A stretch of 64,000 nucleotides of DNA from NCBI GenBank assembly GCA_033064195.1, contig JARBJD010000262.1:1-64000 (forward strand), in the 5' to 3' direction. Source of the DNA: Blattamonas nauphoetae. Its lineage: Eukaryota; Preaxostyla; Oxymonadida. The position numbers and the translations under genes are program-made. Of the stretch, positions 1 through 64,000 are shown piece by piece. The notes under the pieces are model-generated. The model made no database searches. It saw nothing but the letters and a program-made list of their open reading frames with translations, and was not told the origin of the DNA. Every line of letters begins with the position of its first letter. Within the stretch, counting starts at the first letter, position 1.

Positions 1-605
1 AATGTTCTCGCCGTGTCCTTCCTGTTCAAGTTGCTCTCCCCTGTCTCTTCGATCAGAATCCGCTGGAGGACGACCGGCACATCGACCCAAGTGATGTCGA
101 CATCGAGTGGAGTGTGAGAAGGAGGAGCGAAGGCCACACTGTCAGCCACATTCAGGACGTGATGTGAGTGTGAATACGGGGCCTGTGGACGATACGGGTA
201 AAGAGCGACCAACGGCGAGCGAGACAGCATCCTCTGCGCGATGATGGAGACGAGAGTTCTGAGAAATGGACGAGTCGCTGAGGTGCTTGTGAAGGTGAGA
301 GGAAGTGATTGTTGAAGCAGCATCGATCCGGTCGTTCCGACTGTCAGTTCCTCTTCAGTAGCAAACTGAAGGAAGGGCTACTGAGACAACACTCTGATCA
401 TCGGCCCACACGACGTGGACGGCGTAAGCAGCAGAAGAAGATCAGCAATCGGGCTGGAATCCAGCGTCTGCCCATTCTGGTCGAACGAGTTTCGATATAC
501 TTCGCGCAGTGTGTTCTTCGTGGAAGAGTGGGCGAGGGTAGTGACTGACAAGGACTCGGGGAGATGTTTGATGAAGACGTCGACAATTGCTTGTCGTTGG
601 AGTGG
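1..605 (-). CDS. Unknown protein, 3' part beyond left edge
   Basis: The minus strand is open from 605 to the left edge once one 27-nt GT-AG intron (366-392, phase 0) is removed. The exon at 393-605 is exactly 71 codons and follows a pyrimidine-rich acceptor ending CCTCAG. The exon at 1-365 stays open and leaves the window, so the C-terminus is missing. The translation has normal mixed composition (for example AIVDVFIKHLPESLSVTTL and DVDITWVDVPVVLQRILIEE) and no low-complexity signature. I recognise no family. Upstream sequence (606-1621) reads like more of the same gene but is broken, so this may be the tail of a pseudogene. The coding claim rests on frame openness and splice-phase agreement only. 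Confidence 0.5.
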
Positions 606-1621
606 CTGAGGGAAGTGAAGTGGGGGTGAGGGAGGAGGATGGGGGGTTCGGAAATGGTCGGTGTTTGTGAGCTGATGATGGCTATTTCACTTTTGTTCAT
701 TTTGGAGAACCCAGTTCATTTGTTTATTTCTTTCGCTCAGAGATTGGGACTGTTACACAAGCACACACGTGAATGTGGAATATGACGGATTATGGTTGAA
801 CCCTGTTTAAAGGGAGGCTCTGAACGTTGTCAATATCGATGTAACAATCCAATTTATGTCAGGATCCATTCTGGGAAGCAGTCTTGTGTCAGGCTGAGCC
901 GATACGGATTCGAACTCGTGGGTGCTCTGTGCAGTGACTATTCCGGCCAATCCTGTCTCAGTAGCCCGTGAATGGAAGCGAGGGGGAGTTGTTCCATATG
1001 ATAGTTCTCCCAATAGGCTCGAATGAAGCTGTGGATGAACGCGTTGTCTTTGGATATGCTAAGGAACAATAATGCAAATTCCTCCTGAGAAAAGATGACT
1101 GAACCACATCCAGAAGCGTAGGTTCGAAATTGTTGATTGTCGCTGGAGAGGATAGTTCCAAATGAATTGGTGAACGGGGTTGAGACCTGTCGGTCGGGAC
1201 GTCGCGCATTTCTTCCGGACGTTCAGTTTATGCAACAAGTTGCAGAAACGAGGAATAGAGATGTGTGAAGTGTGGCTCGGTTGGACTGTTGAACGAGTTA
1301 CGTTGACGGTTCAAAGAAAAGACGACGAATCTCCAGACGGCGCCATCGCCATTTGAGATAATATAATTCAGCACACTGAAAAGGTTTCACAGTAATGCTC
1401 GTCGGGTTAAGATGAAAACAACATCTCAAGATAATTTGAAGGTCTCGGTGTTGCTGAAGAAAGACCTCTGATGAGAGATGGTGAGGAAATGGCACTCACT
1501 AACCAAACAGTGCTGTTCTCCGCATCCAAACAACATGTGGCGTTACAGGAAAAACGACATCATATCGTAGTCCTGTCTGGGGAGTCATTGGGAAGCTTGG
1601 ATGGAAGGATGACCGAGGCAT
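606..1621 (-). pseudogene. Decayed upstream part of the left-edge gene
   Basis: An ATG at 1619-1621 opens a frame of about 34 codons. A 36-nt GT-AG intron (near 1480-1516) joins it in phase to a second open exon. After that, coding-like stretches continue on the minus strand but in shifting frames. One change sits at a TTTT run near 1388, there is an in-frame TAA near 1228, and further shifts occur near 1090 and 955. Pieces such as EEFALLFLSISKDNAFIHSF and NYIISNGDGAVWRF look like real protein. Most likely this is a host gene that has lost function; a poorly sequenced gene is the alternative. No family is recognised. Confidence 0.4.
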
Positions 1622-1947
1622 TGTTGGTGTATGAATTGACACGACTGAAAAGTAAAAGGTAAAGAAGTTGTAAGAAGATTGTCAGACATTGAGGAAAGGT
1701 TTTGCGTATTCGAACCAGAGGGAAGTGGGACGCGAAAAGTTTAAGAGAACGAATCTTGGCATGTCTCGTCAATCCTGACAAGTTCCATCGGATGAAATGT
1801 GTTCACGCGGAGAGCTGTGACTTCTGAGAGAATTGCAGGGATAGCCGGCTTAAAGATGGAAGACTGAAAAAATGACCTGAAAGGAATCTTTACAAATGGG
1901 AGTGGTTGAAAGCTGAGGAATTAGAGTGAATAGTGAGGGTTCACAAA

Positions 1948-3150
1948 TTAGAATTCGTCAAAGTCAAAGCTGTGTTGTGTCGGTTGTGACTCCGGAGATG
2001 AGGACGTGTTTGATATACGACGAACGTGGCTGATGTCCGCATGAGCCTTTCTGGAAATTGCTTTGATTTTTGCTATTGTAAGAGCTGGCTCAACAGTGTG
2101 AGCCAGCGCTCTGTCACTAAACGTGTCATCAAAGGAAAACCCCGACCAAGAGTCGATGTGCAGGTTCGTCAGCCATACAGCGATTTGCGTGTCCATATTG
2201 ATTGAATCCATCCCTCCATCATACGTTCCGGCTAAACGAAGCCAAATAGTCTTCATTCTTCCAAAAAATCTTTCCACTTCAATTCTTTCGTGAGCAACCC
2301 ATTTGTTGTGCTCTTTTACTTGCTCATTGCTCCTGTTCTCTTCTGTGAGTTTTGTTGGACGGATAAATCGAAATTGTGGAAATTGACCAAGGTACCCCTG
2401 ATCCCCCATGATTCCCCATGATGTCTCTCCATTCTCTTTGAATACGAGTTTTTCTGATTCTGTCTTTTGGAGGTATTGCTCGATAATGGGAAGATTTTCG
2501 CGGAAGACCATCACATCGTGTTTGGAGCCTTGATATCCATCAGAAACAAAAAGGGCTTTGTGGGGTGGTGATGCCGACACGCAAACCTGAAATTTCATCG
2601 CATATACGTCGTGATGACCATCCCATAAAACTTTGCCATGGTTATGTGGAACCAATGGCTTCGGAACGACGATGGTGGTGGCATCAACGTACAGTGCCAC
2701 GAATGGCCATTTCGAGAGTTGATTTGGGACGGGACGAGGGGGGGAATTAAACAAATCTGATAGAACAGAGTGCAACCTGGGTCGGATGTTATGAATTGCG
2801 TTGGATGTCATCGTTTCGCTGAGATTCATGAATCGAGATATTTGCTTCTGTTTCGTTTGGGATGAAAGCCATTCTAGGTAAATAATTAGCTCATCTGAGG
2901 TTGCCAAGCTCTTCTTCTTTCCCCTCTTTGGTCCCTCAGGAAATTTGTCTGATATTCGTGTCACAAGCGAATGGAAGTTGTCGGCGGAGATTCGCAGTTG
3001 TTCCCAATGATTCCCGTCTTCGTAGCTCTGCGTTAATCCCCCGGTTTTTTCTGGTTTTTTCTTAATGGGTCTCGTATTCAAAATAGCCTGGGTTTGTCTT
3101 GTTTTTAACTTTTGTAATTCGTTCAGCTGAGTTGACGATGCCCTTTTCAC
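1948..3150 (-). CDS. PIF/Harbinger-type DDE transposase
   Basis: A single open frame of about 400 residues with the layout of DDE_Tnp_4 (PIF/Harbinger, HARBI1-like) nucleases, which cut and paste DNA transposons. Candidate catalytic residues are visible: D in ALYVDATTIV, D in MGDQGYLG, and E in RIEVERFFGRMK. The accessory motif DGYQGSKHDVMVF also fits. Length suits the family. The first codon of the open frame is GTG (3148-3150), and TGA lies just upstream, so the true N-terminus is probably on an unseen exon or lost. I searched about 150 bp on each side and found no convincing terminal inverted repeat or TWA target duplication. It may therefore be an old or domesticated copy. It separates the left-edge gene from the decayed helical-repeat gene. 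Confidence 0.8.
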   Translation of the reverse strand: MKRASSTQLNELQKLKTRQTQAILNTRPIKKKPEKTGGLTQSYEDGNHWEQLRISADNFHSLVTRISDKFPEGPKRGKKKSLATSDELIIYLEWLSSQTKQKQISRFMNLSETMTSNAIHNIRPRLHSVLSDLFNSPPRPVPNQLSKWPFVALYVDATTIVVPKPLVPHNHGKVLWDGHHDVYAMKFQVCVSASPPHKALFVSDGYQGSKHDVMVFRENLPIIEQYLQKTESEKLVFKENGETSWGIMGDQGYLGQFPQFRFIRPTKLTEENRSNEQVKEHNKWVAHERIEVERFFGRMKTIWLRLAGTYDGGMDSINMDTQIAVWLTNLHIDSWSGFSFDDTFSDRALAHTVEPALTIAKIKAISRKAHADISHVRRISNTSSSPESQPTQHSFDFDEF

Positions 3151-3239
3151 TTTCGAATCTCCTCAGTCTCTATGGGGAGATTTAACTCTCCTGGCTGTGG
3201 AGAGACATGGGATCTCATCAGGTTCGTTGCTCTATCTAG

Positions 3240-6200
3240 AGGACTGGGGAATTCCAATTCAAGCTGTGTGTGAAAGGTGATGGAGACCCGAACAGACTCT
3301 GGTATGAAATTGGACTTCTTCAAGTTTATTACACAATGAATAGGAAAGAATCACATACTTCCAGATCGTCTGTGTGGATTGTAAGGATACGGACGGGGTC
3401 GGCGGAAGCAGTAAGTCCGATGGGCTATCGGAGGCATTTTCGATTGTTTCCGACTAGAACACATGACAGTCTATTGAACCAAAACATACAGTTGGACTTT
3501 GAAGATTCTGTGAGAGACTCATTTTGTAATGGTTCGGACCTGAACAATCCTTTTTCAGCGAAGAGTCATGGACTGACAGAAGTTCTCCGGATTGTTACAC
3601 AATCCCCACACTTTGGTTGACCTGATTTTTGCTTGATTCCTCCAGTTTCTGCCACAAAGACATTCAACTCTGAATAAGGCTGAACTCCTCATTATCACCA
3701 ATCCTGTGTTCATGAACTCCAACAGCACTATCCTCATTCTCGTATTCTCAGCAATCCACAATATTTGTCACACGAGTGTGTTCTTCCCCTTTTTCACCTC
3801 TTCAAGAGGAACTTGCTGCCACCACGGTACAGCAGGAACTGATAAACGCTATTGTGATGATTCCTTTTGATTTCTTCTTTCGAAAAGACGAGGATCTCAT
3901 CCAATGAATGGTGCTTACCCTTGCATCGCTCGCATCTTCAGGTTTCTCTCACATTCTCTCTCATCGCCATTTTGTGTCATTCCTGTGGCAGCGTGAAAAC
4001 TCCCCCGAGAAATGTTTAAAGTCGTCTGATCGTCCTTCCCTTGTACCAATTCTCGTTAAGCACACGTTTGCTAACTTGTTGCTAGATCGGGTGCTATCTC
4101 CACTCCCATCGAGACATTCGCGTAACAACTGAACAAACCTCTCCATGTACGACCCACATCGGCAATCCTTTGTGTCTTGCACCTTGCGTCATGTATGTCC
4201 TTTCTTTTTTTTGGCTTTTAATTTCGCCCCATCCTTGCTTGAAACTGAAACCATCACGAAGCTTACAATAGGCATCTGCATCTTTCCGAAAATTTCGACT
4301 CTCATTCATTCCATTGTTATGTTCTTTAACCAACTTATCGACCAAGGTTTCACTCTCCTCATCTCATCTCTCCAGGACCAGAAAACACTGTCGATCAATT
4401 CCCGAGCCTGAGCATTTGGCTCCTGTTGTTGCCACTTTCCGACCTCACTGTTCGAATAACCAGTCGATCACTCGAATCGGGACAGGCCTTCTTGCTCTCC
4501 TCGCCCAGAACAGTTTTCTCCTTTCTGTCTGACTATTTTTTCATCAATTTAGATCACGGAAATCTGGAATGTGTTGAAGAAGGAGTTATTGAATCTTTGG
4601 TAAACATTCTGAGGAAGAATTCGGATCAACCAGAGAACTTGATAAATTCGACATCTGTTCTTTCAAACTCTGTTGCCAACTCTCTTCAGAACGGATCGAG
4701 TCCTTTTATTGGTTCCTTCGACACTCAATCACAGTAATCTCACACATCTTGGCCAGCCCAACGCCTACTCTCCTCGCTCAATGTATCTCGACTCCTCTTA
4801 CAGATATTCTGGAGAACACCACTCAAACAACACCACCTGACATGCAAGTCGCATCAGCTTACTCACAAAAGCCCAAAAAAACCAATACGAAGAGAGCTCG
4901 CCAGAATCCATTCAGAATCAGGAAAAGGTTGATGGGAATGAAGCAAGCCAGTCTAATCCTCAATCTCCCTCCCAATCGTAACAACGCGATGAAGAAAACC
5001 AGTTGGAGACAACGGGAGCTACTGAAGAACATGTCCCGCCTGAGTCCATTCACGCACACCAGCCAACCCCTCTATCCACACCTCCTTCGACCCTTCCTCC
5101 AGATCCCCCACACACCCAGCCACAGCCAGCCTCGGCAGAATCGTCGCCGACAATCTAAGCAGCAGACATCTTGGAATCAGAGACTCCAAGCCCGCTCCTC
5201 CTCGCCATGCTCACACTGCACGAGATCTCCTGTGAGTCAGACGACCAGGGATTGATGAGTGACTGCCTGACGATGCGGAGCAACTTGTTCATCAACTCCT
5301 TCGTCCCGTTCTTCGGGAATGCTGCGCTCTGCCTGGACAACCTGAACGAACTGCGCGCGTCGCCATCTTCCTCCCCTCCCTCGCCATCGCCGTGTTCTGC
5401 GGAGGCCTGACTGTTCTCTTTGACTGCATCCATCTTCTGTCGGGGTGCGACGAGGACGTGAGCAGCAGCAAGGGCCATCGAGAGCACCAGGTGCTGATGC
5501 GCGTGTGGCTGGCTGTGGTGAACGTGTTCCATCTGTCACTGCACAGCGGCAGCGAGGGCAGACATTCAGCAGCCGCTGAGATCGACGCGGGTGTGCTGGA
5601 AATGCTCCAAACTGCCTTTTCGAAGGAGAGTATGCGGAACATACAACACGACGCGGTGTTTGACGAGACAGACCCACAGCGAGGATCGGAGGAGCAGATT
5701 GCGGTGCAGAAGGACAGAAAGATGACACAAGTTCTGAACCGCGTGACGGAGCTGCTGTAGTTGATTGTGAGCACTTCAGATACGGCAAGAGAAGCAGACA
5801 CGTCGCTCTCAACCACCCCGAACCCAAGTGGAACCGTGTACGCTCGGAAGACGTGTGCCAGCTCGGTGCAAGTGTGTGCCTGCTGATGCAGAGCGTGTAG
5901 GCAGCCTGGATCTGAGCGTGCCGAACGAGTGGCACATGCTGGGCGAGTCGATCAAGACACTACGGATGCTGGTCGAGCTGGCGAGGGATTCGGAGTGGAT
6001 CATCCTCGTCCCGAACGACACGCCGGACAAAGAATCAGACGACGAGCAGGGAGATGAGAAGAAGGAAGAAAAATAGAAGGACGAAGAGGACAAGGAAGAA
6101 AACGAGAAAGATGGGAAGGAGGAAGAGGCAGCCGAGGGGGCACCTACTGAAGACACATCACGAACTGAAAGCAACTCGCACGTCGTCGACCATGTCTCGC

Positions 6201-7000
6201 CCATCCGACACGCCGACACACTGCAAGCCCGACCTCGCCGCCTGCCGAACATCAACAACGCCGGCCTCGCTCTGGTCGAGATTGTGTCTGCTGCTGTCCG
6301 TCTGAACAACTGGGCAGTCGCGCAAGATGCTGTGTCTGTCATTGTGACCCTTCTCAACTCGGCTGTGATGGCCAGCACGATCGAGCTGGGGCAGCCACTC
6401 GAAAGCGACGAGGAGCAGATGGTGTCGCTCATCTCGGAGTCACTCAAGCTGACCGAGAACGCTGTCGAGAGCTTCGCTACACAGAGCCAGTTGTTGAGAA
6501 GGAGACAGACGAGGACACCATAGCTGAGCTGGCGGAGCGCCTTCAGGTCGAGTTGACACTGCATGCTCTTCTGGCTGAACTGAACACGATTGACCTGACG
6601 ACTGTGCTTTCGAAGACGCAAGTGCTGAGTGCCCTTTCTCTTCTCTACCTCGCCGCCTCTTCCCCCGTCGGAGCAGCCAAACCGCGCCAGCTGAATGGGT
6701 GAGGAGAGTCGGCAGGACTGACGCCAAAAATGACAACACCACACCGCCCAGTCAAGCATTAACGTTGAAAGCGAACGAAATCTATGATCAGTCAACTTCC
6801 CCGGCTTTTTTGGACACGCAATCTCCCCAAACTTTTCCTCACGATCCAACCACTGGTACTTCCACCTCCACTCACGCTCAGATGACCATCCCCTCCATCC
6901 ATTTCGCAAACAGATTAAGTCTCGACAATACGTAGCTTCCACCTCAACCATTATCGACCCAATCTCCCTCGCTCTTCTCCACACAGGCGAGAACATCTCC
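3240..7000 (+). pseudogene. Decayed large helical-repeat (ARM/HEAT-like) gene
   Basis: Coding-like segments on the plus strand follow each other but change frame many times. Examples are 3636-3860, about 4549-4737 (after a TTTAG acceptor), 5170-5409, 5392-5757, 5828-6073, 6075-6523 and 6500-6700. Several joins are plain in-frame stops: TAA near 5157 and TAG near 6074. Others are frame changes with no splice sites between. Segments are leucine-rich amphipathic helices (VIESLVNILRKNSDQPENLI, VSVIVTLLNSAVM, RLQVELTLHALLAELNTI) joined by acidic, Pro-rich linkers. This composition is typical of alpha-solenoid proteins, but I cannot name the family. The number of breaks makes introns alone an unlikely explanation. 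The extent on the left is uncertain. Confidence 0.45.
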
Positions 7001-8364
7001 TAGATCTGGACCCATCGCAAAAATCATAACCAAAACCAGCCAATTCTAACAATCTTCAATCGTTGACAGCGCTCTTGTTCTCCTGTATCAGGTTCCAGCT
7101 TGTCTCTGACTCGTCTGGGAATTACCTTTTCTCGTAACTGATCTCGAACTCTGAGGTCGAGAATGGTCGCTGGAAACGATCTTGGTGGAAAGAACTGCAC
7201 AGAACAAGGTGCATCCAAGCAATGATCCACTGCATCTGACTCCATCTCACTGTTTATGAAAAGCTGGTTAAGAAAAAGCCAACAAACTCAGAACGTGAGC
7301 CGCTTGTGTGGGCTTATTTCAGCAATATCGCTTTCTCTGCTCCACTCATTCTCCCAAAATGGGACAGAACGTCTGTGACAGGGAAAGACACGCTCAGTCC
7401 ACCACATTCTGTTTGTACCCCACTTGCGACTCTCAGCACTTCGCTCAATGCTTCACACGTCATCCCCGTCTCTCCTGAAAGACTCCAGAAACCAACAAAG
7501 TACTTGGAAAAGACAAAGTCAATCACGATTTCTTCCTGTCATTCGCCTGCGATCAGCATGACTGTTGTGTCATTCAAAGAGGCACCACTGTTCCTGTAAG
7601 GACGTTCTGTCTCGGTGGGATTTGGTTTACTCGGTTTGCCATCTGTGAACGAGAAGCCGCGAAGCTCTGTCAACATTTCGAAGGTGCCTGAGATTGTTCC
7701 GACGATACTACTAAAAGAAGCAGGACAACACACCTCCTTTCCAAGCTGGTGTGGAAGTCGCCAAAGGAACACCAACAAGTACCGAAATCTCGCTAACTGA
7801 ACTTTAATTCTCGTCAAACACAGTGTTTGTTGTTGCAACGAGAGATCTAACATTTCTGAAAGGATTGATTGAAATTGGAGACCATCTCACGATATTATGG
7901 TAAGTTTTCGGAATCAATACCATCGTTTCTTAACTTATTGGTTGAGTCTCTCAGAGATCAGCAGTCGGCGAGGAAAAGTTAAAAATGAATGGGATGGTCA
8001 ACAGATCTTCCTTGAAACTAAAAAAGACCGGGTGTTTTACCGTTCACACACTGTTTGCGAATGCAAAGAAATGGATCTCAGGTGAATTAAGAGTGTTAAC
8101 TGACAAAAATGTTTTGTTGTGGGTCTTAATTTGAAAGAACTTGGTTATTTTGAAATAACCCTGTTCTTTTGAAAGAACTCTTTCGATTCAATTAGGATCG
8201 TACCCTATTCAAATAGAAGTCACTTCATTCAGATTTATCGACCTTATATTTAAAATAACCCTCATAAATTTGCATCAACCGTAACATTTCAAAAAACCAT
8301 ACTTCATTCAGTTTGGGTCTACTAAGTCCATGATTCTTTGATCAAGCCCTATCTTCGTTTTCAC
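7001..8364. other. Unassigned stretch, no convincing gene
   Basis: The minus strand from 7853 to 7314 is one frame broken by a single TGA near 7530 and has ordinary composition, but no family or start is recognisable. The plus strand at 7306-7599 is also open. From about 8090 to 8330 the sequence is AT-rich with short A/T inverted repeats, such as the AAATAACC / GGTTATTT words. This stretch probably includes the upstream region of the receptor gene that starts at 8365. Confidence 0.3.
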
Positions 8365-11300
8365 ATGCTGTTAGTTTCTCTTCTCTTCAGTTATGTTCTA
8401 TCCAATCAGTTCACAACACTTCCTCACAATCTCTCTGACCTGCTCTTTGCACAGGACAATTCTGACGGCAAACTGTTGAACAGTGAAATCAATTGTCTTC
8501 CTCGATGTTACACAGCAACAGATATCACGCTCGAAGGAGGATATTTCACCTTGATTGGATCGAAAGATGGCACGACGATGACCTCAGAGAATTCTGCGTC
8601 GAATTCGAGTTCGATGTTGATTCTGAAGAATCTGTCACTCCGACTTCCGGTTCTTGGGTCTTGTAACAAGGAATAAAGGGTGCGATCAGACAATACATTC
8701 ATTTAACTCCATTTCAGTTTTTCTCCACTTCACAAAACTGCAGTTCAGAACTTCTCAAATTGAATCAATGATTTAGTGATCGGTGTTCAGCTATAGTTGG
8801 TGAGAACTGTGCCTTGCGAACCCATAATTCACTCTGATCATCCCCAAATTCAGACCTCACAACAGCTTTCACTTCAAATACTGTCCCTTGTTTCTCCTAT
8901 CTCATTTTCGTAACTTGTTTCCCTTCATCATTAACCTAAATTCGCAAAACACCGACGATCTAACCTTACCTCAATTTGGCAAGACCCAAGAACCGGAAGC
9001 CGGAGTGACAGATTCATCAATATCGTGCCAGACGATGCAGATTGAACAAATTCATGGACACACAGCAACGATTGATGACTCGTCCTCCTTTGTGACGGTC
9101 CATTGCACTATCTGCCTCCACAATGATGAGGCTGCTCTCCTTGTTTCTGGAACGTCACAAATGATCCACACCGACATTGTGATTGCCAACCCCTTCCGAA
9201 CAGCTCCGCTTGTTTTCAGTGGATGTGGAAGTGGGTCGTTCCAACTGCATGAACTGACACTTTCGGACTTGGTGGTCGCTGAAGGAATGTCACTTCTCGG
9301 AAACAGCCTCTCTTCGCTTTCTCTGTCGAACACAGTCTTTCGCAATGTGTCGAACTTCGATGCATTCCCAACCATTCCCGACGATGCATCGATGCAGACC
9401 ACCCAAGTTTCAGGCTGCGAATTGGACACCGTTGAGAATGGGCTGTATGGAACGATCTTTGGAAACATCAACGGCGCAGGGACGTTTCTGGGGATGAATA
9501 TGACAATCCTGAGCAACGATGCCACATATCAGACTTCGTATGTCAACAAACCAAGTAAAGAGTTTACATCAAGAACATCACTCGAATCTGTATATTTTGA
9601 GAACTGCACCACGACGGCTCATGGCGGAGGATTGTGTTACAAAGGTATCGGCGACTTTTCTCTCAAAACCAGCAAGTTTGTCAATTGTAAAGGGACCACA
9701 TACCAGCAGTCACGGAGGGGCATTCTCGTTCTTTTCGAAAGGCACCACTGGAACAGCCACACTTGAAGTGTCAAATTGCATCATCATCGGATGTTATGCC
9801 GGTCATGTGGGTGGTGGCTTGCATGTCGGCCAATACAGTCCAGCCAATCAACCAATCACTGCAACACTTGAAAACATTGCAATTGAAACGTCAAACGCAC
9901 CAAAAGGAATTGGAGGCCTCCTCATCCAATTTTTGTCTGAAACAACAATCAACAATGTTCAGATCGAGCATTGCACATCAAATTCATCGAACTTGTTCGG
10001 TGTTCAAGGAACCAAAGGCGTTCACAAACTCTCATCGTTTAAGATCATTTCTACGCAGAACTCCATATCCGATCTCGTCAGTCTTCACTGCTGCTACAAG
10101 CAGATCCAATTGTCTTCATGGCATGTCGCAGCGTCGGGTGAACTGACCGATGGTCTCATAATCTTTCGTCCAGTGTGGAATGATGTATTTGGAACTGCGC
10201 CTGATGGTAACGATATCCTCAAATATCCTCTCCCAACGATTTCAGACCTGTTCGTCGAAAGAGGCAACTCATCAAACGAACTACCATCATTGACTTTTGA
10301 CGAACAGTGGAACCGTCATTTCCAAGCCGCAGGTTTCACTCCTTCAGCACTCTTCACAACAGACTCATTCACAACTGCAAATCAGCCAGCTGTCATCGCG
10401 AATGGGGAACAGAGTGGATGGATGAAAGGAGCGCAGATCGAAATGAACAGCGAGGAAGGAGTGGAGGACTTCTTCTGCTGGGTGCGAAACTCGAAGTGCA
10501 AGTCTCTGCGCGACGTGCTTCCTCGGACAGGGTCGCAGTTCGATGGGTCGATCTGGATGGACGAGGGGAGATTTGAAGAGCACGACTTGAAGATCGGAGG
10601 CCGAAGATTGGGGATGACTGGGACGACACAAGAAGGGACGATTGTGAAAGATTGTGGATCGACGACGGCGCTGATGACAGTGACGACAGGACAGTTGACA
10701 CTGAGCACTCTGACTCTGTCGCCAAGTGGTTCGCAACCTCTGGTTTCGAGTGGGGGAAGTGTGATCATTTCCTGCATCTCGATCTCGCCTCTCTCGACAA
10801 GCTCGGCGTCTCTGATCACAGCAACAGGTGGATCGGTGACAGCGTCTCACCTCGAAGTTGCTTCAATCGCTTTCTCAGCTGGCCATGTGTTCAGCATTGC
10901 CAACGCTGATCTCTTCCTTTCGAATTGCGGCTTCTCGTCAATCAAGGGAGCTTCGGATGGATCAGTGTTCTCGTCGACAGGAAGTGGGAAGATCTTGCTG
11001 GACACTGTTTCATTCTCTGACTGTTCGTGTGATGATGCGAATGCTGGAAGCGTCATCCACATCACTCGCCCCTCTTTTGTGGAGAACCAGATTGTGCTGG
11101 AAGGTGTGACGATCGCATCGCCGTCTTCGACTCACAAATATCAAGTGTTCATCTCGTGTCCCTCTGCAGCTGGTCATGTGAAGGGGAGTTGGTGGTCGTT
11201 CGTGGCTGCTGTGCCAACCACGCCAGTTCTGCTTCGGAACGAATTCTGGTGTGAAGACTCGTCTGACTCGTCGAAATCGAGCTGCATGGCGTATCACGTG

Positions 11301-14300
11301 TACCCGTTCGCGAGTGGAGCAGTGCATGTGTCGGATGGCTGTGAGGACCACGCGTTGTGTGGGAGTGTGGACGCGCCGTGTGTGTCGATCTCGGCTGGAA
11401 TGAATCAGATGAAGGAGACGAAGACAGTGACGCTGAAAAACCCGTCTTTTTTGGATGTTGTGCTGACCTCGCTCGACTCTGCGTGGACTCTCACTCAAGC
11501 TTCTGGTGCTGGTCTCACTGTTTCACAAGCTGGATGCTTTTCTGTTGATTCATCCAATGCTCATCTGGCACTCTCCTCGCTTCTGATTTCTTTGGGAACG
11601 ATGACAGCTGACAGCCTCGTGTCTGTGTCGGCTGGTGAACTGATCGTGGAAGCCTGCACAATCGGAGATGGAATCACTCCTATCCCAATCACACTCGGAA
11701 CAGTTGTTGGAGGAATTCTGACCCTCTCTGGAGCCAACACTCTGAAACTTGTGTCGTCCTCGTCGCCGCTCTTCGTTGTCTCTTCTGGAAGTCTGACGAT
11801 CGGTTCAGCCACATCTCTCACTCATCCATCAACAGGACGAACATCCGCCCTCATCTCGCTCTCCTCTGGTTCTGTCTCTTTCTCGGGAAATGCACTCGAC
11901 TTCTCTTCGAAAGTGACACTGCCATCGTCGAGTGTGATTGAGCAGACTGGAGGAGTGCTTGCAGTGTCTGAGAGCACAGTGGGAAATGTGTCGAAAACAT
12001 CAGGAAATGGAGGAGTGCTGATGGCCTCGCTGTCGAAATCGACAGATTCGTTGTCGATCACTTCCACGACGTTCAGACACTGCTCAGCTGGAGGAAGTGG
12101 GGGAGTGCTCTTTTTGAGCTGTGCAAATGGTGTTGCTTCCTCTCAACTTGTTGTCAGAGTGACTACGTTCGACACGTGCTCCTCTGGCTCTGGAAAGGGT
12201 GGATGTGTGTTCGTGTCTGGGTCTGGCCTCGCATCTCTGATCGCTCCTGCGAACTGGTCTGGTCATCCAACATCACTCGGAGAGACAGAAAGCCTGTTCT
12301 GGGGAGAAGATCTCGCACTCTCGTCAACTCCATTCAGCTCAGCCACGCTGCTGGTGTATCTCGTTGCTTTCTCTCATCCTGACATCTCTCTCGCCTCTGA
12401 TGGACAAGATGTGGTTGGATGTGGACGCTCTGATCTTCCTTGTGGGACTCTCGAACACAGTCTGACGCACCTCTCCTCTCACTCGACGAACATTGTGACA
12501 ATCGAGGGTTCAGCCAGTCTCAACTTTGAACTGGAGACGACTCTCTTGTCACTGGAGCTGACTGGGAAAGGAGAGGCCAAACAGAACGTGAAGGTGGAAG
12601 ATGGTGGATTGATCACAGCGTCCGAAAACTCACTAGCTCTGACCAATCTTCACTTCTCAACAGAGCTGACCTCGTCCTCTTCGCTAATCTCGCTGTCATC
12701 GTCAGGATCGCTGACGATCACGTCGTGCTCCTTCTCTTCATTCACCTGCTCGTCGAATGGATCGATTGTGTGTGGGAGTGTTGGGTCGACACAGACACTG
12801 AAGTTATGGGATGTGATGTTCGAAGACTGTTGGTCGTCGGTGGGGGCACATTCACTTCATCTGGATCTCTCTGCTTGCACAAGCACCACACCGCTGCTGT
12901 TCAAGTCACTCGCATTCACACATTCGACTGGAACACCCTCGCCTGATGTTGTGATTGTGGGGAAGGATCTTGGAGGGATCGTGACTCGCTCGGTTTGGGA
13001 AGGAACATTTGAATCATCTCCAGCAACGCAGCTTTGGAGCGAAGACACGAAACACAACATTGCGTGTTCACTTCTGGTGTATCTTCGAGACGTCGAGTCA
13101 GCGATCCAAGTGAGAGGTTCTCAGCATGCAGACATTGATGACTGTGGTCACTTCGGAGTGGGTTGTTCGTCGTTGGGAAAAGGGATTGGGAGGATGAACT
13201 GTGATGTGTCGACGACGACACTGACGATTGCGTCAGACCTGCAATTTGATGAACTGATTTCGTTTGTGTCTGAGAAGGAAGCGATCTTGACTCGATCTGC
13301 GGATGTTGTGTTCAGTCGAGGACAGAACGGACGATTCTGGTTGAAGGGAGGAAAGGTTGTGACTCAGTCGATTGCATTCACAACTGCGGAAACTGAGTTC
13401 TCTGAGTCGTTTTTCACGCTGACGTCGTCTGGCTCGCTTTGGATCAGAAACAGCTCATTTGTTGGTTTCAAGTCGTCCTGTGCAGGATCGATTGTTTATG
13501 GGACAGTTGGAGCTGGACAGTCGCTCTCGATTGATGGGAGTTCGTCGTTCACATCGTGCTCTGGAGGAGATGGAGGGTGCTTGAATGTTGAAGTTGTGGG
13601 AAGTGGGTCGATTGGATTGGGAGGGAGTTTCTCGAAATGCTCATCGAGTGGGAAGGGAGGCGCACTGAACTTGGATCTGACTGGAATGACCGAATTGGGT
13701 CAGATCTCGTTTGATTCGTTGTTGTTCTCAACGACAGATGGAAACTCGGCGTTGGAAGGGTCGAACATGTTTGTGACGAGCTCGTCGCTATCAAAGTTAG
13801 CGACATCAGAACCATTCGTGTCTCTCGCTCCTGCCGCCCAAACAGCTCTGTTCGATGAATCAGCAAAGAATTCATTTGTGGGATTCGAATCGTCGGAGGT
13901 TCAGGGGAGTCTTCTGTACTTCTGGCATCCTCACGTGTCGACATCGGGGTCTGTTCATGTTCACAGCTCTGGAGTGGATCATGTGAATTGTGGTTTGTCA
14001 TCGCTTCCGTGTTCAAGTCTTCGTCATTCGATGAACGCGATGAAAGATTCGAAGACAGTGACACTTGATTCTTCGATGGATGTGTCTGGCTTGTTTGAGT
14101 CGACAGCTTCGGAATGGATACTCACTCAGTCGTCGACATCTCACATCCTCTCCCTCACTGAAAATGGTCAGTTGAAGATCTCCTCAAACAGTGGCTCGAA
14201 GTTGACACTTCTGTCGCTTCACATTGTGTCCAAAGAAGTGACCGCTGATCGAACATCACCGCTGATTGAGGTTGGATCTGGGTCACTCAGATTCTCGTCG

Positions 14301-17300
14301 TGTTCGATTGGTGAATCGGGCAGAACGATTCCGATGATGCTGTGCTCAGTCGATGGAGGGTCAGTTTCATATGAAGGCGACACGACGATTGTGAACCCGT
14401 CTGCGTCTGACTATCTGTTTCAAGTTGTGTCTGGTGAGCTATCGATTGAATCGTCGCTGACCATCACTCACTCATTGTCTCCTCGCACTGTTTCTCTGAT
14501 TAACATGACAGGCGGAACGACGACCATCAAGGATTCTCTCGCATCGATGATTTCATCCCCTTCTCCTCTGACAGTGAGCGGAACTGCCAGTCTCGTGCTC
14601 GATTCAATCACAGACGCATTCTCGAGAGATCTTCCAACCATCGTCGACCAGATTGGAGGGTCAGTCACAATGATTTCCTGCTCGTTCTCGGATGGAAGCT
14701 TGACTGACTCGTTTATTGCGTCGAGTGGATCGATGACGATTGTTGGCACGCGATTCGCCGAACTTTGTGCGAAATCATCTTCGAATGGAATGGAAAAGCG
14801 AGCTCTGACGCTGACCGTGAATGAGAATGAGCGTGTGGTGATTGGAGACGAGAACGGACAAGTTGAATTTGTGGATTGCAGTTCGGATGGCGATGGAGGA
14901 GCGATGCATTGCCGAGTGAATGTTGGAGGAGAGCTGAGCTTGCTGAATGTGTCCTTCTCAGGGTGCTCGTCGAGTGGGGTTGGAGGAGGGTTGGCAGTCG
15001 TTGCTTCTGAGAATGTCTTGGGATCGTCGCTGACGATTCGTGCCAGCTTTGCTTCGTGTTCGTGTGGAAACGGGGCAAAAGGGGACTGGATGCATCTGAC
15101 AGGATGGTCATTCGAAGATCTGATTGTTCTGTCGAACTGGGAAGTGTCGGAATCGTCGCTATCGTCGCCAAGTGACGACTCGCTGTTGTTCGGTGTGGAC
15201 CTGGCTGAAGAACCGTCATCGTCGTACAAAGACATGACTCTGCTGTACTACCTGATTGGGTATCGAGCAGCGACGATCTTTGTTGGCTCTGAAGGTCGAG
15301 ATGCAGCAGGGTGTGGGCAGTACGTGTGGCGTTGTCGAAGTGTGGAGCAGGGTGTGTCTCAATTGGAGGGACACGAGACTCTGAAACTGGTTGTCGTGTC
15401 TGGGACAGTTTTGTCTGATTCAGCAGTGTTGGGAAAGAACAACGTTGAATTGGTCAGTGAGCGTGGAGTTGAACGAATCACTGTCAGTGCAGGCGGTCAA
15501 CTTGACCACACGAAGACGACTTCTTCTTCAACAGTTGGAGTCACTTCCGTGCTCTTCGCTCTTGGAGAGCAATCCGATCTTCCTCTGATTGTGTCGAACT
15601 GTGGCCTTGTCAACATTACTTCGTGCTCGTTTGAATGGACAGGTGATCTTCCTCGCCCGCTCGTCTCCATCGCTGCTGGAAAGTTCACTCTCTCGAATCT
15701 GGAACTCACGAATGCCCACTTCTCGATCACCCCGTTCGTCGTCGCGTCTTCGGATGCTCTTGTTGTGTCTGGTGTGTCTCTCTCCGACTCTGTTGGTGAT
15801 GTGCTCCTCTCTGTGTCGAACACGAAGTCAGTGAAAATGAGTTCGTGTCAGTTCGATGGAGTTCTTCCCGAAGTGGAACGAAACTCAGAATCGCTCTGCT
15901 CGTGGTCGACTGGGCTGATCGGACTGGAGGATTGCGAGACAGTTCGGATGGACAATGTTCAGTTCTACGAGCAGAGGCAGGGAGGCGTGTTTGTGTCGAA
16001 CAGCAATGTGACGCTGCACAGCTGCCTGTTCTCACACAACAGTGCTGGGAGCTCGAGGTTCCCTTCCGCGAGTCGGAACATCCGATGTGAGGGCGATGGA
16101 CGAATCACGATTCCAAGTGTGGGGATGTCGAATGTGGAAGAACTTGGATCGCAGTGGATCAGTACAGACAGTTGTGTGTTGAGTGGAGCTGGAGCGAATG
16201 TGGACTCGCCGCTGTTTGTGGCTTCGATGACGAACAAGAGTTGGAGTGTGTTCCACGTGAAGAACAAGACGATGGACGTGTGCATTGTGGGAAGAGTTCT
16301 GATTGCGTGTGGTCTGCGTCTGGGAGTGTTTGAGTGGGATTTGAAAAATGGGAAAGAGACAGGAATGATGATGGAACTGGACCTGTCTGAAATGAAGACG
16401 TCGAAATGGGAAGAAGAGACGATCCTGGTGACGCTCAACCAGAAAGTGGATTTGTGGAAGCTGGACACTGGAATGGAATGGCGTGGTCGGCTGCTGTTCG
16501 GTCCGTCTGGTCGGAGTTCGGAGTGGATGGTGATTCGGGAATCAGACGCAGCGATCAGAAAGTCGCAAGCGTCGAAAAACATGCCGTGGATTTTGGGGAT
16601 TGTGGGAGGAGTGCTTCTGATGTTGCTGGCAGTGATTATCATCATTGTGCTTGTGCGACGATGTAAGAAGGAGAAAGCGAAAGACGAAAAGAAACCGATG
16701 ATGGCAGAAATGGATGTGTACTTGGATGACATTAAAGTGGAAGACGAACAAACATGGCCAGGACAGGTGAATGCATCGACAGACAACATTCTTGGTCTTG
16801 TTGACGATCGCGACGGTCGATTCGGACTGAAACACATCGATACAGCGCATGACGAGATTGAAGAAGGAATTCGAATTCCAGAAGACGAGGAAGGTGGTGT
16901 TGGGATGATGGTGGAGGCAGTGAGGTGTGAGGGAGAGTTCGAGAGTGTGGTGACATGCAAGTCGCACACACTCTACTCTCGTCTGCATGGGAAGGATCAG
17001 GGAAAGAAGCTGGATGCGAAGACGACAGCTGTGCTGATTGTTCAGGGATTGCAGAACTCGGTGACGGACAAGGCTCGACGAGAGATGTTCCTCCGGCTGG
17101 CGCCAAACTGGATCCTGCTTGACGAGAAAGATGGAGTTCTGCTGCAAATGCGAGAACTGGGGAAGTTCGGCGAGCAGACAGAGCAGGGAAACACGACCGC
17201 GAACCGTTTTTTAGAGTCGGGCCTCTCGCGGCAGTCTTCGGGAGTGCGATGGGCGTCGCCGGAGGTTGTGGCGGGGCAGTCGGGAGTGAAGGTGAACCAC

Positions 17301-17618
17301 GAGAAGGCGTCAGTTTTTAGTCTTGGCCTGATCTTGTGGGAAATGGAGACTGGTCAAGTTCCGCTTCGGGAAATCGATGGAGTGAACGCTCAACGGCAGC
17401 TGGCGACAGGAACAGGGCTTGTGATGACGAACATTGTGGAATGGAAGAAGGAGCTGATTGAGAAGTGCCTCTCTGTGGAAGTGGACAGTCGTCCGACTCT
17501 GAAAGAGATTGAACAGACTCTGAAGACGTCGGGGAAGACACTCGACACGATTGACGAACAGCCGGACGTCTCACCACAAGTCATCCCTCCGCAGAATACT
17601 CACAACCCAACTGGTTGA
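8365..17618 (+). CDS. Giant beta-helix receptor pseudokinase, frameshifted copy
   Basis: This is a surface receptor-like protein of about 3,000 residues. A signal peptide-like start (MLLVSLLFSYVLSNQ) lies at 8365. A long Ser/Thr/Gly-rich ectodomain follows, made of parallel beta-helix style repeats (GGGLHVG and GGVLF turns). It has about five Cys modules of the form CG-x(5-6)-C-S (GCGRSDLPC, NCGLSSLPC, GCGQYVWRC) plus a looser first one. One membrane helix (ILGIVGGVLLMLLAVIIIIV, about 16594-16653) leads to RRCKK. The tail is a kinase-like C-lobe with WASPEVV (APE region), SLGLILWEMETG and SRPTLKEI, but no HRD aspartate or DFG, hence a pseudokinase. Frame changes by +1 near 9695-9711, where this copy has four more bases than its paralogue at 55750-64000. 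The segment 8663-8887 is also not continuous with either side, so the 5' structure is unresolved. It may be a pseudogene; 9712-17618 is uninterrupted. Confidence 0.75.
8626..9015. repeat. 35-bp inverted repeat in the receptor 5' region
   Basis: The 35 bp at 8626-8660 recur inverted at 8981-9015 with one mismatch. The repeat core is CCGGTTCTTGGGTCTT. The 320-bp loop holds the stretch where the receptor reading frame is lost. A local inversion or inverted duplication of the 5' coding region is one explanation. Confidence 0.7.
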
Positions 17619-18615
17619 ACACCGATTCACTTCATTGATTCTTCACACTATCCTCGGTCATGGTGATTGGATTCCTCCAGAATCTGTTATCAATGAGAGA
17701 TCACTTCACAACTCCGACTTCATTGTTTTCTCACCTCTTCATTTTCTCACTATCGCATGCACACACACACACACACACAACTACGCCATCCCTCGGATGT
17801 GCTGCCACGTCACGCAGGAGAGTTTCCTGAACCACGTCACGACTGTCGAGTGTTCGGAAAAGGAGAGTTGACATCCGATCGTTTGATTGATGTCACCGTT
17901 GTCACACTTCATCCACACACTTACGCAACACCCTCCTCTCCGAGCACTCATCCAGCCTGTCTTTCTTCGACGAATCACTCGATTCTGCTGTCTTCTTTCA
18001 CTGCATTCTCTGCATCTCGTGCCAACCTCGTCACTCATCACGCCCGAAATGGGAGATCAACAACGATTGTTCGCCATTTCTGGCGCCCATGTCATATTTG
18101 GCTCGATTTCAGGAATCGCCGTGCACTCTCGACTCCTTGTCGGACTATCCATCTCCTCTGTTGGTTGTCACTCATATTTCCTATTGACCAACACTGTCTT
18201 CACTTCATTCATTCTTTGAGCCGTCATACTACCCTTCTCGAGGCATGTTTCTCACGACACGAAACATCTGATCTCTCTGCTCGACACACAGCACGCCTTT
18301 TCCTCGTCCTCACTTCACGACGGTCATCTGGCCACTCTTGATGATCAGTGCATGTCACCCTTCTCTCAGAAGTCACTTCGTCATGTCTTTCATCTCGGCA
18401 TATCATCACTTCTCACGTCTCCCTCACGCATGTCACGAACAGTCCCTCTCGCTGTCCAGATCTCCACTCTTTTCGTCTTCACCTGTTCGTCAGGTGGAGT
18501 TGAATGGTGTGGATTGGTTCAGGTATCAATGTGACAAGCCTCATTTTCGTTTTCATGGACAGTTGTCATGATTCGGGTGAATTCCCAATTTGAGGGACTT
18601 TCTTCATTTCTTCAC
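17619..18615. other. Receptor 3' flank, no gene
   Basis: This is duplicated non-coding flank. It contains a CA dinucleotide run at 17760-17779. Open frames here are short, His/Thr-rich from the microsatellite, and not kept in the inverted copy at 55070-55749, so they are not called. Confidence 0.6.
17760..17779. repeat. (CA)n microsatellite
   Basis: About ten CA units follow the receptor stop codon. The inverted paralogous flank has a shorter, interrupted version. Confidence 0.9.
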
Positions 18616-18855
18616 TCACATTTTTTTCTCCTTTTTTCATCAAAGTTTTGAAGTCAGACCGAACAAGAGGATGGTAATGTCAAGAGAACGTCGCTCTGAA
18701 CTCTCCATTCGAATGAGTGAGAGATGTTTGTTTGAGTGGGAAACAGAGGAGTGAACACGTCTGAGTGTTGAGACTTTACAACAGAAGGAACGTGAAATGA
18801 AGCGGTTTCCTTGTTTGATGTCAAATTTTGCTAGAACAGACAAATTGTTTGGAAC

Positions 18856-19043
18856 GGTGTGCTCTGCAAGGCGGTACTGCAATGCCAAGAGAACACTGGT
18901 GAGGCATGAGCAAGCCCATGTGGTTCCCCACCCCTGGAAAAAATACATTTAATATCGTGCTACCTCGTGGGTAGCGATTCAGATATTAAACTGAATAGAA
19001 CAGATACTACACTTGATCTTAGCCACGTGGGCCGAGAAGGTAT
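18856..19043 (-). ncRNA. U2 spliceosomal snRNA
   Basis: Read on the minus strand, the sequence starts ATACCTTCTCGGCC, close to the canonical U2 5' end. It then contains the near-invariant GGCTAAGATCAAGTGTAGTA, which includes the branch-site pairing GTAGTA, followed by TATCTGTTCT and CAGTTTAATATCTGA (stem-loop II region). The Sm-like ATTTTTT follows ATTAAATG as in other U2 genes. Near the 3' end TTGCAGTACC and GAGCACACC match stem IV. The span I mark is 188 nt, the size of human U2. Its role is recognition of the intron branch point, which fits the many short introns in the neighbouring genes. The exact 3' end is approximate. Confidence 0.95.
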
Positions 19044-19066
19044 TACTTCCATTATGTGAAGGCACC

Positions 19067-19073
19067 TTTATAC
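19067..19073 (-). promoter_or_regulatory. TATA-like box upstream of U2
   Basis: On the minus strand TATAAAG lies about 25-30 nt before the inferred U2 5' end. Position suits a snRNA core promoter element; this is inference from spacing only. Confidence 0.35.
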
Positions 19074-19277
19074 TCATGAGCGTGGAATTTTGTAATGGGA
19101 ATGTTGGATCGAGTGTCGATTTGACGTTGTTGCGTCTATTTAGGGAAGAATTTCATGATAAAAAATAGGTGGTGCTGTTGGAAGAAGATGAGTAACACTC
19201 GGTGAAAAGGGATCAATTAGAGTGGACTTCAAAATTTTGTTGTGGGTACTGATCTTCATCGTCAAACACAAAACACC

Positions 19278-22200
19278 ATGCAAACACCTGCTCTGGAGAA
19301 AGCTACATTATGGATGGTTCTTACTGATGGTTCATCTCCCGATCCTGAAGCTTTGAACCGTTTCTTCTCACAATTTGGGACAGTCTTCTACTCAATCCCG
19401 ATTGTCACACAATTTCCTGGCATGCCACACAGACACAAAATTGGAGTTCTCACCAAGACAACTGAAGACATCATTGTTTCAACCTTTCACTTACAAAATG
19501 CGTCTTTCCCATCATCGAGACTGATTGCACTCGACTCAAATCCCATTGTGAATCAGCTCTTCATCGCTTCACTACCTAGCTCACTATCAAAGAATAAATT
19601 GCATGAGATCATCTCACCTCATTCACAATGTGCCATACATATTCGGAAAGACTTGGAAAACCCGAACACAAGTGTCGCGTTCTTGATCTTCCCGACGCCA
19701 ACAGAAGCAGTTCATGCCTTCATGGATCGCTTCCGATGGACTTTCAATGGTACTCCACTTGAGGTGACATTCACCACCGAATCACCTCTGTCACCTCGCT
19801 TCATGACGATTGATCCACCCAAACCAAAAAAAGCAACCAATGCTCCTCATATACCAACCAAAGCGTCAATAAAATTTGAAAATATCAACAAACATACTAC
19901 TCTTAGCCAAGTGTTTGAATATTTCCGAACATTGCTTGGTAAGAACATCACATTTCAGATTCCCGAGAACGAAACAGTGATGGCATCTGGATCAGTGCAG
20001 GTTGAGAGAGTGGAACCATTAAAATTCGCATATATCCATTCCCCCTTCACAATTGATTTCCAGAAACCGGCAGCTGAGGCATTTAACACGATCTTCGACA
20101 AACCCACCCAATCAGTCTCTCAAACCTTAAAGAAGCCAGTTCTTCACCCCTACACGCCAGAACAATCAGACCATAATTACATTGCAGCTGAAGTTGGAGA
20201 CATAATCATGGTTGAAAAAGAAACCGAAAATGGGTGGACATCCGGAACGAACGAGCGGACAAAAGAGGCAGGATGGATCCCGACATCGTATCTTGGCCCT
20301 CCAATCGCAGCACTCATCCGTCCATCAATCCCGCCAAATGCTCGCCAGCCAAACGAAAAACTGGTTCTTCTTGAAGCTCAAGTTCCTCAACACGCACAAT
20401 TGCAGTCTCCCAACTTAATCCCATTTCTCCAAAAGTTCGGCGAGATTATCTCGTTCAATCCAATCTCCCAATCTCCATATGCCACTCACGAATCGTACCA
20501 CATCGTTCTTCTCACGCGTGTCCCTTTTCCCACCATCAATCAGAGCATATCGAAGGACCCCACCACAAATGAAGTGAAACTGAGCCTTGCACCAATTCAG
20601 CTGGATGCGAAGAAGTTGGAGATCCGGACACTCCCAATGGGGTGTTCAGAGGCTCATCTCCGAACTCTGATTTCGCCTCACACGTCCTGCACTGTCGTCA
20701 TCACGCCATCAACTTCTCCTTCCATCCAGTCGTCAAGCGCCTCTCTTGTCTATCCGAGTGAGGAGGCGGGAATTGCAGCGTTCAGAGCAAGCCAAAACTG
20801 GTGGTTTGAAGGCCAAGCGATCAAGCCCTCTTTTGCATCTCTCAGTTCTCAATTGCGAGACGCCTCCAAGCAAACTCAAACACCTCAAAACGGTGTTGGA
20901 GAGAAGAAAATCAACAGATTCCTGGAGTTGTCAAATCTCCCGAAAAAAGTGACGAAAGACATTGTGAAGAGTCACCTTCCAGGAATCGAGGTGGGCACCA
21001 TCACGTTCATCAACCAGGACGTTGCGCCGGGGACAGCCACTGTGCACATGCATCTGTTAACTGAACGAGATTACAACACTGTCCTTGGATGGAATGAGAA
21101 GCTCATCATTGCCGGTCGGAAGATCAAGATCGCCGCGGTGAAACCGAAAGGAGAGAAGCAAAGGAATTCTTCACCGCCGTCACGCTTTGTCTCTGGCCCC
21201 ATCGCTGCCAAGCCTCTCCCGCCTCCTCGTCCTCAACTGCAGCCTTTCCGAGTCAACTACACTTTTGATCCGACGGGCTATCATGGGGGAGCGAAAGTAC
21301 AAAAGGGCGAGGAGGTGCTGGTGTCGGGGGAGAGAGAGGATGGGTGGAGCATGGTGTGTTGGCCGGATGGGAGAGAGCGAGGAATCGTTCCAACTTCGTT
21401 CATCGAGCGATTGAACAAGCCACTCACTCCCAGCCACGACACCTTGCTTCAACCTCCACACAATACCTCCCTTCTTACTCCCAACACCTTGCTTCCAACT
21501 CCCGACAGCAACGCCTTGCTTCAACCTCCCCACAATACCTCATTTATTCCTCCCAACACCTTGCTTCCAACTCCTACCCAACAGCCAGCACTGAACTATC
21601 ACCAGCATCAAGTGTCCCCCAACCCCACGCCACTGACAACCCCTGCCCAACAGCCAGTGCCATCCTATCACCAGCATCAAGTGCCCTCCGTCACGAACAG
21701 CTCCACCCAGCAGCCAGCATATTCTCCACAATTTGTGGACACACCGAAATGGCAGATGGGGCAGACACTGCGAGCCATCGAAGATTATTCTGCTCCTCCT
21801 GAACAACCGAGCTGTCTGTCGCTTCGAACTGGACAGGTCGTGACACTGCTCGAGTTTACAGAGCCGTGGTGTCGTGTTCGGGACAGTGTGACGAATATTG
21901 AAGGATTTGTTCCAACTCGCTCTCTGGACTCTTCAGTTCTTCCCACAACTCATTCTTCGTATCAACAGCCACAGACTTGGCCTCCACACCAACCGATCCC
22001 TCATCAACCTCAACTGGCCAGTCCAGTTCCTATGCAAAGCACGCAAATGTTGCCTGTGGGACAAGTGATGCTGTCAAATGGGAAGGATGACACGAGAGCA
22101 AGCCCAGCCACCCAACACTCTCCTCCCGCACAGGTTTCCTCTCCTCCTGCCCTCTTCCATCCACCACAGCCGATCATCGGACCCAATCAAAACGCAGCCT

Positions 22201-22481
22201 CCAACGCCACGCCGCTGACAACCCCTGCCCAACCTGTTCAACAGTTTGAAATGACCCCCAGCCCGGCAGTGGATGTCGCTGCTGCTCCCCCACCGACAAA
22301 AGAAGAAGCAAAGCCCATCTGTTCTCTCACTGGCAAAGCGATTGTGAAACGTGCCCATATGCGGAACGAGCCTGACGTGTTCTACGAATTTGAAGCACTT
22401 GCAGAATTTGTGAGAGACAATATGATGTCACCACAGTCCTTCGAGTCGGCGTCTCTCACAGACATTGTTAAGGATGATTAA
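19278..22481 (+). CDS. RRM-like/SH3 multidomain protein
   Basis: An intronless ORF of 1,067 residues from ATG 19278 to TAA. Two similar blocks follow each other, each with three RRM-like segments and one SH3 domain. Block 1 covers residues about 5-345, with LFIASLPSSLSKNKLHEIIS in the second RRM and SH3 motifs VGDIIMVEKETENGW and GWIPTSYL. Block 2 covers about 360-712, with LEIRTLPMGCSEAHLRTLIS aligning to block 1, and SH3 motifs KGEEVLVSGEREDGW and GIVPTSFI. A Pro/Gln-rich linker with coding minisatellites precedes a third SH3 (about 824-884, ALYDY-like AIEDYSAP, FVPTRSL). A second Pro-rich linker leads to a short conserved-looking tail (CSLTGKAIVKRAHMR). SH3 calls are firm; RRM calls rest on beta-alpha-beta pattern and lack strong aromatic RNP motifs. 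Likely a scaffold linking proteins, perhaps RNA; function is inferred. Confidence 0.8.
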   Translation: MQTPALEKATLWMVLTDGSSPDPEALNRFFSQFGTVFYSIPIVTQFPGMPHRHKIGVLTKTTEDIIVSTFHLQNASFPSSRLIALDSNPIVNQLFIASLPSSLSKNKLHEIISPHSQCAIHIRKDLENPNTSVAFLIFPTPTEAVHAFMDRFRWTFNGTPLEVTFTTESPLSPRFMTIDPPKPKKATNAPHIPTKASIKFENINKHTTLSQVFEYFRTLLGKNITFQIPENETVMASGSVQVERVEPLKFAYIHSPFTIDFQKPAAEAFNTIFDKPTQSVSQTLKKPVLHPYTPEQSDHNYIAAEVGDIIMVEKETENGWTSGTNERTKEAGWIPTSYLGPPIAALIRPSIPPNARQPNEKLVLLEAQVPQHAQLQSPNLIPFLQKFGEIISFNPISQSPYATHESYHIVLLTRVPFPTINQSISKDPTTNEVKLSLAPIQLDAKKLEIRTLPMGCSEAHLRTLISPHTSCTVVITPSTSPSIQSSSASLVYPSEEAGIAAFRASQNWWFEGQAIKPSFASLSSQLRDASKQTQTPQNGVGEKKINRFLELSNLPKKVTKDIVKSHLPGIEVGTITFINQDVAPGTATVHMHLLTERDYNTVLGWNEKLIIAGRKIKIAAVKPKGEKQRNSSPPSRFVSGPIAAKPLPPPRPQLQPFRVNYTFDPTGYHGGAKVQKGEEVLVSGEREDGWSMVCWPDGRERGIVPTSFIERLNKPLTPSHDTLLQPPHNTSLLTPNTLLPTPDSNALLQPPHNTSFIPPNTLLPTPTQQPALNYHQHQVSPNPTPLTTPAQQPVPSYHQHQVPSVTNSSTQQPAYSPQFVDTPKWQMGQTLRAIEDYSAPPEQPSCLSLRTGQVVTLLEFTEPWCRVRDSVTNIEGFVPTRSLDSSVLPTTHSSYQQPQTWPPHQPIPHQPQLASPVPMQSTQMLPVGQVMLSNGKDDTRASPATQHSPPAQVSSPPALFHPPQPIIGPNQNAASNATPLTTPAQPVQQFEMTPSPAVDVAAAPPPTKEEAKPICSLTGKAIVKRAHMRNEPDVFYEFEALAEFVRDNMMSPQSFESASLTDIVKDD
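21440..21690 (+). repeat. Coding minisatellites in Pro/Gln linker
   Basis: Two copies of a roughly 72-bp unit (core TTGCTTCAACCTCC...AACACCTTGCTTCCAACTCC) lie at about 21442-21585. They are followed by two copies of a unit coding ACAGCCAG...YHQHQV at about 21580-21690. Both keep the reading frame. Confidence 0.7.
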
Positions 22482-22856
22482 TGTCTCAATTCGGAACAAC
22501 TTCCCCTTTCTCAATGTTTATTCTCCTTCTGTACACACCTCGCATTTTTCGTCATTGTCACCTCACACTCGTCCATGCTTCATCAGCAAGTACAAGTCAC
22601 TTCGAGAAAACGTCCACAAAAAGGGGAGATCGACTAAAATGTGAAAATGGGTTTACTGAGAGGACACCAATAATGAATATAGATTATGCTCTTCATGAGA
22701 AGAATACAATGATATCAATAATTGTAATAAGAATCTGAAGAAAAGAAAATCAGTTTCAAAGGAATCGTCAGCGAAGAAAGAAATTGACTTAAATGGTTAA
22801 AATGACGGTTTTGTGAATTGAAGCTGCTATATTTGTGACAGCAAGAGAGTGAAGTT
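22482..22856. other. Convergent intergenic spacer
   Basis: 375 bp between the 3' ends of two convergent genes. AT-rich in the right half; no gene, repeat or RNA seen. Confidence 0.5.
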
Positions 22857-24665
22857 CTACTTCTTCTGTTTGGTGATCTCATCAAGACTCTTCCCCTTAG
22901 TTTCTTTCACCACGAAGATGATGAATACAATTGTGACTGCGCAGAGGATCGTGAACATTGTGAAAACCCAACGTGTGGTCATCCACAAAACAAGGCTGGG
23001 ATAGAGCTGAACAATGACCACGTTTGCGATCCAGTTCAGAGTGAGCATGACAGACATAGCTGTTCCACGGACCTTGACAGGGTAGAGCTCGCTCACCAGC
23101 ACAAAGAAGCATGGGCCTGGTCCAATCTCGAAGCCGAAGACAAACAAGAAGAGGCCTGATGAGAAGGAGGCATGGACAGACGAGGAGATGATGAGAACAG
23201 ACGGAATGGAAGATGTGTAGGAAAAAAGAAACAAGAGGACTAAGCGAGAAAACAAACCAGGAATGGAGAGAGCCCATTTCTTATCTTCAAGTGCAGGAAT
23301 AACAGTCGATAGAACAACGAGCAGATGGCCAACTCCCATGCACGAGAATCCTGCTGTCAGAAGTGGCTTGCGACCCAAGCAATCAACCTATAAAAAGATA
23401 ATTGATCAAAAATGGGACAGACCATAAAGACGGCGAGGATAGTGGAAAGGAGATTCCAGCCACCCACACCAACTGTGCACGAGAGTTTCGCGACCTGACC
23501 GACGACACCAGCCTCTGCGAACATGCTTGGGGAGTACATCACAATCGCATTGCAGCCGGACAATTGGCCCATCAGTGCAAGAACGACGCCGACAATGAAA
23601 GCTCGTTTGGAATAGAAGAGAGCTCCACAGAAGCTGATCTCTTCTTCCTCTGCGTCTTCACGACCAATTTGGGCAACTTCTTGGGTGTTTTGTTCGGGTG
23701 TGGCCTGCTCAGCCTCTTCTCCGCGGTACGTATCGCCTTCTGGTCGTCGTTCGGGATCAACTGTCTCATGTTGTGGGGCTTCGTCATCTGAGGTCGAAGG
23801 GTATGACGATGTGACCGTTTCAGTGGGCTGGGCCGTTTCAGGCTCAGTGGTTTGTTGAGGGGCATCAGTTTTGGGGTTGGTTTTGTCTTCGTCAGTTTTG
23901 GCTTTAGACTTCTTTGATAAGTAGCCGGATGACTCTGGGCAGAAAAAGAGCCCAATCAACAAGATGATCGGAAAGATTCCGATGATCCCAAATTCATAGC
24001 TGTGAAGAAAGAGGACCGCCGAGAGATCAAGAACGTGGAATGAACAGTATAGAACAACACACTGGTATCCGCCTTTAACAGCGTGGAACGCCAGGTTCAA
24101 CAGGTAATCAACAAGGATTCCAAGGCAGACCGACATCTGCCACATGGCTCCAATGGTTCCACGTCTCTTCGAACTGCATTGCTCGGAGACATAGAGAGGT
24201 CCGATTACCGTTAGAACACCAACAGGAAGACCGTCAAGAATTCTGAAAGTGATGAAAAGAGCGATGTGGGATTGGATGGACATCACGATCGTGCAGACAA
24301 TCATCCAGATTGAGCAGATGATCGCTAACCTCTTTGGTCCAATCTTATCAGAAATTGTTCCCCCAACGAGCGCCCTGAAATGACAAGAAAAGAGTGTCAC
24401 GTGATGAAAGTGAGGTTGAAGATTGATACCCAATTGTCGCTCCGATCAATACTGAAGAAGACATCAAGCCTCGCAAGCTAGCATCAAAATCACTCCATGG
24501 CTGTTCTGAAGTGTGTGGAGATCATAGTTTGGGACAATGAAAATAATATTGCGAGCAACCTTCCATAATTCCTGACGTGATAGATTGGTGGCTGCCGAAG
24601 GACATTCCTCCAGCAATCGCCATCAACAATGCAGCTTTATGATTGACACCAGTTTCAACAGTCAT
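22857..24665 (-). CDS. GLUT-like sugar transporter (MFS), six exons
   Basis: Model: complement of 22857-23155, 23258-23387, 23423-23999, 24063-24374, 24430-24505, 24560-24665. The exons sum to exactly 500 codons (499 residues), and all five introns (35-102 nt) are GT-AG. Two of them (24000-24062, 23156-23257) are multiples of three and were removed because splicing restores family spacing. Sugar-porter signatures are visible: VGGTISDKIGPKRLAI after TM2, RILDGLPVGVL, PESSGYL at the end of TM6, QLSGCNAIVMYSP in TM7, LGRKPLL, and FEIGPGP with SELYPVKVRG in the TM10 region, as in GLUT proteins. The central loop is longer and more acidic than usual (about 105 residues, Lys/Glu/Thr-rich). Expected role is facilitated or H+-coupled hexose uptake at a membrane; substrate unknown. 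Confidence 0.9.
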
Positions 24666-25004
24666 TACGTTTGATGAATGATGATAAAGATTTTTTCTGC
24701 CCTTAACTCGTCTCTGGAAGTTTCAATGCTCAATTCAAGAGGGGCTCCTGAATGGATGACATTGGAAACAGAGAAATACAACTGGATGCTCAAGAATTTT
24801 GGAGATAAGGATCGTAGAGATAGACTACGATTGAAATTCGACATCGAGATCGAACCATAAGGAACATTTCTGAATTGTCATTCTGGTTAGAAGCGAGATA
24901 AGCTATATTTACTCCTGTTTTTGATATATAACCTCGAATTTAAGCTATACTTGATCGTTAGATAGATTCTTTTCTAAGTTATCTCCCACACAAGACCAAG
25001 CGAA
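24666..25004. other. Divergent promoter region
   Basis: 339 bp between two divergently transcribed genes, AT-rich, with TATATAACC-like words near 24925. A 60-codon open frame at 24678-24860 has no support beyond openness. Confidence 0.45.
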
Positions 25005-28000
25005 ATGGGATTGGTGAACTCGCTGAATGCAGTTCCGATTGCATCAGCCACTGTATCACTTCTTGCATGTGTTTCAGTGGTTGTTGTATACCTTGTCGTT
25101 ACCCGACATCATCCAATCTTCACAGTGAGAATGCAGTATTGGCTCACTCACGTCGAGATTTTATATGCACTCACATTCTACCTTGCCCTCATCCCAAAAG
25201 GTGGTGCTGTTGTATCACTCATTAAAGTCTGACCGTCTCTTCATCATAATCTCCCTCTGTTTCACCAAGCAATTCGCTGTCACAGCTGCCCATGGATGGA
25301 TGCTTTGCTATACCATCACACAATATCTCATTGTTGTGTTTCAATATCGAAGAGTCTATTCTTCCCATTTCTTAATCAGATCAGGCCTACAAATTTGAGC
25401 CAATTTACCACGTCTGCATCTGGCTCTATTCGATCGTGACACTGGGCATCACAGGGATAGAATTAAGCTTGCGATACAACGGAACCGGTTTATATTTGTT
25501 CCTTGCATCTCATTTCTGCAGTCGTGATCGAGAAATTGATCGATGAGCTCGTCTCACGATGCATCACTTGCTACGGTCTTATCATTGTTGTGGATGTGAT
25601 ATGCATTGTGTATGTCGCTCTTTCACAGTATCCGTCCAGGCTTAATATTCACGTTGAGTTGGCCATCCACAAAATGCGAAAGGCCTCAGCGAGCCCTCGA
25701 CTCGTCAAGCGATACCGAAAGATTTCGATTGAACTTCTTGGTTTGCTGCATCTCGGTTTTATTGTTTGTAGTGATGAATGTTGGATACACAGTGGTGCAC
25801 ATTTTGTGGGTGATTGATTGCTTCCTGACCTTTTTTATGGATGATTGGACTCGTCACGAAACAAACACATTCCATGTGATTCAACACGTTCTCACTCCTT
25901 TAGCAGGAGTTTTCAACACCATTGTGTATTATTCTGAAGTTCGAGATCGAGTGTTTCGGAAATGCCGGACCAAACAGAAAGGCCGGAGAAAGCATATCGA
26001 AGGAAGCCTTAAACAAACCCTTTTAAGCTACGACATGTTCTCCCATCCTGATGAATTGGCAGGGGGATTAGTGGAAGCGTTGGCAGATGCATCGTTACCA
26101 GTTACTATGGAACGAACAGACAAAATGAAGAAAAAGGATTATCTAAAGCGAGTCAAACAACAATGGGATGCGGAACACTCACCAGACATGGCTGGAGATA
26201 ATCTTCTTCATGGTGAAGACGACTGGACATCTTCTACTCCTGCTCCTGTGAATGATCAAAGGGAACAAACTGCTGAGACAAAATCATCAAAAACACAAAC
26301 CCCCCAACTTCTTTTTGACACCTTTCCGCTCCGTGGTGAAGTACAAACATCAACGCCACACACATTAACATCTCCATTTCCTGGCCCGCATCAATTCTCA
26401 CCTGGAACCTTCTTCGTTACTGTCTTCAACCCATTCGCCTTGGATGTGTTCGATCCTCCTCCAATGCCATCTAATTTGGATTCTTCAACGATTACATTCG
26501 CTCCACACTCCTCACCTGCACCTTCATCGCTGAAAACGTCGCGAACAGTCCTGATAACGTCCGGTCATGTTACACCATGCTTTGTACGATCCGAAGAGCT
26601 TGGCGGTGTCTGGAACAACAAGAAAGACCAGCGGTTGCACGATTTGTATGTTCTGCTCTCAAAACCCCCTCCATCTTCGCCCAACCAATCGCCACAGCCC
26701 ATCCCGGACTCTCCGACCCTCCAACCCACAGGTCGAGCGCTCCCTCCGTCCCTTTTGCTCTTTTCGATGACATACAATCTTGGGAACATGTATCCCTCAG
26801 ATTTGGTGAACCTTCTTGTCGGTTCACATCCATCATTCCCAAAATCAGAAAATCCCCTCAATTCGGCACCCGCGAATAAATTCGACATTATTTATCTCGG
26901 ATTTCAGGAATCGCGGTTCAATTACAACAAAGAAGTGGAGAAAGGTCGAATTGACCCAACTTTCTTCCCTTCGACGCTTCCTGCATTTTTGAGGGATATC
27001 CTGCGAGATACACACTATCAGGCTGCTTCCTCGACTTTATTCTCCATCCGCTGCTTTGTCTTTGTCCGTCACGAACTGAGACCACATGTGCTGCTCACTC
27101 GAACATCGTCCGAAGCTGTTGGACAATTCCAGCTCTTCGGAAACAAGGGAGGGACCTCTGTGTTGATCGGGATCGGAGAAGAGCGGAATGGTGACAGAAC
27201 AGAGCGGAGAGTGGTCGGGATGGAAGGAATTGAGGGTGGACTCGACCTGAACAAGACGATCGGAGGATCTGTCCAAACACACTCCTTCCGAAAGGGAATC
27301 GGATCGACCCTTATTTCGCTTGTGAACTGCCATCTGCATGCTCATGCTTGGCGAGGATGGGAACGGATGGACAATGTCCGCTCGATCTTCGCTGGAATGA
27401 GCAACCGAATTGTCGGTCAGGGATGGCCCGTCGGAGCGAAGGAAGGAGGAACGACGAGTGGGAAGGAAGTTCAGACGAAGTTTGCGATCCCAGCTGCTCA
27501 GCTTCTGGAGCGGTTCACTGAACTTGATCGAGATCCACTCCAAACACCTTCAGACCCATCTTCCCCTCCCTATCCATCGCCCTCCCCATCACCCCACTTT
27601 CGGCAGTCTGGCCAGCCCAGCATTCTCACTCTTCTCGATCCTGTTGTGAACGTGCTTTCGCAGTTGGATGTGACAAGCCTTGTGGACTACGCTGTGTTTC
27701 TGGGAGATCTGAACTATCGTCTGGACGTGCCGTTTGACGCTGCAATGCGAGATTTGTACCGCTTCGGAAGTTTTGCGGTGAAGCACACGGCAGAAGAGGA
27801 GTGGCGGAAGAACATCCTGACGCATCGAGAGCAGTTCTGGTCGAGAAGGAAGGTGGAAGAGCGAAGACAAGAACAGGAAATGAACAGACACTCCATCGCT
27901 CTGAGTGGGCACGAGGGGATGGACTACAGCCGAGCCTCACTCTCTCCTCTCCCCTCGCCTTCTCCCTCACCTCTCTCCCCTCTGCCGAAAGTGGGCTCGT

Positions 28001-29802
28001 TGGAAGGATCACTTCACGTTCTGTCGTCTCGTCTGTCTCGCTTCGACCAACTCAGGCGACAGCGATCAAAGCATCGAGTCTTCTTCCTCTTCTCCGAGCC
28101 CGCATCGTTTGGATTCCTTCCCACATACCGTCTCGTCCACCACAGACGAGCATTTAACGAAGAGAGGGAAGAGGGGAAGATGAAGGGGTTCACAGGAATG
28201 GAAGAGGGAGACAACGAGAGAGAGGAGGAGGGAAGAAGAGAGAGGGAGGACGAAGAACGGAGAAACAAGGAGAGAGTGGTTGTGTATTCGAACAAGAACA
28301 AACAAACCCCATCCTTCACAGATCGGATTCTGCTGAGCACGCCGATCGGGAGAAGTTGGGGATGGGACAGCAACGACCCAGACTCCACCCAACTCCAACT
28401 CCACTCGACCTCAGCCGCTTCACGACGACACCACTCTGCCCGAAGTGTCTGCCAACCACCAACGAAACCCACAAGCCATCCATTCGACTGCACAACGAGT
28501 GACCACGCTCCAGTCACAGCTGTGACTCGCGTGTGGCTCAATCCTCCAACACACTCACTCAGCGGAGTCCCATCTTTGGAAGAGAAAAGCGGTGGCGAGC
28601 ACAGGAGGCCTGTCTTCGCGCTGCAAGAGACCATTCTGTCGCTGAGTGTGGGTATCCATTCTGTTGAGATTCCCGCACTGACAACACTGTCACCCGATGG
28701 GGCCTGCGATTGTTTGGTGTCTGTGGTCCCGTCGTCGCTTGTCCCGTCAATGGCAATGAACTCGCCGAGTGCTTTTGGAGGAGGGAAGAGCATGAACACG
28801 GTCTTAACAAGCACAGTGAAAGGAACGGGGAAGCAGAAGGTGTGGGTCGGAAGAGGAGAGCTGTGCATGCAGCGGACGAGTGTGGAGAGTGGGGGAAGTG
28901 CTGGCGGAAAGGGTGTGTTGGAGAGGGAGACGGGATATCAGCATTTTGACAGCGACTCGTTCCGCTTTGATTTGTTCTCCTCGCAGCTGCAGTATTCATT
29001 TGACTCGCACCTCCTCTCGCTTCTCTCGTCAGCCTTCATCTCTCCCAACACTCCACTCACATCATCTCCAACACACGTCCTCCTCACACTGAAAGCGTCC
29101 TCACTCATCGACATCTTATCCAACTCGATCGAGTCCACTCTGAGCTGCTACGGCATGCACGTCCTTGTGAGCGATGCTGGGCTGGTGGGAGAGGACAGTG
29201 TGGTGGGCGAAGCCTCGTTCAGACTGGGCGTGGCCGGAAAAGTGGGAGGAGAGATGGGTGAGGAAGGGCTGACAGGCGAGGCGGAGGAAGAGGAGAGTGG
29301 AGTGAGCTTGGGAGTGTTGGGAGGTGTGCTGGAAAGAGAGATCGAACTGCTTGTGGAGATCCCACAGAACAGTCGCTTTGTTTCTGAGGTTGAGAAGATG
29401 ATTAATCAAGCAAACCAACAAGCGCAGACCCAAACTTCCACACCTCAACTGAAAGCAACATTCTTCAACGCTGACTCTGTCTCGCTGTACCTCACCTCCT
29501 CCCACCCAACCGCCACCCACCCACTCATGCTCCACACCCAACCATCACTGGACAAGTCGTCTTTGCACCTTGTCCCATCACTCCTGCAGTTTGGGCATCA
29601 GCTGAGTCGAGGACGGGACACGTGGAAGTGGGAGGAGTTGGCCGTTGCTGAAGAGATTCTGATTGAACTGGTCTCGGTTCTGTTCTCGTCGAAGAAGGTG
29701 CATCTGGTTCTTCCGATTGTGAAGGATACCGTCCTGACGGGAGTTGTATCGCTCGGGATGAGCATCAGAGTTGGCAGGAAGAAGGAGCGAAGAGGAGGAT
29801 GA
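25005..29802 (+). CDS. Seven-TM receptor fused to inositol polyphosphate 5-phosphatase
   Basis: Model: 25005-25226, 25270-25353, 25385-25487, 25522-25740, 25772-29802; introns of 31-43 nt; 1,552 residues. Residues 1-270 hold seven hydrophobic helices. TM3 is AHGWMLCYTITQYLIVVFQY. TM7 (HVIQHVLTPLAGVFNTIVYY) has the Pro-Leu-x-Gly-x-x-Asn pattern of cAMP-receptor-like GPCRs. After a basic coil and Pro/Ser-rich linker, residues about 542-1130 form the phosphatase: MTYNLGNMYPSD, FQLFGNKGGTSVLIGIG, VNCHLHAHA, FLGDLNYRLD, PSFTDRIL (usual PxWCDRIL) and TSDHAPVTAVTRV. A 400-residue unknown C-terminal region follows. TM6, TM7 and the whole enzyme share the single last exon, so the fusion does not depend on splice prediction. 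It would remove 5-phosphates from phosphoinositides or inositol phosphates at a membrane under receptor control (inferred). Confidence 0.88.
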
Positions 29803-30192
29803 CAGAGAAGACACCCCTCAACTATTCTCTTCATTATAGTCTCTCAATTATTCTTTATTATCCATCTCATCTCAAATATGTTTGTTTTTTGTCCATTCTC
29901 GAAAGAGTCGAGACGGAGCGGAGTCTTTTCAACAAAAGACAGACGGTAATGTTAAGACAAAATCAAGATGCAAAACATGAAAAACATATGGTTGAAAACT
30001 CAATCATCCATTCTCCCTTTGTTGTTGACAAGGCAGAGTTTTTTGGTAGTCGAGGTGTAAAAACCTATAATTGGCGATGTTGAGATAGCGCATGAACGGG
30101 ATCAGTGAGAAGAAAGGAAAATGTGGACAAACGCTGTCATACAGCTAACACGGTCCCTCTGATCAGGGCTGATACAACAATTCTTGACGATC
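29803..30192. other. Convergent intergenic spacer
   Basis: 390 bp between convergent genes, AT-rich. A short open frame reads on past the phosphatase stop codon but has no support; nothing else seen. Confidence 0.45.
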
Positions 30193-31105
30193 CTACGAAA
30201 TGAACCCGTCATTGTGGAAAACCGGGTTTTGAAAGTCGGGTCCTGGAAGACGACTTCCATACGGATGAGTTGGAGCAACCGGCTCCGCTAAATCTCGGAA
30301 ACCGGGAGGCATTGACTCGTCCTCAACAAGACCGGTTTGGACCGCCCATCCATGATACTCGAAGATATGGTCGCACAATCGCTGGAGCTCCGATAATTTG
30401 CGCGTATCTTTCACGGGGACATTTGTGTGGTCCGATATATCGATTTTGAACTTGGAACGAGCTTGTCCGTATCCATCCTGATTTGGGTCGAGAATGTATT
30501 CCCCATTTTGGGAGAACGCCCTCCGGCCTTTTATGATTGAGCAATTGGCGGATGTGGTGTTGATATCGACTATTTCTTCCAGTCGGTAGCTGAGAGCCTT
30601 AGGTTTCTTACAGAACAAAAATTTGGCAATGTGTGATGGATGAACGAGAATAAGGAGTGAATTCTCGTCAAAATTAAACTTGTAGACAGATTTGGTTGAA
30701 CCAACAGCAAAACCAATCTAGAATTCATGAGAGATGAATGGCGGCGATACCAGCATAAATACGAACATGGAAAAGATAATTGGTATCTAAAGAAGTGAAA
30801 AAATGGGAGAGATACAGAAAGAAAGGCTGTTCCTTTGAAAATAATCATGCAGGCTAATCCACCACCAAATATAAGGAGAAGGACGAAAGCAAGAAATTCT
30901 TTTAATAGGACAGAGCCAGCTGAAAGAGATGAATCAAGAAAAAGAGACTTGTAAAAGTTAGAGTTCCACGAGGACGTACAAAGCGGCGATTTGGGAGAGG
31001 TGGAGGCATTGAGTTGAGTCGGTTATACCTGAGATAATGGGTTGATCCAGTTCGGGTTGTGACTGTGATGATGGACAATGGTAGTTCAAAAGATGAAGTG
31101 ATCAT
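30193..31105 (-). CDS. Two-helix membrane protein, unknown family, four exons
   Basis: Model: complement of 30193-30717, 30751-30786, 30816-30919, 30970-31105. Exons sum to 267 codons (266 residues), with introns of 33, 29 and 50 nt, all GT-AG. The middle exon is only 36 nt. The N-terminal 45 residues are basic and Pro-rich (PPPLPNRRFVRPP). Two adjacent hydrophobic helices follow: EFLAFVLLLIFGGGLACMII and IPIIFSMFVFMLIGFAVG, the second assembled across the 36-nt exon. The rest is soluble, with a Pro-rich end (PGPDFQNPVF). I do not recognise the family. Phase agreement across four exons argues strongly that it is real. The foldback element begins only 63 bp upstream of its start codon. Confidence 0.7.
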
Positions 31106-31338
31106 TTTATTCAAGGTGGAAAAATGAAGTTTGGTCAGGGTCAGTCCAGGATTTCTGATTGTGACCTGCAGTCATGGACAAAAGTCCTCGGCAGAGGGCG
31201 ATGAAGTTTATGAACAGATCATTTCTTTCACTTTTTTTCTAATCACTTCAGTCCACTCTAACTTTGCATTTTCTGAAAAAGAAACTAGGCATGGCTGACC
31301 GGCCAAAAGTGCCGGTCAGTGTCCCCCTTGAATAATTA

Positions 31339-31687
31339 TAGACCCTCCACAAAACCGGTTTTATTTATTAAACCGGCTAAAATCAAAATAAGACGTTTCA
31401 TCCACAATTTCGCCATAATCTCTTAACACGCTACGTAATACACCATTTCAAGAAGAACTAGTGATTTTTCAAAAACCAAGAAGTGACAAAAAGAAGGCAT
31501 TTTCCCCATTCTTTGGACACTTTCTCATGTTTTTTTTGCGATTTTGATGATATTCTCTCTTATCAAACTACCGTTCCCATGTTTCTAAGAGTTATTAAAG
31601 TACAATTCTTGCATTATATTGTGAAAAATGACCTTATAATCAATAAAACCGGTTTTGTATATTTTAGCCGGTTTTGTGGAGGGACTA
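31339..31687. mobile_element. 349-bp MITE, TTA target duplication
   Basis: TIRs TAGACCCTCCACAAAACCGG (left) and TAGTCCCTCCACAAAACCGG (right, complement) with further inner match (CCGGCTAAAAT). TTA flanks at 31336-31338 and 31688-31690. hAT-like copies 2 and 3 lack it at the same site (AATAATTAAAAGGG in copy 2). Tourist-like (PIF/Harbinger-driven) by its TSD; a TA-TSD reading is possible. Confidence 0.8.
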
Positions 31688-31812
31688 TTAAAAGGGTCAG
31701 ATCTCAGCACTTCTATAAATCACGTTCTATAATCCAGAAATCGGCGAGCAAGCAGATATACATATCAAGATTTGCTTGCAGAAGCCGATCGGAAGCCTCC
31801 TTTTTCCGTTTC

Positions 31813-33759
31813 ATGGAGATAACTACAACAATGGGATTGGTGATCTCACACATCACATTCCCCAACATACCACGAATCGATCAGCAAACACAGCCCAAAA
31901 GATCTCCACGATGTTGACGAAGCGAGTGCTTTTGCAATCGTGAAACTTTATGCTCTCGACCAGGTTTCACGTCGTGACTCGTAGTCAAGCACAAGCCAAG
32001 ACTCCGACACAATCTGGCTCTTCGAAAGCTCACCGCACTTACCATCTCTGTCAATATGTCTTGATTTGTACGCACTTTCCTTTCACTTTTTCATCATTTT
32101 ACCTCATTTTCCTTGATCGCCTCTGTGCTTTCAGACTGATGTTGAGAATGAACTGTTCTCCTTTCTGCTTCGTGATCGCTCTTTTGTACATCGAGTGTCT
32201 CCGGACAGACTGTGGCGTGCGCTTCACCTCTCACAACGCCCACACCCTCTTCCTCACAGCGTTTCATCTCCTCTCCTTTTCATCTTCCTTTCAGCACCGT
32301 TGTCTCCACAAAGTGTCTCGACGACCAATTTTTCTTCAACAAGCACTACGCCCACCTCGGAGGCATCGCTCCTCTTTGACGTCTGTCACTTCGAGCAGTT
32401 TTTCCACAGGATCCGCGACACTGTATATCCACCGCTGGCAGGCTCGCAGCTTTCTGCCAAAACGGAGTCATCAGACTTGTCGATCGACACGAAACAACCT
32501 TCCAATCCGGAAAGTGTGTTCATCATTGTTCTATGAAGTCTCTCTGCTTCTCATCATGTTTCCCAACCTCTCCTTTCAGTATCCACTCCGTTTTCTTCCA
32601 TATCGACGCTGTCTTCGCTGACCGTGCACTCCAAAGTGTTTATTCCAGCCAGTCGGCGTCTCAGCGAAGACCGCGAACGCCACAAACTCGAAGCGCAGCG
32701 GGAAAGCTTCTTGATGGCCCAGGAAGACCTCAGTGCCATCCCGCCGACGCCCCCTCACATCACCGCCGAGTCTGGCTCTTTCCCACCCGTTCCACAGACT
32801 AAATCGCTTGATGTTGCACACTATTTCTATCCTCTGCCCCCAACCCTATCATATTCACTATTTCGGTACCGATCGTATGGATCTGTCCAACAGACACTGT
32901 CGTGGGGAAATAACGGTTCACCCCCACCTGTGTCGTCGCCCAATGATCCCGAGGGACTAACAGGCAGCTTCTTCTTCACTGACAAACAGTCATCCCTGCC
33001 GCCCGTCACGCACCTCACAACAACTTCCTTCGCCTTCCTGCTCGCCCATCTTCTGCAGATGAAAGGCATCCAGCCGTCCTCTTCTTTGTTTCCGACCCTT
33101 CCACCGTCGCTTGCTGTCACTCCTCCTGTCGGCACCAGCGTTTCGCCCGTGTTCTTCTCCCCGACACAACCAGCGCCATCGCCAGCCACGCTTGCCAACC
33201 CGACTGCCCCCCGCACCCCAACACAGCTGATCCTGCCGTACTCTCCGCTTCCAAAGCTCGTGCTCAATTGTCTCTCGCCTAATTGATCACATGCGGTGCT
33301 GGAGAAGACACCGGCCCAGCCTGCTCAGCACACCTTGGGACTGCAGCGATTGAACCTCAACAGCCACGTGCTGCTCCCCCTCTCTCTCCTGAAGAGCACA
33401 GGCGAGTCTGTCAGCACTCCCAACCTCACTGATCGCCACCACCAGCTGGACAGGACAGACGCAGCTGACGTGCTTCGGAGCTCGTCGGCTGCTCCCCTCC
33501 TTACGCACCGCACGGACGAGGCGAGTTCTCAGCCAGCCGAGCAGAAGCTTCCCACTACGATCACCGTTCTTGGAACACAGCCAGCCTCCAAACCCCGCTC
33601 GTCTCTTCTGATCCGTCAGTCTCCTCCAGCACCGTCGCCTGGACGGACACAGCTCTCCCCAATACAACTCCTCACCCTCCCGCACTTCACAAAACTCGCT
33701 GTCGATCCCAATCCATCAGCGGACTCGCAGCACGTGCTGGATCGACCACTCTCGGTGGT
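31813..33759 (+). pseudogene. Cyclin gene of hAT-like copy 1, broken
   Basis: Same exon-intron order as the intact cyclin of copy 2, but with a 1-nt loss soon after the start codon and a 56-bp deletion within the cyclin box (junction near 32371-32380). The deletion removes the segment after HLGGIAP and shifts the frame. Both lesions are shared with copy 3. The distal exon (32586-33286) is still open to TGA. The frame then continues past that TGA to 33759, where the Mutator-like element at 33769 interrupts it. Confidence 0.8.
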
Positions 33760-33768
33760 CCTCCCGCA

Positions 33769-35748
33769 GGGAACGACTATATCTCATCAAGCATTCCGTC
33801 TATATCTCATCAAGTTTTGATCAGACCTTTACTATGTCCCTTAATACTTTTTTTTCTACATCAGAGATTCATTGTTTGAGACTAATCACATCCTTATTAT
33901 CTTCATCTCAGTATATTTCTCGTTTTATTCGATTCTTTGATGCAAAGCATTTCCTTCTGTAGTTTCAAACCCAAATCGTTGATCAAGCCATTGATTATTT
34001 TTTTCCTCATCCGAGCTTGATCCAACGAAAATGAAGTGTCAACAGAGCCGAGTCCGTCGGTTCTGCAATCTCGTCCAAAGTGTTCGGTTGGGGGAGAGAA
34101 ACCAGGATCGAGCGTCGCCCCCAATCTGTCCTGCCTTCCCCTTTGTCCACCTCGAACAACCCGTCGTCGTCGCTGCAATCGGACTGGTCAGCGTCGGACG
34201 ATTGGAGAGTGTTCGCGTTCTTCTCTTTCCTTTCTTCTTCCACTGTCCCGTTCCTTCCATCGTGTTCGATTGGCCAACACTCCACAATCTCGCCTTGTCC
34301 TGTTCTTTCTTCTCTCCCTGCTTTTCAGTCCATTCCGCCAGATTCCTCATTTCGTCTGAAGAGAACGAGGAAGTGATGGAGGGAGAAGGAAGAAAGAGTG
34401 ATAACAGAGAGGAATCGAGAGAAGAACGAAGACATGAAGGAAGAACAAGAACGAGAGCATCTCCAAACCAGTCATCAGCTGCTTCGAGAACCACATCATC
34501 GCCTGAGCGTCCTGAATCTCCTTCTCCAATCGCCCAATCACCTGCTCTCCCTCCCTCTCCACAACAACCCTCTCCGCTCTGGCATCTCCATCTCCCAACG
34601 CTGTCTTTCCTCATCCATCACACTCGTCAATGTCACTTCCTTCTTCCGAACCCAAACATTCTCATCCACCAAACGAGATGTCTGCACAGGTTCAACGAGC
34701 TTGTTCTCCTTTACTTCCGCTTTCTCCTCTCCCTCTGCCAATCTTCCTTTCCTTCCCGCCTTCTCCAAGTCTGCGATCCTCGGAGTGCGTGGTCGGGCTG
34801 ATCCAGCACTCCCTCTTCCCGTGTTCATCATTCGTCTCTTCTGAACCTCAACACTTCCCTCCTCCATCAACCCTGTCCCCTTCTTCCGTGTCATTCGCGT
34901 GAACTCCTTTCTTTGCATTGGCTTCACAGATCGTGTGAGGAGATGATGTTGACTACTGTTTCGGATGTTCCGATTCTCTTTCAGCACTGACAGCTCGTCC
35001 TGTCGCTTCTTGTTCTCGTATTGTTTGTTAACGCACCACTCAACTTGATGCGAACGAGGATGGGCGAGCTTTGAAGTTGATCGGGAGAAGAGGGATGGTG
35101 GGAGAAGCTGGGGCAGAAGGGGGATTCTGTCTCCCATCCATTTCTTCACCTTTCTCTTCTGCTTCTTTCTCAACGGCTTCAGTCTTGCCGTCCTCGTTCT
35201 CGTCGTCTTGCTTCGCCCATACCACAAAACTCAACCGACTCTTCTTCCTTCTCAAGTCAAACTCCATCTCCGACTCCACTTTTCGCTTTCTCTCTTCCTC
35301 GTCTTACTTTTCTCTTTCAGAAGCCACGTGCACATCCACAACTTGCTCTGAAAACGCCAGCTTCGCGTGATGCAAGCCTCGTGTTGGGGTGAGCGGCGAA
35401 GTCGGAGGGAAGAGCTTGGCACTGTTCGTCGAACTGTGCGTCTGAGCGAGGGGAGACGACGAGACAAGATGATCCGAAGAGAGATCCTGTGAGTTGTGGA
35501 GAGCGGGATGAAAGAAACAATCAATGGCTTGATCAACGTATCGTGTTTGAAACAACAGAAGTGAGATTATTGCACCAAAAATATCGAAAATTGAGAGAAA
35601 TAGACTGGAATGAAAAGAAGAATGATGTGTTGAGTCGGAAAAAGAGCGACATCAGAAAAGTTGAAAAGACAATTAAGGGACATAATAAAAGTCTGATCAA
35701 AACTTGATGAGATATAGATGGAATGCTTGATGAGATATAGTCGGCCCC
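33769..35748. mobile_element. Mutator-like element 1 (1,980 bp) with captured gene piece
   Basis: Flanked by the 9-bp duplication CCTCCCGCA (33760-33768 and 35749-35757), single in hAT-like copies 2 and 3. Terminal sequence is GGGAACGACTATATC on the left and GGGGCCGACTATATC on the right (complement). The inverted repeats extend about 244 bp (33769-34012; 35506-35748): the outer 55 bp have few mismatches, and matches are patchier inward, including TTGATCAAGCCATTGATT. Inside the TIR, TATATCTCATCAAG occurs twice. Nine-bp TSD plus long TIR is the Mutator (MULE) pattern. No transposase is visible; the interior is host-like coding sequence, as in Pack-MULEs. Confidence 0.82.
34040..35500 (-). pseudogene. 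Captured host gene fragment inside Mutator-like element 1
   Basis: The minus strand is coding-like over most of the interior. One frame runs from about 35500 to 35040 with a single TAA near 35286. It includes SEQVVDVHVASERE and EFDLRRKKSRLSFVVWAKQD, followed by an acidic Lys/Glu-rich stretch. A second frame at 35227-34560 (NKQYENKKRQDELSVLKENR, TPRIADLEKAGRKGRL) continues. A third at about 34570-34400 reads VIGRLEKEIQDAQAMMWFSK, coiled-coil-like. A last open segment near 34200 is Asp/Ser-rich (SSDADQSDCSDDDGLFEV). The frames change without obvious splice sites. It looks like a transduplicated coiled-coil protein gene of unknown family. Confidence 0.5.
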
Positions 35749-36253
35749 CCTCCCGCAGGCCGAGCGCACCCCACCCACAAAGCAGACCACTCCCAGTTCA
35801 CCGTTCGTTCCCCCCCTTCCTCCCCTCGCTGCCGCAGAAGCACCCGACGTCCTGAAGGCACCACCCCTCCTGATCACGCCGTCCCCAACACCCTTCACAC
35901 CACTCGCCCCTCGCCCTGTCCTGCACCCCTCTCGTCCATCCATCGCCCACCAAACAAGAGTCTAATGCTCTCCCTCCCCCGTCAGAGTACTCCTCATTCG
36001 TGTGCTCCTCCACTAAAGTCTGCCATCGATTTGGTGGGCACGAAGTGGGGATGAAAGGCGTGATGACAGCAATGAGTAGTGGCGTCGTTCCCACTTCATT
36101 CAAAAAGTGTTTCAATCCTCTTCAAAACTCTGTGATTCAAAAAAAGCCGAAGTGAGAAAACAAGAGTGTTAACTTAACTCGTGGGAGAATACGAAAAATG
36201 TCAAAGAGCAACCCATAGTTGCCTTTTGCACTTATACAGCTCGACTAGTTCTG

Positions 36254-36452
36254 AAATGCATTTTAATTTTTCAGAAATAGATTGTAATTATTCAGAAATG
36301 AACATAATTGTTCAGAAATGTACTTTAATTTTTCAGAAATGAACATAATTGTTCAGAAATGAACAGAGATTGTTCAGAAATGAACAGTGATTCTTCCCAA
36401 ATGAACAGTGATTTTTCTGAAATGAATACTAATTTTTCATAAATGAAGGATC
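36254..36452 (+). repeat. Left subterminal iterons of the Tc1/mariner element
   Basis: About eight to nine imperfect 20-21-bp units with core TTCAGAAATGAACATAATTG. Probable transposase-binding sites. Confidence 0.8.
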
Positions 36453-36576
36453 AAAATGAGTTGTCCAGATGCAATTTAGAAGCTATATTCAGGCTTCTGA
36501 AAAATGAAAAAAGGTTGATCGGACCCTTAAATTGTCTAAAAAAAGTACGCGTAGCCATTTCCAATTGCGACATCAG

Positions 36577-38136
36577 ATGATAAACGGAGAAGATTTTTCT
36601 GGAAAATCATCGCGAAATTTCATGGAACGCTCCTTTTCTCTCATCGATGATGAATCTGAGACTGACGAGTCTCAAAACTCATCGATCACCGAAAGACAAA
36701 TACAATTCCAATCTCTCAACGAATCGGATGGATGGTTCTTTGGTGATGAAGTTGTTGATTGTGAATCTGGGATGGAAAGTCAGCAGGATGGGCTTCTCAC
36801 AGGCGGATTCAGTCAGGATTTTATTCGAACAAGTCTCAAACGATCGAAAGATGAACTTCGAAGACTCTTGCCAGAAAGAATTGAAGCAGTTGATAGTGCA
36901 AGCCCACCTGAACCTCTTCTTCCACAAGATCCTCATGAGTTTGTTGAACTACCAGCTCCTCAGAAGATGAAACGTGGTCGTCCAACTTCTCGTCCTGCCC
37001 CAAAGCCCCGACGATCATACACCATTCTCACGCCTCGTGAACGCGAATTGGTCCTCGATGAAGTGAAGGAAGGGAAGAAGTACGATTTGATTGTCGAAAA
37101 GTGGAACATCTCGAAAGGAACAATCAACAACATCGCATCTGGAAAACCTGCTCCCATGCCTCGTGGGGGAGCAGTCTATCGAAAAATCACTCCAGAAATT
37201 TCACGATCAATGAATGATGCAATTCTTCAAAACCCACTCTTGAAGGGAGGAGAACTCAAAACTCTCGTCGAGGAGAATCATGGAACATCGGTTGCAGTGT
37301 CGACAATCAATGCTCACCTAACTTCACCAAAAATGGTGGAACACGGGTGTACAAAGTTCACTGTGAAGAAAGTCGAACTGCTCCAACACGAACGCAATTC
37401 GGAGGAAACAAAGGACGCGAGACTCGACTATCTTCAGCGATACGCAACAACATTCTCTCAAGGTGGATTTGCTGTCTACATCGACGAAACTTCCTTCAAC
37501 AAGACCTGCTTCCAAAATCAAGGTCGTGCTCCAATCGGTCAGCGTTGCCTTCAACGAGTTCGTCGATTGCAAACGGAAAATCTCACTGCAACCACAGCGA
37601 TCTCTGAAGCGTGGGGTGTTGTTCATGTGACGTGGGTTCAAGGAACTGTGTCTGCTCTTGAATTCCAACATTTCCTCCTCTCACTTTTTGAGTCCCTTCA
37701 AAGAAGAACGAATGAAAGCTGCACACTGATTATGGACAATGTTGGCTTGCACAAGACGGATGAGGTGAAAGAGCTCATCAGATCGAAAAATTACACAACT
37801 CTGTTCACTCCACCAAATTCATGTGAGTTGAATCCGATCGAGTACGTCTTTGGCATGTGGAAAGGTGGGAGTTCGATTCCTTCTCATGTCAGAACAGAGG
37901 ATCAACTGCGGATTCATCTTTCGGAATCTCTCAGTGCAATTCCTCATCGGAAGATATCCGCGGCCATCAGATTTGTGTCTCTCAGACTTCATCCAATTGT
38001 CGCTCGCCGAGGTGATTTGGCTCTCAATCGAACACAAGAACAGTTCAACCGCGATTCGAACGGCCCACATGCTCCAAGTCCGCAAGCAATCATGCCACCA
38101 GACCACGGACCACGAGTGGAAGAACCTGAAGAATAA
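36577..38136 (+). CDS. IS630/Tc1/mariner transposase, DD34E
   Basis: The reading frame is intact from ATG 36577 to TAA, 519 residues, longer than the usual 340-350 because of an acidic N-terminal extension. An AT-hook-like KRGRPTSRP (about 36970) precedes a helix-turn-helix region (LTPRERELVLDEVKEGKKYD to WNISKGTINNIASGK). The catalytic domain shows D in FAVYIDETSFN, D in TLIMDNVGLHK and E in CELNPIEYVFGMWK, with 34 residues between the second D and the E. No stop or frame change was seen, so the element could be recently active. It catalyses cut-and-paste transposition into TA sites. The frame is also open 15 codons upstream but without ATG. Confidence 0.93.
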   Translation: MINGEDFSGKSSRNFMERSFSLIDDESETDESQNSSITERQIQFQSLNESDGWFFGDEVVDCESGMESQQDGLLTGGFSQDFIRTSLKRSKDELRRLLPERIEAVDSASPPEPLLPQDPHEFVELPAPQKMKRGRPTSRPAPKPRRSYTILTPRERELVLDEVKEGKKYDLIVEKWNISKGTINNIASGKPAPMPRGGAVYRKITPEISRSMNDAILQNPLLKGGELKTLVEENHGTSVAVSTINAHLTSPKMVEHGCTKFTVKKVELLQHERNSEETKDARLDYLQRYATTFSQGGFAVYIDETSFNKTCFQNQGRAPIGQRCLQRVRRLQTENLTATTAISEAWGVVHVTWVQGTVSALEFQHFLLSLFESLQRRTNESCTLIMDNVGLHKTDEVKELIRSKNYTTLFTPPNSCELNPIEYVFGMWKGGSSIPSHVRTEDQLRIHLSESLSAIPHRKISAAIRFVSLRLHPIVARRGDLALNRTQEQFNRDSNGPHAPSPQAIMPPDHGPRVEEPEE

Positions 38137-38234
38137 ACTGCTTCATCAATAATTCACCACACAAGAGTGTTTCCCTTCGTTCTGTCAGTCTTTTCTAAAA
38201 CGAGTGGTCTCAAAAATAAATCCGAAAAAGAGCC

Positions 38235-38430
38235 GTTCATTTCTGAACAATCACTGTTCATTTCCGAATAATCATTGTTCATTTCAGAAAAATCACTGTT
38301 CATTTACGAATAATTCATGTTCATTTCTGAAAAATTAAAATTCATTTCTGAACAATCATGTTCATTTCTGAACAATCAAAACACATTTCTGAACAATTAT
38401 GTTCATTTCTGAATAATTAAAATACAATTC
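38235..38430 (-). repeat. Right subterminal iterons of the Tc1/mariner element
   Basis: About nine imperfect units with core GTTCATTTCTGAACAATC, the inverted counterpart of the left set. Confidence 0.8.
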
Positions 38431-39248
38431 AGAACTAGTCGAGCTGTAACTGGTAAAAATGTCCAATAATAAGTTAGCAAGAGATGAATAGAAGTGAAAA
38501 TTATACATTTGTTGCATATCCGAAGACAGATCACGAATACTCACGGTATCGATGCGAAATGCAGTTTTTGATGAATCCACTTCGGAGAAATGGTAACTCT
38601 GGATTATGGGTTCCCGAATGTCTCCGGTCAGTGACCGTCAGTACTTTTCGGCGAAAACTGACCGGTCAGTGCCGGTCAGTCATGCCTAAAAGAAACCCAA
38701 TAGAGTCTGTTGAAGTGAAAAAATCAAAGAATGACTGATGTGAAATTGAGAGACAAAACTATGGCGAACAAACTTCTGTCTCTCCCCTTCAGCGATGACG
38801 AGATCACTGTAAAATGAAGAGCGTTGACAGCTGACACGATTCGATGTTTGGTTTGAAAAACAGAATTATCAGGATGAGTGAAAGAGTTTGATGAAGTGAG
38901 AGTGTGAAGTGAAAAGGAATGAGAGAGAAAACAATCTGAGATTTTCGTCATTGCCATTTGATTTGGATCAGAACGAGAAAGAGCAGACCGGTTTCGAGTC
39001 TCGAAACAAACTTACCAGGGTCCATCTCATCATCGCTGAAGAGGAGAGACAGAAGTTTGTTCGCCATAGTTTTGTCTCTCAATTTCACATCAGTCATTCT
39101 TTGATTTTTTCACTTCAACAGACTCTATTGGGTTTCTTTTTCAGAAAATGCAAAGTTAGAGTGGACTGAAGTGATTAGAAAAAAAGTGAAAGAAATGATC
39201 TGTTCATAAACTTCATCGCCCTCTGCCGAGGACTTTTGTCCATGACTG

Positions 39249-39679
39249 CTGGGAACTATTATCTGATATCCCCAATTTGTATGATCCTGATTTCAGCCAC
39301 CCTCCAAAATCAACGAGTCGTCCAATCTTATGGATTTGATTAATCATTTTTTCAAGAAAAGTGGATACCTGTTACAGATGTCCACAATTTTGGACGACAG
39401 AACGGAAAAAAGGACAGTTGGAATCTCCCAGATTTAAAAAAGATGAGAAACAATCCGGAATCAGTTCATAAGAGAGAAAACCAAATAATGAAGCGAAAAT
39501 GAACTAATAGAAAGAGAACTGAAGAGAGGAAGCAACAGACAGGAGATCCAATGAAATTAGGGATTAATACAAGAAATTTCGAATTGTTTGATAGGAATTT
39601 TTGATGTCCAGAAAAGTTCGAAATGCTTAGGATGACGTTTTCTAGAGGAGGGAAGTATGACTAATCAAATGTGTTCTTT
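39249..39679. other. Spacer, no gene seen
   Basis: AT-rich sequence between the foldback element and the hAT transposase remnant; probably 3' flank of that remnant. No repeat or RNA recognised. Confidence 0.4.
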
Positions 39680-40147
39680 TTAAAATGTAACACAATTCGT
39701 GCATGATGTCTCAACGAGCCACATGTTTTGTTTCTGAGATCCCAATACAGTAAAGGATGCCTCTTTTTTGTTCACGAACGTAGGGACAGCGATGCACATC
39801 ACTCGAAAATGGTGCTGTTTTTCCTTAAAGAGTCTGACGCTTTCTGAAAGTTCTGAATGGTCAAGGATCAGTGTACCATCCACTTTTAAATGTAACCGAA
39901 CGTTCATCTGTGCTTGGTTGAATCTGCTTCTTGTTTCTGACTTGATTTGCTTGAGTTGGCTGAAGAGTCTCTCGACACCGCAGATCTAAAACGACAAAAC
40001 AAGAAGGTTCTGAAGAAGGGTCTGAACCACATGATCAAGTCCATCCGAGACAATAAAAAGGGAAGGGGGGATGGAGAATGAATTGTTTGGGCCGTATTCT
40101 GAGATCACTGTCTGAAAATGTGTTCAAGAGTTGAAATTGTCGCAGGT
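39680..40147 (-). pseudogene. hAT transposase, C-terminal half (split gene)
   Basis: On the minus strand, about 39985 to 39680 encodes CGVERLFSQLKQIKSETRSR followed by FNQAQMNVRLHLKVDG, the hAT C-terminal dimerisation motif (ERxFS). Upstream, about 40147-40010 continues coding-like (LRQFQLLNTF) and ends near a TTTTAG acceptor at the dimerisation exon. The gene is cut at 40147/40148, exactly where the 9-bp target duplication of Mutator-like element 2 begins. The other half lies at 49627-50700 on the same strand. The dimerisation domain assembles the transposase complex; this copy is non-functional because it is split. Confidence 0.75.
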
Positions 40148-40156
40148 GTTTGCAGT

Positions 40157-40583
40157 GGCCATCTCAATTTAAAGTTGGTTTTCTCGAGTACCGTTGGTAT
40201 TCTAAGCTGCAGTTGGTTTTCTGAACGACCGTTGGTATTCTAAGCTGCAGTTGGTTTTCTGAACGACCGTTGGTTTTCTGAATGACCGTTGGAAATCTGC
40301 AAAAACAGTTGGTTTTTTTAAACCATATCAGTGTGGATGTTTGATCAAAAAAAAATGGACAAATAGACGAGTTGGTAGATTCAGAGACTTCCGCTGTTGG
40401 GACCCAGGTTCGAATCCCGGGATCGTCAACTTTTTTCTTCAATGGATTTTTCTGACATGATCATACACATTTTTGTGAAATTATAGCAGTATTCATGATC
40501 GGATGAGTAATGTTCGACAATTGGATTGAATTTGCCTTTTTTTGAATCGGATCATCCCACTCTCTCTTAAACTCACCTCTTCT
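40157..40583 (+). repeat. Left TIR of Mutator-like element 2 (outer part)
   Basis: Continues at 43494-43572 beyond the inserted hAT-like copy 2. It contains short tandem units of the type GTTGGTTTTCTGAACGACC (40178-40295) and a tRNA-like pol III segment. Confidence 0.9.
40358..40428 (+). other. tRNA-like sequence with pol III A and B boxes
   Basis: A-box-like TAGACGAGTTGG (40364-40375), perfect B box GGTTCGAATCC and a T6 run just downstream (40431-40436). D-arm, anticodon stem and acceptor stem pair poorly, so it is not called a functional tRNA. A pol III-transcribed relic inside the TIR is likely. Confidence 0.5.
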
Positions 40584-43485
40584 TAGGCATGGCTGACCGG
40601 CACTGACCGGTCAGTTTTCATCGAAAAGTACTGACGGTCACTGACCGGAGAAATGAGGGAACCCATAATCCAGAGTTACCATTTCTCCGAAGTGGATTCA
40701 TCGAAAACTGCATTTCGCATCGATACCGTGAGTATTCGTGATCTGTCTTCGGATATACAACAAATGTATAATTTTCACTTCTATTCATCTCTTGCTAACT
40801 TATTCTTGGACATTTTTACCAGTTATAAGTACAAAAGGCAATTATGGGTTGCTCTTTGACATTTTTTCGTATTCTCCAAGTTAAGTTAACACTCTTGTTT
40901 TCTCACTTCGGCTTTTTTTGAATCACAGAGTTTTGAAGAGGATTGAAACACTTTATGAATGAAGTGGGAACGACGCCACTACTCATTGCTGTCATCACTT
41001 CTTTCCTCCCCACTTCGTGCCCACCAAATCGATGGCAGACTTTAGTGGAGGAGCACACGAATGAGGAGTACTCTGACGGGGGAGGGAGAGCATTCGACTC
41101 TTGTTTGGTGGGCGATGGATGGACGAGAGGGGTGTAGGACAGGGCGAGGGGCGAGTGGTGTGAAGGGTGTTGGGGACGGCGTGGTCAGGAGGGGTGGTGC
41201 CTTCAGGACGTCGGGTGCTTCTGCGGCAGCGAGGGGAGGAAGGGGGAGAACGAACGGTGAATTGGGAGTGGTCTGCTTTGTGGGTGGGGTGCGCTCGGCC
41301 TGCGGGAGGACCACCGAGAGTGGTCGATCCAGCACGTGCTGCGAGTCCGCTGATGGATTGGGATCGACAGCGAGTTTTGTGAAGTGCGGGAGGGTGAGGA
41401 GTTATGTTGGGGAGGGCTGTGTCCGTCCAGGCGACCGTGCTGGAGGAGATTGACGGATCAGAAGAGACAAGCGGGGTTTGGAGGCTGGCTGTGTTCCAAG
41501 AACGGTGATCGTAGTGGGAAGCTTCTGCTCGGCTGGCTGAGAACTCGCCCCGTCCGTGCAGTGCGTAGGAGGGGAGCAGCCGACGAGCTCCGAAGCACGT
41601 CAGCTGCGTCTGTCCTGTCCAGCTGGGGGTGGCGATCAGTGAGGTTGGGAGTGCTGACAGACTCGCCTGTGCTCTTCAGGAGAGAGGGGGAGCAGCGCGT
41701 GGCTGTTGAGGTTCAATCGCTGCAGTCCCAAGGTGTGCTGAGCAGGCTGGGCCGGTGTCTTCTCCAGCACCGCATCTGATCAATTAGGCGAGAGACAATT
41801 GAGCACGAGCTTTGGAAGCGGAGAGTACGGCAGGATCAGCTGTGTTGGGGTGCGGGGGGCAGTCGGGTTGGCAAGCGTGGCTGGCGATGGCGCTGGTTGT
41901 GTCGGGGAGAAGAACACGGGCGAAACGCTGGTGCCGACAGGAGGAGTGACAGCAAGCGACGGTGGAAGGGTCGGAAACAAAGAAGAGGACGGCTGGATGC
42001 CTTTCATCTGCAGAAGATGGGCGAGCGGGAAGGCGAAGGAAGTTGTTGTGAGGTGCGTCACGGGCGGCAGGGATGACTGTTTGTCAGTGAAGAAGAAGCT
42101 GCCTGTTAGTCCCTCGGGATCATTGGGCGACGACGCAGGTGGGGGTGAACCGTTATTTCCCCACGACAGTGTCTGTTGGACAGATCCATACGATCGGTAC
42201 CGAAATAGTGAATATGATAGGGTTTGGGGCAGAGGATAGAAATAGTGTGCAACATCAAGCGATTTAGTCTGTGGAACGGGCGGGAAAGAGCCAGACTCGG
42301 CGGTGATGTGAGGGGGCGTCGGCGGGATGGCACTGAGGTCTTCCTGGGCCATCAAGAAGCTTTCCCGCTGCGCTTCGAGTTTGTGGCGTTCGCGGTCTTC
42401 GCTGAGACGCCGACTGGCTGGAATAAACACTTTGGAGTGCACGGTCAGCGAAGACAGCGTCGATATGGAAGAAAACGGAGTGGATACTGAAAGGAGAGGT
42501 TGGGAAACATGATGAGAAGCAGAGAGACTTCATAGAACAATGATGAACACACTTTCCAGATTGGAAGGTTGTTTCGTGTCGATCGACAAGTCTGATGACT
42601 CCGTTTTGGCAGAAAGCTGCGAGCCTGCCAGCGGTGGATCTACAGTGTCGCGGATCCTGTGGAAAAACTGCTCGAAGTGACAGACGTCAAAGGGGAGCGA
42701 GTACACAAGGAGCGACAGGAGGGTACGCTCCATGTCGTTGAAGATAGTCGGAGCGATGCCTCCGAGGTGGGCGTAGTGCTTGTTGAAGAAAAATTGGTCG
42801 TCGAGATACTTTGTGGAGACAACGGTGCTGAAGGGAAGATGAAAAGGAGAGGAGATGAAACGCTGTGAGGAAGAGGGTGTGGGCGTTGTGAGAGGTGAAG
42901 CGCACGCCACAGTCTGTCCGGAGACACTCGATGTACAAAAGAGCGATCACGAAGCAGAAAGGAGAACAGTTCATTCTCAACATCAGTCTGAAAGCACAGA
43001 GGCGATCAAGGAAAATGAGGTAAAATGATGAAAAAGTGAAAGGAAAGTGCGTACAAATCAAGACATATTGACAGAGATGGTAAGTGCGGTGAGCTTTCGA
43101 AGAGCCAGATTGTGTCGGAGTCTTGGCTTGTGCTTGACTACGAGTCACGACGTGAAACCTGGTCGAGAGCATAAAGTTTCACGATTGCAAAAGCACTCGC
43201 TCCGTCAACATCGTGGAGATCTTTTGGGCTGTGTTTGCTGATCGATTCGTGGTATGTTGGTGAATGTGATGTGTGAGATCAACAATCCCATTGTTGTAGG
43301 ATATCTCCATGATACGGAAAAAGGAGGCTTCCGATCGGCTTCTGCAAGCAAATCTTGATATGTATATCCGCTTGCTCGCCGATTTCTGGATTATAGAAAT
43401 TGATTTATAGAAGAGCTGAGATCTGACCCTTTTAATTATTCCAGGGTGACACTGACCGGCACTTTTGGCCGGTCAGCCATGCCTA
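40584..43485 (-). mobile_element. hAT-like cyclin-carrying element, copy 2 (complete)
   Basis: 2,902 bp; both ends TAGGCATGGCTGACCGGC; 8-bp duplication CCTCTTCT (40576-40583, 43486-43493). The empty site with a single CCTCTTCT is seen in the opposite TIR arm (about 49190-49200). Strand is given for the cyclin gene. This copy has the undeleted cyclin box. It lies in the left TIR of Mutator-like element 2, so it inserted after that element formed. Confidence 0.95.
41780..43310 (-). CDS. Pho80-type cyclin, transposon-borne, five exons
   Basis: Model: complement of 41780-42486, 42553-42827, 42862-42987, 43055-43137, 43197-43310. Introns are 66, 34, 67 and 59 nt, all GT-AG; the sum is 435 codons (434 residues). 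The cyclin box (about residues 45-190) reads PFCFVIALLYIECLRT, VRFTSHNAHTLFLTATVVST, KYLDDQFFFNKHYAHLGGI and NDMERTLLSLLVYSLPF, matching the Pho80/PCL helix pattern. The C-terminal 250 residues are Pro/Ser-rich. Such cyclins activate CDKs of the Pho85/CDK5 kind. It is the only one of three copies with an open cyclin box. An in-frame extension beyond the TGA (through a possible 45-nt intron) is open in copy 3 but frameshifted here by a 2-bp loss near 41690. Whether it is expressed is unknown. Confidence 0.82.
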
Positions 43486-43572
43486 CCTCTTCTCTCCAAT
43501 CAACTTATTGAGACTCTTCGATAGTTCAGGATGCACCATACAACAGCAATCAACACCTGGATGCGAAGCGCT

Positions 43573-46500
43573 TGTTAATTTCCGTGAATTAGAAGTACTA
43601 ACTGTCCTCGATTCCATCATCATTTCCAGTTCAGCTCCCAACAGAGCTTGAATCGATCTTGATCGCGATCTTGCGTACTTATATCGTTGTTACTTCAATC
43701 GTAATACTACAACTGTTGGTGGAGGAGCAATGCATCTTCATTCACCATCAGTCATCCACATCGAAGATGGTGGCTTCAGAAGCAATTCAGCTCCAAAAAA
43801 CCTACCAACAAAAGATAAACGTGCTCAATGAAGTGGAATTGACATATTTTAACAGCTTATATCACGAATTCAACAAACTCAGAAGTAAACATGGTCGACT
43901 GCAATTCCACGCCCATCTCTCCAAAAAGTGGACATTCCAACAATCCATCGGCAAATGGTGTTTCTGCAAATGAATCGTCACTTCTTCCTAATTTTGATAC
44001 TGGATCTGTCCAAACACTCACATCTTCTCTGTTCTTCGCCGAAAGTACTGCTCTAATAAAGCTTCTTAGGAATGCTCGAACATCCGAAGAGTTTCCACTC
44101 CTTTGTTGAAACTGAGCATCTCGGTGGAGCTGGTGGTGAAGAGAAGAATGATACCCCAAACACGCCAAACTCCGCCACTCCTGCCTGTTGAAGGAAAAGC
44201 TCATTGTTCAATCTACATTGAGTGCGACAATCTTGGTTTTGATGACACTCATTGCGTCCTGTTCGTCAGCTGGGAAGGCAGGTACGTTGACATTCTCGGC
44301 CAGTCCGACGCGCGTTCAATGAGCTCTGCACCTCTCATCCCTCTCCAAACGACTGAAAACTGCCACTAATGTTCACATTTTCATTTTCCTTCGAAGCTCT
44401 CCCCGCCTTCAGTAGCTGCGGCAGTTAATCTCAGAACACGCCAAAATTTAACACTTATTGCGAAAGATTTGCATACTACAGACAATCCGGACACATTTGA
44501 AACGAAAGAAAGTTATCTGCAGAAGATGGCATACATATTTCTCTTCTCTACGCGGATATTGATGCTCAACAAGTTCTGCACTGATTTTGTTGATGTCAGC
44601 ACAAAATTTTAATATATCGAAGCCTCTCCCAAACTTTCCGACCTCCCCACGTTCCACAACCCATCTACTTCTTCTTTTGGGATTGTTCCGCCAGGCTTTC
44701 ACCCTCACATCACATCGACCACCTTGATCACCCTCCGTGGTCTCTTCATTACCCAATAGAGATCTCTCCCTTTTCCTTCACCCGTCTATCGTATACTTTC
44801 CACTCTGGGCTCGAAAATTCCCTCAGAACACGAATTCCACGCTAAGTCGACACAAATGTTCATTGACTACCGCCCCACAGTGGAAAGACTGAAGTCGCCC
44901 TCTCTTCATCCCCTCTCGCTGCCCTTGCTTCCAAGGACGACACCCTTTGAACGTTTTAATTCTCTCTGTTGGTGAGACAATGGAAGCTTACGATCATAAG
45001 CTCGATCATCCCGAACCGACCCTTCCGCCATCACTCTAACTCGACGACGAGCTGAAAGAAGAACCAACACACTAATTGTCGTGCTTCTCACAGCTTCGTT
45101 CATATCATTCGTCGTCTTCACTCGTCTCTCCTCCGGTCAACAACCAACTCATGTTCTCCATTCCTCGTACCATCCCGACATCTCACTCGACCAGATCACA
45201 ACCTGTGTCTCCAGCCTCGCCTGAACAATCAATCTTCTTGATCAGCTTTCCACGAAGATTTCAGAATTGGTCTCGTCCACTTCCTCCACCTCGTCCCCCA
45301 TTTCTCTATTTCCTCTTCCATCTGCAACCAACCTCCTCTTCTCCATCCTTCCACTCAACGACGAGATGCTGATGAGCGGAAGGTCAAGTGGAATGAAGGA
45401 GATGGGAGAGAGAAGAAGAACAGGCTTGTAAGGAATGAAAGAGTCGACAGAGCTCAGATTGGACAATTGTAGTCTGTACACTCCAAGACCACGTCCATGA
45501 ACTCCGAAAATGGTGTGAGAAGAAGATGAAGAGAGTGGTGAGGATGGGAGTAGAGAGGGGAGAGTGGTGGAAGGGATGGTTGGGGTGTTGGGAGTGTTGG
45601 AGAAGGAAGTGATGAGAGGAAGGAGGGATGAAGATGAGAACGACTCGCTGGATGAGTATCAAACAAGTGAAGAGAACGAATGGCTGAAACAAGAATCTAA
45701 ACGGTTGAACGAGCAAAACAACAACTCGAAGCCTTAAAATGCACTGGAAGAAGAGCGAAGAAGAGGAGCAAAGAACGAATGGGACATTCCTGGTGAAGAA
45801 GAAGCGGAAACAGGAGGATTGGCGAAGAGGGAGGAAGAAGAGAGGACGAGCTCACAATGTCCACACTCACTATTGTCTCTTCTGTGGAAGGTTGGACAAT
45901 GCCAGACGATGCAGGCGACACTGTCAGCTTGAAATGTTGTGCATCAAGTTTCGCGAGCCTGTCGAGTGTTGGGAGTGTGTTGGAGAAAGATCAGCAGATT
46001 GTGGCTGCGTGTGAAGGGGAGAGGAGAATCTTTCTTCCGCCAGGTCAGATGGGGGAAGAAGAAGAGAAGGAGTGGGCGAAAAGGGAGGGTATGAGACAGA
46101 GGGGAACATTCTTGTTGTCACGTGACAGTTTCACTGTTGCGTCGGAAGACGACAATCAATTTGGGGAGTTTGCTCAACCAAGCGCGTCGTGTCCAACTCA
46201 CACACACCCCACAATCCCTTCTGGATTCACCACAATCACACTCACCAAACAGATGAACAGAACAGAAGATTTGGCAGCGCTGTTCCTGGAACCCAGCGGA
46301 CTCACAGCCTCATAACTGACCTCTTTGCTGCCACGAACATCAATGTGTATGGATGATCTGGCATCCTCCAAACTGATCGTCGTTCTTCCATCGACCCTGT
46401 CATCCGCGTCTGTCGGAACTCTGCCCTCCCGTCCAGCCTCGTCAACATCATCCCATCATCAGAGAATGCTCGTTCTCCACGTGATCCTCCACACATGACG

Positions 46501-46890
46501 GCAGAGGGATCTCGATTTCGTGTCCATCCAAATTCCCACCTTCAAGTCTTGTCACCGACTCAAAATTCGATTCAATCTGTCAGTGTTCAAGCGGACAATC
46601 TGGATAATGGATTTTCATCTCCGCCTTCGACTACTCATCACTCCTCATCTCACACTCGATGTCAAGGAAGTCTGTCAAAAATGTCAGCTTCAGGCCTATT
46701 TTTTGATGTGACAGTCACCGCCTGCACATACACATCCTGCTCAACAACCTCCGATACAACTTTTGGCGTCCTCTCCATATCGCACTCTGTCAGACACAGT
46801 TCATCCTCACTGGAACAGTAGCCATCACAACATGCACGTCACAGTCAATGTGATTAGCCGACGTACTCCACTTTGCGAGAACTCGGACCG
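43573..46890 (+). pseudogene. Patchwork of captured host gene fragments
   Basis: Interior of Mutator-like element 2. Coding-like plus-strand pieces follow each other in changing frames. Near 43706-43800: TTTVGGGAMHLHSPSVIHIE, like a beta-helix repeat of the giant receptors. Near 44430-44610: NLTLIAKDLHTTDNPDTF. At about 45030-45433: a basic stretch, then one membrane helix (NTLIVVLLTASFISFVVF), then a Ser-rich domain, in one frame with a single TGA. At about 45640-45860: Glu-rich coiled-coil-like sequence (ENEWLKQESKRLNEQNNN) with a TAA. At 45857-46315: open, acidic, unknown. I cannot tell whether these come from one gene or several. Confidence 0.4.
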
Positions 46891-48543
46891 ATGATGGTTC
46901 CTCCATCTCCACCCACGCCTGTGTCTAAGCTGATGCCTCAATTGTTTTTGGGGAATGAGGATACCACTTCTTCGATTGCTGTTCGTTTTCTTCTCGCCGT
47001 CATTCTCCTCGTTCGCAAGTTTCTGAACACTCAACGAATCACTCATGTGGTGATCTGTGGAACTGGAACGACATCTGGTTCGAATGTTTGGAGTGTGAAT
47101 AACGTGTCGATACTGTCTCTGCCGATGTCTGAGTTAGATCCTTCGACATTCTTGGCATCGCCAGCGAAACATGTGAGCCGTGTGTGCAGCTTTCTTGACA
47201 AAGCACTTGATGGTGACGGGGTGATCCTGGTTCATTCACCTCAAGGGCACAACCGCGCGATGCTGATTGTATCGATTTTTCTGATTCACCACTACAGTTG
47301 GTGAGTGGAGCATGCGATGGAAGTGACGTCGCTGAGCCGGCGGACTCGGATGAAGCGATCGTTCGTTTCGGGGTTGAGGAAGCAAGCTGGAGTGATTAGT
47401 CGTCTTGTGCGAACGCCTCGTCTTTTGCAGGAATCGTTCACTCTTCACAAAACGTCGTTCAACCAGGCAGTGCGACTGACTCAGTCTGCGCCGAGTGTGC
47501 GTACTGCTCCGAAAGTGAAGCTCCCCAGCTCACTGGCGCCGTGTGTTGTGAAACCGAAATCGAGCTTGTTGACGAAACGACCGCAGACGAGTGAACCGAC
47601 AAGCGGGACGGAGCCTGCGGGATCGATTCTGCAGTCGGGCGATGCGAGGAGACACCGAATGCCGCTGAAGTTGGCGAAAACGAGCCCGCTTCTTTCGCGT
47701 GTCGCCCACCCGCTGACCAGCGCTTGCTGAAGCTACACTCCACTCGGATTGGACGTGCCGCAGATTAATGTTCAGAATGTGCCGGCACAATTCTTGGGGC
47801 ACCCGACGATTCTGGAATTGATGGAAGCTGGAAGCCGAAACTGTCAGCTCTTCGGACAATCGAACAAAACGCCCTCAGACGGCAAGGATCGGCCGGGCAC
47901 CGCTCCGAAATCGTCGGCAGAACCACTTCGCAGTCCTGCGACGAGTTTGGACCGAAATACGCCATCGCCGAACACACGCGCCAAATCAGACTCGACCACT
48001 CCCGAACGGCATGCCCGGCCGCCCACACTCACACAAGTCTCGTCCGCAGCGTCACTGGATTCGCTGGCCTCCTCCTCGCGAATTGATTCGCCGACGTGCG
48101 CAACGAGCGAAGAAAGCGAGTCGGTGATTGAACTGAACCCCACCCCGCTCTCACTGCGCACCGACCAGCACTTCCTGCCGCTCTTCTCGCCCCCACCGCA
48201 CACCCCTCCGTCGGCAGCGGACTACAACACAGACCGCTCTCGCCCCTCGTCGCCCACACTCACAAACCCCCTTTCGCCTCCGAAGGACCACGCGAACTTG
48301 AACGAACCGCCGAGTCCTGTTCTTGTGACGATGCTCCGGTTCTCGCGCGGGAATGGGATGCGCTCGCCGCAACACTCGAAGCCAGCCCCAAAGTTGGTCT
48401 CGCTCCCCACAACCCCTCCCACACCCTCCCCCTCTTCCCCAAAATACGGCAGTGTGCATTCTGCGAGTGTGAAGAAGAGAACACCGACAACACCAGTCGC
48501 GAAGGGGAAGGCTGTGGCTGCGATGAAGAAGCACCATTTCTGA
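46891..48543 (+). pseudogene. Dual-specificity phosphatase-like gene, Cys replaced by Ser
   Basis: ATG at 46891 starts KLMPQLFLGNEDTTSS. A 39-nt GT-AG intron (46981-47019) joins to FLNTQRITHVVICG. The P-loop position reads VILVHSPQGHNRAMLIVSIF, where the family has HCxxGxxR; the nucleophilic Cys is Ser, so it would be a pseudophosphatase like STYX proteins. The following helix (VEHAMEVTSLSRRTRMKRSF) fits the family but is separated from the P-loop part by an in-frame TGA at 47302-47304. A second in-frame TGA lies at 47728-47730. Otherwise one frame stays open from 47020 to 48543, ending in a Ser/Pro/Thr-rich tail. It is cargo of Mutator-like element 2 and probably non-functional. Confidence 0.65.
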
Positions 48544-49111
48544 TTGTTTCTCCGATCGGATTGGGTGGATCTGCCGTCGTGGCCCGTTCCCTTTCTTTTG
48601 GTTCGTGTCCCATCCTCTTTCTTCCTCCGCGTTCTGTTCTGCTTCGAAGCTCGTCATTATTTGGCTGTCCTGTTCTGCGCTGAATCTCGCTGTCGCTTTC
48701 TGTTCTGGCAGTGTCTTGCTCTGTGCGTCCTGCCCGTTCTTGCCTGTACATGAGACGTTAGAGATTCGGGGGAGGGGATCTGAGGCTATTATCGTTTTAC
48801 CCATTCTTTACCAGTTTCTGAGCCTATTTTCGCGAATATTTTGTTTTCTTGATTGCTTGTGACATGCACTGAATGAATTGAAGACGTGATATTGTCTTGT
48901 TTCCGAAATATTGGTTGGTGAAGTGTTCAAAAACAAACTGGATTTGTGCAGCACAGGAGTTGGGGATGACTTACTATCTGGTTCCAGAAAACAATGAAAT
49001 CCATATCATATGAATCGAGTGCGTTTCAACCGTCCAACCAATCTGCAGATGGCAGTAGAGAATGAGGAGAATTGGATGGCTTCAGTATTCTTGATCTCCG
49101 CTTCAAACTTC

Positions 49112-49617
49112 AGCGCTTCGCATCCAGGTGTTGATTGCTGTTGTATGGTGCATCCTGAACTATCGAAGAGTCTCAATAAGTTGATTGGAGAGAAGAGGTG
49201 AGTTTAAGAGAGAGTGGGATGATCCGATTCAAAAAAAGGCAAATTCAATCCAATTGTCGAACATTACTCATCCGATCATGAATACTGCTATAATTTCACA
49301 AAAATGTGTATGATCATGTCAGAAAAATCCATTGAAGAAAAAAGTTGACGATCCCGGGATTCGAACCTGGGTCCCAACAGCGGAAGTCTCTGAATCTACC
49401 AACTCGTCTATTTGTCCATTTTTTTTTGATCAAACATCCACACTGATATGGTTTAAACAAACCAACTTTTTTTGCAGATTTCCAACGGTCATTCAGAAAA
49501 CCAACGGTCGTTCAGAAAACCAACTGCAGCTTAGAATACCAACGGTCGTTCAGAAAACCAACTGCAGCTTAGAATACCAACGGTACTCGAGAAAACCAAC
49601 TTTAAATTGAGATGGCC
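49112..49617 (-). repeat. Right TIR of Mutator-like element 2
   Basis: 506 bp, uninterrupted inverted copy of 40157-40583 plus 43494-43572. It preserves the empty target site of hAT-like copy 2. Confidence 0.95.
49346..49416 (-). other. tRNA-like sequence, second copy
   Basis: Inverted copy of 40358-40428 in the right TIR, identical as far as I can see, with A box, B box and T-run terminator on the minus strand. Confidence 0.5.
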
Positions 49618-49626
49618 GTTTGCAGT

Positions 49627-50700
49627 GACATGTGTATCGTTGGGGGAGTAGCTTTGAAGAATGGTGAAAGAAAGCTGCTGTTGTTTTTAGTGTTCTACCA
49701 GGCTGGATGACTTTGAACGGGGAAAGATGGCGAATTGCGCGCTCGTCGATATCATTCTCGAACAATGATCGGAATTCCACCAAAATCTGCTGTCTGAGGG
49801 CGTTCACTTCGCTTTTCAGAAAAGTCTCAAGTAGAGGTGTGAGATCCAGGAACAGTCCGATTGACAACATGCTTAGTATGGCCGAGAGAAATAGTTCTTC
49901 AGTTTGACTCTGCCACTATAGATTCTTCTTTGAAGCGGAAAAGTATCTTGCGTATGACATAAAACTCCAATATTTTGTCTGAACATATTGTGAAAAATAA
50001 AAGAGAGACTGAAAAACACTGTGAGACAGTACAGACGAATGGAGTTTGATATTGAGAGAACCATCGAATTCTGGCTCCAGTTGGGATGATTTTCTCTTTC
50101 TCCCCATATCCTGTTGACGAGATAGAAATGTGTTTTTTCGAGATGGTGAGCGAGAGAGTGCAACTGTGAAGCTGTGCCATTGATCAAATATCGTTGAAAA
50201 ACCAGCAAAAATCACCTTTTTTTAGAGTGTGAAGAAGGACAAGTTGTGTCCGTTTTACTGCACAGTTTTGAGTTAGCGTAATCTCGGATTTTTTAGAAAG
50301 GAGGATCCACAATCCTTTTTGGGAGCCAGACAGTGTCGCTTCTCCATCAGTGGCGACTGATGTGAGGCGATTCATGGGTAAAGTTGTTTTTATCTGCAAA
50401 TTTGTTCCAGAAGATGAAGGGAAGCTGTTGAAGTTGATGATCCAATTAATTCATCCGAATTGAGGTATTTCGTTTCAGGTTTCATTTTAGTATTCAGAAT
50501 TCCGATAAGTACACCAACCTGCTTTTCTCCCGTCACGTCGGCTGCAACATACGCTGGAGCGATAAATCTGTTTTCGATTAGTGTGTCTTTTTCCTCCAGA
50601 GCCATCGCGAATTTCGAGAAGTGACTTCGATCAAGAAAAAACAAATAATGGAGACCACTGTCGGTCTCTTGAACCCTACTCCTTACACTTTCTTTCACTC
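49627..50700 (-). pseudogene. hAT transposase, N-terminal/catalytic half (split gene)
   Basis: Minus-strand pieces in order: 50698-50390 (RFIAPAYVAADVTGEKQVGV), 50399-50184 with RLTSVATDGEATLSGSQKGL, and 49870-49640 (FLKSEVNALRQQILVEFRSL). The second piece is the hAT TDG-x-x-x-x-x-G-x-x-KGL motif, whose Asp is catalytic. Frames change between pieces, partly perhaps through short introns. The gene stops at 49627, next to the target duplication of Mutator-like element 2, and resumes at 40147. This order, catalytic part here and dimerisation part there, fits a single interrupted gene. Confidence 0.7.
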
Positions 50701-50819
50701 TATTGCGTTTCAGAAATTTGTCAGTTAGATGGCCTACACTGAAAAACTCTGATATCAGTCAAGTTGTCGCTTTCTGAAGTGAGAGCGAGTGAATAAACCT
50801 TCTGAAGTGAAAAGCTTCA

Positions 50820-51206
50820 TTAATCTTGTGTAGAAGAGCTGGGAATCAAGAGTGGCATGGGAAATATCGCGTTATGGTTTGTCCTGCAAATATCCTCCTT
50901 GTCGTCGCTTCTGGAGACGAAACGATGCGGTGAATTGAACCACATGTCTAGAAGGTTGTCCAGTGTCTCCTGGGTTAAGAAAGGGGAACCATTCAATCGA
51001 ATCATCATGTACTCAATGAGGTGTTCTGATGTCATGAAACATCTTCGTGACGACTTGATGAAGTTCATCGTCGAAATGAACGATTCCACAGGCGCGGTAG
51101 ACATGGAAAGAGAGATAGATATCTGACCATTTTTTGATAGGATTGGGTAAACAGGTGTTCCTAAACTCCTCTGGTCTGTACAGTCTCTCAGTTTTGTGCA
51201 CTTCAT
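50820..51206 (-). pseudogene. Second hAT transposase C-terminal fragment
   Basis: The minus strand encodes STAPVESFISTMNFIKSSRR, FMTSEHLIEYMMIRLNG and LDNLLDMWFNSPHR, the dimerisation domain of another hAT lineage. A tandem hAT gene (49627-50700) starts about 120 bp downstream. Upstream, 51632-51360 is open but unrecognised. Most of this transposase is missing or too decayed to see. Confidence 0.6.
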
Positions 51207-51639
51207 CCTGATCCTTCAAACTCTCTTCGTTTCTATCAATCATCCCTTCATTCACTTTTTCTATCCTTCTCTCATGATCTACTTTCTCCATGGATGAATT
51301 TAGATCATTAGAAACGACTGATGTTGTTGTATTCTTTGAAAGAAGTTCAATCGTGTTAGCTAAAAATTGTGGGAGATGAATTCCATGTGAGGAAGATTCA
51401 GCATTTCAGCTATGATTCGATTTTTGAACAAGTGAATTGGATGGACTCGAAACTGTGGAGTCGAACTTTTTATCTGAAAATCGAACCTCATTGACATTTC
51501 CGATCTGTTTGAAGAGTTGTGGTCATTTCCAATAAAATAACAGGGATAGCTTGTTCTGTTTTGATCTGATCGGGGCCACCATTTATTTCGCACCTTCACA
51601 ACGATCATTTTTTCCAGCTTCTTTTGATTCAACTTTAAT

Positions 51640-52069
51640 CGTCTTACCGATCTGTCTCAAAAAAGAAAAAAATGGGTCACAAAAACCATTTCGTCAGAGT
51701 GTTCTGAGTCGCAACTATATGAACTAGGTTCATTTTGTCACATATTTCTCCATCACTTCAACGATCATTCATATATCGCTCCTCTTTTCTCAAACCATCC
51801 GTCTTTGACTCACCTTCTCTCTCGCAGGGGGCTCTTTTCTCTCGAATTGCATGGTTTCCACCCAGCCTGCGAAGAAAAACCTCACGAAGGTTTTATCCTT
51901 GGTTTAACACCCCATTTCACAATATCAAATCCTCTACCCGGTTTTCATTAATGTCTTCGTCAGAAATCTTCATTATCGGATTTTTTCAAACGGACACGTC
52001 GGTGAGGATCACCCATATTTAAAACAAACGCCAGGGAAGAGAGAGTAAAAGTACAAAAAATTCTTGATC
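51640..52069. other. Spacer, no gene seen
   Basis: 430 bp left of hAT-like copy 3; no gene, repeat or RNA recognised. The 8-bp target TCTTGATC lies at 52062-52069. Confidence 0.4.
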
Positions 52070-54918
52070 TAGGCATGGCTGACCGGCACTGACCGGTCAG
52101 TTTTCATCGAAAAGTACTGACGGTCACTGACCGGAGAAATTAGGGAACCCATATCCAGAGTTACCATTTCTCCGAAGTGGATTCATCGAAAACAGCATTT
52201 CGCATCGATAACGTGAGTATTCGTGATCTGTCTTCGGATATGCAACTAATGTATAATTTTCACTTCTATTCATCTCTTGCTAACTTATTCTTGGATATTT
52301 TTACCAGGTATAAGTACAAAAGGCAATTTTGGGTTGCTCTTTGACATTTTTCGTCTTCAACCACAAGTTAAGTTAACACTCTTGTTTTCTCACTTCGGCT
52401 TTTTTTGAATCACAGAGTTTTGAAGAGGATTGAAACACTTTATGAATGAAGTGGGAACGACGCCACTACTCATTGCTGTCATCACTTCTTTCCTCCCCAC
52501 TTCGTGCCCACCAAATCGATGGCAGACTTTAGTGGAGGAGCACACGAATGAGGAGTACTCTGACGGGGGAGGGAGAGCATTAGACTCTTGTTTGGTGGGC
52601 GATGGATGGACGAGAGGGGTGCAGGACAGGGCGAGGGGCGAGTGGTGTGAAGGGTGTTGGGGACGGCGTGATCAGGAGGGGTGGTGCCTTCAGGACGTCG
52701 GGTGCTTCTGCGGCAGCGAGGGGAGGAAGGGGGGGAACGAACGGTGAACTGGGAGTGGTCTGCTTTGTGGGTGGGGTGCGCTCGGCCTGCGGGAGGACCA
52801 CCGAGAGTGGTCGATCCAGCACGTGCTGCGAGTCCGCTGATGGATTGGGATCGACAGCGAGTTTTGTGAAGTGCGGGAGGGTGAGGAGTTGTATTGGGGA
52901 GAGCTTTGTCCGTCCAGGCGACGGTGCTGGAGGAGACTGACGGATCAGAAGAGACGAGCGGGGTTTGGAGGCTGGCTGTGTTCCAAGAACGGTGATCGTA
53001 GTGGGAAGCTTCTGCTCGGCTGGCTGAGAACTCGCCTCGTCCGTGCGGTGCGTAAGGAGGGGAGCAGCCGACGAGCTCCGAAGCACGTCAGCTGCGTCTG
53101 TCCTGTCTAGCTGGGGGTGGCGATCAGTGAGGTTGGGAGTGCTGACAGACTCGCCTGTGCTCTTCAGGAGAGAGAAGGGGAGCAGCACGTGGCTGTTGAG
53201 GTTCAATCGCTGCAGTCCCAAGGTGTGCTGAGCAGGCTGGGCCGGTGTCTTCTCCAGCACCGCATGTGATCAATTAGGCGAGAGACAATTGAGCACGAGC
53301 TTTGGAAGCGGAGAGTACGGCAGGATCAGCTGTGTTGGGGTGCGGGGGGCAGTCGGGTTGGCAAGCGTGGCTGGCGATGGCGCTGGTTGTGTCGGGGAGA
53401 AGAACACGGGCGAAACGCTGGTGCCGACAGGAGGAGTGACAGCAAGCGACGGTGGAAGGGTCGGAAACAAAGAAGAGGACGGCTGGATGCCTTTCATCTG
53501 CAGAAGATGGGCGAGCAGGAAGGCGAAGGAAGTTGTTGTGAGGTGCGTGACGGGCGGCAGGGATGACTGTTTGTCAGTGAAGAAGAAGCTGCCTGTTAGT
53601 CCCTCGGGATCATTGGACGACGACACAGGTGGGGGTGAACCGCTATTTCCCCACGACAGTGTCTGTTGGACAGATCCATACGATCGGTACCGAAATAGTG
53701 AATATGATAGGGTTGGGGGCAGAGGATAGAAATAGTGTGCAACATCAAGCGATTTAGTCTGTGGAACGGGCGGGAAAGAGCCAGACCCGGCGGTGATGTG
53801 AGGGGGCGTCGGCGGGATGGCACTGAGGTCTTCCTGGGCCATCAAGAAGCTTTCCCGCTGCGCTTCGAGTTTGTGGCGTTCGCGGTCTTCGCTGAGACGC
53901 CGACTGGCTGGAATAAACACTTTGGAGTGCACGGTCAGCGAAGACAGCGTCGATATGGAAGAAAACGGAGTGGATACTGAAAGGAGAGGTTGGGAAACAT
54001 GATGAGAAGCAGAGAGACTTCATAGAACAATGATGAACACACTTTCCGGATTGGAAGGTTGTTTCGTGTCGATCGACAAGTCTGATGACTCCGTTTTGGC
54101 AGAAAGCTGCGAGCCTGCCAGCGGTGGATATACAGTGTCGCGGATCCTGTGGAAAAACTGCTCGAAGTGACAGACGTCAAAGAGGAGCGATGCCTCCGAG
54201 GTGGGCGTAGTGCTTGTTGAAGAAAAATTGGTCGTCGAGACACTTTGTGGAGACAACGGTGCTGAAAGGAAGATGAAAAGGAGAGGAGATGAAACGCTGT
54301 GAGGAAGAGGGTGTGGGCGTTGTGAGAGGTGAAGCGCACGCCACAGTCTGTCCGGAGACACTCGATGTACAAAAGAGCGATCACGAAGCAGAAAGGAGAA
54401 CAGTTCATTCTCAACATCAGTCTGAAAGCACAGAGGCGATCAAGGAAAATGAGGTAAAATGATGAAAAAGTGAAAGGAAAGTGCGTACAAATCAAGACAT
54501 ATTGACAGAGATGGTAAGTGCGGTGAGCTTTCGAAGAGCCAGATTGTGTCGGAGTCTTGGCTTGTGCTTGACTACGAGTCACGACGTGAAACCTGGTCGA
54601 GAGCATAAAGTTTCACGATTGCAAAAGCACTCGCTTCGTCAACATCGTGGAGATCTTTTGGGCTGTGTTTGTTGATCGATTCGTGGTATGTTGGTGAATG
54701 TGATGTGAGAGATCAATAATCCCATTGTTGTAGTTATCTCCATGATACGGAAAAAGGAGGCTTCCGATCGGCTTCTGCAAGCAAATCTTGATATGTATAT
54801 CTGCTTGCTCGCAGAATTCTGGATTATAGAAAGTGATTTAAAGAAGTGCTGAGATCTGACCCTTTCATTTATTCAAGGGTGACACTGACCGGCACTTTTG
54901 GCCGGTCAGCCATGCCTA
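52070..54918 (-). mobile_element. hAT-like cyclin-carrying element, copy 3
   Basis: 2,849 bp; both ends TAGGCATGGCTGACCGGC; 8-bp duplication TCTTGATC (52062-52069, 54919-54926). Nearly identical to copy 2 except for a 56-bp deletion in the cyclin box and scattered changes. No insertions inside; no transposase. Confidence 0.95.
52580..54743 (-). pseudogene. Cyclin gene of hAT-like copy 3, broken
   Basis: Collinear with the intact copy 2 gene. It shares with copy 1 the 1-nt loss just after the start (near 54733) and the 56-bp cyclin-box deletion (junction near 54183-54190, within GGAGCGA). The distal exon 53270-53970 is open. Past the TGA at 53270-53272 the same frame continues to 52580, ending IAHQTRV, so a longer C-terminus may have existed. 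Confidence 0.8.
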
Positions 54919-54926
54919 TCTTGATC

Positions 54927-55749
54927 AACCCGAAACCCTCAGCCACTTTTCATTCATCATCTATGATTATTTTCCGAAAGGGAGATAAAAAAAACAACCC
55001 ATAACTTTCATTACCCGAAATACCAGACGAAACTGTCTCAAGTTCAAAATTTTTAAAAAAAATGGAGAAAAATGCTTGGAAAGAAATGAAGAAAGTCCCT
55101 CAAACTGGGAATACACCCGAATCATGACAACTGTCCATGAAAACGAAAATGAGGCTTGTCACATTGATACCTGAACCAATCCACACCATTCAATTCCACC
55201 TGACGAACAGGTGAAGACGAAAAGAGTGGAGATCTGGACAGCGAGAGGGACTGTCCGTGATATGCGTGGGGGAGACGTGAGAAGTGATAAGGTGATGTCT
55301 GAGATGGGATGATATGAATCGATCATCAAGCATTGCTAAACAACCGTCGTGAAGTGAGAATATAGAAAAGGTGTGTTGAGCTGATAAATCAGATGTTTCG
55401 TTGTGAGAAACATGCCTCAAGAGGAGAATCAAGACAGGCTGGATGAGTGTTCGGAGTGGAAGATGTTGTTTCAATGATTGGATAAAGTGGGACAACGTTG
55501 ACATCAATCTGACGATCGGATGCCAACTCTCCTTTTCCGAACACTCGACAGCTGTGACGTGGCAGCACATCCGAGGGATGGCGTAGTTGTGTGTGTGAAA
55601 GTGTGCGAGTGCGTGCATTTGAGAGAGAAAATGAAGAGGAGAGGAAACAAAGATGTCGGAGTTGTGAGTTGATCTCTCATTGTGCGAATGATTCCAACGA
55701 ATCAAGTGTCGATGTGTGATGATGACGTGAACAATCAATGAAGTGATGA
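54927..55749. other. Spacer and duplicated receptor 3' flank
   Basis: From about 55070 the sequence is the inverted counterpart of 17619-18615, more diverged than the coding region. 54927-55069 is unique AT-rich sequence. No gene called. Confidence 0.5.
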
Positions 55750-58700
55750 TCAACCAGTTGGGTTGTGACCATTCTGAGGAGGGATAATTTGAGGTGAGAT
55801 CTCCTGCTTTTCGTCAATCGTGTCGAGCGTCTTCCCCGACGTCTTCAGAGTCTGTTCAATCTCTTTCAGAGTCGGACGACTGTCCGCTTCCACAGAGAGG
55901 CACTTCTCAATCAGCTCCTTCTTCCATTCCACAATGTTCGTCATCACAAGCCCTGTTCCTGTCGCCAGCTGGCGTTGAGCATTCACTCCATCGATTTCCC
56001 GAAGCGGAACTTGACCAGTCTCCATTTCCCACAAGATCAGGCCAAGACTAAAAACTGACGCCTTCTCGTGGTTCACGTTCACAAACGACTGCCCCGCCAC
56101 AACCTCCGGCGACGCCCATCGCACTCCCGAAGACTGCCTCGACTGGCCCGACTCTAAAAAACGGTTCGCTGTCGTGTTTCCCTGCTCTGTCGGCTCGCCG
56201 GACTTCCCCAGTTCTCGCATTTGCAGCAGAACTCCATCTTTCTCGTCAAGCAGGATCCAGTTCGGCGCCAGCCGGAGGAACATCTCTCGTCGAGCCTTGT
56301 CCGTCACCGAGTTCTGCAATCCCTGAACAATCAGCACAGCTGTCGTCTTCGCATCCAGCTTCTTTCCCTGATCCTTCCCATGCAGACGAGAGTAGAGTGT
56401 GTGAGACTTGCATGTCACCACACTCTCGAACTCTCCCTCACACCTCACTGCCTCCACCATCATCCCAACACCACCTTCCTCGTCGTCTGGGATTCGAATT
56501 CCGTCGGCAATCTCGTTGTTCGCTGTGTCGATGTGTTTCAGTCCGAATCGACCGTCGCGATCCTCAATAAGTCCGAGAATGTTGTCTGTCGAAGTATTCA
56601 TCTGTCCTGGCCAAGTTTGCTGGTCTTCGACTTTCATCTCATCCAAGAATACATCCATTTCCGCCATCATCGGTTTCTTTTCGTCTTTCCCTTTCTCCTT
56701 CTTACAACGTCGCACAAGCACAATGATGATAATCACAGCCAGTAACATCAGAAGCACTCCTCCCACAATCCCCAAAATCCACGGCATGTTTTTCGACGCG
56801 AGCGACTTTCTGATCGCTCCGTCTGATTCCCGAATCACCATCCACTCCGAACTCCGACCAGACGGACCGAACAGCAGCCGACCACGCCATTCCATTCCAG
56901 TGTCCAGCTTCCACAAATCCACTTTCTGGTTGAGCGTCACCACGATCGACTCCTCTTCCCATTTCGACGTCTTCATTTCAGACAGGTCCAGTTCCATCAT
57001 CATTCCTGTCTCTTTCCCATTTTTCAAATCCCACTCAAACACTCCCAGACGCAGACCACACGCAATCAGAACTCTTCCCACAATGCACACGTCCATCGTC
57101 TTGTTCTTCACGTGGAACACACTCCAGCTCTTGTTCGTCATCGCTGCCACAAACAGCGGCGAGTCCACATTCGCTCCAGCTCCACTCAACACACAACTGT
57201 CTGTGCTGATCCACTGCGATCCAACTTCTTCCACATTCGACATCCCCACACTTGGAATCGTGATCCTTCCATCACCTTCGCATCGGATGTTCCGATTCGC
57301 CGAAGGGAACCGAGAGCTCCCAGCGCTGTTGTGTTCGAAGAGGCAGCTGTGCAGCGTCACATTGCTGTTCGACACAAACAGGCCTCCCTGACGCTGCTCG
57401 TAGAACTGAACATTGTCCATCCGAACCGTCTCGCAATCCTCCAGTCCGATCAGCCCCGTCGACCACGAGCAGAGCGATTCTGAGTTTCGTTCTACTTCGG
57501 GAAGCACTCCATCGAACTGACACGAACTCATTTTCACTGACTTCGTGTTCGACACAGAGAGGAGCACATCACCAACGCAGTCGGAGAGAGACACACCAGA
57601 CACAACAAGAGCATCCGAAGATGCGACAACGAACGGGGTGATTGAGAAGTGGGCATTGGCGAGTTCCAGATTCGAGAGAGTGAACTTTCCAGCAGCGATG
57701 GAGACGAGTGGGCGAGGAAGATCACCAGTCCATTCAAACGAGCACGAAGTAATGTTCACATGACCACAGTTCGACACAATCAGAGGAAGATCGGATTGCT
57801 CTCCAAGAGCGAAGAGCACAGAAGTGACTCCAATTTTGTGCGGCGACGCTGCGTTCTTGAGTAAAAGTTGACCACCTGCAATGACAGTGATCCGTTCAAT
57901 TTCGCTCTCACTGACCACTTCCACGTTGTTCTTTCCAAACACTGCTGCATCAGACAAAACTGTCCCAGACACGACAACCAGCTTCAGAGTCTCGTGTCCC
58001 TCCAAATGAGACACACCCTGTTCCAGACTTCGACAACGCCACACGTACTGTCCACACCCTGCCGCATCTCGACCTTCGGAGCCAACAAAGATCGTCGCTC
58101 CTCGATACCCAATCAGATAGTACAGCAGAGTCACCTCTTTGTACGACGATGACGGTTCTTCAGCCAGGTCCACACCGAACAACAGCGAGTCGTCACTTGG
58201 CGACGATAGCGACGATTCCGACACTTCCCAGTTCGACAGAACAATCAGATCTTCGAATGACCATCCCGTCAGATGCATCCAGTCTCCTTTTCCTCCGCTT
58301 CCACACGAACACGAAGCAAAGGAGGCACGAATCGTCAGCGACGATCCCAAAACTTTCTCAGAAGCTACGACAGCCAACCCTCCTCCAACCCCACTCGACG
58401 AGCACCCAGAGAACGACACATTCAGCAAGCTCAACTCTCCTCCAACATTCACTCGGCAATGCATCGCTCCTCCATCGCCATCCGAACTGCAATCAACGAA
58501 TTCAACTGCATCATTCTCGTCTCCAATCACCACACACTCGTTCTCATTCACGGTCAGCGTCAGAGCTCGCTTTTCCATTCCATTCGAAGATGATTTCGCA
58601 CGAAGTTCGGCGAATCGCGTGTCAACAATCTTCATCGATCCACTCGACGCAATAAACGAGTCAGTCAAGCTTCCATCCGAGAACGAGCAGGAAATCATTG

Positions 58701-61700
58701 TGACCGACCCTCCAATCTGGTCGACGATGGTTGGAAGATTTCTCGAGAATGCGTCTGTGACTGAATCGAGCACGAGGTTGGCTGTTCCTCCCACTGTCAG
58801 AGGAGGTGGGGATGAAACGATCGATGCGATAGAGTCTTTGATCGTCGTCGTTCCGCCTGTCATGGCAATCAGAGAAACAGTGCGAGGAGACAATGAGTGA
58901 GTGATGGTCAGCGACGAATCGATCGACAGCTCACCAGACACCACTCGCAACAGATGGTGAGACGCAGATGGATTCACAATCGTCGTGTCGCCTTCAAAGG
59001 AAACTGACCCTCCATCGACTGAGCACAGCGTCAGCGGAATCGTTCTGCCCGATTCACCAATCGAACACGACGAGAATCTGAGTGATCCAGATCCAACCTC
59101 AATCAGCGGTGACGTTCGATCAGCCGTCAATTCCTTGGACACAATGTGAAGAGACACAAGTGTCAGCTTCGAGCCACTGTCCGACGAGATCTTCAACTGA
59201 CCATTTTCAGTGAGCGAGAGGATGTGAGATGTCGACGACTGAGTGAGTGTCCATTCCGAAGCTGTCGACTCAAACAATCCCGACACATCCATCGAGGAAT
59301 CAAGTGTCACAGACTTCGAATCTTTCATCGCGGCCATCGAACGACGAAGACTTGAGCACGGAAGCGATGACAAACCACAATTCACATGATCCACTCCAGA
59401 GCTGTGAACATGAACCGATCCCGATGTTGTCACGTGAGGATGCCAGAAGTACAGGAGACTCCCCTGAACCTCCGACGATTCGAATCCCACAAATGAATTC
59501 TTTTCAGAATCATCGAACAGAGCTGTTTGGGCGGCAGGAGCGAGAGACACGAATGGTTCTGATGTCGCTAACTTTGATAGCGACGAGCTCGTCACAAACA
59601 TGTTCGACCCTTCCAACGCCGAGTTTCCATCTGTCGTTGAGAACAACAACGAATCAAACGAGATCTGACCCAATTCGGTCATTCCAGTCAGATCCAAGTT
59701 CAGTGCTCCTCCCTTCCCACTCGATGAGCATTTCGAGAAACTCCCTCCCAATCCAATCGACCCACTTCCCACAACTGAAACACTCATGCACCCTCCATCT
59801 CCTCCAGAGCACGACGAGAACGACGAACTCCCATCAATCGAGAGCGACTGTCCAGCTCCAACTGTCCCACAAACAATCGATCCTGCACAGGACGACTTGA
59901 AACCAACAAATGAGCTGTTTCTGATCCAAAGCGAGCCAGACGATGTCAGCGTGAAAAACGACTCAGAGAACTCAGCTTCCACTGTCGTGAATGCAATCGA
60001 CTGAGTCACAACCTTTCCTCCCTTCAACCAGAATCGTCCGTTCTGTCCTCGACTGAACGCGACACCCGCCGATCGAGTCAAGATCGCTTCTTTCTCAGAC
60101 ACAAACGAAATCAATTCATCAAATCTCAGGTCTGACGCAATCGTCAGGGTCGTCGTCGACACACCACAGTTCATCCTCCCAATCCCTTTTCCCAACGACG
60201 AACAACCCACTCCGAAGTGACCACAATCATCAAAGTCTGCATGCTGAGAACCTCTCACTTGGATTTCTGACTCGATGTCTCGAAGATACACCAGAAGCGA
60301 ACACGCAATGTTGTGTTTCGTGTCTTCACTCCAAAGCTGCGTCGCTGCAGATGACTCTAATGTTCCTTCCCAAACCGAGCGAGAAACGATCCCTCCAAGA
60401 TCCCTCCCCACAATCAGAACATCAGGCGAGAGTGTTCCAGTCGAATGTGTGAATGCGAGTGACTTGAACAGCAGCGGTGTGGTGCTTGTGCAAGCAGAGA
60501 GATCCAGATGAACCGAATGTGCCCCCACTGACGACCAACAGTCTTCGAATCTCACATCCGACAACTTCAGTGTCTGCGTCGACCCAACACTTCCACACAC
60601 AATCGACCCATTCGAGGAGCACGTGAATGAAGAGAAGGAGCACGACGTGATCGTCAGCGATCCTGACGATGACAGAGAGATCAGAGAAAGGGACGAGGTC
60701 AGCGCTGTTGAGAAGTGAAGATTGGTCAGAGCGAGTGAGTTTCCTGATGCTGTGATCAATCCACCATCTTCCACCTTCACGTTCTGTTTGGTCTCTCCTT
60801 TCCCACTCAGCTCCAGCAACAAGAGCGTCGTCTTCAGTTCAAAGTCGAGAATGGTTGAACCGGAGATCGTCACAATGTTCGTCGAGTGTGTCGAGAGGTG
60901 CGTCAGACTGTGTTCCAGTGTCCCACAAGGAAGATCAGAGCGTCCACATCCAACTACATCTTGTCCATCAGAGGCGAGAGAGATGTCAGGATGAGAGAAA
61001 GCAACGAGATACACCAGCAGCGTGGCTGAGCTGAATGGAGTTGACGAGAGTGCGAGATCTTCTCCCCAGAACAGGCTTTCTGTCTCTCCGAGTGACGTTG
61101 GATGACCAGACCAGTTCGCAGGAGCGATCAGAGAGGCGAGGCCAGACCCAGAAACGAACACACATCCACCCTTTCCAGAGCCAGAGGAGCACGTTTCGAA
61201 CGATGTCACTCTCACAACAAGTTGAGAGGAAGCGACGCCACTTCCACAGCTCACAAACAGCACTCCCCCACTTCCTCCAGCTGAGCAGTGGCTGAACGTC
61301 GTGGAAGTCATCGACAACGAATCTGTAGATTTCGTCAGCGAGGCCATCAGCACTCCTCCATTTCCTGATGTTTTCGACACATTTCCCACTGTGCTCTCAG
61401 ACACTGCAAGCACTCCTCCAGTCTGCTCAATCACACTCGACGATGGCAGTGTCACCTTCGAAGAGAAGTCGAGTGCATCTCCCGAGAAAGAGACAGAACC
61501 AGAGGAGAGCGAGATGAGGGCGGATGTTCGTGCTGTTGATGGATGAGTGAGAGATGTGGCTGAACCGATCGACAGACTTCCAGAAGAGACAACGAAGAGT
61601 GGCGATGAGGACGACACAAGTTTCAGAGTGTTGGCTCCAGAGAGTGTCAGAATCCCTCCAACAACTGATCCGAGTGTGATTGGCATTGGAGTGATTCCGT

Positions 61701-64000
61701 CCCCGATTGTGCAGGCTTCCATGATCAGTGCACCAGCCGACACAGACACGAGGCTGTTGGTTGTCACCGTCCCCAAAGAAATCAGAAGTGAGGAGAGAGT
61801 CAGATGAGCATTGGACGAAGCAACAGAAAATGACCCAGCTTGTGAAACAGTGAGACCAGCACCAGAAGCTTGAGTGAGAGTCCACGCCGAGTCGAGCGAG
61901 GTCAACACAACATCCAAAGAAGACGGGTTCTTCAGCGTCACTCTCTTCGTCTCCTTCATCTGATTCATTCCAGCCGACATCGACACACACGGCGCATCCA
62001 CACTCCCACACAACGCGTGGTCCTCACAGCCATCCGACACATGCACTGCTCCACTCGCGAACGGGTACACGTGATACGCCATGCAGCTCGATTTCGACGA
62101 GTCTGACGAGTCTTCACACCAGAATTCGTTCCGAAGCAGAACTGGCGTGGTTGGCACAGCAGCCACGAACGACCACCAACTCCCCTTCACATGACCAGCT
62201 CCAGAGGGACACGAGATGAACACTTGATATTTGTGAGTCGAAGACGGCGATGCGATCGTCACACCTTCCAGCACAATCTGGTTCTCCACAAAAGACGGGC
62301 GAGTGATGTGGATGACGCTTCCAGCATTCACATCATCACACGAACAGTCAGAGAATGAAACAGTCTCCAGCGAGATCTTCCCACTTCCGGTCGACGAGAA
62401 CACTGATCCATCCGAAGCTCCCTTGATTGACGAGAAGCGGCAGTTGGAAAGGACGAGATCAGCGTTGGCAATGCTGAACACATGGCCAGCCGAGAAAGCG
62501 ATTGATGCAACTTCGAGGTGAGACGCTGTCACCGACCCGCCTTTTGATGTGATCAGAGACGCCGAGCTTGTCGAGAGAGGCGAGATCGAGATGAAGGAAA
62601 TGATCACACTTCCTCCACTCGAAATCAGAGGTCGCGAGCCACTTGGTGACAGAGTCAGAGTGCTCAGTGTCAACTGTCCTGTCGTCACCGTCATCAGCGC
62701 GGTCGTCGATCCACAATCTTTCACAATCGTCCCTTCTTGTGTCGTCCCACTCATCCCCAATCGTCGGCCTCCGATCTTCAAGTCGTGCTCTTCAAATCTC
62801 CCCTCGTCCATCCTGATCGACCCATCGAACTGCGACCCTGTCCGAGGAAGCACGTCGCGCAGAGACTTGCACTTCGAGTTTCGCACCCAGCAGAAGAAGT
62901 CCTCCACTCCTTCCTCGCTATTCACGTTGATCTGCGCTCCTTTCATCCATCCACTCTGTTCCCCATTCGCGATGACAGCTGGCTGATTGGCAGTTGTGAA
63001 CGAGTCTGTTGTGAAGAGTGTTGAAGGAGTGAAACCTGCGGCTTGGAAATGAGAATTGTATTGTTCCTGAAAAATCAATGATGGCAGTTCGTTCGACGAG
63101 TTGCCTCTTTCGACGAACAGGTCTGAAATCGTTGGGAGAGGATATTTGAGGATATCTGTGCCAGAAGGTGGATAGGGAAAGGCGTCATTCCACACTGGAT
63201 GAAAGATTATGAGACCTGTTGTCAAGTGACCCAATGATGCGACATGCCACGATGACAATTGGATCTGTTTGTAGCAGAAAGAGAACCAGACGAGATCGGA
63301 TGTGGATTCCTGCGTAGAAAGGATCTTGAACGACGTCAGCGTGTGAACGCCTTTGGCCCCTTCCAGACTCATCGAATTCCTGTATGGTGCTCGACAATTC
63401 TCGATCTGAACATTGTTGACTGTCGTATCGCTTAAAAATTGAAGGAGAAGGCCCCCCGTTCCTGACGCTGCTTCTGACGTTTGAAGTGTAATGTTTTCAA
63501 GCGTTGTAGTAACTTGTGGATTGTTTTGATTGTAGGTGCCAATGTGCAAGCCACCACCCACATGTCCCGCATAACATCCGATGATGATGCAATCTGACAC
63601 GAAGAGTGAGGCTTGTCCAGTGTTGGAGAATGAAGAGAATGAGAATCCACCTCCGTGATTACCTGATATCACTTTACAATTGACAAACTTGCTTGTTTTG
63701 AGAGAAAAGGCACCGTTACCTCCGAAATACAATCCTCCGCCAGAGTTGGCTGAAGTACAGTTCTCAAAGTACACAGATTCGAGTGATGTACTTGAAGAAT
63801 AGACTTTGCCTGCTTGGTTGACATACGAAGTCTGATATGTTGCATCGTTGCTCAAGATCGTCATATTCATCCCCAGAAACGTCCCTGCCCCGTTGATGTT
63901 TCCGAAGATCGTTCCATACAGCCCATTCTCAACGAAGTCCAATTTGCACCCTGAAACTTGGGTGGTCTGCATCGATGTATCGTCGAGAATGGTTGGAGAC
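55070..64000 (-). repeat. Right arm of inverted segmental duplication
   Basis: Inverted counterpart of about 9400-18615. The arm continues beyond the right edge of the window. Confidence 0.85.
55750..64000 (-). CDS. Giant beta-helix receptor pseudokinase, 5' end beyond right edge
   Basis: The minus strand is open from the right edge (frame SPTILDDTSMQTTQV) to TGA at 55750, at least 2,749 residues without a break. The layout equals that of the paralogue at 8365-17618: Ser/Gly-rich beta-helix ectodomain, about five Cys modules (GCGRSDLPC, DCGHFGVGC, NCGLSSLPC), one membrane helix (ILGIVGGVLLMLLAVIIIIV) and a kinase-like C-lobe (WASPEVV, SLGLILWEMETG, SRPTLKEIEQTL). HRD aspartate and DFG are missing. 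Where the paralogue has its frameshift, this copy reads CKVISGNHGGGFSF without interruption. It is therefore the better candidate for a functional gene. Likely a cell-surface adhesion or recognition protein signalling without its own catalysis (inferred). Start codon and signal peptide are outside the window. Confidence 0.88.
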   Translation of the reverse strand, partial: SPTILDDTSMQTTQVSGCKLDFVENGLYGTIFGNINGAGTFLGMNMTILSNDATYQTSYVNQAGKVYSSSTSLESVYFENCTSANSGGGLYFGGNGAFSLKTSKFVNCKVISGNHGGGFSFSSFSNTGQASLFVSDCIIIGCYAGHVGGGLHIGTYNQNNPQVTTTLENITLQTSEAASGTGGLLLQFLSDTTVNNVQIENCRAPYRNSMSLEGAKGVHTLTSFKILSTQESTSDLVWFSFCYKQIQLSSWHVASLGHLTTGLIIFHPVWNDAFPYPPSGTDILKYPLPTISDLFVERGNSSNELPSLIFQEQYNSHFQAAGFTPSTLFTTDSFTTANQPAVIANGEQSGWMKGAQINVNSEEGVEDFFCWVRNSKCKSLRDVLPRTGSQFDGSIRMDEGRFEEHDLKIGGRRLGMSGTTQEGTIVKDCGSTTALMTVTTGQLTLSTLTLSPSGSRPLISSGGSVIISFISISPLSTSSASLITSKGGSVTASHLEVASIAFSAGHVFSIANADLVLSNCRFSSIKGASDGSVFSSTGSGKISLETVSFSDCSCDDVNAGSVIHITRPSFVENQIVLEGVTIASPSSTHKYQVFISCPSGAGHVKGSWWSFVAAVPTTPVLLRNEFWCEDSSDSSKSSCMAYHVYPFASGAVHVSDGCEDHALCGSVDAPCVSMSAGMNQMKETKRVTLKNPSSLDVVLTSLDSAWTLTQASGAGLTVSQAGSFSVASSNAHLTLSSLLISLGTVTTNSLVSVSAGALIMEACTIGDGITPMPITLGSVVGGILTLSGANTLKLVSSSSPLFVVSSGSLSIGSATSLTHPSTARTSALISLSSGSVSFSGDALDFSSKVTLPSSSVIEQTGGVLAVSESTVGNVSKTSGNGGVLMASLTKSTDSLSMTSTTFSHCSAGGSGGVLFVSCGSGVASSQLVVRVTSFETCSSGSGKGGCVFVSGSGLASLIAPANWSGHPTSLGETESLFWGEDLALSSTPFSSATLLVYLVAFSHPDISLASDGQDVVGCGRSDLPCGTLEHSLTHLSTHSTNIVTISGSTILDFELKTTLLLLELSGKGETKQNVKVEDGGLITASGNSLALTNLHFSTALTSSLSLISLSSSGSLTITSCSFSSFTCSSNGSIVCGSVGSTQTLKLSDVRFEDCWSSVGAHSVHLDLSACTSTTPLLFKSLAFTHSTGTLSPDVLIVGRDLGGIVSRSVWEGTLESSAATQLWSEDTKHNIACSLLVYLRDIESEIQVRGSQHADFDDCGHFGVGCSSLGKGIGRMNCGVSTTTLTIASDLRFDELISFVSEKEAILTRSAGVAFSRGQNGRFWLKGGKVVTQSIAFTTVEAEFSESFFTLTSSGSLWIRNSSFVGFKSSCAGSIVCGTVGAGQSLSIDGSSSFSSCSGGDGGCMSVSVVGSGSIGLGGSFSKCSSSGKGGALNLDLTGMTELGQISFDSLLFSTTDGNSALEGSNMFVTSSSLSKLATSEPFVSLAPAAQTALFDDSEKNSFVGFESSEVQGSLLYFWHPHVTTSGSVHVHSSGVDHVNCGLSSLPCSSLRRSMAAMKDSKSVTLDSSMDVSGLFESTASEWTLTQSSTSHILSLTENGQLKISSDSGSKLTLVSLHIVSKELTADRTSPLIEVGSGSLRFSSCSIGESGRTIPLTLCSVDGGSVSFEGDTTIVNPSASHHLLRVVSGELSIDSSLTITHSLSPRTVSLIAMTGGTTTIKDSIASIVSSPPPLTVGGTANLVLDSVTDAFSRNLPTIVDQIGGSVTMISCSFSDGSLTDSFIASSGSMKIVDTRFAELRAKSSSNGMEKRALTLTVNENECVVIGDENDAVEFVDCSSDGDGGAMHCRVNVGGELSLLNVSFSGCSSSGVGGGLAVVASEKVLGSSLTIRASFASCSCGSGGKGDWMHLTGWSFEDLIVLSNWEVSESSLSSPSDDSLLFGVDLAEEPSSSYKEVTLLYYLIGYRGATIFVGSEGRDAAGCGQYVWRCRSLEQGVSHLEGHETLKLVVVSGTVLSDAAVFGKNNVEVVSESEIERITVIAGGQLLLKNAASPHKIGVTSVLFALGEQSDLPLIVSNCGHVNITSCSFEWTGDLPRPLVSIAAGKFTLSNLELANAHFSITPFVVASSDALVVSGVSLSDCVGDVLLSVSNTKSVKMSSCQFDGVLPEVERNSESLCSWSTGLIGLEDCETVRMDNVQFYEQRQGGLFVSNSNVTLHSCLFEHNSAGSSRFPSANRNIRCEGDGRITIPSVGMSNVEEVGSQWISTDSCVLSGAGANVDSPLFVAAMTNKSWSVFHVKNKTMDVCIVGRVLIACGLRLGVFEWDLKNGKETGMMMELDLSEMKTSKWEEESIVVTLNQKVDLWKLDTGMEWRGRLLFGPSGRSSEWMVIRESDGAIRKSLASKNMPWILGIVGGVLLMLLAVIIIIVLVRRCKKEKGKDEKKPMMAEMDVFLDEMKVEDQQTWPGQMNTSTDNILGLIEDRDGRFGLKHIDTANNEIADGIRIPDDEEGGVGMMVEAVRCEGEFESVVTCKSHTLYSRLHGKDQGKKLDAKTTAVLIVQGLQNSVTDKARREMFLRLAPNWILLDEKDGVLLQMRELGKSGEPTEQGNTTANRFLESGQSRQSSGVRWASPEVVAGQSFVNVNHEKASVFSLGLILWEMETGQVPLREIDGVNAQRQLATGTGLVMTNIVEWKKELIEKCLSVEADSRPTLKEIEQTLKTSGKTLDTIDEKQEISPQIIPPQNGHNPTG

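Follow-up and report, generated by a model that had tools for sequence, protein, structure and literature searches.

A putative gene-capturing family of inverted-repeat transposons with a Pho80-type cyclin gene among its cargo in the oxymonad Blattamonas nauphoetae

Three elements with the same ends in the window

Blattamonas nauphoetae is a gut protist that belongs to the oxymonads, a lineage without mitochondria. The genome that we searched comprises 88,311,006 bases in 837 contigs, and the window analyzed here is a stretch of 64,000 nucleotides within contig C182 (JARBJD010000262.1, positions 1 to 64,000). According to the genome paper, the assembly has 88,537,989 bp and 879 contigs (PMC10703272).

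The window contains three copies of an element with 18-bp terminal inverted repeats (TIRs), 8-bp target site duplications (TSDs) and a cyclin gene or its remnant (Table 1). Identical TIRs had been predicted for all three copies; this holds for copies 2 and 3, but in copy 1 only 17 of the 18 bases are alike, with a single-base difference at one end. The TSDs are perfect and mutually different in all three copies (AAAGAAAC, CCTCTTCT and TCTTGATC), as the original prediction had stated. The window contains the end sequence TAGGCATGG five times, whereas 0.13 occurrences would be expected. When the two flanks of copy 2 were joined, they matched positions 49617-49112 at 98%, and this site is an unoccupied copy of a repeat. 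About 110 bp of the A-end (at 86-95%) and at least 68 bp of the B-end (at 75-91%) are also common to elements with other interiors.

Table 1. Features of the cyclin elements in the window, and contigs with annotated proteins that match the cyclin.
Feature	Position	Strand	Remarks
Copy 1	31286..38688	+	7403 bp; cyclin remnant on + strand; TSD AAAGAAAC on both sides
Copy 2	40584..43485	-	2902 bp; cyclin on - strand; identical TIRs; TSD CCTCTTCT
Copy 2 TSD, left	40576..40583
Copy 2 A-end	40584..40693	+	18-bp TIR and subterminal DNA
Exon 4 of element cyclin	41780..42486	-	up to the TGA common to 23 aligned copies
Exon 3 of element cyclin (cyclin box)	42553..42827	-	P0001-type model on copy 2
Exon 2 of element cyclin	42862..42987	-	P0001-type model on copy 2
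Exon 1 of element cyclin	43159..43172	-	NCBI-type model (P0001), MLSTR
Copy 2 B-end	43418..43485	-	18-bp TIR and subterminal DNA
Copy 2 TSD, right	43486..43493
Paralogous empty target site for copy 2	49112..49617	-	single TSD copy
Copy 3	52070..54918	-	2849 bp; identical TIRs; TSD TCTTGATC
Cyclin-matching hypothetical proteins	contigs C1, C17, C81, C136, C173, C235		NCBI annotation
Cyclin-matching hypothetical proteins	contigs C376, C390, C416, C479, C667, C836		NCBI annotation

Copy 1 is interrupted by three insertions, at about 31339-31686, 33771-35748 and 36237-38446. The last of these contains an intact 542-aa DDE_3 ORF (36508-38136) and has TA at its borders, as in Tc1/mariner elements; the second measures about 1.98 kb, its inverted ends span about 85 bp, and a sequence of about 11 bp (CCTCCCGCAGG) is directly duplicated. 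Elsewhere in the window, a DDE_Tnp_4 transposase domain lies in a 404-aa ORF at 1948-3162. Positions 9989-17629 and 55739-63379 are inverted copies, 94% complementary, of a gene for a giant repetitive protein with a C-terminal kinase-like domain, and the first copy has an ORF of 2701 aa.

Gene model of the element cyclin

The original prediction divided the cyclin of copy 2 into five exons and 435 codons. The best model instead has four exons, 373 codons and three introns, and follows P0001, the NCBI protein model of one copy (373 aa), which starts with MLSTR in a short first exon; we checked it on copy 2. All three introns are of the GT-AG type, and this part of the prediction stands. The prediction also gave the same cyclin to all three copies, and a cyclin is indeed present in each of them, but the 373-codon ORF is intact only in copy 2: that of copy 3 is disrupted by a 56-bp gap and gives a product of 74 aa, and copy 1 lacks about the same stretch and has its three insertions in addition.

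We also compared 23 aligned copies from the whole genome. The GT-AG splice sites are conserved in all 23, and exactly this four-exon ORF is kept in 13 and missing from 10, in a count where one-base indels, which affect many young copies and may be Nanopore assembly errors, were scored as breaks. Three copies have a nonsense change at codon 293 in common. A 133-aa piece of the product, spliced by eye with approximate boundaries, matched the cyclin family PF08613 (E = 5.6e-12, 46.7 bits, cut-off 21), a match that is also precomputed at NCBI for the protein of a sister copy.

Copies of the cyclin element in the genome

We searched the genome with the TIR pattern, allowing up to two mismatches, and found 338 and 356 ends, compared with 0 and 2 for the reversed control. 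A sister TIR, TAGGCTTGTCTGACCGGC, gave 206 and 205 ends at up to one mismatch, partly at the same places as the main TIR, and elements bounded by it recur in sizes near 1729, 2320 and 3190 bp.

A DNA search with the cyclin region identified 26 places, namely 25 element copies and one distant match in a host gene (77%). Of the 25 element copies, 22 have both ends and perfect 8-bp TSDs: the three in the window, 18 of 20 further stretches, and L057. In the other three (L037, L050 and L056), the second TIR is absent from the stretch examined, which could reflect insertion, truncation or rearrangement. A further remnant of the cyclin element, on contig C152 (L079), lacks the searched cyclin region and stands outside the count of 25. 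One cyclin element is nested within a sister element (the outer element of L048) that has its own TSD. L048 and L057 share the same TSD and the same nest; therefore, they are probably a single insertion copied together with its surroundings.

The alignment of 23 copies, which leaves out copy 1 and L056, showed a mean pairwise identity of 98.9%, and the copies are 97.6-100% identical to the consensus. They fall into a young group (99.7-100% to the consensus) and an older one (97.6-98.5%).

One could regard the copies as an ordinary dispersed family of host genes whose flanking repeats are coincidental, given that they are annotated as host genes and that L048 and L057, with their common TSD and nest, make up at least one pair of segmental duplicates. 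However, the ends are precise, elements are nested, the target site of copy 2 exists in an empty form, and the 26 TSDs compared, from cyclin and other elements, are perfect and each different. Because the TSDs and the empty site refute it, we give this reading a negligible probability. Together with the number of copies and the host gene described below, they bear out the original prediction that a family of TIR transposons has spread a multi-intron cyclin gene as DNA.

A host cyclin gene related to the cargo

The distant match (L055, contig C428) is a complete host gene, BLNAU_23485, that encodes 728 aa and is annotated as Cyclin. No TIR was found at up to five mismatches within 7 kb of it, so that a candidate donor outside TIRs, which the original prediction had proposed to look for, does exist. 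Its DNA is 72% identical to that of the element over 1.6 kb, and the homology begins near the start codon of the host gene and ends near residue 640 of 728. A 300-aa piece of the host protein matched PF08613 with 56.9 bits (cut-off 21), and its best match among solved structures was PHO80 (PDB 2pk9, E = 7.3e-9). Both the cargo and the host gene belong to the same sequence family as the PHO80-type cyclins, but in the element form the cyclin box is missing its beginning and the C-terminal tail is absent.

The match to the 149 positions of PF08613 covers 38-149 in the host protein but only 66-149 in the element. Contrary to the predicted intact cyclin box, the N-terminal exon has been lost, and compared with the host protein the element product is missing both the N-terminal portion of the box (the first helix) and the long C-terminal tail. 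In the frame of the host gene, element exon 1 contains no in-frame ATG; codon 23 reads TAG in 22 of the 23 aligned copies, and codon 420 reads TGA in all 23.

The introns of the element and the host gene lie at matching places, with GT-AG ends. In the NCBI models, the third intron has the same donor and a different acceptor in the host gene, and the first intron starts earlier in the element, after the short exon. As the original prediction had reasoned from the introns, this correspondence indicates that the cyclin was captured as DNA and not via mRNA. Judging from these sequences, BLNAU_23485 is either the donor of the element cyclin or a sister of the donor. Given the large divergence between the element and the host gene, the actual donor may be a paralog that has since been lost.

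Other cargo between the same ends

We also examined eight elements that have the same ends and no cyclin (the outer element of L048, L058, L059, L060 and L063-L066). They have seven different interiors, L059 and L066 being alike; with the cyclin included, there are eight different interiors among the nine elements compared. The outer element of L048, L060 and L063 have up to about 370 bp in common beside one end. TSDs are perfect in the outer element of L048, L059, L063, L064 and L066. The TSD of L058 agrees at seven of eight bases, and that of L065 matches only at an offset of three bases. The flanks of L060 are unmatched, with no TSD, and L060 may not be one single element.

L064 carries a piece of SufD (PF01458, E = 5.4e-23) and a piece of SufS (PF00266, E = 2.5e-29) in different frames. 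Positions 579-1720 of L064 are 97% identical over 1142 bp to a host segment (C833:161584-162727), where the host reading frame runs beyond both of the breakpoints at which L064 diverges. The SufD-SufS segment thus looks like a young capture with both breakpoints inside a host gene, and so for one cargo, a piece of this Fe-S assembly gene, both breakpoints are known. L065 contains a kelch piece (PF24681, E = 5.5e-15); it has its ends and an inner stretch of 133 bp in common with the cyclin element, as if the interior of one scaffold had been exchanged. A piece of L063 shows 46% identity over 72 aa (E = 4e-8) to the 2701-aa protein of the window and represents a surface-protein fragment. In the scanned frames of the outer element of L048, L058, L059, L060 and L066, no Pfam family scored above the cut-off. 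Host genes have been matched for two cargos, the cyclin (C428) and SufD-SufS (C833).

The differing interiors of elements with the same ends show that the cargo is interchangeable and that the cyclin lineage is one successful case. The family had been described as one that carries a cyclin; a cyclin lineage has indeed spread, but its sister elements hold other pieces of host genes. The presence of the cyclin in 25 copies would also be expected if it were the core gene of an autonomous element. We consider this very improbable, given that other genes occur within elements of the same ends and that the room outside the cyclin is too small for a transposase.

Transposase and superfamily

The cyclin element has no transposase frame, and its cargo occupies most of the 2.9 kb. 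No transposase domain was found in the eight other elements, as judged from their ORF lists and from Pfam scans of selected frames, and in the part of the genome examined there was no element with these ends that holds both a transposase and the cyclin. These elements may still contain a transposase that Pfam does not match, for instance within the 3-kb insert carried by L059.

Next, we compared transposase domains with the places of the TIRs, by eye and for the first 100 of the 694 places of the main TIR, the first 100 of the 411 places of the sister TIR, and two further sets of 70 and 60 places in full. The hAT domain PF05699 has 61 hits in the genome, and among the TIR places listed none of these hits lies inside a TIR pair or beside a lone end pointing at the hit; in 12 of the 61 downstream flanks, which were read, there was no inward end at up to six mismatches. 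In L070 and L071, hAT genes lie close to sister TIRs, but these TIRs face in the direction opposite to the hAT gene, which makes the two neighbors only. None of 100 hits of the MULE domain PF10551 lies inside a listed TIR pair; two are situated inward of a lone end at a distance of 5-6 kb, about as many as chance would give by a rough estimate. PF04937 gave a single hit below threshold (C42:121789), outside the nearby listed pair of ends at C42:116096-118416.

A 661-aa transposase, whose ORFs (L061, L062 and L058) have no Pfam match and for which no homologue was found, was also a candidate for the autonomous partner. However, it is part of another transposon, which has the ends GGGTGAGAGTCTG and is nested in L058 and in the remnant on C152. 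We rejected it because its transposon has other ends and is nested as a foreign element. Among the matches listed, the transposase has 103 in the genome, so that this transposon is abundant, and none of the 103 falls inside the listed TIR intervals except for the nested foreign element. In L062, an apparent 8-bp TSD, ATCTGATG, was read by eye.

It is known that hAT elements prefer the TSD nTnnnnAn and that 8-bp TSDs are also made by superfamilies other than hAT. Here, T at position 2 and A at position 7 occur together in 4 of the 26 TSDs, and either of them in 16 of the 26. The TIR of the cyclin element is one that we take to be hAT-like in appearance. Given the 8-bp TSD, hAT, to which the original prediction had likened the elements, is the likeliest superfamily, and the family may be taken as a candidate member of it.

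Constraint and drift of the cyclin

We then calculated dN/dS (NG86) between the element consensus and the host gene, leaving out codons with stops or gaps. The overall value was 0.31 over 614 codons; by region it was 0.34 in exon 1, 0.11 in exon 2, 0.21 in exon 3, 0.25 from exon 4 to the stop, and 0.43 behind the stop. With the paralog P0017 as the outgroup, 22 of the 414 residues compared occurred only in the element and 21 only in the host gene (p = 1); the corresponding numbers for exon 1 were 4 and 0. From the low dN/dS and the equal protein rates, both cyclins were under constraint during most of their divergence.

Changes among the copies present another picture, counted in 22 copies with L057 left out. 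In codons 24-419, nonsynonymous, synonymous and nonsense changes number 31, 6 and 2, compared with 26.7, 11.2 and 1.1 expected from random placement, in which synonymous changes were this few in 4.5% of the draws. Behind the stop, there were 30, 6 and 4 such changes, compared with 26.2, 12.6 and 1.2, and synonymous changes were this few in 1.4%. Because the synonymous deficit is equal behind the stop, we do not read it as positive selection. Comparison with random placement gave no sign of purifying selection since amplification among these 22 copies, and the changes look neutral. This comes close to the dN/dS near 1 between copies that the original prediction had named as evidence against itself.

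These data also bear on the function of the cyclin. The original prediction had proposed that the mobile cyclin could regulate a CDK through its dosage or as a decoy; on this reading, the element cyclin would be expressed and the element would profit from it. The 373-codon ORF of 13 aligned copies and the splice sites of all 23 would fit this proposal, as would the dN/dS of 0.11-0.25 in exons 2-4, the near-equal numbers of unique residues against the outgroup, and the annotation of copies as genes by a pipeline with RNA-seq intron hints. However, the changes among copies resemble the neutral expectation and are alike behind the stop, the N-terminal helix and the C-terminal tail have been lost, and the sister cargos look like plain gene fragments. 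We therefore hold the proposal to be improbable. A variant in which an N-terminally truncated element cyclin is made and perturbs a host CDK, with selection on the whole family and not on each copy, seems to us quite improbable as well; if it were true, a transposon family would carry its own modulator of the cell cycle or of phosphate signaling and profit from it.

The equal rates raise a further question, since they do not look like those of a long-dead passenger. The low dN/dS and these rates would be accounted for if the cyclin had long been functional inside the element, with only the latest bursts being neutral. However, late capture of a host paralog, followed by its loss at its own locus, would give the same pattern, and 22 of the 23 aligned copies already have a disrupted first exon. 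Long function inside the element is therefore unlikely in our judgment, and we favor a constraint that predates capture, with two host genes and late capture of one of them.

Comparison with known systems

Taken as a whole, the evidence makes it highly probable that these elements form a non-autonomous, gene-capturing (Pack-type) family of cut-and-paste TIR transposons that has repeatedly taken up pieces of host genes. The family has 18-bp TIRs, 8-bp TSDs and conserved ends that span about 110 bp on one side and 68 bp on the other; it captures host gene DNA including introns and multiplies it, and one lineage holds most of a Pho80-type cyclin gene, the sister of BLNAU_23485. This lineage was amplified recently in at least two waves, presumably moved by a transposase supplied in trans, probably of hAT type. 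Aberrant repair may account for the capture, or neighboring elements may have moved jointly, and the cargo would be mostly a passenger that drifts after amplification.

In plants, Pack-TYPE elements are known as Pack-MULE, Pack-CACTA and Pack-hAT (PMC8903248). The family described here shares with them TIRs and fixed TSDs of the size of a superfamily, the absence of a transposase of its own in our searches, host donors, many copies and a cargo of various host gene pieces. It differs from the plant elements in that the host is an oxymonad, the assignment to a superfamily is tentative, and one cargo comprises most of a multi-exon gene whose ORF is kept in many copies (PMC8903248). A fungal example is Pyrenophora tritici-repentis, where a hAT element has been reported to have transduplicated a gene resembling histone H3 (PMC3538342). 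That case likewise involves a TIR element of about 2-6 kb with an extra gene and near-identical copies, about 10 to 25 in number. Its long form combines the hAT transposase and the cargo, and a short form lacks most of the transposase, whereas we found no transposase and several cargos (PMC3538342). Ectocarpus, a brown alga, has giant non-autonomous families that include accessory genes and that the authors likened to Pack-MULEs (PMC12477816). Like the present family, these are DNA transposons of the non-autonomous kind that contain genes other than a transposase, in a host that is neither a plant nor a fungus; the passage that describes them names no host donors, whereas two host genes are matched here (PMC12477816).

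In these sources, the documented cases in which TIR transposons captured genes come mainly from plants, plus one from a fungus (PMC8903248, PMC3538342). The literature on gene-capturing TIR elements in oxymonads and other protists, chiefly open-access papers, contained no report of this family. The oxymonad case thus appears to be unreported, although the kind itself is known from plants and a fungus. It places gene capture by TIR transposons in an oxymonad, where two of the cargos have a matching host gene. Because the family is young, it allows one to trace how a multi-intron gene is captured, amplified and then decays.

Transposon cargo in the gene annotation

In the NCBI annotation, copies of the cyclin element are entered as genes. 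For gene prediction in B. nauphoetae, masking was restricted to repeats of known families, and RNA-seq intron hints were used; the words "transposon" and "transposable" are absent from the main text of the genome paper (PMC10703272). At least 12 NCBI "hypothetical" proteins match the cyclin, on contigs bearing copies of the element (Table 1). This suggests that the published gene counts of B. nauphoetae include transposon cargo. Among the models of these proteins that were inspected, the exons differ from one model to another.
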